Shown: piece after piece, positions 1-36,075 of the stretch | Layout: each line of letters opens with the position of its first letter | Position numbering within the stretch: position 1 is the first letter of the stretch | Position numbers and translations under genes: made by a program | Notes under the pieces: generated by a model | The model's input: only the letters and a program-made list of their open reading frames with translations | Told to the model about the DNA's origin: nothing | The model's database searches: none | From: Limisphaerales bacterium | Lineage (GTDB): Bacteria > Verrucomicrobiota > Verrucomicrobiia > Limisphaerales > BOG-1460 | Assembly: GCA_003159675.1 (NCBI GenBank) | Contig: PLQC01000176.1 | Span: 1-36,075 of the forward strand | DNA: 36,075 nt | Direction: 5' to 3'

Positions 1-480
1 TATCAGCAAGCCCTCACCATCAAACCCGATAAGCACGAAGCGGCGTACAACTGGGGACTTGCGCTGGCTAACGAAGCACAGGCTGTGGCCGCGAGCGATT
101 TGCCTGCAGCCCGCGCCCTGTGGCAGCGGGCGGGCGAAAAGTATCAGCAAGCCCTCACCATCAAACCCGATAAGCACGAAGCGGCCCTCAACTGGGGAGT
201 TGTGCTGGCGAATGAAGCACAGGCCTTGGCCGCGAGCGATCTGGCTGCAGCCCGCGGCCTGTGGCAGCAGGCGGGCGAAAAGTACCAGCAAGCCCTCACC
301 ATCAAACCCGATAAGTATGATGCGGCCCTCAACTGGGGAGTTGCGCTGGCTAACGAAGCACAGGCCATGGCCGCGAGCGATTTGCCTGCAGCCCGCGCCC
401 TGTGGCAGCAGGCGGGCGAGAAGTACCAGCAAGCCCTCACCATCAAACCGGATGATGAATCAGCGCACTTCGGTAGTGCT
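1..480 (+). repeat. 141-bp tandem coding repeat, about 3.3 copies
   Basis: Copies begin at 1, 142, 283 and 424. They are near-identical at the DNA level, including at third codon positions (each carries agccctcaccatcaaac), and the similarity fades after about 450. The near-identity of synonymous sites points to recent unit duplication or homogenisation rather than old, protein-level conservation. Confidence 0.9.
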
Positions 481-648
481 GGTGTCTGGGCTCTCCTTGG
501 CCAGGTTCAGGAATGTTGTAGCTCATTGGCCAGGTGGAGAAAGTGCAAGCTTGATGCGAAGAGATCAGACTTGGATGCAAGTCCGGACTTTGACAGTGTC
601 AGAAACATTCCGGAATTTCAAGCTTTTCGTGAGTCGCTTCCTGAATAA
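1..648 (+). CDS. TPR-like repeat protein, 3' part only
   Basis: The reading frame is already open at base 1, so the N-terminus lies outside the window; the frame ends with TAA at 646-648. The visible 215 residues consist of a 47-residue unit beginning YQQALTIKPDKHEAALNWG and continuing with an ANEAQA...AARALWQQAGEK helix pair. Units start at bases 1, 142, 283 and 424, a strict 141-bp period with very few differences. The KYxQALxIKPDxxEALxNWG core is a TPR-type helix-turn-helix, but the spacing is longer than the usual 34 residues because of an extra linker helix. The last unit diverges into a C-terminal tail with FGSAGVWALLGQ. TPR arrays bind other proteins; no enzymatic motif is seen. It lies upstream of the polysaccharide locus and is separated from it by about 500 bp, so a shared role is not established. 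Confidence 0.85.
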   Translation, partial: YQQALTIKPDKHEAAYNWGLALANEAQAVAASDLPAARALWQRAGEKYQQALTIKPDKHEAALNWGVVLANEAQALAASDLAAARGLWQQAGEKYQQALTIKPDKYDAALNWGVALANEAQAMAASDLPAARALWQQAGEKYQQALTIKPDDESAHFGSAGVWALLGQVQECCSSLARWRKCKLDAKRSDLDASPDFDSVRNIPEFQAFRESLPE

Positions 649-1153
649 TCAGAAGCACCGCGAAGTGCCTTCCACAAGCAGCACGCTAAGCCGCTCTGCG
701 TGGACGCTTGCTTGGACGGCCTTGGGGAACCCCAGTCGCAGGTAAGGGGACACGAGGCCCCCGACGGGCGGTTGCCAAGTCAGCAAATCAGTATAATTAC
801 GGATACCCTATCCGTGAAAAAGTCCGGCCGCGGCGGCTTGCTTTATCAGCGTCGGAAGGTATTAATAGAAGCTGTCAGCCAAGACTTAAAGACGCGAAAA
901 CCTAAATAAGGCGGATATCATGGCATGGATAGGGCGGAGATTACGGATTTTGAGGGTGAGCGTGGAGATTGCGGGATCAGTGTGAGGGCTCCGTAAAAAA
1001 TATATCTCCGGTAATGGCTCCCGGGGAACGAATTAGACCATCGGGCGGGAAAAATTTTCGCGCCTGCAAGTGCGGAGCTTTTTACTCGACCGGACGAATG
1101 TATGCAATTGACGAGATGGATTATGTATCAAATCATGGCGTGTTTCCTGCGAA
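649..1153. other. Intergenic stretch upstream of the polysaccharide locus
   Basis: No convincing gene is seen here. Short open frames exist (for example 969-1157) but show no recognisable protein features. The stretch is more AT-rich in its second half, around 840-1010 and 1050-1140, as expected for a promoter region, and it precedes the first gene of a long co-directional run. No clear -35/-10 or sigma-54 pair could be fixed by eye. A short perfect hairpin lies at 799-815. Confidence 0.5.
799..815. promoter_or_regulatory. Short perfect hairpin or dyad upstream of the locus
   Basis: ACGGATA, a CCC loop, then TATCCGT form a perfect 7-bp stem with a 3-nt loop. It is followed by GAAAAAG, not by a T-run, so it does not look like an intrinsic terminator on the + strand. 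It could be an operator dyad or an mRNA structure; function is unknown. Confidence 0.35.
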
Positions 1154-1954
1154 GTGAATTCTCTTCTCCAGCTTGATCAACCGCATTCCCAGGAAGGGTC
1201 CTGTCCCAGTGGAGGCAGGATTCCCCTCTCGAAGCGTGTTCTGGATATCTGTCTGGTCCTGGTATCGCTCCCCCTGCTGGTTCCTGTGGCGGTGGTCATT
1301 GGGCCGTTCATACGGATCGTTTCCCCGGGTCCGATTTTGTTCAAGCAGGAGCGCGTGGGCTTTCTGGGCAAAAGATTCCTGTGCTTCAAGTTTCGAACCA
1401 TGAGGGTGGGAGCCGACACCTCCGTCCACCAGGGGCATTTGAAGAGGTTGATCCATTCCAACGCGCCCATGGTAAAAATGGACGCGCACGGTGATCCGCG
1501 GGTGATTCCTCTGGGATCCTTGCTTCGCGCCTCGGGACTGGACGAGCTGCCCCAGGTGATCAACGTGTTCAGGGGAGAGATGAGCCTTGTCGGGCCGCGG
1601 CCGTGTTTGCCTTACGAGTTCGAAGCCTATCTTCCGTGGCAGCGGGAGCGATTCAACACCCTGCCCGGTCTGACGGGACTCTGGCAGGTCAGCGGAAAGA
1701 ACAGAACCACTTTCGTCGAGATGATCCGGTTGGACATCGATTACGTGAGGAGCAGGACGTTGCGACTGGATCTCGATATCATTTTCAGAACCATCCCTGC
1801 GTTGTTCACGCAAATGAACGACGCCAGAAAAAGAAGGAAGTCATTCGCGTCAACGGCGCAGACACCGGCGGTCGTCCCGGCGCAGTCTTCCAAACACCAT
1901 CCCGAGGCGAAACCCGGTTTGACCGCCGTCATCGATACGCGGCGGGATGCCTGA
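1154..1954 (+). CDS. Undecaprenyl-phosphate sugar phosphotransferase (bacterial sugar transferase family)
   Basis: Initiating enzyme of polysaccharide assembly: it transfers a sugar-1-phosphate from a UDP-sugar to undecaprenyl phosphate at the inner membrane. The 266-residue protein has only the PF02397 catalytic core and one N-terminal hydrophobic segment (about 29-55), so it is the short monotopic type and lacks the multi-span domain of WbaP/WcaJ. Family motifs are all present: SPGPILFKQERVGF (57-70), FKFRTMR (79-84), LDELPQVINVFRGEMSLVGPRP with the expected Asp-Glu catalytic pair at 130-131, and PGLTGLWQVSGKN (171-183). A tail rich in K, R, A and P follows residue 220. The GTG start at 1154 is the first in frame, and no strong ribosome site precedes it. 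It opens the co-directional locus. The sugar used cannot be read from sequence. Confidence 0.9.
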   Translation: MNSLLQLDQPHSQEGSCPSGGRIPLSKRVLDICLVLVSLPLLVPVAVVIGPFIRIVSPGPILFKQERVGFLGKRFLCFKFRTMRVGADTSVHQGHLKRLIHSNAPMVKMDAHGDPRVIPLGSLLRASGLDELPQVINVFRGEMSLVGPRPCLPYEFEAYLPWQRERFNTLPGLTGLWQVSGKNRTTFVEMIRLDIDYVRSRTLRLDLDIIFRTIPALFTQMNDARKRRKSFASTAQTPAVVPAQSSKHHPEAKPGLTAVIDTRRDA

Positions 1955-2045
1955 GCGCAGGAGAAACGTCATAAGACAAGAAATCATGCAGCGGGCTGGA
2001 CATGCATTCCATTTGCTGCTTTCATTGAAAGAGTAGGATCAGATC

Positions 2046-4310
2046 ATGGCCGACAGAGAACATAGCAACCAGCCGGAAGGGCTGAAACTGGGCGACATCT
2101 ATTTCGTTCTTTTCCGCCAGAAGTGGCTGATCCTTTTCTTTTGCGTGGTGGGCGCGGGCGCGGGCCTGTGGATGCTGGCGGCCAATCCGCCGGCCTACCA
2201 GTCCCAAGCCGAGCTCTTTATCCGCTACGTGGTGCAAGGCAAGTCCCTGAGCGCGCCCGGGAACGAACAGAACACGAGGCCGTTGAGCGACCAGGAACAA
2301 AGCATCATCAACACGGAGGTCCAGATTCTGAAGAGCTTCGATCTGGCGCATCAGGTGGTTGAAGCGGTTGGAGCGGAAAGAATCCTGGCCGCGGTGGATG
2401 GGGGAGGCACCAACCTGGACCGGGCTGCCCATGTGGTGATGAAAAACCTCACCATTGACGCGACCAAAGGCAGTGTCATCCCGCTGACCTTTGAGCATCC
2501 TGACAAGGAGATCGCCCAGGAAGTGCTGAACAAGGTCATTCATATCTATTACACAAAGCACGCGGAAGCCCATCAGTCCGTGGGGGTTTTTGGAGATTTT
2601 CTGCAGGAAGAAACCAAGCGCCTGCAAGATCAACTGGCCGACACGGAACGACAGTTGAGAGGTGCAAAACGCCAGGCCGGCATTGATTCGCCCGGCCTGA
2701 CCTCCGTCAATGACGCCAAGACGGCCTATGGTGATCAGCTTTCGAAGATTCGGATGGACCTCTTTAATGCCGAAGCCGAATTGGCGGGGCATCAGGCCGT
2801 TCTGGATCAGGCGACCAACGCTCCGGATGTCGTTGCAACAGCGACCAACATCGCCCCGCAATTGGCGCCGGATGTCATTCGTGCATATAGAAGCGTTTGC
2901 GTCCGGCTCGACGGGTTCACAAGGAGAGAGCAGGAACTTCAATTCTCCTTCAAAGACGGCAGCGACCTGGTGAAGGAGGTTCAGCAATTGATTGTCGAAA
3001 ACGAAGAGCTCAAGAAGAAGATGGAGCGGGACTACCCTCAGTTGACAACACTGGGAATTGTCCTGGCCGGGTCGCTGGATCAGCCGGCGGTCAATCTCGC
3101 GGCCCTGGCTGCCGAAGCGACACAGGCAAGGTCTCTGAAAACGAAGATCAATGTTCTGAAATCCCAATTCCATGAAGTGCAGGCCGAGGCGGGGAAGCTC
3201 GACGAGATGGAAGGGACCATCGTTGACCTGCAACGAAAGAAGGACATCGAGGATGCCGATCTCAGGTACTTTTCGTCAAACCTGGAACAGGCGAACATCG
3301 ACGAAGCATTGGGGACCGGAAAGGCTCCGAACATTGGCGTCATCGACCCGCCCACCCCGCCGGTGAGGGCGCGCTCGAAGTCTTTTATGAAGAGATTTGC
3401 GATGATCACCGCGGGTCCAATCGCGGCGGGATTCGCGCTGGCGTTCCTGATTGAGTTGTTCCTCGATACATCCGTGAAGCGGCCTTCAGACGTGAAGAAG
3501 AAGCTGCGGATGCGGCTGTTCATTTCCATTCCGGAGATGAAGAAGAATGGACGCCAGCCGACCGCCAGGGTGAGCGGGAAGGATGCATTGCTTTTAAAGG
3601 ACTCCAGGCGCGGCGGTGGGGAATCGCCAACTAAAAACGGCCGGGTGGAGGTCGCCGTTTGGGAAGCGACCGACCCGTTGCGTCGTTTTTATGAGGGGTT
3701 GCGAGACCGGTTGATCGTTCACTTTGAGGTGACCAAACTTGTGCACAAACCGAAGCTGGTGGCGGTGACCAGTTGCGGCCAGGGGGCAGGTGTCACGAGG
3801 GTGGCTGCGGGTCTGGCCGCATCGCTTTCGGAGACGGGAGACGGGAAGGTGCTGTTCGTGGATATGAATACGGAGCAGCCGGGAGCCTCACAGCTATTCT
3901 ACAAGGGAAAACCCGGTTGCGGTTTGGAAGACGCCCTGGAAGCGGAGACGAAGGAGAGCGCGCTGGTCCAGGAAAATCTTTATGTCGCCTCCCAATCCGG
4001 GCCCGACAACAATCTTCCGCGCGTTTTGCCCAAGCGGTTCGCGCAATTGCTGCCCAAATTCAGGGCCAGCGATTACGATTACATCATTTTCGACATGCCC
4101 CCGGTGAGTCAGACCACCGTGACGCCCCGTTTGGCGGGACTGATGGACATGGTGCTGCTCGTGGTCGAATCGGAGAAGACCAAGGCGGAGGTCGTCCAAC
4201 ATGCGAGCTCGCTGCTTGCGGAATCGCAAGCCAACGTGGGTGTGGTGCTCAACAAGACCAAGACGTACGTTCCCGCCATGTTGCATCAGGAACTTTTGGA
4301 CGAAGGCTGA
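2046..4310 (+). CDS. Wzz/Wzc-type polysaccharide co-polymerase with degenerate tyrosine-kinase domain
   Basis: Controls chain length and export of the polysaccharide; an inner-membrane protein with a large periplasmic domain. Of 754 residues, the N-terminus has a Wzz-type transmembrane helix (about 27-46), then a long charged and coiled-coil periplasmic region (about 175-430), a proline-rich stretch (DPPTPPVRARS) and a second transmembrane helix (about 452-474). The C-terminal 200 residues have the BY-kinase fold: Walker A region at 576-585, Walker A' VLFVDMNTEQPG, and Walker B YDYIIFDMPP. The Walker A reads CGQGAGVTR, with Val583 where the ATP-binding Lys is expected, and the C-terminus has no tyrosine cluster (one Tyr in KTKTYVP). 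Kinase activity is therefore doubtful. The ATG at 2046 is preceded by a GAGTAGGA-like site. It follows the initiating transferase by 91 bp and precedes the acyltransferase by 20 bp. Confidence 0.9.
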   Translation: MADREHSNQPEGLKLGDIYFVLFRQKWLILFFCVVGAGAGLWMLAANPPAYQSQAELFIRYVVQGKSLSAPGNEQNTRPLSDQEQSIINTEVQILKSFDLAHQVVEAVGAERILAAVDGGGTNLDRAAHVVMKNLTIDATKGSVIPLTFEHPDKEIAQEVLNKVIHIYYTKHAEAHQSVGVFGDFLQEETKRLQDQLADTERQLRGAKRQAGIDSPGLTSVNDAKTAYGDQLSKIRMDLFNAEAELAGHQAVLDQATNAPDVVATATNIAPQLAPDVIRAYRSVCVRLDGFTRREQELQFSFKDGSDLVKEVQQLIVENEELKKKMERDYPQLTTLGIVLAGSLDQPAVNLAALAAEATQARSLKTKINVLKSQFHEVQAEAGKLDEMEGTIVDLQRKKDIEDADLRYFSSNLEQANIDEALGTGKAPNIGVIDPPTPPVRARSKSFMKRFAMITAGPIAAGFALAFLIELFLDTSVKRPSDVKKKLRMRLFISIPEMKKNGRQPTARVSGKDALLLKDSRRGGGESPTKNGRVEVAVWEATDPLRRFYEGLRDRLIVHFEVTKLVHKPKLVAVTSCGQGAGVTRVAAGLAASLSETGDGKVLFVDMNTEQPGASQLFYKGKPGCGLEDALEAETKESALVQENLYVASQSGPDNNLPRVLPKRFAQLLPKFRASDYDYIIFDMPPVSQTTVTPRLAGLMDMVLLVVESEKTKAEVVQHASSLLAESQANVGVVLNKTKTYVPAMLHQELLDEG

Positions 4311-4330
4311 CACGGGGACGGGGAAACAGC

Positions 4331-4810
4331 ATGGGCCAACCTCAGATCCGAACATCCGGGATCGTGGATGTCACGTTCGGCGAACGCGTCAGCGTCGTTC
4401 AACCCGTGAACCTTTACGGCTGCACGATCGGGGACGACTGCTTCATCGGGCCCTTTGTCGAAATCCAGCGAGGCGTGGTGATCGGCAAGCGATGCCGGAT
4501 TCAGTCCCATGCATTCCTGTGCGAATTGGTTGCGATAGGCGACGACTGTTTTATTTCGCACGGAGCGATGTTCATCAACGATCTGTTTGCGACCGGCGGC
4601 CCTGCGAAAGGGCGCCCCGACCTCTGGCGATCCACCCGCATTGGCAGTCACGTCAGCGTCGGAACCAACGCGACGATTCTGCCGGTGGTGATTTGCGATC
4701 ATGTGGTGATTGGCGCCGGCGCGGTGGTGACGAAGGACATCAAGGAATCCGGGATCTATGCCGGCAATCCGGCACGGCTGATGCGCCGCATTGGAGCCCA
4801 GAGCCGTTGA
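4331..4810 (+). CDS. Left-handed beta-helix (hexapeptide) N-acetyltransferase, WlbB/WbpD-like
   Basis: Likely transfers an acetyl group from acetyl-CoA to an amino sugar on a nucleotide carrier. The 159-residue protein is built almost wholly of hexapeptide repeats (IGDDCF, IGPFVE, VVIGKRC, IGSHVS, IGAGAVVTKD) and ends with the family signature YAGNPARLMRR. The central loop FINDLFATGGPAKGRPD resembles the F-x-N-D/V-x-(x)P-R loop of UDP-3-amino-glucuronate N-acetyltransferases, which also have this length. The ATG at 4331 starts 20 bp after the preceding stop, after a GGGGACGGGGA purine stretch; a longer open frame exists upstream but would lie inside the co-polymerase gene. The exact substrate is inference. 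No matching aminotransferase or dehydrogenase of the WlbA/C type is seen nearby. Confidence 0.8.
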   Translation: MGQPQIRTSGIVDVTFGERVSVVQPVNLYGCTIGDDCFIGPFVEIQRGVVIGKRCRIQSHAFLCELVAIGDDCFISHGAMFINDLFATGGPAKGRPDLWRSTRIGSHVSVGTNATILPVVICDHVVIGAGAVVTKDIKESGIYAGNPARLMRRIGAQSR

Positions 4811-4896
4811 CAAACTGATCCCGGAAGAGGCAGGAGCGGGCTGGCGTCTGTCGGAGTCGGACTTCCTTTCGGGCGTCGGCGTAAATCAGGAATTGC

Positions 4897-6150
4897 TTGG
4901 CGAAAGACGAACAACCAGAGGCTTCCGAGCTCCCGTCAAAGCGTTTGGGGAACAGGCGCATTTGCATGATCACGCACTCGTTCTACGAGCGTGACAACCG
5001 GGTGCTTCGCTACGCCGAGACGCTCGCGCAGAGAGGGGACACGGTTGAAGTCTTTGCGCTGAGGGGGACCGTTGATGTTCTCAGGGAGGAGATCGTCGAT
5101 GGTGTCCGGGTTTTCAGAATTCAGGATCGATTCGGGAAAAGGGAGAACTCGAAGCTATCATTCCTGCTTCCGTTGTTGCGGTTTTTGGTGACATCCTCCT
5201 GGCAGGTGACGCGCCGCCATCGCCGTCAGAGGTATGACCTCGTCCATGTTCACAATATCCCGGACTTCCTGGTGTTTTCGGCCTGGTATCCAAAACTGAC
5301 GGGTGCCGCGATCATTCTCGACATCCACGACATCGTCCCCGAGTTCTTTTCAAGCAAGTTTGGCGTCTCACCGCGCTCCGGCTTGGTTCGGGTTCTGAAG
5401 TGGGTGGAACGTCTGTCAGCGTTGTTCGCGGACCATGTCATTCTGGCCAGCCATCTCTGGCTGGAGAAATACACGTCCCGGTCGGCCTCCAAGAGCAAAT
5501 GCTCTGTTTTTGTGAACTCGGTGGATTCGCGGATTTTTCGCCCCAGTCGGCGAGTGAAATCCGACAGGAACCCGGTGATCATGTTTCCCGGCGGCCTGCA
5601 GTGGCATCAAGGGCTGGACATAGCGATCCGTGCGATTGCAAAGTTGCGCCGCAAGCTGCCGGAGGCCGAGTTTCACATTTATGGCGACGGCAACATGAAG
5701 CCGCAGTTGGTTTCCTTGACGGAAGAGTTGGGGCTGAGCGGGAGCGTCCGGTTCTTCAAGCCAATGCGCATCCAGGAGATCGCGCGCGTGATGGCGGAGG
5801 CGGACCTGGGGGTGGTTCCGAAGCGGGCGGATTCGTTTGGCAACGAGGCTTACAGCACCAAGATCATGGAGTTCATGTCGCTCGGTGTGCCGGTTGTTGT
5901 TTCCGACACAAAGATCGACAGGTTCTATTTTGATGATTCAGTCGTTCGGTTTTTCGAATCGGGAAACTCTGATGCTCTCGCGGAAGCGATGTGCGACGTG
6001 CTCTGTGACGACAAATTGCGCAACCGACTGGTTCGCAATGCCTCCGAGTATGTTGCCAATAACAGTTGGGAAGTCCGCAAGGCCGATTATATCCGTTTAG
6101 TGGACGGTCTCTGCCCGCGAGACCGCCAGAGTGCCCCGGCCACAATCTGA
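4897..6150 (+). CDS. Glycosyltransferase family 4
   Basis: GT-B fold glycosyltransferase, probably adding a sugar to the lipid-linked repeat unit at the cytoplasmic face. The N-terminal domain opens with RRICMITHSFYERDNRVLRYA, typical of the family, and has YDLVHVHNIPDF and ILDIHDIVPEFF. The C-terminal domain has a GGLQWHQGLDIAIRAIA start, FHIYGDGN, and the donor-binding EAYSTKIME motif (E-x7-E at 317-325) followed by SLGVPVVVSD. The start is a TTG at 4897 preceded by AGGA at 4889; the first in-frame ATG (4966) would cut beta-strand 1, so an upstream start is needed. 417 residues is normal length. Donor and linkage are unknown. Confidence 0.85.
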   Translation: MAKDEQPEASELPSKRLGNRRICMITHSFYERDNRVLRYAETLAQRGDTVEVFALRGTVDVLREEIVDGVRVFRIQDRFGKRENSKLSFLLPLLRFLVTSSWQVTRRHRRQRYDLVHVHNIPDFLVFSAWYPKLTGAAIILDIHDIVPEFFSSKFGVSPRSGLVRVLKWVERLSALFADHVILASHLWLEKYTSRSASKSKCSVFVNSVDSRIFRPSRRVKSDRNPVIMFPGGLQWHQGLDIAIRAIAKLRRKLPEAEFHIYGDGNMKPQLVSLTEELGLSGSVRFFKPMRIQEIARVMAEADLGVVPKRADSFGNEAYSTKIMEFMSLGVPVVVSDTKIDRFYFDDSVVRFFESGNSDALAEAMCDVLCDDKLRNRLVRNASEYVANNSWEVRKADYIRLVDGLCPRDRQSAPATI

Positions 6151-6179
6151 GGGGGCGGGACCTCATTCCCCCTTTTTCC

Positions 6180-7115
6180 ATGTCCCTTCTTCGCCTTGAC
6201 CGCTTGCTCAGCTTGCATCTATTTCGTCCGATCCAACGTGCGGGCTTCGGTGGCCGGACATTCGGAATCCCGATCTTGATGTATCACAGTATTTCGGAAG
6301 ATGAAGGGAGTGGCGTCGCGGATTACTACAGGACGAACACGAGTCCGGCCGTGTTTGAGAGGCAGATGCGCTTTCTCCGAGATGAAGGCTTCCATTCCGT
6401 GGATCTTGATCAGGCCCTGCGGCTGCTGGAGAACCAAGCGGCTCCCGAAATGAAGGCGTTTGTGATCACCTTCGACGACGGCTTCCGTGACTTTTACACC
6501 TCGGCGTTTCCAATTCTAAACAAATACGGATTCACCGCCACGATGTATGTTCTCACGGGCTTCATTGGGGATGGCAGGAAGTCATTCAAAGGAAGAGAGT
6601 GCTTGATCTGGTCGGAAGTGCGCGAGCTGCGGAGGCAAGGCATTCAGTTTGGCTCGCATAGCGTCAGCCATCCTGTTCTCTACGAGCTTTCTTGGAAAGA
6701 AATCGAGAGCGAGTTGACCTGTTCGAAAACAGAGGTCGAGGGCCAGTTGAAGGAAGAAGTGACAAGCTTTGCGTACCCCTACGCGTTTCCCCAACAAGAC
6801 CGGAGGTTTATCGAAGGATTCATGGAATTAGCTCGCGCTTCAGGCTATCGGAATTGTGTCACTACCATCATTGGCCGGGTGAAACCGGGTGCCAACCAAT
6901 TTTGCTTGAAGCGGCTGCCGGCAAATGATTGCGATGACACGGCCCTGCTGGCTGCAAAACTGCAGGGTGCCTACGACTGGCTCGCCTCACCACAGACGTT
7001 GATCAAGAATCTGAAGATGTGTCTCCGTGGATCCAAGAAGAGGGACCCTGGGCCAGCTCAAACCGCCCAGCGCCGCCCCGAAGCTCCTGTGAGCTCACGG
7101 AGGAACGATGGTTGA
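6180..7115 (+). CDS. Polysaccharide deacetylase (NodB/CE4 family)
   Basis: Predicted to remove N- or O-acetyl groups from a glycan using a metal ion. The 311-residue protein carries the NodB motifs in order: ITFDDGF (Asp99 and Asp100, catalytic base and metal ligand), SHSVSHP (His160 and His164, metal ligands) and FAYPYAF (198-203). No clear signal peptide is seen; the N-terminus SLLRLDRLLSLHLFRPIQ is only weakly hydrophobic, so it may act in the cytoplasm on lipid-linked intermediates, as for some deacetylases in polysaccharide loci. The ATG at 6180 was chosen because it gives a compact protein just after the GT4 stop; an open frame extends upstream into that gene. Its 3' end overlaps the next gene by 8 bp, which indicates co-translation. 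Together with the acetyltransferase it suggests tuned acetylation. Confidence 0.85.
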   Translation: MSLLRLDRLLSLHLFRPIQRAGFGGRTFGIPILMYHSISEDEGSGVADYYRTNTSPAVFERQMRFLRDEGFHSVDLDQALRLLENQAAPEMKAFVITFDDGFRDFYTSAFPILNKYGFTATMYVLTGFIGDGRKSFKGRECLIWSEVRELRRQGIQFGSHSVSHPVLYELSWKEIESELTCSKTEVEGQLKEEVTSFAYPYAFPQQDRRFIEGFMELARASGYRNCVTTIIGRVKPGANQFCLKRLPANDCDDTALLAAKLQGAYDWLASPQTLIKNLKMCLRGSKKRDPGPAQTAQRRPEAPVSSRRNDG

Positions 7116-8094
7116 GGCACCACGATCCCAAGTTGTTGTCTCGGTCATCATCGTCAGTTGGAATGCCAGAGACTACTTGACACAATGCCTTGAATCGCTC
7201 ACGAGAGAGGTGTGTCGGTATCCCATGGAAATCATTGTCGTGGACAATGCTTCCACGGACGGATCGGCTGAAATGGTCGAGGCCCGTTTCCCGAAGGTGC
7301 GTCTTGTCTGCAACGGCAACAATCTTGGCTTTGCAAAAGCCAACAATGTGGGAATTTCCAAAAGTTCGGGCCGCTACTTATGCCTGATAAACTCGGATGT
7401 GAAGGTTCTTAAAGACTGCATCACGCGGTTGGTGGAGGAGTGCGAGCGACGACCGGGCGTGGGAATGGTCGGACCGCGTGTGATTGCGGGAGACGGGACA
7501 ATGCAGCGTTCTTGCCGAGGCTTCCCCACTCTCTGGAACATGCTCTGTCGAGCGCTGGCGTTGGATTCTGTGTTTCGGACATGCCGTCTCTTCACGGGCC
7601 ATACGCTTGCTCACTGGGCGCAGGATTCCACCCGGCCAGTGGACATACTCAGCGGGTGCTTCTGGTTGGTTCGGCGTGAGGCGCTTGCCGAAGTCGGGTT
7701 GCTCGACGAATCGTTTTTCATATATGGGGAGGATATGGACTGGTGCAAGCGATTTTGGACCCACCGTTGGGAATTGCTCTTCGTTCCCGAAGCACAGGCG
7801 GTGCATTATGGCGGCGCCAGTTCATCCAATGCACCCGTCCGATTTTATATCGAAATGCAACGGGCCGATTTACAGTACTGGAAGAAACACCATTCTCGCC
7901 TCGCGGCAGGGTGTTTTTTCCTGATCTCCTGTCTGCGTCTGGTGCTGCGTGTGATTGGCTACTCCTTCGCTCTTCTGCTCGGCACGCCAGCGCGCAAGGT
8001 CTATTGCTTTAAAGTAAAACGAAGCCTTGCATGTTTGAAATGGATGTTCTCAGGGCGGCAGCCCCATACGGATCTCCCCAACGCGGCTGCGTGA
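7108..8094 (+). CDS. Glycosyltransferase family 2, rhamnosyltransferase-like
   Basis: GT-A inverting transferase of the repeat-unit assembly. It has SVIIVSWNARDYL at the start, EIIVVDNASTDGS, the NxGFAKANNVGI sequence typical of the WbbL-like subgroup, the DxD-equivalent INSDVKV (about 93-99), and a C-terminal FFIYGEDMDWCKR acceptor/base motif. Hydrophobic residues near 270-295 may associate with the membrane. The ATG at 7108 has a good ribosome site (GGAGGA at 7099-7104) and overlaps the deacetylase stop by 8 bp. The subgroup often uses dTDP-rhamnose, but donor specificity is inference; the only rhamnose-pathway gene in the window is the RmlC homologue at 34570. Confidence 0.85.
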   Translation: MVEAPRSQVVVSVIIVSWNARDYLTQCLESLTREVCRYPMEIIVVDNASTDGSAEMVEARFPKVRLVCNGNNLGFAKANNVGISKSSGRYLCLINSDVKVLKDCITRLVEECERRPGVGMVGPRVIAGDGTMQRSCRGFPTLWNMLCRALALDSVFRTCRLFTGHTLAHWAQDSTRPVDILSGCFWLVRREALAEVGLLDESFFIYGEDMDWCKRFWTHRWELLFVPEAQAVHYGGASSSNAPVRFYIEMQRADLQYWKKHHSRLAAGCFFLISCLRLVLRVIGYSFALLLGTPARKVYCFKVKRSLACLKWMFSGRQPHTDLPNAAA

Positions 8095-8124
8095 GCGTCT
8101 GCGAGTTTGTCAGGCGCCCGTGAA

Positions 8125-9069
8125 ATGCAAACGACCGCTCAAGTTCGCGCAGTGAAGCTTCCCGCCTACGTGCTGGTCACACCAGTGCGGAACGAGGAGG
8201 GGACGATTCCAATCACGATTGAGTCGGTGATCAGTCAAACCATTCTGCCAAAGGAATGGATAATCGTTAGCGATGGTTCCACGGATCGCACGGATGAAAT
8301 TGTGCGGCGTCACAGTGCACAGCATGCTTTTATACGGCTGATGCGATTGGAGGGGAGTCACACCCCCAACTTTGCGTCCGTCGTCCATGCAATCGAAGCG
8401 GGCTGCGGGGCTCTTTTGTCAGCCGATTACGAATACATCGGGTTGTTGGATGCCGATGTCCGATTCGCTGGCGATTATTACCAGCAATTAATCGGGAAGT
8501 TCTCTGATAGTCCGAAACTCGGCTTGGCGGGAGGGTGGGTGAAGGATCTGGTCAAGGGGAAACTTCAGGGCGGAAGGCTAAACCCGAAGGAGGTTGCAGG
8601 TGCGACACAGTTCTTCCATCGGAGCTGCTTTGAATCGCTGGGAGGATTAATTGCCATACCCGAGGGAGGCTGGGATGCAATCACATGCGTGCGCGCGAGA
8701 ATGCACGGGTACGAAACACGCACGTTTCCGGATGTAATCATGGAGCATTTGAAGCCTCGCAATTCAATCTATGGGAGCTCGATCCGTCGGAAATGGCAAA
8801 TGGGCGCCCGTGATTATGCTTTGGGCAGCCATCCGATGTTCGAGACGTTGAAATGCCTTGGCCGAATCGCGGAACAACCCCTTTTTCTCGGAGCGCTGGC
8901 GAGGCTCGCAGGGTACGTCAGGCGCAGTCTTCAAGGGCGTCAGGTGCTCCTGCCGCCAGAACTTGTGCGCTTCATTCGTGATGAGCAGATGGCTCGCGTG
9001 GTTGCGTTAGGCGGAATGATCTCGAGCCGTGTGCGCTCCTCAAGGGGAGCACAAGAGAACAACTCATGA
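8125..9069 (+). CDS. Glycosyltransferase family 2
   Basis: GT-A fold transferase. The nucleotide-binding strand reads YVLVTPVRNEEGTI, followed by WIIVSDGSTDRTDEIV, and a clear DxD motif in YIGLLDADVRF (about 108-113). The middle has FHRSCFESLGGL and IPEGGWDAITCVRARMHGY, the acceptor region seen in this subgroup. An in-frame TTG at 8107 would add six residues; the ATG at 8125 is preferred although neither has a strong ribosome site. Gene spacing from the preceding stop is short, in keeping with one operon. The sugar is unknown. Confidence 0.8.
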   Translation: MQTTAQVRAVKLPAYVLVTPVRNEEGTIPITIESVISQTILPKEWIIVSDGSTDRTDEIVRRHSAQHAFIRLMRLEGSHTPNFASVVHAIEAGCGALLSADYEYIGLLDADVRFAGDYYQQLIGKFSDSPKLGLAGGWVKDLVKGKLQGGRLNPKEVAGATQFFHRSCFESLGGLIAIPEGGWDAITCVRARMHGYETRTFPDVIMEHLKPRNSIYGSSIRRKWQMGARDYALGSHPMFETLKCLGRIAEQPLFLGALARLAGYVRRSLQGRQVLLPPELVRFIRDEQMARVVALGGMISSRVRSSRGAQENNS

Positions 9070-9142
9070 AGGCAGCACATGACTCCCGGCGGCGGGGGAT
9101 GAACGGCATTAAGGATCGAAGCTCCGGCCTGGACTTTCCTGA

Positions 9143-9730
9143 ATGACGAGAATTGCACAAAAACTGTTGGCGCTGAAGGGAATTCACTGGCTTGCCACAC
9201 GATTCGGCGGGAGCAAACTCAGCGGCATGAGTTTCGATGAAAAGTTCAGGCGTAAAGACTGGGACTTCACTGGTGAATCACCGGACCTGGTGGAGTTGGT
9301 GGAGAAACACTCTTCGAAAGGACATCTCCTCCTGATGGGCTGTGGGACGGCGCCCATTGTGAGCGCATTGAATCCAGACTCATACGACAGTCTCCTTGGG
9401 GTTGATCTATCCACGGAGGCGGTTTCCATTGCCAGCCAACGGGCCAATGAGAGAATTCGGTTTGAGGTCGGCGACATGAACCGCCACCGATTTTCTCGGG
9501 ACTACAATGTGATCCTGTTTTCCGAGTCGTTGTACTACGTCCACTGGTTCAAGCGGAAGAAGCTGCTGGGGCGAATGCAGCAGCACCTTGCTCCCGGGGG
9601 ACGCATCATTGTTACGATCGCAGATCCGAAACGCTACTCCAACATACTGTCCATGGTTCGTAGGAATTTCACTGTGGATGTGGACCGTCCCATCAGGAGT
9701 TCGGAACGGCATGTCTTGGTCTTCTCTTGA
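9143..9730 (+). CDS. SAM-dependent methyltransferase (class I, short)
   Basis: Probable methyltransferase acting on a sugar of the polysaccharide. At 195 residues it contains a Rossmann-type SAM site: LLLMGCGTA (motif I, glycines around 66-68), an acidic residue ending strand 2 (LLGVDLS, Asp88), VGDMNRHRF, and the post-motif strand LAPGGRIIVTIADP. It resembles NodS-like or methyltransferase-11/12 domains. The ATG at 9143 lies 73 bp after the preceding gene without an obvious ribosome site. It ends at HVLVFS, a normal end for the fold. The acceptor is inferred only from its location between glycosyltransferases and the polymerase. Confidence 0.75.
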   Translation: MTRIAQKLLALKGIHWLATRFGGSKLSGMSFDEKFRRKDWDFTGESPDLVELVEKHSSKGHLLLMGCGTAPIVSALNPDSYDSLLGVDLSTEAVSIASQRANERIRFEVGDMNRHRFSRDYNVILFSESLYYVHWFKRKKLLGRMQQHLAPGGRIIVTIADPKRYSNILSMVRRNFTVDVDRPIRSSERHVLVFS

Positions 9731-9845
9731 TTATCGCCGGTGGTTGAAGGTGCATGGAATGAGCAAACACCGGGAAGGACGCCATATGCACGAGGCAGCA
9801 TTGGAAGTTCAATTTCCTGCAACACATTAACTTTAGTAGAACCCA

Positions 9846-11189
9846 GTGGAAGAAGCATCTATAAATCCGTTGGCGCTTTTGTTCCTCGTGGCGATGTGCC
9901 TCGTGGTTCTATGCGCCAGTCGCCACATTGCGGTGTGCGCGGTGTTGGTGACGGCCGCGTTCATACCCCTTGGACAACAATTCGTCTTTGCTGGGCTGCA
10001 CCTATATTTTCTCCGGATTCTGATACTGGCGGGCGTCTGCCGCTTGCTGACCCGCCATGAGGCACGCGGATACAAACTCGAAACAGTCGATAAACTCTTC
10101 GTCGCCTGGGCGATGACGGGGATGATTTGCGGCATACTGCGTGGACCGAGCGCCGAGACCTTCGGAGCTGTTTACGACTCGCTTGGCGTTTACTTTCTCA
10201 TTCGCATTCTGACCCGGGATGCCACCGACATACTGGCTCATTTGAAAACCCTGGTAGTTGTGTCTGTTGCAATGGCATTTTGCATGGCCTGGGAAACCCT
10301 TTCCCATCACAACGTGTTTCATGTGCTTGGTGGCGTTCCGGAGATTGCGAGCGAACGGTACGAGCGATTCCGTGCGCAAGGCCCATTCCGTCACGCCATC
10401 CTCGCGGGTACTTTCGGCGCAACCCTTTTCCCGTTAATGATTGGCCTTTGGTTTAACGGGGGCCGTTTCAAGCGCCTCGCCATCGCGGGAGCTGTTTCGA
10501 GTCTTGTGATTACGGTCTCGTCGGCTTCCAGCGGTCCATTGATGAGTCTTCTGACCTCGGTGTTGGGTATGGGCCTCTGGTCGATGCGGATGCGCATGCA
10601 CGTTGTGCGGAGGTCGATTTTGTTTTTGTTTATTGCCCTGGCTCTGTTGATGAATGCGCCCGTCTGGTATCTGATAGGCCGGGTTAGTGAATTGACCGGT
10701 GGCACCGGTTGGTACCGATCGTTCCTGATTGAGCAGGCGATCAAGCATTTTGGAGAGTGGTGGCTGATTGGGAGTTCGCACACTGCGCATTGGTCTCCGT
10801 GGCAGAGCAACATACTTGCCTTCGACCGGGGTCAGATGGACATCACGAATCACTACATCGTGCAAGGCTTAAATGGGGGCGTATTGATGCTGAGTTTGTT
10901 CCTGGCCATCATTGTGAACGAATTGCGGATTGTCGGACGCACCGTTCGGGCTCGCGTGGAACTACCCATCCACGAGAGATTGGTTTGGGGATTCGGAGTC
11001 GCTTTGGTTTCCCACTGCATGGCGTTTATCTCGGTCTCCTATTTTGACCAAATCAGAGTTTTCTGGTTCTGGTTGCTGGCGGTCATCCCGGCTCTGCCTC
11101 TAGTTGCTGGCAGCCTGTCCAATCCGGTGCCGTCGAACGAGCCGGGGCCATCCGTCCTAGGAGCGCCTGATCAACTCGCAATGCCTTGA
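9846..11189 (+). CDS. O-antigen polymerase/ligase-like membrane protein (Wzy/WaaL type)
   Basis: Inner-membrane protein expected to join repeat units into the polymer on the periplasmic side. The 447 residues hold about 10-12 hydrophobic segments (for example LLFLVAMCLVVLCA, VCAVLVTAAFIPLG, SILFLFIALALLMNA, GVLMLSLFLAIIVN, FWFWLLAVIPALPL) and one long hydrophilic loop between about 285 and 330 (TGGTGWYRSFLIEQ...SSHTAHWSP...ITNHYIVQGLNGG), the layout of PF04932/O-antigen-polymerase proteins. In the family such loops carry the H/R residues that matter for catalysis. It starts at GTG 9846; the 115 bp upstream hold nothing recognisable. A Wzy role fits because a Wzx flippase is encoded downstream at 18279. 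Confidence 0.8.
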   Translation: MEEASINPLALLFLVAMCLVVLCASRHIAVCAVLVTAAFIPLGQQFVFAGLHLYFLRILILAGVCRLLTRHEARGYKLETVDKLFVAWAMTGMICGILRGPSAETFGAVYDSLGVYFLIRILTRDATDILAHLKTLVVVSVAMAFCMAWETLSHHNVFHVLGGVPEIASERYERFRAQGPFRHAILAGTFGATLFPLMIGLWFNGGRFKRLAIAGAVSSLVITVSSASSGPLMSLLTSVLGMGLWSMRMRMHVVRRSILFLFIALALLMNAPVWYLIGRVSELTGGTGWYRSFLIEQAIKHFGEWWLIGSSHTAHWSPWQSNILAFDRGQMDITNHYIVQGLNGGVLMLSLFLAIIVNELRIVGRTVRARVELPIHERLVWGFGVALVSHCMAFISVSYFDQIRVFWFWLLAVIPALPLVAGSLSNPVPSNEPGPSVLGAPDQLAMP

Positions 11190-11500
11190 CCATGCAAATA
11201 GCAATGCACATCGTGCGATCTGCAGTTCCCGAGCAAGCGTGGCACGCAGGCTCCCTTCCAAGTCATTGAATTCTCCTTGCATCTCGGACTTGGTACGGCA
11301 CCCGCTTAAAGCGTGCGTGCTGGGTTCAGTCGAGAGACGGAGGATGCTCCGATAGGCTGCGGGTGCGGTCGCCAGCGTGCGGAAAAGATATGAGATTAAC
11401 GTTAAACGGGATTTTGTGGGGTTCAACTATTCGCAGAAACCCAGCGGCCTCGATGCGGCATCTGTTTCAATTCGCGACAGCAGGAAAGAGGAACTGGACA
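11190..11500. other. Intergenic gap before the beta-helix gene
   Basis: No gene is supported. A perfect 10-bp palindrome TTAACGTTAA lies at 11396-11405, and a GAGGA ribosome site lies just before the ATG at 11501. The gap is long for this tightly packed locus, so a separate promoter for the beta-helix gene is possible, but no -35/-10 pair is clear. Confidence 0.4.
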
Positions 11501-13309
11501 ATGAACGGTGCCGGTGCTGGTCTGAAACTGGCTCTCTGGATCGTGTTAAGTGCCCGGTCTCAGGCCGCAACGTGGTACGTGGACAGCGCGGCTACTGGGG
11601 CGCACAATGGAACCTCGTGGTCTAACGCCTGGACATCGTTCTCTCAGATCAGTGGCGTCTCCGCTGGCGACACGGTGAACATCAGCGGTGGGACCAGTGG
11701 GAGCAGCGAGACTTACTCCATCGGAGGATCGTTCCCTTTCGTGAACGGAGTGAACAACAGCAGCAGGACCGTCTATCAGATTGGACAGGACTCGGCGCAC
11801 GATGGAACCGCCATTTTAAATCTCGGAGGCAATGATATTATCGGAGGAAGTATCTACAACATAACCCTGAGTGGCAACGCAAACAGCGATGGTCTCAGGC
11901 ACTTTGCCTGCACAAATTACGGTTCGATTGCGAATCAGTGGAGCAATGGGTCGGTGAGCAACGCGCAGATTACTTATTGCACATTCTCGGGAAGCAGCGC
12001 AGGGGTGTTTACTTTCCACAATCTTGATAACCTAGAGTTTGACCACAACTTCATTTACAAGACTCCATACACTGCTGACTCAAGTTTGTTTAATGGGGTG
12101 TTCTCATATCAGAACGCGATCTCACGTAGCTTTGGATGGAATAAAGTTCATCACAACGAAATTCACCTACCAAGAGCGGCAGCTAACTCTGATATGGGGG
12201 ATGATTGCTTCAGCAGCATGGTTGCAATCGACTACTACAACAACACCATAATTTCTTATTACACTAACACATATCCCGGAGATTCAACCGCGCAGCACCA
12301 GGACGGAGTGCAGTCTCAGTGGAGTGACCATTGCAGGATTTACAACAACATATTTGATAACCTTGAGAACTCCGACATCTTCCCGGAAGGAATAGGCACT
12401 TATAGTCATCGGTATCTGCAAATCTTCAACAACATCATGATGTGTGATAGCAGCAGTCTTGCCGGTTCTCCGATGCGCGGAATTGATGGCGTGGGCAATA
12501 CGGGTTCGGGATCAATCTTTACAAACGTAGTCGTTGCCAATAACCTCCTTGTGAATCTTGGCACATCAACCAGCGGCGCTGCATATGGTATAAGACTTCA
12601 GGGGTATCCCAGCTCAAGTTTTGCAAATGGAAACTACACAGGAACAATCTGCGCCAACAATATCATTGTAGATGCCTACTGCGGATATGCTCTCAATCCC
12701 GAGGTCACTAGCGTCGGCAACTTCTCGGACACTGATGGGACGGTGAATGCCACAAACTTTGTGAGTTATACCGCTTTTGCAGGGACCAATAACAACTTCA
12801 ACCTGACAGCCAACTCCATGTTCCGGAACGCTGGAACCAATCTAACTGCTTTCGGCATTACCACCGACATTGCGGGAGACCCGAGGCCGGCGACAGGCAA
12901 CTGGGACGTTGGTCCGTATCAATATACAAGCGGCGGAGGGTCGAACGGCAGCAACCTTCTGCTCTCGGTCTCGCGCGGTTCCTATGACTTCGGCTCCTCA
13001 TCGACGAACTTGTCGATAACGAACAGGTTCCTCTTTGCACTGAGCAACCCGGGCAGCTCACGCATCATTGGCACGTCCAGTGTGGCGGCGCCGTTCTCCA
13101 TCGTGTTCGGCAACACCTACAGTCTGAGCCAGAGCCAAACGCAGTTAGTCAGTGTCTGCTTCAGCCCCTCTGTCATCAGTAATTACACAAGAACCGTTAC
13201 ATTCAGTGTCGCGGGCGGCGCCGGAACAAACGTGACGGTCACCGGCAGGGGGAGCGCGCCGTCCCAAGTGCCAAGCCCGCAGATGCTGTCTGTCAAACCA
13301 TCTCCGTAG
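11501..13309 (+). CDS. Secreted parallel beta-helix protein with C-terminal ASH-like domain
   Basis: Predicted to be exported: residues 1-22 look like a signal peptide (GLKLALWIVLSARSQA then ATWYVDS). Residues about 25-480 form a right-handed parallel beta-helix, seen as ladders rich in N, S, G and T with IYNNIF, NNIMMC, VVANNLLVN and ANNIIVD turns; the opening TWYVDSAATGAHNGTSWSNAW is typical of such proteins. Residues about 485-590 resemble an ASPM/SPD-2/Hydin or 'choice-of-anchor D' domain (YDFGSSSTNLS...FSIVFGNTYSL...TNVTVTGRGSAPS). The ATG at 11501 has AGAGGA upstream; a longer in-frame open stretch lacks a signal peptide. Beta-helix proteins in polysaccharide loci are often lyases or epimerases, but no catalytic set can be assigned here. 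Its DNA is visibly more AT-rich than the neighbouring genes. Confidence 0.75.
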   Translation: MNGAGAGLKLALWIVLSARSQAATWYVDSAATGAHNGTSWSNAWTSFSQISGVSAGDTVNISGGTSGSSETYSIGGSFPFVNGVNNSSRTVYQIGQDSAHDGTAILNLGGNDIIGGSIYNITLSGNANSDGLRHFACTNYGSIANQWSNGSVSNAQITYCTFSGSSAGVFTFHNLDNLEFDHNFIYKTPYTADSSLFNGVFSYQNAISRSFGWNKVHHNEIHLPRAAANSDMGDDCFSSMVAIDYYNNTIISYYTNTYPGDSTAQHQDGVQSQWSDHCRIYNNIFDNLENSDIFPEGIGTYSHRYLQIFNNIMMCDSSSLAGSPMRGIDGVGNTGSGSIFTNVVVANNLLVNLGTSTSGAAYGIRLQGYPSSSFANGNYTGTICANNIIVDAYCGYALNPEVTSVGNFSDTDGTVNATNFVSYTAFAGTNNNFNLTANSMFRNAGTNLTAFGITTDIAGDPRPATGNWDVGPYQYTSGGGSNGSNLLLSVSRGSYDFGSSSTNLSITNRFLFALSNPGSSRIIGTSSVAAPFSIVFGNTYSLSQSQTQLVSVCFSPSVISNYTRTVTFSVAGGAGTNVTVTGRGSAPSQVPSPQMLSVKPSP

Positions 13310-13449
13310 CAACCGGAACGGCGAGCATGTCTCCTGAATGCCGCTGGACAAACGGGCTCACCCAGACAGAACTCTAAACAGCGTCACCGTTTTGCATTCT
13401 GTGACAGGGTGGAAGACGCCTCATCGCCAGAACAACTCCACCAAGCGCC

Positions 13450-14889
13450 ATGAACCCACCTGGCCTGTTTGAGACCAGCGGCCGCAGGCTTCGCCTCCTG
13501 GTCGCCATCGCTAGTTATGGCGAGAAGAATCTGCGATTGCTGAAGGAGGTCATTCAATTGTATCGGAACATGGCTTTCGACGTCGATATCGTGGTGGTCT
13601 CCGAAGCGCTGAAGTCGCTTGAAAGCGGTGTTAGGGTTGTGGTGGGTCTCCCATCCAAGAACCCGTGGAGCCTGCCATTCGCGCATAAGGCAATTTTTGG
13701 GGAGGAGGCGGACCGGTACGATCTTTTTGTTTATTCCGAAGACGACATATGCGTGACCGAGGCCAATATTAATGCGTTCCTGAAGGCAACGCCGCAACTA
13801 AAGACCGACGAAATTGCCGGCTTTCTTAGGTACGAGGTGGATCAGTGTGGACGGCGGTTTCTCGATGAGCCATGGGGACACTACCATTGGAAACCGCAGT
13901 CGGTGGCGCAGCGCGGTACTTATACGGTGGCCGAATTCACGAATGAACATTCAGGATTTTACATTCTGACACAATCGCAGTTGAAGTGTGCTGTTGCTTC
14001 CGGAGGGTTTCTTCGGGGGCCGTGCTCTGGACGCTATGGCTTACCGGAAACGGCTGCGACAGATCCCTATACGAACTGCGGATTCCGAAAAGTGATTTGC
14101 ATTTCCGCTCTGGAGGATTTTCTCATCCACCATGCCTCGAACCGCTATGTGGACGGACTGCCGGTCTCGTTTGAAGCGTTCAAGTTGCAGACCGAAAGGC
14201 TGCTGGCAATCCGCGATGGCCTCCACCCGGCGAGTACGCTTGGCGTCTTCGAGTCCACATTCCTGACCGGGTGGTGGTCCAAAAGCTACTACGAGAAGCC
14301 TAGCGAGGAGCTGTTGGCCTCGATTCCGGATGGTGCACGGAACATCCTTTCGATTGGGTGCGGTTGGGGCGCTACGGAAATGATCCTGAGGGAACGTGGG
14401 GCAGAGATATCAGTTTTGCCACTCGATTCGGTCATTGGAGGAGTAGCGGAGAAGCCGGGGATTGAAGTGATCCATGGGACATGGGAAGAGGGCGTCAGCC
14501 GACTGAACGGGAGGAAATTTGATTGCGTTCTCATGACGAACTTGATCCATCTATTTCCAAACCCGGAGCAGGTTTTGGGGAAATGCGCCCAGTTTATCCG
14601 TGAAGGAGGGAGCCTAGTGCTGAGCGGCCCCAATTTCAATCGTGTCCATTGGAGGATTAAACGCACCTGCGGGATCGGCGAATTCCGGAAACTACGAGAT
14701 TTTGGGTCAAGCGGGATCAGCGTCTGCGGCCCCGCCACACTGGCTCGGCCTCTCCGGGAGGCGGGCTTGCGAACTGCCGAGGTAAAGTGGGTCGATCACT
14801 TGATTCATCGGCGCATCCCCGCTGGTGAAGGGTTGCGCCTCGGCAGCCTGACAGGCAGAGATTGGATTTTACTGGCCGAGCGGGCATGA
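13450..14889 (+). CDS. Fusion of GT-A-like glycosyltransferase domain and SAM methyltransferase
   Basis: A 479-residue two-domain protein. Residues about 10-260 look like a GT-A type fold: LRLLVAIASYG opening strand, a YDLFVYSEDDICV segment with an acidic EDD triplet (97-99) in the place of DxD, then FTNEHSGFYIL, TAATDPYTNCGFRKVICIS and EDFLIHHASNRY. I know no formal family name for it. Residues about 275-479 are a class I methyltransferase: ILSIGCGWGATE (299-310), an acidic end of strand 2 near LPLDSV, FDCVLMTNLIHLFPNPE and FIREGGSLVLSGPNFNRVHW. Such an arrangement could add a sugar and methylate it or its neighbour. The ATG at 13450 has no strong ribosome site, and the next gene starts 16 bp after the stop. 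The GT assignment is moderate; the methyltransferase is firm. Confidence 0.75.
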   Translation: MNPPGLFETSGRRLRLLVAIASYGEKNLRLLKEVIQLYRNMAFDVDIVVVSEALKSLESGVRVVVGLPSKNPWSLPFAHKAIFGEEADRYDLFVYSEDDICVTEANINAFLKATPQLKTDEIAGFLRYEVDQCGRRFLDEPWGHYHWKPQSVAQRGTYTVAEFTNEHSGFYILTQSQLKCAVASGGFLRGPCSGRYGLPETAATDPYTNCGFRKVICISALEDFLIHHASNRYVDGLPVSFEAFKLQTERLLAIRDGLHPASTLGVFESTFLTGWWSKSYYEKPSEELLASIPDGARNILSIGCGWGATEMILRERGAEISVLPLDSVIGGVAEKPGIEVIHGTWEEGVSRLNGRKFDCVLMTNLIHLFPNPEQVLGKCAQFIREGGSLVLSGPNFNRVHWRIKRTCGIGEFRKLRDFGSSGISVCGPATLARPLREAGLRTAEVKWVDHLIHRRIPAGEGLRLGSLTGRDWILLAERA

Positions 14890-14905
14890 CTCTATCGGAA
14901 AGCGT

Positions 14906-15844
14906 ATGCGAAAAGTTAGCGTGATCATGCCGTGTTTCAACCAGGCGCGATTTCTGGAGGATTCGGTGGGTGCCATTCTTCGGCAGAGTCACGCGGATTT
15001 GGAGCTTATGATTGTCGATGATTGCTCATCGGACAATTCATGGGATATAATACGCCGCCTTGCGGACGGCGATTCGAGGATCCGTCCCATCCGGCATGAA
15101 CGGAACCTGGGCGCATCGCGGTCGCGGAACGACGGTCTTCGCGCCGCCACGGGCGATTTCATCGGCTTCTGCGACGCGGACGACGTCTGGGAGCCAATGA
15201 AACTGGAGATTCAGATTGGTCAGTTGCGGAACAATCCGAACTACGACGTTGTGTATTGCGACACAACGATAGTTGACGAGCGAGGATTACTCACGGGACG
15301 GCGCTTCAGCGACCGATTTCGGCCGCCGAGATCTCCGTCCGGCTCCCTGTTCCGGAAGCTGATCCGTCGCAACTTCATAAACATGCAGAGTGTCGTGATG
15401 CGCAGGGAATGCCTGCAGGTCGCGGGTTATTTTGATGAAGGCATTAAATGGGTCGAAGACTGGTGGTACTGGGTCCGGCTTTCACGTCAATGTCGTTTCT
15501 TGTATTCCAATGAACCTCTGGCGAGATACCGGGTGCACAGTCGCAGCACGAACGTGGTACAGAAACGGGGCTACCACGTGAACCGGTTCAGGGTCTTAAC
15601 CCGCATTCTGCAGGGCTATCCAGATCTTCCGCTGTGCGCGAAAGCCGATGTCATCTTCAATATGGGAGCGGCTCTTTGCGAATTGGGGAAATACCGCTTC
15701 GGCCGCCGTTTATACTGGCAAGCAGTTCAGTTGTCCATTGCCGATGTCCGGGCTGTCGTGACGTGCTGCAGAGCATTCCGTCGCTTGATACTGCACACAG
15801 GGTCTTGCAGTCCTGGTCGAGTGTTCCCACAACTTGTAGTTTAG
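14906..15844 (+). CDS. Glycosyltransferase family 2
   Basis: GT-A transferase with all the usual marks: VSVIMPCFNQARFL (residues 4-17), ELMIVDDCSSDNSWDII, NLGASRSRNDGLRAATGDFIGFCDADDVW with the DxD metal site (DAD) near residue 92, and FDEGIKWVEDWWYWVRLS, the ED acceptor-base motif of the EpsE/WcaA-like group. The C-terminal 70 residues form a helical tail. The ATG at 14906 is preceded by GGAAAG. It lies 16 bp after the fusion gene and is followed by a 57-bp gap, so it belongs to the same operon. Donor sugar unknown. Confidence 0.85.
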   Translation: MRKVSVIMPCFNQARFLEDSVGAILRQSHADLELMIVDDCSSDNSWDIIRRLADGDSRIRPIRHERNLGASRSRNDGLRAATGDFIGFCDADDVWEPMKLEIQIGQLRNNPNYDVVYCDTTIVDERGLLTGRRFSDRFRPPRSPSGSLFRKLIRRNFINMQSVVMRRECLQVAGYFDEGIKWVEDWWYWVRLSRQCRFLYSNEPLARYRVHSRSTNVVQKRGYHVNRFRVLTRILQGYPDLPLCAKADVIFNMGAALCELGKYRFGRRLYWQAVQLSIADVRAVVTCCRAFRRLILHTGSCSPGRVFPQLVV

Positions 15845-15901
15845 ACGTTTAAATTGATTCTCAAATGACCCTTTTGAGTAACCAATTGGAAGCAGAATAG
15901 A

Positions 15902-16912
15902 ATGAAGGAATTCGGCGGCGACGAAATTAAAGACCTTGAAAGTGACTGGACGACCTCGACGTCAGGTCACTTCCGGATTTCAGTTGTGGTAGCCACGTTC
16001 AACCGGCGCCACTCCCTGAGCGGGCTTCTGGAATCGCTGTCGAAGCAGACGCTTTCCTCCACTTCTTTCGAACTTATAATCGTCAGTGACGGTTCCACCG
16101 ACGGGACTGTGGAAATGGTTCGAGAACTCAAATTGCGGTGGAAGGACCTAACCTTAGTGGAGGTCAATCGGCTCGGACCGGGTGGCGCTCGTAATGCCGG
16201 ATGCCGAATGGCTCGGGGCCGATATTTGGCGTTCACGGATGACGATTGCTTGGCGGCTCCGGACTGGCTTGAACAACTCTGTGGGGCTTTTGAGCGCACC
16301 GGGGCCGTGGCTGTGCAAGGCCTGACAACCACGGACCGGATGGCGCGCACTCCATTGACTCATCAGATGGAGATACTTTCCCCGATGCTGACGTCATTAC
16401 CGACTTGCAATGCAGGCTATCGCAGAGACGTATTCAATGCCGTCGGCGGGTTCGACGAATCATTTAGGTATGCTCATGACGAAGATGCGGATTTGGCTTG
16501 GCGTGCCGAGGAAATAGGAAAGATCGTTTTTGCGCCGGAGGTGCAGGTCCAGCATCCACCCCGCCGCGATCGGTTCTGGAAGCGAGCGGGCTGGCTCCGA
16601 GGGCTTGAAAGTGAATTCTTACTATTCCACAAGAACCCGGACAAATACCACAAATATGTGAGCCCGTCACCATGGTGGACCATTTACTGGAATGTTTTTG
16701 TGATTGGCCAAATTGACTGGGTGAAGTCATCCTGTAGATACTTGGTCAAGCCCTTCAGGCCAGACTATTTCCTTGTCGGTATGGGGTTGCTGCTCGCACG
16801 ATGGTTCAACCTGGTGCGATATTTTCCCGACTACCTGAAGGCTCAGAGGTTTTACTCTTCGGAGGTTGCTGCACGCCGCGTCAAGGCACATTCACCGGCC
16901 ACTTCACCGTGA
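15902..16912 (+). CDS. Glycosyltransferase family 2
   Basis: GT-A transferase of 336 residues: SVVVATFNRRHSLSGLL, FELIIVSDGSTDGTVEMV, LGPGGARNAGCRMARGRYLAFTDDDCLAAPDW with the DDD metal site near 117, then CNAGYRRDVFNAVGGFDE and YAHDEDADLAWRA, which holds the catalytic acidic pair. The C-terminal part has aromatic and hydrophobic segments (WWTIYWNVFVIG, FLVGMGLLLARWF) that probably sit on the membrane. The ATG at 15902 has GGAAGC nearby. Its stop lies 5 bp before the ATG of the broken glycosyltransferase that follows. Specificity unknown. Confidence 0.85.
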   Translation: MKEFGGDEIKDLESDWTTSTSGHFRISVVVATFNRRHSLSGLLESLSKQTLSSTSFELIIVSDGSTDGTVEMVRELKLRWKDLTLVEVNRLGPGGARNAGCRMARGRYLAFTDDDCLAAPDWLEQLCGAFERTGAVAVQGLTTTDRMARTPLTHQMEILSPMLTSLPTCNAGYRRDVFNAVGGFDESFRYAHDEDADLAWRAEEIGKIVFAPEVQVQHPPRRDRFWKRAGWLRGLESEFLLFHKNPDKYHKYVSPSPWWTIYWNVFVIGQIDWVKSSCRYLVKPFRPDYFLVGMGLLLARWFNLVRYFPDYLKAQRFYSSEVAARRVKAHSPATSP

Positions 16913-16917
16913 CATTC

Positions 16918-17863
16918 ATGGCGTCCGGATCATCGGTCTCCATTATCGTGAGCGCGCGCAACCGCGGGGCCAGTTTGCAGGAGACACTCGGTACGCTGGG
17001 GAGACTCCAAGTTTCGCCTGGATGGAAGGCTGAACTGGTTTTGGTGGACAATGGTTCAACGGACGATACGGCGAAGATCGCACAGAGTGCCAAATTTCCA
17101 AATGTTGAAGTGGTATACGTGCATGAGCCGAAGCCCGGAAAGAGGAATGCCCTCAACACGGGATTGGTTCGGGCAAAAGGGGATATTCTTTTGTTCACGG
17201 ATGACGATGTGTCTGTCCCCGAGGACTGGGTGGATCGGAGATGCTGGGGCCGCTTCTCGAAGGCCGGTGCGATGTGGTGGTTGGCCCGATCGCGCTGGCC
17301 GAGAACCTGTTCAGACCCTGGATTTCTGTCGGCTACAAAGGTTTTCTGGCAGTGTTTGATTTCGAGTCCGGTCCGCTCGAAATGGTGGGCGCCAACGCGG
17401 GGTTTCGACGATCCGTGCTGGAGCGCGTGCCTGCCTTCGATCCTGAATTGGGACCTGGAGCATTGGGTCTTGGGGAAGACACTTTGTTCGGATGGCAACC
17501 CGAGGCGGCTGGATTCAAAATGAGCCTCGCAGAGGGAGCGCCGTCGTTCATCAGCCGGACCCCTCCCGTTTGCTGCGCAGGTCGTGGCTTGGTTCCGCCC
17601 GCAGCCTTGGCCGTTCACGAGCCTACCTCCATTACCACTGGAAACATGAGGACATCCAGGTCCCGTTTGTGAAATGGATGTGGATGGCGACCAAATAGCG
17701 GTTGCGGAGGCTGCTGCAGCCTCCGCAGTCGCTCGACAGCGAAGGGTGTCCGCCATGGGAGCTGAGCTATGTGTGGTATATGGAGATGTATAGGCAGTTT
17801 TGTGTGGAACGCCGAAGACCCCGAAACTATGCGAGGCGCGGGTTGACAAACCTCGTTCATTAG
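16918..17863 (+). pseudogene. Glycosyltransferase family 2, broken by two frameshifts and a stop codon
   Basis: The start (ATG 16918) and N-terminal half are normal: SSVSIIVSARNRGASL, AELVLVDNGSTDDTAKIA, KPGKRNALNTGLVRAKGDILLFTDDDVSVPEDW. At about 17236-17245 the coding signal moves to another frame, which continues MLGPLLEGRCDVVVGPIALA, VGANAGFRRSVLERVP and LGLGEDTLFGWQPEAAGFKM. At about 17515-17545 it moves again to a frame reading VVHQPDPSRLLRRSWLGSA and HYHWKHEDIQVPFVKWMWMATK. That frame hits TAG at 17696, but protein-like sequence continues past it (PPWELSYVWYMEMYRQF, RRRPRNYARRGL) to TAG at 17861-17863. Joined up, it gives a GT2 of about 315 residues. Each frame change is equivalent to a 1-nt loss or 2-nt gain. 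Three lesions make sequencing error alone unlikely, though it cannot be excluded. Confidence 0.85.
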
Positions 17864-17912
17864 CCGCCACGCGCGATGATAGAGTGATTGCCGAGAGTGA
17901 CTTCCCTTTCAA

Positions 17913-17963
17913 GGTAGGGCCGCGCTGCTGCGCGGGCTGGACGCGGAGCACCGCGTCCCTACC
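17913..17963. repeat. Palindromic element with two internal hairpins
   Basis: Outer arms GGTAGGG (17913-17919) and CCCTACC (17957-17963) are perfect inverted repeats. Inside are two more perfect hairpins: CCGCGC-TGCT-GCGCGG (17920-17935) and GGACGCGG-AGCA-CCGCGTCC (17939-17958), the second sharing two bases with the right arm. The shape is that of a short REP-like or non-autonomous mobile repeat. No coding capacity. Confidence 0.75.
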
Positions 17964-18085
17964 CAATCAGCTCCAACGCGAGGACGAACTGCGGCCGCGA
18001 TCTTTGAAACGTGGGGGAACGCAAGCCCACGGTGGCGGGTGCAGGGCATGAAATCTGCGGACCAAGCCGGAGCGATTCAGTTGAT

Positions 18086-18245
18086 CTGGGGAGCGCACGC
18101 CTCTGGCGTGCCGGTTGCCGCGTCGCGCCGCGACCCTCGCCATTCTGACTTTCGTTCGGAAATGCGACAGTTTGTAGAAATTCAGATATAAGAAAGCCGA
18201 CGGCGCGACGCCGTCGGCAGCACGCGGGACGCGTGCGCTCCCCAG
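18086..18245. repeat. 160-bp element with 15-bp perfect terminal inverted repeats
   Basis: CTGGGGAGCGCACGC at 18086-18100 is the exact reverse complement of the bases at 18231-18245. Near the right end is an internal perfect hairpin with 10-bp stems GCCGACGGCG / CGCCGTCGGC and a CGA loop (18196-18218), and a CGCGTCGCGCCGCGAC dyad lies near the left end. There is no ORF, so it fits a MITE-like non-autonomous element. It sits 33 bp upstream of the flippase start. Confidence 0.8.
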
Positions 18246-18278
18246 AAGGGTACGAAATGTGCGGGTTAAGGCCGATTT

Positions 18279-19880
18279 GTGACGGATCAAACACATATAA
18301 AACGAGACGAGATTGTCGTGGCCGTTCCCATTGCGGCTGCGGCCGGCGTTCAGGAGGCCAGTCCGCGGGACAGGGCATTCTTGAAAATCCATGCCGACGA
18401 GATCAAGGGGAGATCGGTGCGCGGCGGATTGGTCACCGTGACGGCGCAAGGGCTGAAATTTGTCTTGAATACGGGATCATCGATGATTCTGGCCCGGCTG
18501 TTGACTCACGAGGATTTTGGCCTGATGGGAATGGTTGTTGTCGTGACGGGATTCTTGAGCTTGTTCAGCGACCTCGGACTCAGCATGGCGACGATCCAGC
18601 GTGATGTGATTACACACGCACAGATTTCCACTCTTTTCTGGATCAACGTGGCTGTGGGCGCCACGCTTGCGCTTCTGGTCTCGGCGCTGGCTCCGGTGTT
18701 GGTGGTGTTTTATCATGAGCCTCGTTTGTTTTGGATGACCATTGCATTGGCCACGACGTTTCTGATCGGCAGTTTCGGGGCGCAACACTCCGCGCTCTTG
18801 ATGCGCAGCATGAGGTTTACAGCGCGGGCCAAAATCGAGATCGCGGCACTCGTCGTCAGCGTCGTCGTGGGTGTGAGCATGGCGGCGCTGGGCTGCGCCT
18901 ACTGGTCGCTGGTGGGGATGACAATCAGCGGAGGGCTCGTGGGTGTTGCCGGCTTATGGCTTGCCGTGCGATGGTTTCCGGGGCTGCCGCGCCGCGGCTG
19001 CGGGCTCCGGTCCATGTTCCATTTCGGGGGAACCGTGACACTGAATAACCTGGTGATGTACATCGGTTACAACGCGGAGAAAATTCTCCTGGGCCGCTAT
19101 TCCGGAGCAGACGTGTTGGGATTGTATGGGAGGGGCTATTCGCTCGTCAATTTGCCGACGACACAGTTGCATGCGGCGATGTTCAACGTAGCATTCCCGG
19201 CGCTCTCCCGGCTTCAGTCCGATCCTCCGCGCCTACGCAATGCTTTTCTGAAGGCTTACTCGATGGTCTTGTCCATGACCATTCCGGCTACGATCGCCTG
19301 TGTGCTGTTTGCCGAAGAGGTTGTCCGAATTGTGCTCGGGCCGAAATGGCTCGGGGCGATCCCGATTTTCAGGTTGCTGGCGCCGACGGTTCTGGTGTTT
19401 GGTTTGATCAATCCCTTTGGCTGGTTCCTCACCGCCGGCGGCTGGGTCGTGCGGAGCCTCAAGATCGCCCTGCTCATCGCGCCGTCTGTGATCCTCGGAA
19501 TCGCGCTGGGTCTCCGCTATGGGCCTCCGAATGGGGTGGGGGTTGCCATGGGCTACTCAACCGTGATGATGCTCCTGGCTTTTCCGGTCATCGCCTGGTC
19601 CAAACACGGAACCGGCATCACGTGGGGAAGTTTGTGGAACGCGATGAAGCAGCCGGTTCTTTCGGGTCTGGTCGCCGCCGCGGCTGGTCTGGCTTTCAAG
19701 GTCGCACTTGGCGGCAAGCTGCCGGCGTTTGTATGCGTGACCCTGGGGCTCGGTGTGACGTTTGGGGTGTATGCATGGATGCTCCTGATCGTGATGGGCC
19801 AAAAGCCGATCTATGCAGATTTGCTGAGGCAAGTGTTTGAACGGTTTCGCGCGAAAAAGGAAGGGGACAAATCTGCTTAA
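18279..19880 (+). CDS. Wzx-type polysaccharide flippase (MOP superfamily, WzxC-like)
   Basis: Moves the lipid-linked repeat unit from the cytoplasmic to the periplasmic side of the inner membrane. The 533-residue protein has about 14 hydrophobic segments after a hydrophilic N-terminus. It starts its core with KGRSVRGGLVTVTAQGLKFVLNTGSSMILARLLTHEDFGLMGM, and has FSDLGLSMATIQR, LNNLVMYIGYNAEKILLGR and LGLYGRGYSLVNLPT, all typical of the polysaccharide-transporter branch with the C-terminal polysaccharide biosynthesis domain. Start taken at GTG 18279; the N-terminal 40 residues are poorly conserved in this family, so a start further in is possible. A repeat element lies immediately upstream and another begins 4 bp after the stop. 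With the Wzy-like gene at 9846 it defines the locus as Wzx/Wzy-dependent. Confidence 0.9.
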   Translation: MTDQTHIKRDEIVVAVPIAAAAGVQEASPRDRAFLKIHADEIKGRSVRGGLVTVTAQGLKFVLNTGSSMILARLLTHEDFGLMGMVVVVTGFLSLFSDLGLSMATIQRDVITHAQISTLFWINVAVGATLALLVSALAPVLVVFYHEPRLFWMTIALATTFLIGSFGAQHSALLMRSMRFTARAKIEIAALVVSVVVGVSMAALGCAYWSLVGMTISGGLVGVAGLWLAVRWFPGLPRRGCGLRSMFHFGGTVTLNNLVMYIGYNAEKILLGRYSGADVLGLYGRGYSLVNLPTTQLHAAMFNVAFPALSRLQSDPPRLRNAFLKAYSMVLSMTIPATIACVLFAEEVVRIVLGPKWLGAIPIFRLLAPTVLVFGLINPFGWFLTAGGWVVRSLKIALLIAPSVILGIALGLRYGPPNGVGVAMGYSTVMMLLAFPVIAWSKHGTGITWGSLWNAMKQPVLSGLVAAAAGLAFKVALGGKLPAFVCVTLGLGVTFGVYAWMLLIVMGQKPIYADLLRQVFERFRAKKEGDKSA

Positions 19881-19884
19881 AACC

Positions 19885-20016
19885 CATCTCACAAATGCTT
19901 TCCGGTGGGGCGAGGCTACTGACGAGCCGGGATTATTCTGAAGACAGACGGCTCGCGCCTTCGCGGCGGCGAGAGCCGCTACGGCGGCGCAGGCGCGGGG
20001 ACGCTCGCCCCACCTT
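19885..20016. repeat. Inverted-repeat element family A, copy 1 (right end truncated)
   Basis: Begins CATCTCACAAAT...CCGGTGGGGCGAGGCT and ends GGACGCTCGCCCCACCTT. The same blocks, in the same order, occur in the reverse complement of 25590-25768: GGTGGGGCGAG, GACGAGCC, GGCTCGCGCC, the GGCGAGAGCCGCTACGGCGG run and CTCGCCCCACC. Copy 1 lacks the outer right arm and lacks an internal segment present in copy 2. It starts 4 bp after the flippase stop and ends 4 bp before the ATG of the next gene, so it fills the whole gap. Confidence 0.85.
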
Positions 20017-20020
20017 GACC

Positions 20021-20944
20021 ATGACTATTCCAAGATTAAGCATCGGCGTCCCGGTTTACAACGGACAGGACTACCTGCGGTTCGCATTGGACTCCATTGT
20101 GCGGCAGGATTACACCGATTTTGAACTCATCATTTCGGACAACGCTTCCACGGACGCCACCCAGGAGATCTGCCGTGGGTACGCCGCAAAGGATGGCCGC
20201 ATTCGCTATTATCGGAACGCAACCAACATCGGCGCCAGCGGCAACTATAATCGCGTGTTTGAGCTGGCGCGCGGCGCATTCTTCAAATGGGCGGCCCATG
20301 ATGATGTTCATCTGCCGGGATGCCTGAAGCGGTGCGTCGAGGTCTTTGACCAGGCGCCTCCCAACGTCGCGCTGGTTGCTCCAGCGTCGGAAATCATTGA
20401 CGAACATGGGAACACAACGGTGATATCTGTCGAATGCCTGGACACGAGATACCCGCGTGCTCATCAGCGTCTTGCGAACGTGCTGCAGCGGGTGTTTTGG
20501 GCGCCGGCGCAGTTCGGATTGTTTCGCTTCGAGACCCTGAGAAAGACGCGGTTGATCGATCCATTCTTTGCCTCGGACAACGTGTTGCTGGCCGAAATCG
20601 CCATGTTGGGAGAGATCTGGGAAATCCCTGAGGTGTTGTTTCAGCGAAGGCTTCATCCGGGCGTTTCCACCAACGTCAACAGGAACTGGCGCGAGCTTCA
20701 GGTTTGGTTTGCTCCCTCGCAAAGGGGTCTTAAGAGGTTCATCCCTCCCCCAATTCGACTCGGGTTAGAGTTCATGCAATCCATCGCCCGGATGCCGCTG
20801 CCGGCCCGGGAGCGCTTGTTATGCTACAAGGCCGTGTTCTGCGTCTGGTATCCGAGGCAAGGGCGCCGATTCGTCCAAGATTGCCGGAACAAGATCGCGA
20901 TCAGGACCAGGATGAAGAAGGCTTTGGGAAGGGTTGCAGAATGA
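20021..20944 (+). CDS. Glycosyltransferase family 2
   Basis: GT-A transferase of 307 residues: RLSIGVPVYNGQDYLRFAL, FELIISDNASTDATQEIC, NIGASGNYNRVFELARGAFFKWAAHDDVHLP with HDD replacing DxD, as is common in this subgroup, then FGLFRFETLRKTRLI and FASDNVLLAEIAMLG. The C-terminal third is basic and may bind the membrane surface. The ATG at 20021 is chosen; an open frame runs further upstream, but that part is translated repeat element, not protein. No ribosome site is visible because the repeat ends only 4 bp before the start. Its TGA overlaps the ATG of the next gene by 4 bp (ATGA), so the two genes are translationally coupled. Confidence 0.85.
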   Translation: MTIPRLSIGVPVYNGQDYLRFALDSIVRQDYTDFELIISDNASTDATQEICRGYAAKDGRIRYYRNATNIGASGNYNRVFELARGAFFKWAAHDDVHLPGCLKRCVEVFDQAPPNVALVAPASEIIDEHGNTTVISVECLDTRYPRAHQRLANVLQRVFWAPAQFGLFRFETLRKTRLIDPFFASDNVLLAEIAMLGEIWEIPEVLFQRRLHPGVSTNVNRNWRELQVWFAPSQRGLKRFIPPPIRLGLEFMQSIARMPLPARERLLCYKAVFCVWYPRQGRRFVQDCRNKIAIRTRMKKALGRVAE

Positions 20945-22014
20945 ACGAACAGCTCAGACTTAAAGTCGGCGAGTGGGTGGAAATACGAAGCAAGGAGGAA
21001 ATCCTGGCGACACTGGACAGGAACGGTCAACTGGAGGGGATGCCGTTCATGCCGCAGATGTTCCAGTATTGCGGCAAACGGCTTCGGGTTTACAAGCGCG
21101 CACACAAGACCTGTGACACGGTCTATCCCATTCGCGGGCGCCGGCTGTCGAACGGCGTGCATCTGGAGACTCGGTGTGACGGCCAGGCTTACGGAGGATG
21201 CCAGGCCAGTTGCCTGATCTTTTGGAAGGAAGCCTGGATGAAGCGGGTCGATGGCGGAAGGGCAGGGCGGCGTGGGGGGGGGGACGGGATGTCGCAACAG
21301 GGCGGCGCCGAAGCACGCGGCGGTTGCAGCGAACAGGACGTCTTGGCGGGGACCCGCCAACCCGGGCAACAGAATGAGCCGGATCCCGCGTACCGTTGCC
21401 AGGCGACCCAACTGCCAGAAGCGACGACGGCGCTGAACTGGTGGGATTTCCGGCAGTACATCGAGGATTACCTCTCCGGAAATGTCGGCATCTGGACGAT
21501 TCTGAAAGGCTCGGTTTATTCGAGCTACTACGGTGTCTGCGCCAGACGTGTGAGGTTGCGTCGGCTCATGGGACGGCTCTACGACACGTTCCGCCCGCTT
21601 TGGCGCGGTACGCTTTTCCCAAGAAGCAGCGGCACCCTGCCGGCCGGCATACCGACGCCGAGCTGCGATCTCAGCCTGCAGCCGGGCGAGCTGGTACGGG
21701 TGAAATCGCACCGGGAAATCCTCCGGACGCTGAATACAGAGAACAAGAACAGGGGTCTGTTTTTCGACGCCGAGATGGTGCCGTACTGCGGCGGCACCTA
21801 TCGCGTGTTGAAGCGGGTGGATCGGATACTCGATGAGAAAACGGGAAAGATGGTTCGCTTCAAGAAGCAGGCCGTCATCCTGGAAGGAGTGATCTGCCAG
21901 TCCCGTTACAGCGACTGCAGGATGTTTTGTCCACGGGGAATTTATTCGTATTGGCGCGAAATATGGCTGGAACGGATTTCGGCGGCTCCCGCTGAGCAGC
22001 AGAAAAGAGCTTAA
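20941..22014 (+). CDS. Protein of unknown function with two copies of a four-cysteine domain
   Basis: A 357-residue protein that I cannot assign to a named family. It contains the same domain twice. Copy 1 (about 8-104): GEWVEIRSKEEILATLDRNG, PFMPQMFQYCGKRLRVYKRA, then CDGQAYGGCQASCLIFWKEAW. Copy 2 (about 248-345): GELVRVKSHREILRTLN, FFDAEMVPYCGGTYRVLKRV, then CQSRYSDCRMFCPRGIYSYWREIW. Each has four aligned cysteines, C44/C79/C87/C91 and C283/C319/C326/C330 (YCG...C-x6-7-C-x3-C), plus an extra C58 in copy 1. A low-complexity G/R/Q linker and an aromatic region (WWDFRQYIEDYLSGN...) lie between. No signal peptide or membrane helix is seen. The cysteines suggest a metal or Fe-S site (inference). 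It is coupled by ATGA to the upstream glycosyltransferase, and its stop codon lies inside the left arm of a repeat element. Confidence 0.75.
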   Translation: MNEQLRLKVGEWVEIRSKEEILATLDRNGQLEGMPFMPQMFQYCGKRLRVYKRAHKTCDTVYPIRGRRLSNGVHLETRCDGQAYGGCQASCLIFWKEAWMKRVDGGRAGRRGGGDGMSQQGGAEARGGCSEQDVLAGTRQPGQQNEPDPAYRCQATQLPEATTALNWWDFRQYIEDYLSGNVGIWTILKGSVYSSYYGVCARRVRLRRLMGRLYDTFRPLWRGTLFPRSSGTLPAGIPTPSCDLSLQPGELVRVKSHREILRTLNTENKNRGLFFDAEMVPYCGGTYRVLKRVDRILDEKTGKMVRFKKQAVILEGVICQSRYSDCRMFCPRGIYSYWREIWLERISAAPAEQQKRA

Positions 22015-22185
22015 ACCACGGAGTTGCCGCGACGGGCGCGAGCACGGCGGGTGGACACGGATTAAAACGGATAAAAATATATCCGCGAATTTCACGAATT
22101 TCCGCGAATTGGAACCAAGACAAGTTCATTCGCGAACATTCCCGTAATTAGCGGATGAATTCTCTTTTCTACATTCGTGGTTTAA
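22011..22185. repeat. 175-bp element with 10-bp perfect terminal inverted repeats
   Basis: TTAAACCACG (22011-22020) and CGTGGTTTAA (22176-22185) are exact inverted repeats. The interior holds ACACGGATTAAAACGGATAA and a GCGAATTTCACGAATT segment, a style of AT-rich dispersed repeat. The first four bases include the TAA stop (22012-22014) of the cysteine-domain gene, so the left arm supplies that stop codon. Confidence 0.75.
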
Positions 22186-22232
22186 GCTGAGTGGAGACGG
22201 CTAAGCGGGAACGATTCACTTGAAAAGAAGGA

Positions 22233-22379
22233 AAACCGCAGATGAACGCAGATGAACGCAGATCGGAAGCCTGTCTGAACCGTCTCCCGATGTCTCAACA
22301 AACCGTGAGCGCCTCAAACGTCATGGGACTTGGTATTTGCTGTGTAAAATCTGTGCCCATCTGCGTCCATCTGTGGTTT
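22233..22379. repeat. 147-bp element with 21-bp imperfect terminal inverted repeats
   Basis: The left arm at 22233-22253 (AAACCGCAGATGAACGCAGA..) matches the reverse complement of the right arm at 22359-22379 (ATCTGCGTCCATCTGTGGTT..) with two mismatches in 21. GCAGATGAAC is also repeated directly next to the left arm. The element ends 41 bp before the GTG start of the GT8-like gene, and the short open frames across it are shadows. Confidence 0.7.
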
Positions 22380-22420
22380 CGATCTGCCTCGTTTCGTATG
22401 ATGCATCATACACAAGTACG

Positions 22421-23413
22421 GTGAGAAATCTCCTCGTCACACTTGCCGACAGGAATTTCCTGGACCAGGCGAAGCAGCTTTTTTCCAGCGTGTACTGGAA
22501 TACCGGCTGGCAAGGAGATTATATGCTTCTGGCACATGAGGTGCCCGCGCATGAGCTTCAGTGGTTCCGGGAAAAGGGCATACTCACGAGGGACGCAACG
22601 CCTCTGTTCGCGACAGCTTTTGAAAGCGAACGGCTCCTTTATCCGGTCACAGTCACCAGCAAGCTCCATGTGTTTTCGGTGGATTTTAAGAAATGGGATT
22701 CCGTCATCTTCGTGGATGCGGACTGCATCGTCCGATATCCGCTGGATGCCCTCACGAGGACAAAGCGTTTTTCAGCGGCTCGTGACTGGCTGGGTTCCGC
22801 ATCTTTGGAGTTTCAAACAAAGAAACCGGCGGACATGGCCGGCTCGGAATACTCGGAGAAATTCAGTGGCTACAATCTGGTGGCAACGGTGTTCAACACA
22901 GGACTCTTCGCGTTTAATACCAGCATCCTGGATGAGAACACCCTCCCGGAGCTGGAGAGCATCTGCCGCAAATACCACAATTTGGGCCGGTTCCCCGAGC
23001 AATTGTGGATGAACCTGTATTTCTACAAGCGATGGCGGGAGCTGCCCCTGGAATACAACCTGTTTGCGTCCTATTTGCAGAAGAAACGGAATGTGCCCAA
23101 AGAGGATATCGATGGTGTGGTGCTGCATTTCCCCAGGTTCGGGGACGAGAAAGGTCTGAGATGTTGGGACAAGGACAATGAATTTTATGAGGAGTGGAAG
23201 GGCAACCTGGACCGGGCCGAACTTATCGACTTGAAGAATATTCCGAAACCCAATAAAAGATGGCCCGGCGCGAGGCATCTGCTGTCAGGGATTTGGAAAT
23301 TGAGATTCGCGTTGCGCAAGGATTACCTGGGTTTTTACAGGAACAAACTCAGACTACGGACGCGCCTCCGGGGCGTCCTGGGCGCCCCGGTACGGGTTGT
23401 TCATCCGGTGTAG
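22421..23413 (+). CDS. Glycosyltransferase family 8-like protein
   Basis: Probable retaining GT-A enzyme adding galactose or glucose-type sugars. The 330-residue protein has LLVTLADRNFLDQAKQLFSS at the start, KWDSVIFVDADCIVRYPLDAL with the DxD metal site (99-101), VFNTGLFAFNTSILD (equivalent of the FNSGVLLIN block), PEQLWMNLYFYKRWRELPLEYN (equivalent of DQDALN...L...WN) and VVLHFPRF (the C-terminal HxxG-like metal ligand region, with the His kept). The GTG at 22421 is chosen because the frame upstream encodes the right arm of a repeat element. No strong ribosome site is visible. It may be a divergent branch of GT8, and the substrate is unknown. Confidence 0.75.
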   Translation: MRNLLVTLADRNFLDQAKQLFSSVYWNTGWQGDYMLLAHEVPAHELQWFREKGILTRDATPLFATAFESERLLYPVTVTSKLHVFSVDFKKWDSVIFVDADCIVRYPLDALTRTKRFSAARDWLGSASLEFQTKKPADMAGSEYSEKFSGYNLVATVFNTGLFAFNTSILDENTLPELESICRKYHNLGRFPEQLWMNLYFYKRWRELPLEYNLFASYLQKKRNVPKEDIDGVVLHFPRFGDEKGLRCWDKDNEFYEEWKGNLDRAELIDLKNIPKPNKRWPGARHLLSGIWKLRFALRKDYLGFYRNKLRLRTRLRGVLGAPVRVVHPV

Positions 23414-23426
23414 GCGCAATCTTTGG

Positions 23427-23502
23427 CTCCGGTGATCCTGAAGTCCGGATCACGGCGGCAAGTTGCCGCCGAGAACAGCCAACTTGGCTGTTCCACCCGG
23501 AG
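23427..23502. repeat. Cluster of three adjacent hairpins closed by an outer stem
   Basis: Outer arms CTCCGG (23427-23432) and CCGGAG (23497-23502) enclose three perfect hairpins: GTGATCC...GGATCAC (23432-23453; base 23432 is shared with the outer stem), GGCGGCAA-G-TTGCCGCC (23454-23470) and GAACAGCCAA-C-TTGGCTGTTC (23473-23493). The whole is 76 nt and would fold into a cloverleaf-like shape, but it has none of the conserved tRNA bases. It lies 13 bp after the GT8-like stop. It is probably a REP-like repeat and might also stop transcription, though no T-run follows. Confidence 0.7.
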
Positions 23503-23564
23503 TCAACTGAATCGCTGGCGTAGGGATCCGGGGTCATGAACAATAAAACGAAAAGAAAGCAAAC

Positions 23565-24590
23565 ATGCGCATTTGTGTAACGGGCAGTGATGGATATCTT
23601 GGATCATTATTGACCGCGGAGTTGCTCCGGCGCGGCCACGAGGTCATCGGTTTGGACACCGGGTATTACAAGGAAGGAACGCTGTACCGCTCGGGGTCGA
23701 TGGCACCGTTAACGATTGCCAAGGATCTGCGCAAGGTGGAAGCGGCGGACATCCAGGGCGTGGATGCCGTGGTGCACATGGCCGAGTTGTCCAACGATCC
23801 GCTGGGACAGTTGGCCCCTAACATCACGTATGACATCAACCACGCCGGGTCGGTCAGGCTCGCGGAGATGGCCCGCGAAGCCGGCGTGAAGCGATTCGTG
23901 TACATGTCCTCGTGCAGCGTGTATGGAGTGGCCGAAGGGGATTATGTGAGCGAACAATCACCGGTGAACCCTCAAACCGCGTACGCCATCTGCAAGACGC
24001 GCGTAGAGCATGATGTGAAACCACTGGCGAACGCCAGTTTCTCGCCCACCTTCATGAGAAACGCCACCGCTTACGGCGCATCGCCTCACATGCGGTTTGA
24101 CATCGTGCTGAACAACTTGGCCGGTCTCGCGTGGACGACAAAAGAGATCAAGATGACCAGCGACGGCACGCCCTGGCGCCCGCTCGTTCACGGTCTGGAC
24201 ATCGCCCGCGCCATAATGTGCGTTCTGGAAGCTCCACGCGAAGCGATCCATGGCGAGACCTTCAATGTTGGCGACACCTCGAACAACTACCGGGTGAAGG
24301 AAATTGCGGAAATCGTGGCGGCCGCGTTTCCGGGCTGCCGCCTCTCCTTCGGCGATCCAAGTCAGGACAACCGCAGCTACCGGGTGAACTTCGACAAGAT
24401 TCACAAGCATTTGCCGGACTTCAAGTGCGCCTGGGATGCGAAACGCGGGGCGAAGCAGCTTTACGACCTGTTCAAAAGAATCGATATGCCTGCGGAAGTC
24501 TTCCAACACCGCACGTTTACCCGGCTCAAACAGCTCGAGTACCTGATTCGCACCAGGCAGATCGACGAGAAGTTCTTTTGGACGGAATAG
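23565..24590 (+). CDS. NAD(P)-dependent epimerase/dehydratase (extended SDR)
   Basis: Makes or remodels a nucleotide sugar in the cytoplasm. The 341-residue protein has the dinucleotide-binding TGSDGYLG (6-13), an acidic strand-2 end (GLDTGYY), HMAELSNDPLG, the catalytic set YMSSCSVYG (Ser) and Y140-x3-K144 (YAICK), and the substrate region RNATAYGASPHMRFDIVLNNL. Near the C-terminus, GETFNVGDTSNNYRVKEIAE is typical of sugar-nucleotide SDRs. The N(D)PLG and RFDIVLNNL features match a subgroup often found in polysaccharide loci. ATG 23565 follows an A-rich leader (AAAAGAAAGCAAAC). Whether it is a 4-epimerase, a 4,6-dehydratase or a reductase cannot be told by eye. Confidence 0.85.
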   Translation: MRICVTGSDGYLGSLLTAELLRRGHEVIGLDTGYYKEGTLYRSGSMAPLTIAKDLRKVEAADIQGVDAVVHMAELSNDPLGQLAPNITYDINHAGSVRLAEMAREAGVKRFVYMSSCSVYGVAEGDYVSEQSPVNPQTAYAICKTRVEHDVKPLANASFSPTFMRNATAYGASPHMRFDIVLNNLAGLAWTTKEIKMTSDGTPWRPLVHGLDIARAIMCVLEAPREAIHGETFNVGDTSNNYRVKEIAEIVAAAFPGCRLSFGDPSQDNRSYRVNFDKIHKHLPDFKCAWDAKRGAKQLYDLFKRIDMPAEVFQHRTFTRLKQLEYLIRTRQIDEKFFWTE

Positions 24591-24637
24591 TCCGCGTTCC
24601 GATGTTGATCGGTCAGGGCGACCCGATTTGGATTCAC

Positions 24638-25585
24638 ATGAAAACGTTGAGCCTTATCGTTCCGGTGTATAACGAGGAGGAAACTCTCCCATTCACCCAC
24701 GAGCGCCTGGTGGCGCTGTCGAAAGCGCCCGGCATGTCCGTCAGGCTGCAGATTGTTTATGTGGACGACGGCAGCAAAGATGGGGGTCCTATGATCCTGG
24801 AACGGCTCGCGCTTGCGGTGTCCGAGCGGGTGGAAATCCGGGTCGTGCATTTCGCGCGAAATTTCGGACACTCGGCGGCCGTGACCGCGGGATTGGCCGA
24901 AAGCACGGGCGACATGATCGGCATCATCGACGCCGACCTGCAAGATCCTCCGGAGCTGATTCCCGAGATGGTTGCTTTGATCGAGCAGGGTTGGGATGTG
25001 GTTTACGGCCAGCGGACCGCGCGCCGCGGCGAAACCATCTTTAAGCGTTTTACCGCGTGGTCGTTCTACCGGATCCTGGATGTGCTCACCGGCGTCAAGA
25101 TACCTCGTGACACGGGAGATTTTCGGGTGATCACCCGCGAGGTGCGCGATGCATTGCTGGAGTGCCACGACCAGGAGCCATTCCTTCGCGGTCTCGTGGC
25201 TTGGGTCGGATTTCAACAGAAGGCGCTCCCTTATGTGCGGGATGCGCGGCGCTACGGAATCACAAAATATCCCTTCCGCAAGATGCTGAGGTTCGCGAGC
25301 AATGCGGTCTTGAGTTTCAGTTCGGCGCCGTTGCGGGTGGCGATTCACCTCGGGGTGGTGGGATTGGTTTTGAGCCTGCTGATCGGGGCTTGGGCGCTGT
25401 GGACAAAACTGTCCGGCAGGGCCGTCAGCGGCTGGACGTCGATGCTGGACGGAATGCTGGTGGGACAGTCTTTCATTCTTCTCTGCATCGGATTCATCGG
25501 ATCCTACACGAGCCGGATTTACACGCAGGTGCAAGGGCGCCCCCGCTATATCGTGAGGCAACGCAAAGACTGGCCAAACCGCTAG
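24638..25585 (+). CDS. Polyprenyl-phosphate glycosyltransferase, DPM1/GtrB/ArnC-like
   Basis: Predicted to transfer a sugar from its nucleotide onto undecaprenyl phosphate, giving a lipid-linked donor used by GT-C enzymes outside the membrane. The 315-residue protein has LSLIVPVYNEEETL, IVYVDDGSKDGG, the family signature ARNFGHSAAVTAGL, the metal site IIDADLQDPPELIPEM (97-112), RDTGDFRVI and YGITKYPFRKM. Two C-terminal membrane helices follow (about 234-255 and 270-293), ending in a basic tail. ATG 24638 lies 47 bp after the epimerase. The next large gene, after a repeat element, encodes a GT-C-like membrane protein, so the two could form a GtrB/GtrC-type side-branch pair (inference). Confidence 0.9.
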   Translation: MKTLSLIVPVYNEEETLPFTHERLVALSKAPGMSVRLQIVYVDDGSKDGGPMILERLALAVSERVEIRVVHFARNFGHSAAVTAGLAESTGDMIGIIDADLQDPPELIPEMVALIEQGWDVVYGQRTARRGETIFKRFTAWSFYRILDVLTGVKIPRDTGDFRVITREVRDALLECHDQEPFLRGLVAWVGFQQKALPYVRDARRYGITKYPFRKMLRFASNAVLSFSSAPLRVAIHLGVVGLVLSLLIGAWALWTKLSGRAVSGWTSMLDGMLVGQSFILLCIGFIGSYTSRIYTQVQGRPRYIVRQRKDWPNR

Positions 25586-25589
25586 AACT

Positions 25590-25768
25590 CATCTCATAAA
25601 CCCAGAAAAGGTGGGGCGAGCGTCCCCGCGCCTGCGCCGCCGTAGCGGCTCTCGCCGCGTTGACGCGCCGTCACAGCGGGTCGTCGCCGCGGAGGCGCGA
25701 GCCTTCTGTTTTCACAGAAAGGCAGGCTCGTCAGGAGCCTCGCCCCACCGGACACGATTTGTGAGATG
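25590..25768. repeat. Inverted-repeat element family A, copy 2 (complete)
   Basis: The left arm CATCTCATAAAC...AAGGTGGGGCGAG (25590-25620) and the right arm CTCGCCCCACC...ATTTGTGAGATG (ending 25768) are imperfect inverted repeats of about 30 bp. The interior contains CGCGCCTGCGCCGCCGTAGC and GGCGCGAGCC blocks. Read on the opposite strand it matches copy 1 (19885-20016) block by block. It begins 4 bp after the stop of the GtrB-like gene, as copy 1 does after the flippase stop. Confidence 0.85.
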
Positions 25769-25845
25769 GCTGCTAGAGGCCAACTCACCCAAGTCGTAGG
25801 AGACGAGGTAACGAGTCTCAAATCTCAAAACCGCTTGACAAACCT

Positions 25846-27603
25846 GTGAATAAAACCGGTTGCCTTAAAATCGGAGGGATCATTGTCTGCGTCCTCCTGC
25901 TGAACATCGTTTGGTTCCATTACGTGCGGAGCGAACACACGATCTATTCCTGGGACTATGACGGTTATTGGGCCATTTGCGGAAGACTCGAGCGCACGTG
26001 TGCGACTGCTCCGGTGCAGTTCGTCCGTGATGTGCTGGGATCCATTCGGAACGATGAATACACTGCCGAACCTGTGGTGCCGGCGGCCATCGCGATCTCG
26101 TTGGGCGAGAACCTGCACCTGTTCTCTTTCTCGCGCGCCGCTTACGTCATGGCCAACGGCAATTTCTATCTGGTGCCGGCCTTGCTGCTCCTGATCTGGC
26201 TGGTTTCCGCCCTGCGCACTTCCCGGTTCAGTCCCGGCGTCGATGCGATCCCGGCCTCCGCGTGGCTGGCCGGCGCCCTGATGGCCCTGCTCACGCCCGC
26301 ACTATGGCTCCCGCTGTACCGCGGATATCCCGATGGCGGCGGCCTGGTTTTTTGTTTCCTGATAACGGCATTGTTTGTCCGCTGGCGTCAGCAACGGCGC
26401 CGGGCACTCGATCATCTGCTCACATGGTCAGCGATCGTGATATTGCTGGTCGGACTCGTCTTTTTCCGGCGTTGGTACTTGTACTGGATCATCTGGTTTT
26501 GGATCGCTTCCGGGTTGGTTTGTCTCTGGGACGCCTGGGAGGAGTGGCGGCGCGGATCACGAGGGTGGGGGATGCTCCGCAACACAGCCGAGCTGTGCGG
26601 CGGCGCCCTCGCGTTCGGCGCATTAATGTTTGCGGTTTCGCCCCATTTTGTTCGCGAACTGGTGTCCTACAACTATGCCGACCGGTATTCGGTGTTCCAC
26701 GTGTCGAAATCCTTCGGACAGTTCCTTGCCAGCACGTTTTCGGCTCCCGGCGTGGTCGGTATTTTGCTTTTCGTCGGCGGGCTCGCGTATGGATTTTTCA
26801 AACGCGATCTTCGGAAGTTCGCCGTCTTTCAGATCGTTCAACTGGTTGGAGTCGTGATTCATTTCGGGCGAACCCAGGATTTCGGCCCGCATCACCACTA
26901 TCTCCTGCTCGCGCTGATGCTGCCGCTGGCCACGCTGTTTGTCGCCGAGTTGCTCCGGAGCTTTGGATGGATTACGGCCGCGTGCCTGCTCCCGATCGGG
27001 CTCCTGGGTTACACGCTGTCATTCACATCGCTGTTGCACGGTGCGTCGCGGGTGTTGCTGCCTCTCACCGGCGCCGTGGACGGCGCACCACTGCGCCGGG
27101 GAGACATCGCTGAATGGCGGCGCCTGGGCACAACCATGGACGAGATCCTCAGCGCGCGGGGACAAGGCATGATCTACGTGCTGGGCAACAGCCTCACGAT
27201 CAATTCCTCGGACTTTCTCTCGATCGGCCGCTCGCTGAATGAAGGGTTCATCACCCCGAAGTTCGTCTATTATTCGCACGACATTGACAAGCGTGACGGC
27301 TTTCCGGTTGATCTGCTGCGAGCAAGATACGTGATCGTCGCCGACCCCGTTCAAGTCCAGTTCGACCCGGCGGAACAGCAGGTCGTCGCCGCGCCGGAGC
27401 GTGAGTTTCTGGAGGGCTCGGGCATCGCCGGCGCATTTGAGAAGTTGCCTTGCCAGTTTCTCCTGGACGGAGGGGTGAAGGTGTACATTTACCAGAAAAC
27501 TCGGGAGATCAGTTCGCAGGAACTTCGGCAGCTTTGCGACGAGTTGCGAAAAGCCCACCCGGATCGACCCTATATTTACGAGCCTCCCGCCGGAGTCATG
27601 TGA
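25846..27603 (+). CDS. GT-C-like integral membrane protein (possible lipid-linked-sugar glycosyltransferase)
   Basis: A 585-residue protein with a first membrane helix (IIVCVLLLNIVWFHYV), a first outer loop carrying acidic residues (HTIYSWDYDGYWAICGRLE), about 10 more hydrophobic segments to residue 400, and a soluble C-terminal domain (about 410-585, with MIYVLGNSLTINSSDFLSIG, RARYVIVADPVQVQF and GVKVYIYQKT). This layout, with acidic residues in the first outer loop and a C-terminal outer domain, is that of GT-C enzymes such as the PMT/ArnT/GT39 types, which take the sugar from a polyprenyl-phosphate donor. No family could be named with certainty. The GTG at 25846 is used. It follows the GtrB-like gene and repeat copy 2. 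Confidence 0.6.
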   Translation: MNKTGCLKIGGIIVCVLLLNIVWFHYVRSEHTIYSWDYDGYWAICGRLERTCATAPVQFVRDVLGSIRNDEYTAEPVVPAAIAISLGENLHLFSFSRAAYVMANGNFYLVPALLLLIWLVSALRTSRFSPGVDAIPASAWLAGALMALLTPALWLPLYRGYPDGGGLVFCFLITALFVRWRQQRRRALDHLLTWSAIVILLVGLVFFRRWYLYWIIWFWIASGLVCLWDAWEEWRRGSRGWGMLRNTAELCGGALAFGALMFAVSPHFVRELVSYNYADRYSVFHVSKSFGQFLASTFSAPGVVGILLFVGGLAYGFFKRDLRKFAVFQIVQLVGVVIHFGRTQDFGPHHHYLLLALMLPLATLFVAELLRSFGWITAACLLPIGLLGYTLSFTSLLHGASRVLLPLTGAVDGAPLRRGDIAEWRRLGTTMDEILSARGQGMIYVLGNSLTINSSDFLSIGRSLNEGFITPKFVYYSHDIDKRDGFPVDLLRARYVIVADPVQVQFDPAEQQVVAAPEREFLEGSGIAGAFEKLPCQFLLDGGVKVYIYQKTREISSQELRQLCDELRKAHPDRPYIYEPPAGVM

Positions 27604-27685
27604 AGGCGATGGGACGGTAACCGTTGTTCGAAATTCTTAATGGTTATTATGTTGACAATTAGGATGTTGCATTGCGCGGGTTTGC

Positions 27686-29302
27686 GTGCTATCGAACTGG
27701 ATGCACCATCAGTCTCACCTGTGCCTTTTGGCGGCCGGCATGGTTTCCGTCGCCATGCACACGCCGGGAAACGCGGCGCCGGCCTATCCGCTGAAGAGCA
27801 GCGCCAATGGCCGTTTTCTGGTCGATCAGAACAACACCCCGACCTTGATCACGGGCGATTCTCCCCATGCGTTGATGGTGAATCTGTCGGAAGCGGATGC
27901 CGTGACGTTTTTAGCGGACCGCGAAGCGTATGGGTTCAACACGGTCTGCATTTATCTGCTGTGCGGCGCGGCGACCGGCGGCCGGACGAATTGCAGCACG
28001 ATTGACGGAATGCTGCCCTTCACGAACACACTCCCGTCCAAGAGTTCGTATGATCTTTCCACCCCGAACGAGGCGTATTTCGCCCACGTGGATCGCATCG
28101 TGAATCTGGCGGCGCAAGAGGGGCTTCAAGTCATGCTCGATCCCGCCGAAACGAGCGGTTTTCTGACGACACTGCTGGACAATGGCACCGCCAGATGCCG
28201 CGCTTACGGCCAGTATCTGGGCAATCGCTATCAGAACTTCCCCAACATCCTTTGGTATAACGGGAATGATTTTCAAAACTGGGCGAACACAAATGACGAT
28301 GCCGTTGTGCGGGCCGTGGCGCTGGGGATCCAGGACAAGGACACGAACCATATTCACACCATCGAATTGGACTATTACACGAGCGACTCCCTGGATGACC
28401 CTTCGTGGGGGCCCATCATCAGCCTGAACGCCGCCTACAGCTACTATCCGAGCTACGCGCAGGTGCTGGAGGCCAATACCGATTCGAGTTCCACGCCAGT
28501 TTTCCTGGCTGAAGCCAACTACGAATTCGAGAACCTTTCGGGTCCGCTCACCACGGCGCCGATTCTCCGCAAGCAGGAGTATTGGACGCTGTTGAGCGGG
28601 GCAGCCGGGCAACTGTATGGCAACCACTATACGTGGCAGTTTGCAAGCGGCTGGCAAACCAACCTGGATACCCCGGGCGCGGTCCAGATCAGCTATCTCA
28701 AGGCGCTGTTCGAACCGCGAGCCTGGTACAACCTGGCTCAGGACACGAATCATCTGGTGGTGACTGCCGGGTATGGGACCTTTGCGACCAATGGAACTGT
28801 AGATGCCAATGACTATGCGACGGCGGCCCGCACAGCCGATGGGACTCTGGTGATGGTGTACCTGCCGGCCCTCCGGACGCTGACCGTGGACATGTCGAAG
28901 CTGAGCGGCCCTGCTGTGGCGCAGTGGTATGATCCGGCCGGCGGGAGTTACGTTCAGATTTCGGGTTCACCGTTCACCAACAGCGGCGTGAGGAACTTCA
29001 CACCGCCCGGCAAAAACAGCGACGGAGATGGGGGCTGGGTTCTGCTGTTGGAGACTCTCAGCACCCCGACACCGACTGTGTTGAGTTTCACATCGGCCGG
29101 CCCGGGCACCAACGGCTTTGTTGTGAGTTTCAACACGCTGCCAGGGTTGAAATATGAGCTCCAGGCCGTCAGCAATTCGTTGAGCGGCGCTTGGTTTCCG
29201 CTGGTGACAAACATACTCGGAACCGGCGGACCGGTTCAGATCACCGACACCAACACGCTCGGTCGGATTGGGTGGTTCTACCGCGTGAAGACTGGAACAT
29301 GA
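27686..29302 (+). CDS. Secreted DUF4038/apiosidase-like putative glycoside hydrolase, paralogue 1
   Basis: A 538-residue exported protein. The N-terminal hydrophobic stretch (LCLLAAGMVSVAM...GNAAPAYP) is a signal peptide. The region about 32-375 is a DUF4038-type TIM barrel: YPLKSSANGRFLVDQ, GDSPHALMVNLSEADAVTFLADREAYGFNTV, NILWYNGNDFQNW and FLAEANYEFEN with an acid (Glu276) at the expected strand end, followed by YWTLLSGAAGQLYGNHYTWQF. Residues about 376-455 match the collagen-binding-like PF12904 partner domain (DANDYATAARTADGTLVMVYLP...AQWYDPAGG). The tail 460-538 is a verrucomicrobial-style module ending GRIGWFYRVKTGT. Start GTG 27686 or ATG 27701; neither has a clear ribosome site. The stop overlaps the next start (ATGA). 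A role in trimming the polysaccharide or foreign glycans is inference. Confidence 0.8.
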   Translation: MLSNWMHHQSHLCLLAAGMVSVAMHTPGNAAPAYPLKSSANGRFLVDQNNTPTLITGDSPHALMVNLSEADAVTFLADREAYGFNTVCIYLLCGAATGGRTNCSTIDGMLPFTNTLPSKSSYDLSTPNEAYFAHVDRIVNLAAQEGLQVMLDPAETSGFLTTLLDNGTARCRAYGQYLGNRYQNFPNILWYNGNDFQNWANTNDDAVVRAVALGIQDKDTNHIHTIELDYYTSDSLDDPSWGPIISLNAAYSYYPSYAQVLEANTDSSSTPVFLAEANYEFENLSGPLTTAPILRKQEYWTLLSGAAGQLYGNHYTWQFASGWQTNLDTPGAVQISYLKALFEPRAWYNLAQDTNHLVVTAGYGTFATNGTVDANDYATAARTADGTLVMVYLPALRTLTVDMSKLSGPAVAQWYDPAGGSYVQISGSPFTNSGVRNFTPPGKNSDGDGGWVLLLETLSTPTPTVLSFTSAGPGTNGFVVSFNTLPGLKYELQAVSNSLSGAWFPLVTNILGTGGPVQITDTNTLGRIGWFYRVKTGT

Positions 29303-31710
29303 AACGATTGCAGAGAATCCCAGCATGGAAATGCGTGAGCAACCGGCCGCAACTGTGCCGGCTGGCTGCAGGCGCGATGCTCTGTTTGTTCGTGGCCGCC
29401 CAAGCGGCCGCCGGTCCGGCGTATCCGTTGAAACAGAGCCCGAACGGACGTTATCTGGTCGATCAGAAGAATGTCCCCTTCATGATCGTGGGTGATTCCC
29501 CTCAGGCGATGGTGGTGAACATCAGCGAAGCTGACGCGGCGGTGTTTTTCGCCAATCGAAACGCCCGTGGTTTCAATACCATGTGCATTGATGCGATCTG
29601 CAACCCCTACACCGCAGGGCGCACCAACGCCAGCACCATGAGCGGCATACTACCCTTCACGAACTACATCCCGTCGACCGGTTTCTACGATCTAACCACG
29701 CCGAATGAAGTTTATTTCGCGCGCGTGGATCAAATCCTCACTCTCGCGGCGAAGCAGGGGCTGCAAGTGATGCTCGACCCGATTGAGACGGGCGGTTGGC
29801 TGACGACGATGCTTGCCAATGGCACCGGCAACTGCCGGGCATACGGCCAGTACCTGGGCGACCGCTATAAGAATTTCCCCAATATCATCTGGTTTAGCGG
29901 CAACGATTTTCAGACGTGGACCACGGCAAGCGACGACGCAGTGGTGACGTCCGTCGCGCTTGGGATTAAGGACAGGGATACGAACCACATTCACACGATT
30001 GAATTGAATTACCAGGTCAGCAGCTCGTTGGACGACCCCAACTGGGCGCCGATCATCGGGCTCAATGCGGCTTATACCTACTTTCCGACGTATGCGGAGG
30101 TGCTCCATGCCTACAACCAGTCGAGTTCCATGCCCGTGTTCATGACGGAGGCGAACTATGAATTCGAAGATCTTCTGCACAACCTGGGCACGTTGACGCC
30201 GCAGATTCTGCGGCAGCAGGAATATTGGACGATGTTGAGCGGGGCAGCCGGGCAGCTCTATGGCAACCACTACACGTGGCAGTTCACAAACGGCTGGCAG
30301 AGTCACCTCGATACACCGGGTGCGTTCCAAATGGGCCACCTGAAGACACTCTTTCAGTCCCGTGCCTGGTATAATCTGATTCCGGACACGAATCACACGG
30401 TGCTGACTGCCGGGTACGGGACCTTCGCGACCAATGGTCCTGTCAATGCCAACGACTATGCGACCGCGGCATACACGCCGGATGGGACGCTGGTGATGGC
30501 GTACTTGCCTACCCTGCGACCGGTCACCGTGGACATGTCGAATTTCAGCGGACTGGCAACCGCGCAGTGGTATGATCCGGTCAACGGGACTTATCTTCCG
30601 AGTAAGGGAGCGCCGTTCACCAACAGCGGCACGCGCACTTTCACGCCGCCGGGCAACAATATCGGAGGAGGCAGCGACTGGGTCCTGGTGCTGGCCTCAC
30701 CTCCTGTGCCAGGAACCTACAAAGGTCTGTTCTCTGAAACGAATCAGGTCCGACAACAGCAGAGCTCAGGGTCCATCACGACGTCTGTAACCTCGAAGGG
30801 CAAGTACACCGGCCGTCTCCAGATGGGGACCGACACCTACAGCTTCGCAGGCGCGCTGAGCCCGGAGGGGCACGTCACAAACACCATTCCCCGAACCAAA
30901 ACGGGTCCGCTGACGCTGGATCTTGGTTTCGGGACCGGCGATGAATCCGATGAAATCATCGGGCAAATCACGAATAGCAATTGGGTGGCGATGCTGAGGG
31001 GAGATCGCGCCGTGTTCAACGCGAAGACCAACCCCGCTCCCTACACAAACCGGTTCACCTTGTTCATCGCCGGGCAGCCCGGAGATCCCTCGGTGCCGGC
31101 CGGGGACGGATTTGGCATCCTGCGGCTGAACGCCGATGGAACAGGGACCTTTGCCGGAACCCTCGCCAGCGGCACGCCAGTGAGCCAGGGCGTTTCAGTG
31201 TCGAAAGATGGCCTGTGGCCGCTCTATGTTCCGCTTTTTGCGGGCACTGGTTCGCTCTGGGGCTGGCTCGCGTTTACCAATGATACCGAGAGCGACATCG
31301 ATGGAATGCCCGCATGGATCAAACCGGCCAATGCGCTGTCGCGGTATTTCCCGGTTGGCTTTACCAACGACTTCCAGGTGTTCGGTTCGGTTTATGTGAG
31401 GCCCGAGCGTCCCACGAACCATATCCTGGACCTGACGAACGCTTCCGTGGAGTTTAGCGGCGGCAATCTTGTTGCGGATTTCACCAATGACGTGGCGCTC
31501 GGATTGAACAGCCAGGTCACCAACCTGAGCGGCAGCAACCGGTTTTCGATGAGCTTCTCGCTCTCTACTGGCACCTTTAGAGGCCATGCGGCGGATCCCG
31601 TTTCGGGCAAGACGTATGCCTTCGCCGGCGCAGTACTGCAAAAAATGATCGAAGGCCACGGGTTTCTCCTCGGAACTAACCAAAGTAGCCGGGTTGTCAT
31701 TAGTCCGTAA
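29299..31710 (+). CDS. Secreted DUF4038/apiosidase-like putative glycoside hydrolase, paralogue 2
   Basis: An 803-residue paralogue of the preceding protein, coupled to it by a 4-bp ATGA overlap. Signal peptide at about 20-37 (LCRLAAGAMLCLFVAAQAAAG). The barrel repeats the same landmarks: YPLKQSPNGRYLVDQKN, GDSPQAMVVNISEADAAVFF, NIIWFSGNDFQTW, FMTEANYEFED (Glu284), YWTMLSGAAGQLYGNHYTWQF, then the PF12904-like domain to about 465. Residues 473-803 differ entirely: GTYKGLFSETNQVRQQQSSG, FAGALSPEGHVTNTIPR, RAVFNAKTNPAPYTNRFTL, GDGFGILRLNADGTGTFAGTL and LWPLYVPLFAGTGSLWGWL, a module I associate with large secreted verrucomicrobial proteins but cannot name. The ATG at 29299 fits the signal peptide; longer in-frame readings run inside paralogue 1. 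Confidence 0.8.
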   Translation: MKRLQRIPAWKCVSNRPQLCRLAAGAMLCLFVAAQAAAGPAYPLKQSPNGRYLVDQKNVPFMIVGDSPQAMVVNISEADAAVFFANRNARGFNTMCIDAICNPYTAGRTNASTMSGILPFTNYIPSTGFYDLTTPNEVYFARVDQILTLAAKQGLQVMLDPIETGGWLTTMLANGTGNCRAYGQYLGDRYKNFPNIIWFSGNDFQTWTTASDDAVVTSVALGIKDRDTNHIHTIELNYQVSSSLDDPNWAPIIGLNAAYTYFPTYAEVLHAYNQSSSMPVFMTEANYEFEDLLHNLGTLTPQILRQQEYWTMLSGAAGQLYGNHYTWQFTNGWQSHLDTPGAFQMGHLKTLFQSRAWYNLIPDTNHTVLTAGYGTFATNGPVNANDYATAAYTPDGTLVMAYLPTLRPVTVDMSNFSGLATAQWYDPVNGTYLPSKGAPFTNSGTRTFTPPGNNIGGGSDWVLVLASPPVPGTYKGLFSETNQVRQQQSSGSITTSVTSKGKYTGRLQMGTDTYSFAGALSPEGHVTNTIPRTKTGPLTLDLGFGTGDESDEIIGQITNSNWVAMLRGDRAVFNAKTNPAPYTNRFTLFIAGQPGDPSVPAGDGFGILRLNADGTGTFAGTLASGTPVSQGVSVSKDGLWPLYVPLFAGTGSLWGWLAFTNDTESDIDGMPAWIKPANALSRYFPVGFTNDFQVFGSVYVRPERPTNHILDLTNASVEFSGGNLVADFTNDVALGLNSQVTNLSGSNRFSMSFSLSTGTFRGHAADPVSGKTYAFAGAVLQKMIEGHGFLLGTNQSSRVVISP
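29968..30123 (+). repeat. 156-bp tract identical to 32537-32692
   Basis: Within the barrel-coding part of paralogue 2, bases 29968-30123 are identical to 32537-32692 of paralogue 3. The flanks differ at many third positions and some amino acids, so the identity is a block rather than uniform. The encoded segment runs from KDRDTNHIHTIELNY through PTYAEVLHAYNQS. Confidence 0.85.
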
Positions 31711-31873
31711 AAGTTCCGCATAAGTAGCCTTGATTCGTTCGGTAGCCAACAATAAAATTACACATAGATGGGATCTGGGCTACAGCGGGATGGTTTGGCG
31801 TCAGAGGACAGAATTACCCTGTTCAGATACGCCGCCGACCCTGGAGGCAGACCACACTTATTCAGAACGGCCC

Positions 31874-34561
31874 ATGAAAGGTTTCGTCATCAATCGAGGT
31901 TGCAGTCGGGAAGGCTCGCCGAACTCCGGCGTCTGGCTTCCTCTGCTCCTGTTGTCGGCGATGATGGTGAACGTTGCCGGCGCCCCCGTTTATCCATTGA
32001 AACAGAGCGCAAGCGGACGTTTTCTGGTCGATCAAAGCAATACGCCCTGCATGATCGTCGGCGATTCTCCCCAGGCCCTGGTCGTGAACATCAGCGAAGC
32101 GGACGCTGCCGAGTACTTCACCAATCGAAATGCCCGCGGTTTTAATTCCTTGTGGATCGACCTACTCTGCACGACGTACACGGGAGGGCGCACCAACGGC
32201 AGCACGATCGACGGCACGCTGCCCTTCACAGGCACGATCTCCGGGACCGGCTACTACGATCTATCCACGACGAACGAGGCGTATTTTGCGCACGTGGACC
32301 GCATCCTCAACCTGGCGGCGCAGCAAGGATTGCAGGTCATGCTGGACCCGATCGAAACGGGTGGCTGGCTGACGACGATGCTTGCGAACGGTCCCGCCAA
32401 TTGCCGTGCTTACGGGCAATATCTGGGCGACCGCTATAAGAATGTCCCCAACATCATCTGGTTCCACGGCAACGATTATCAGGGCTGGCAGGATCCCAAC
32501 AACGACGCGGTGGTCACGGCCGTGGCGCTTGGGATCAAGGACAGGGATACGAACCACATTCACACGATTGAATTGAATTACCAGGTCAGCAGCTCGTTGG
32601 ACGACCCCAACTGGGCGCCGATCATCGGGCTCAATGCGGCTTATACCTACTTTCCGACGTATGCGGAGGTGCTCCATGCCTACAACCAGTCGGGTTCCAT
32701 GCCCGTGTTCATGGCGGAGGCCAACTATGAATTTGAAGATCTTCTGCAAAACCTGGGCACCTTGACGCCGCAGATTCTGCGGCTGCAGGAATATTGGACG
32801 ATGTTGAGCGGAGCGGGCGGGCAACTGTATGGCAACCACTACACGTGGCAGTTTGCAAGCGGTTGGCAGACCAACCTGGATACACCGGGTGCGATCCAGA
32901 TGGGATACCTCAAGACGCTGTTCGGGTCGCGCGCCTGGTATAACCTGATTCCGGACAGGAATCACACGGTGCTGACCGCCGGGTATGGGACCTTCGCGAC
33001 CAATGGTCCTGTCAACGCCAATGACTATGCGACGGCGGCACGCACCGCCGACGGGGCGCTCGTGATGGCGTACATGCCGACCCTTCGAACCTTCACCGTG
33101 GACATGTCGCAGTTGAGCGGTTCCGCGACGGCACGGTGGTATGATCCCGCAAGCGGGGATTATGTTCAGATCTCCGGTTCGCCGTTGACCAACAGCGGCA
33201 CGCGCACTTTCACGCCGCCGGGCAACAACATCGGAGGAGGCAGCGACTGGGTATTGGTCCTGGAGACAAACCCCCCGACAGGCCCTCTCGATCCATCGTT
33301 TCCATCGTTTGTTCAGCAGAACTATGCAACGCCGCAGACACCGCAAACGCAGGTGTCGGCCTCCTATACCACCCCGCAAATCGCCGGCAATGCGAATATT
33401 GTCGCCATCGGCTGGATCGATGGCACGGCCAGCATCAGCACGGTCGTGGACTCGACAGGCAACACGTACCAGGCCGCAGTGCCCGCCCAACGAGGCACTG
33501 GCATCAGCCAGGCCATTTACTATGCATCAAACATCAAAGGCGGCAGCAACACCGTCACGGTGACGTTCAACCAGCCTGCCAGCTACGTCGATTTGCGCGT
33601 CGTTGAATACTCGGGACTCAGTCCAGTCAATCCCTTCGATGCCGGAGCATCGGCTGCGGGAAACAGTTCGGCCCCGAACAGCGGACCTGTGACGATCCAA
33701 GGCCCCAACGAACTCATTTTCGGCGCGGGCGTGACTTCCAACCTTTACACGGCCGCCGGCGCCGGTTTCACGCTGCGCGTCATCACCTCTCCCACAGGTG
33801 ACATTGCCGAGGACGAGCTCGCGGCCTCCCCAGGCACGTACAAAGCGACCGCGACACTCAACGGTTCCGGCGCCTGGCTGATGCAGGCGGCGGCGTTCAA
33901 ACCGGCGGCCACGATCCCCGATGCTCCGCAGCTGCGCATTTTTCTGACCGGCTTCACGCTTCAACAATGTTCGACCCTGGCATCAACGAATTGGACTACG
34001 GCGACCAACGCGGTTCAGATGGCCAGGAACCAGTACCAGGCTGCCGTCTCGCCGCTGGCCGCCCACCAGTATTTTCGTTTGGAATCCCCTTATGGCGCGG
34101 CGCCGCCCGCACTGCACATCTCGATCACCGCCTCGAATGCCGCAGCCGTGACATGGCCTGTGACGGGAGTGGTGGCATGGCCGGCAAGCGCCACGGGATT
34201 TTCGCTGCAACATAATTCGAATCTTGGGACGACGAATTGGGTCGGTGTCACGAACGCGGCCTGGACGGTCGGGAGCGAACGCTGGGTATTTGTTTCGCCG
34301 CTGGCAGGCCAGCAGTTCTACCGTCTGAGGCTCTTCATCCCGCCCGCGACCCCGCTGTTGCAGATCGCCCTGACCTCCACGAACACGGCCGTGGTGGTGT
34401 GGACGACGAACTTACCGGGCTTCACGCTGCAACAGAATTCGGATCTGACCACCACCAACTGGGTAAACGCGACAAACGTGAGCCAGGTTGTCGGCAACGA
34501 AAACCAGGTCACCATTTCGCCGCTGGTCGGTCAGCGGTTTTATCGTCTGAAGCATCCTTGA
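31874..34561 (+). CDS. Secreted DUF4038/apiosidase-like putative glycoside hydrolase, paralogue 3
   Basis: An 895-residue third paralogue. The ATG at 31874 gives a signal peptide with core VWLPLLLLSAMMVNVAGAP; upstream in-frame starts would bury it. Barrel landmarks are YPLKQSASGRFLVDQ, NIIWFHGNDYQGW, FMAEANYEFED (Glu282) and YWTMLSGAGGQLYGNHYTWQF, then the PF12904-like domain to about 465. The C-terminus is again different: a beta-sandwich-like domain (about 471-680: VAIGWIDGTASISTVVDSTGN, SNTVTVTFNQPASYVDLRVVEYSG), then three copies of a short module (about 685-740, 745-820, 827-895) with the pattern GFxLQxxSxLxTTNWxxxTNxxxxxxxxxxVSPLxxxxFYRL. The first copy is shortened: LRIFLTGFTLQQ lacks the TSTNTAVVVWTT piece of copy 3. 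It lies 163 bp after paralogue 2. Confidence 0.8.
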   Translation: MKGFVINRGCSREGSPNSGVWLPLLLLSAMMVNVAGAPVYPLKQSASGRFLVDQSNTPCMIVGDSPQALVVNISEADAAEYFTNRNARGFNSLWIDLLCTTYTGGRTNGSTIDGTLPFTGTISGTGYYDLSTTNEAYFAHVDRILNLAAQQGLQVMLDPIETGGWLTTMLANGPANCRAYGQYLGDRYKNVPNIIWFHGNDYQGWQDPNNDAVVTAVALGIKDRDTNHIHTIELNYQVSSSLDDPNWAPIIGLNAAYTYFPTYAEVLHAYNQSGSMPVFMAEANYEFEDLLQNLGTLTPQILRLQEYWTMLSGAGGQLYGNHYTWQFASGWQTNLDTPGAIQMGYLKTLFGSRAWYNLIPDRNHTVLTAGYGTFATNGPVNANDYATAARTADGALVMAYMPTLRTFTVDMSQLSGSATARWYDPASGDYVQISGSPLTNSGTRTFTPPGNNIGGGSDWVLVLETNPPTGPLDPSFPSFVQQNYATPQTPQTQVSASYTTPQIAGNANIVAIGWIDGTASISTVVDSTGNTYQAAVPAQRGTGISQAIYYASNIKGGSNTVTVTFNQPASYVDLRVVEYSGLSPVNPFDAGASAAGNSSAPNSGPVTIQGPNELIFGAGVTSNLYTAAGAGFTLRVITSPTGDIAEDELAASPGTYKATATLNGSGAWLMQAAAFKPAATIPDAPQLRIFLTGFTLQQCSTLASTNWTTATNAVQMARNQYQAAVSPLAAHQYFRLESPYGAAPPALHISITASNAAAVTWPVTGVVAWPASATGFSLQHNSNLGTTNWVGVTNAAWTVGSERWVFVSPLAGQQFYRLRLFIPPATPLLQIALTSTNTAVVVWTTNLPGFTLQQNSDLTTTNWVNATNVSQVVGNENQVTISPLVGQRFYRLKHP
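32537..32692 (+). repeat. 156-bp tract identical to 29968-30123
   Basis: Second copy of the identical tract, inside paralogue 3. It is bounded on the left by a T/C difference (gggatC versus gggatT before AAGGACAGG) and on the right by a G/A difference after AACCAGTCG. Confidence 0.85.
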
Positions 34562-34569
34562 TTCGCCCC

Positions 34570-35097
34570 ATGATATTCACAAAAACAGAGCTCGACGGAG
34601 CCTACCTGGTGGATTTGGAACGACGGGAAGATTCCCGTGGGTTTTTTGCCCGGACTTTTTGCGTTCGCGAGTTTGAAGAGCAGGGTCTCGAGTCTGAGTT
34701 TGTGCAATGCAGCATTTCGCTGAACCGCCAGCGGGGCACAGTGCGAGGATTGCATTACCAACTCCCCCCGGCTTGCGAGGCCAAATTGGTGCGGTGCACG
34801 GCGGGTGCGGTCCATGACGTTATCGTTGATCTCCGGCCGGACTCGCCAACCTATCTGCATCACATCGCGGTGGAACTCACCGCCCGGAACCGGCGCGCGC
34901 TGTACGTGCCGGAAATGTTCGCCCACGGCTTCCAGGTTCTTGAGGACGAGACGGAAGTGTTCTACCATATCGGCGCGTTTTATGCCCCGGAGCAGTCCAC
35001 CGGAATCCGTTACAACGACCCGAAACTCGGAATCCACTGGCCGCTACCCGTGACCGCGATATCCGTAAAGGACCGGAGCTGGCCACTATTTAGTTGA
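34570..35097 (+). CDS. rmlC: dTDP-4-dehydrorhamnose 3,5-epimerase (RmlC family)
   Basis: Cupin enzyme that epimerises C3 and C5 of dTDP-4-dehydro-6-deoxyglucose on the way to dTDP-L-rhamnose. The 175-residue protein, a normal family length, has DSRGFFARTF (21-30), QCSISLNRQRGTVRGLHYQ with the catalytic His62, KLVRCTAGAVHDVIVDLRPDSPTY, LYVPEMFAHGF (His119) and GIRYNDPKLGIHWP followed by SVKDRSWP (Asp168). A tyrosine at 138 (GAFYAPEQ) fits the catalytic acid position. The ATG at 34570 lies 8 bp after the preceding stop. RmlA, RmlB and RmlD are not in the window, so they would have to be elsewhere; alternatively the protein serves another dTDP- or CDP-sugar 3,5-epimerisation together with the SDR at 23565. 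Confidence 0.85.
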   Translation: MIFTKTELDGAYLVDLERREDSRGFFARTFCVREFEEQGLESEFVQCSISLNRQRGTVRGLHYQLPPACEAKLVRCTAGAVHDVIVDLRPDSPTYLHHIAVELTARNRRALYVPEMFAHGFQVLEDETEVFYHIGAFYAPEQSTGIRYNDPKLGIHWPLPVTAISVKDRSWPLFS

Positions 35098-35177
35098 GTG
35101 GGGCGTGATAGTATGTAATGATGTCCATAAGGGGCCGCAAGTTACCAATTGCGCCGCCAGAATAGCAGAGTAGTACT

Positions 35178-36075
35178 ATGCACAAATCATGTTCAGGCAT
35201 CCCCAAGTGGATCGCCAAGCGATTTTTAATCCTGATTCTCGCCGCCTTGGCGTCAGGCTGGATATCGGGACCGGTTGCGGCTCAAACCAGCAACCTGGTA
35301 TTCTCGTCCGTAACGAACTCGGGGTCGAACCTGATCGTGAGCGGCTCAGGCGGCTTGGCGGGGGCGGGGTATTATTTGATGGGGTCCACGAACCTGGGGG
35401 TGCCACCGCTGGCCTCGTGGAGCACGATCTCGACCAACGTATTTGCGGCCAACGGCCAATTCACGGACAGCATTCCCATCGACCCGACGATTCCGCAGGA
35501 CTTCTTCATCATCTCGGCGGCGACCTCGGTGCCGGACACGCAGCCACCGTCGGCGCCGTCCGGCCTGACCGCCGCGGCCATCAGCAGCAGCCAGATCAAT
35601 CTCAACTGGATCGCCTCGACGGACAATGTTGGCGTCACCAGTTATCTCCTGGAGCGAAGCCAGGGGGTGGGCCAGACGAATTTTGCGCAAATCGCCACGC
35701 CGGCGGCGACGAATTACAACAACTCCGGCCTGGCCGCGGCCAGCACCTACAATTACCGGGTGCGAGCGACCGATGCGGCCGGAAACTTGAGCGGCTACTC
35801 GGCTGTGGCCAGCGCGACGACCTCCAATGCACCGGCTTTGGCCTACCCCATCCTTGCGTACGGTTTCAATGCCGGATCCGGAACGACTGTCACGGACGCA
35901 TCGCCCAACGCCATCACCGGCAGCATCAGCGGGGCCAGCTGGACGACCAGCGGGCGCTATGGGGATGCCCTCTCCTATAACGGGACGACCAGTTACGTCA
36001 ACGTCGGCAACCCGACTCCGCTCAAATTGACCGGGAGCATGACCTTGGAAGCGTGGGTGATGGCGACCGGCGTTC
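35178..36075 (+). CDS. Secreted FN3/LamG-type protein, 5' part only
   Basis: The frame opens at ATG 35178 and is still open at the window end, so only the first 299 residues are visible. A signal peptide is clear (KWIAKRFLILILAALASG...AAQTSN). Residues about 38-115 form a beta-rich segment common in verrucomicrobial secreted proteins (SNLVFSSVTNSGSNLIVSG...FFIISA). Residues about 118-218 are a fibronectin type III domain (PPSAPSGLTAAAISSSQINLNW...TYNYRVRATDAAGNLSGYS). From about 225 a concanavalin A/LamG domain begins (AYGFNAGSGTTVTDASPN, GDALSYNGTTSYVNVGN, SMTLEAWVMA). Such proteins bind or hold extracellular glycans. An 80-bp gap separates it from rmlC. Confidence 0.8.
   Translation, partial: MHKSCSGIPKWIAKRFLILILAALASGWISGPVAAQTSNLVFSSVTNSGSNLIVSGSGGLAGAGYYLMGSTNLGVPPLASWSTISTNVFAANGQFTDSIPIDPTIPQDFFIISAATSVPDTQPPSAPSGLTAAAISSSQINLNWIASTDNVGVTSYLLERSQGVGQTNFAQIATPAATNYNNSGLAAASTYNYRVRATDAAGNLSGYSAVASATTSNAPALAYPILAYGFNAGSGTTVTDASPNAITGSISGASWTTSGRYGDALSYNGTTSYVNVGNPTPLKLTGSMTLEAWVMATGV

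Follow-up and report, generated by a model that had tools for sequence, protein, structure and literature searches.

A 36,075-nucleotide stretch of a Limisphaerales genome (hereafter the window) encodes, at positions 20941 to 22014 of the forward strand, a protein of 357 residues in which two cysteine-rich SH3-like domains are arranged in tandem. Its membership of a sugar pathway centered on a cytidylyltransferase-like nucleotidyltransferase (hereafter the transferase) and PIG-L was well supported. The family is real, conserved and unnamed; its fold class is known, and its association with the pathway is apparently undescribed. Duplication, conservation, fold class, and both genomic and genome-wide association were established computationally. 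Our preferred reading, still a tentative one, is that the protein acts as a soluble, zinc-stabilised accessory protein of one NDP-sugar/surface-polysaccharide pathway, the metal and the function both being putative.

Open reading frame calling and translation returned the same frame and limits as the original prediction. The gene starts within the stop codon of a GT2 glycosyltransferase gene, as had been read from the sequence, its ATG at 20941 sharing ATGA with the TGA of that gene, and a GGGAAGGG stretch lies upstream of this ATG. The proposed internal duplication was recovered far above chance between residues 1-110 and 241-357 (blastp, E = 2e-15, 31% identity). Searching the window genome with an N-domain profile retrieved the C domain of the protein (2.9e-15), the C-domain profile retrieved the N domain (8.6e-14), and the gene was present there as a single copy. 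The domains and the annotated genes of the locus were as follows.

18279..19880, forward strand: Wzx-type flippase of the MOP family (Pfam Polysacc_synt_3, E 1.3e-77)
19895..20944, forward strand: GT2 glycosyltransferase, in ATGA overlap with the gene studied (Pfam Glycos_transf_2, E 1.1e-30)
20956..21249, forward strand: N-terminal SH3-like domain, residues 6-103, with C44, C58, H74, C79, C87 and C91 (from alignment, AlphaFold and Foldseek)
21250..21666, forward strand: middle region, residues 104-242 (from conservation, secondary structure and confidence, and hydropathy)
21667..21978, forward strand: C-terminal SH3-like domain, residues 243-346, with C283, C319, C326 (variable) and C330 (from alignment and profile match to the N domain)
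23565..24590, forward strand: NAD-dependent SDR epimerase/dehydratase, a member of the conserved gene set (Pfam Epimerase, E 1.2e-46)
34237..35097, forward strand: homologue of RfbC-type dTDP-4-dehydrorhamnose 3,5-epimerase, also a member of the conserved set (Pfam dTDP_sugar_isom, E 1.9e-63), the Pfam domain beginning at residue 116

The middle region comprised a low-confidence linker (about residues 105-125), C129, C153-Q154 and two helices (184-201 and 204-221), and almost all family members had a hydropathy here below that usual for transmembrane segments. Across 145 genomes of the phylum the N-domain profile recognised no stand-alone single-domain protein, and every match to it among 200 genomes from another family lay within an open frame of at least 349 residues. 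A 423-residue open frame runs antisense to the gene (window 20824-22095, reverse strand), and similar antisense frames recur in homologues; this frame probably reflects the conserved sense gene and is unlikely to be a gene itself.

In genomes sampled at one per species, at least 312 stretches encoded relatives, the best 80 of which were kept for study, and the family is nevertheless absent from Pfam and NCBIfam. Homologues measured 320 to 440 residues in 87 of the 88 examined, the exception being one truncated copy. By record title they spread over at least eight bacterial phyla (Acidobacteriota, Verrucomicrobiota, Nitrospirota, Pseudomonadota, Thermodesulfobacteriota, Myxococcota, Fibrobacterota and Rokubacteria), many carriers being soil and freshwater bacteria. 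An actinomycete was among the carriers as well. Six plasmid-collection records (Mesorhizobium, Bosea, Nonomuraea) encoded relatives, and no viral relatives were found in IMG/VR or phage records. Phyla were mixed in the gene tree (15 label changes for eight groups, with a minimum possible of seven), a pattern that fits horizontal transfer without proving it.

That the domain could not be connected to a named family held up: the protein reached neither Pfam nor NCBIfam cut-offs, PHROGs returned nothing significant, and no significant solved-structure relative was retrieved by sequence search. When 79 and 76 homologues were scanned against Pfam and NCBIfam, the matches were only weak and scattered. 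The fold, treated as unknown in the original prediction, appears instead to be SH3-like. AlphaFold modeled the protein from 76 sequences with a pLDDT of 90.7 and a pTM of 0.88 (pLDDT 86 for the N domain alone). With the whole model, the best Foldseek matches were the nitrile hydratase beta subunit and other SH3-like proteins (E about 3e-3 or worse), and with the N domain alone the best was the MZM-REP structure of Mind bomb 1 (4xi6; probability 1.00, E 0.013, TMq 0.52), all Foldseek matches having E > 1e-3. Pfam SH3_15 was weakly matched in 19 of 79 members (E 2.2e-4 for the best homologue). The agreement of AlphaFold, Foldseek and these weak Pfam matches indicates that both predicted domains are SH3-like barrels; membership of SH3_15 is not claimed, because the family cut-off was not reached. 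Foldseek matches were mostly non-catalytic modules (Mind bomb repeats, CAP-Gly, ribosomal L21e, PsaE), with KOW domains also among them. SH3-like barrels are also found within enzymes, and the preference for an adaptor over an enzyme is a matter of judgement, based on the predicted fold class.

The proposed alignment of cysteines 44/79/87/91 in the first half with 283/319/326/330 in the second holds. Across 87 homologues, C44, C58, C79, C87, C91, C153, C319 and C330 were conserved at 100%, H74 at 99%, C283 at 93%, C129 at 90% and C326 at 60%. Most of the cysteine set first proposed was retained, C326 being the one that fell short, and that set had lacked C58, C129 and the middle-region C153, as well as H74. 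For the second copy, the idea of a strict site with four cysteines was not supported: here neighboring cysteines stand in for the fourth one, C283 is replaced by threonine in six homologues, and some homologues have only three cysteines in this domain. C322/C323 occurred in 9 of 29 rows without C326 and in 0 of 47 with it (Fisher p = 7e-5, uncorrected for ancestry). On account of this replacement the C326 position was read as a metal-ligand position, one that may be able to move as in structural zinc sites. Predicted strands pair residues 47-59 with 65-78 and 286-297 with 304-314, and with a simple strand register this pairing would bring C44 next to C79, and C283 next to C319, at the hairpin base. 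The eight invariant cysteines form the conserved set expected of a metal-binding cysteine domain, and metal binding by both domains is plausible, the predicted strand order being compatible with it.

Five invariant cysteines in one domain, and the SH3-like barrels found in the electron-transport complex proteins PsaE and PetP, could also be read as signs of a redox or Fe-S protein that supplies electrons for the deoxygenation or oxidation of a sugar. We consider this improbable, as the sequence contains no CxxCxxC-type Fe-S motif, the fourth position of the C domain is interchangeable as for structural zinc, and no ferredoxin-type partner was seen among the recurrent neighbors scanned. Nothing in the analysis favored Fe-S or redox chemistry over zinc.

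Gene neighborhoods were obtained by gene calling and clustering followed by family scans of representatives, for 87 loci, several of which end at contig ends. The family did recur in polysaccharide loci, as foreseen, but its coupling specifically to a glycosyltransferase was not borne out: GT2 was not constant, and the recurrent partners were the Wzx flippase and the cytidylyltransferase/PIG-L pair. Wzx and the transferase were found in 54 loci each, PIG-L in 53 (51 together with the transferase), RfbC in 44, SDR in 35, a C-methyltransferase (PF08421/PF08484) in 31, DUF4910 in 25 and a DRL oxidoreductase in 19. The most frequent immediate neighbor was Wzx (32 of 81 loci), PIG-L holding this place in 18 of 81. 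The transferase scored 225 bits where the glucose-1-phosphate cytidylyltransferase family has a cut-off of 300; it is a relative and not a proven member, and PIG-L retained the AHSDD and HQDH motifs. The C-methyltransferase, often accompanied by DUF4910, and the DRL oxidoreductase had a single locus in common; their near-exclusive occurrence on the same transferase/PIG-L core suggests two variants of one sugar.

A divergent copy (44% identity to its nearest match) was found beside a weak WecG match in genome G254 (C1:252000-271000), a 19-kb stretch without the transferase pathway. A group of Bradyrhizobium loci had been considered a separate UGDH/WecG context without the pathway, an idea that was dropped since locus L134 holds both in one 17-kb stretch, with the homologue some 10 kb away from the complete gene set.

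Within the window, no transferase, PIG-L, C-methyltransferase or DUF4910 gene was found. All four were present in the window genome on contig C133 (56-70 kb) and matched cluster members at 57-75% identity. This second polysaccharide stretch of the genome (about 54.7-70.1 kb) also encodes a UGDH homologue; contigs C123 and C133 are not claimed to be joined, DUF4910 lying 10 kb inside C133. The window itself displayed two overlapping frames at 27686-31710 inside the polysaccharide locus, each with Apiosidase-like (PF13204) and Collagen_bind_2 domains, and long frames without a Pfam match at E 0.001 (25846-27603, 11363-13309, 9846-11189 and 35189-35980).

Association with the transferase extended to whole genomes. 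Among 200 genomes of one family, the protein was found in 11 and a high-scoring transferase in 10 (at least 397 bits, against 213 for the next score), with both in nine, that is 9/11 and 9/10 (p = 5e-13, ignoring shared ancestry). Among 58 relatives of the window genome, four carried the protein, the window genome included; a transferase at 62-76% identity was present in three of these four and in none of the others (Fisher p = 1.3e-4, likewise ignoring shared ancestry), where the best transferase reached at most 45% identity. G037, the remaining genome of the four, has a completeness of 76%. Of the 17 genomes or records in which the locus was without a transferase, 14 carried one at another place. 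Exceptions were G254 and G377, with the protein and no transferase (the G377 contig being only 5.3 kb), and G238, with the reverse. This near one-to-one co-occurrence, even with the biosynthetic gene elsewhere in the genome, and the position of the gene inside operons beside PIG-L and Wzx in several phyla make it highly improbable that the protein is a regulator or nucleic-acid binding protein with a KOW/L21e-like barrel and a mere passenger of polysaccharide islands, even though L21e and KOW domains are among the Foldseek matches and a phylum-mixed tree is compatible with transfer.

The same tight pathway linkage would also be expected of an enzyme of the pathway, in which a catalytic metal or nucleophilic cysteine of the N domain would modify a sugar or lipid-linked sugar while the degenerate C domain would be structural. 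C58, H74 and C153, conserved in all or almost all homologues, lack a counterpart in the C domain, and the adjacent PIG-L and C-methyltransferase genes suggest sugar tailoring. We regard such an enzyme as doubtful, given that Pfam, NCBIfam and structure-sequence searches found no enzyme-family similarity and that most fold matches are non-catalytic. The invariant polar residues of the N domain nonetheless exceed what a pure scaffold would need, and weigh against the accessory reading. A broader proposal, which we hold to be rather unlikely, is that the family is an undescribed metalloenzyme or an obligate subunit of a complex, restricted in either case to an uncharacterised nucleotide-sugar pathway that makes an unknown surface-polysaccharide sugar in at least eight phyla. 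This pathway would consist of the cytidylyltransferase-like enzyme, PIG-L, RfbC and SDR, together with either the C-methyltransferase and DUF4910 or the DRL oxidoreductase.

Returning to the accessory protein, we infer zinc, partner binding and a hand-over role. Structural zinc would most likely sit at the base of the long hairpin of each barrel, held by C44, C79, C87 and C91 in the first and by C283, C319, C330 and a variable fourth ligand in the second. A second site, through which the middle region would be anchored to the first barrel, may be made up of C58, C129 and C153. Partner binding would most likely fall to both barrels together with the helical hairpin, the candidate partners being the flippase, the PIG-L deacetylase or a glycosyltransferase, or else the lipid-linked glycan, and the protein could in this way help to pass the modified sugar from synthesis to export. 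The family marks a widespread sugar pathway that has apparently gone unstudied and that has loci in Bradyrhizobium, Mesorhizobium, Nitrospira and Acidobacteria.

Literature searches found no papers on the PIG-L/cytidylyltransferase combination and gave no link to bradyrhizose biosynthesis, which had been considered as the pathway of the protein. The closest described neighborhoods are those of DUF4910 in the CA_C2195 study, which links DUF4910 to a sugar nucleotidyltransferase, an SDR, a SAM-dependent methylase and an exporter in surface-carbohydrate loci, including loci of Nitrospirae and Alphaproteobacteria (PMC4000134). The same gene types recur in the loci of the present family, and a modified surface carbohydrate was already proposed there for these partly overlapping neighborhoods; the passages that a term search retrieved from that study do not mention a protein of this kind. 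The constant partners of the present family were the transferase and PIG-L, whereas DUF4910 was found in 25 of 87 loci.

By fold, the protein falls in the same SH3-like class as the nitrile hydratase beta subunit, PsaE and PetP. It differs from nitrile hydratase beta in having no alpha-subunit gene among its recurrent neighbors and no significant sequence match. The nearest likeness is to the Mind bomb SH3 repeat (Pfam PF18346, SH3_15; PDB 4xi6 and 4tse), which also consists of tandem SH3-like barrels. The predicted barrel resembles this repeat in structure (Foldseek probability 1.00 and TMq 0.52, though with E 0.013), while the protein scored 12.4 bits (E 0.2) against SH3_15, under the gathering cut-off of 24 bits. 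Unlike the Mind bomb repeat, it carries conserved cysteines and a middle region, and it belongs to a bacterial polysaccharide context.
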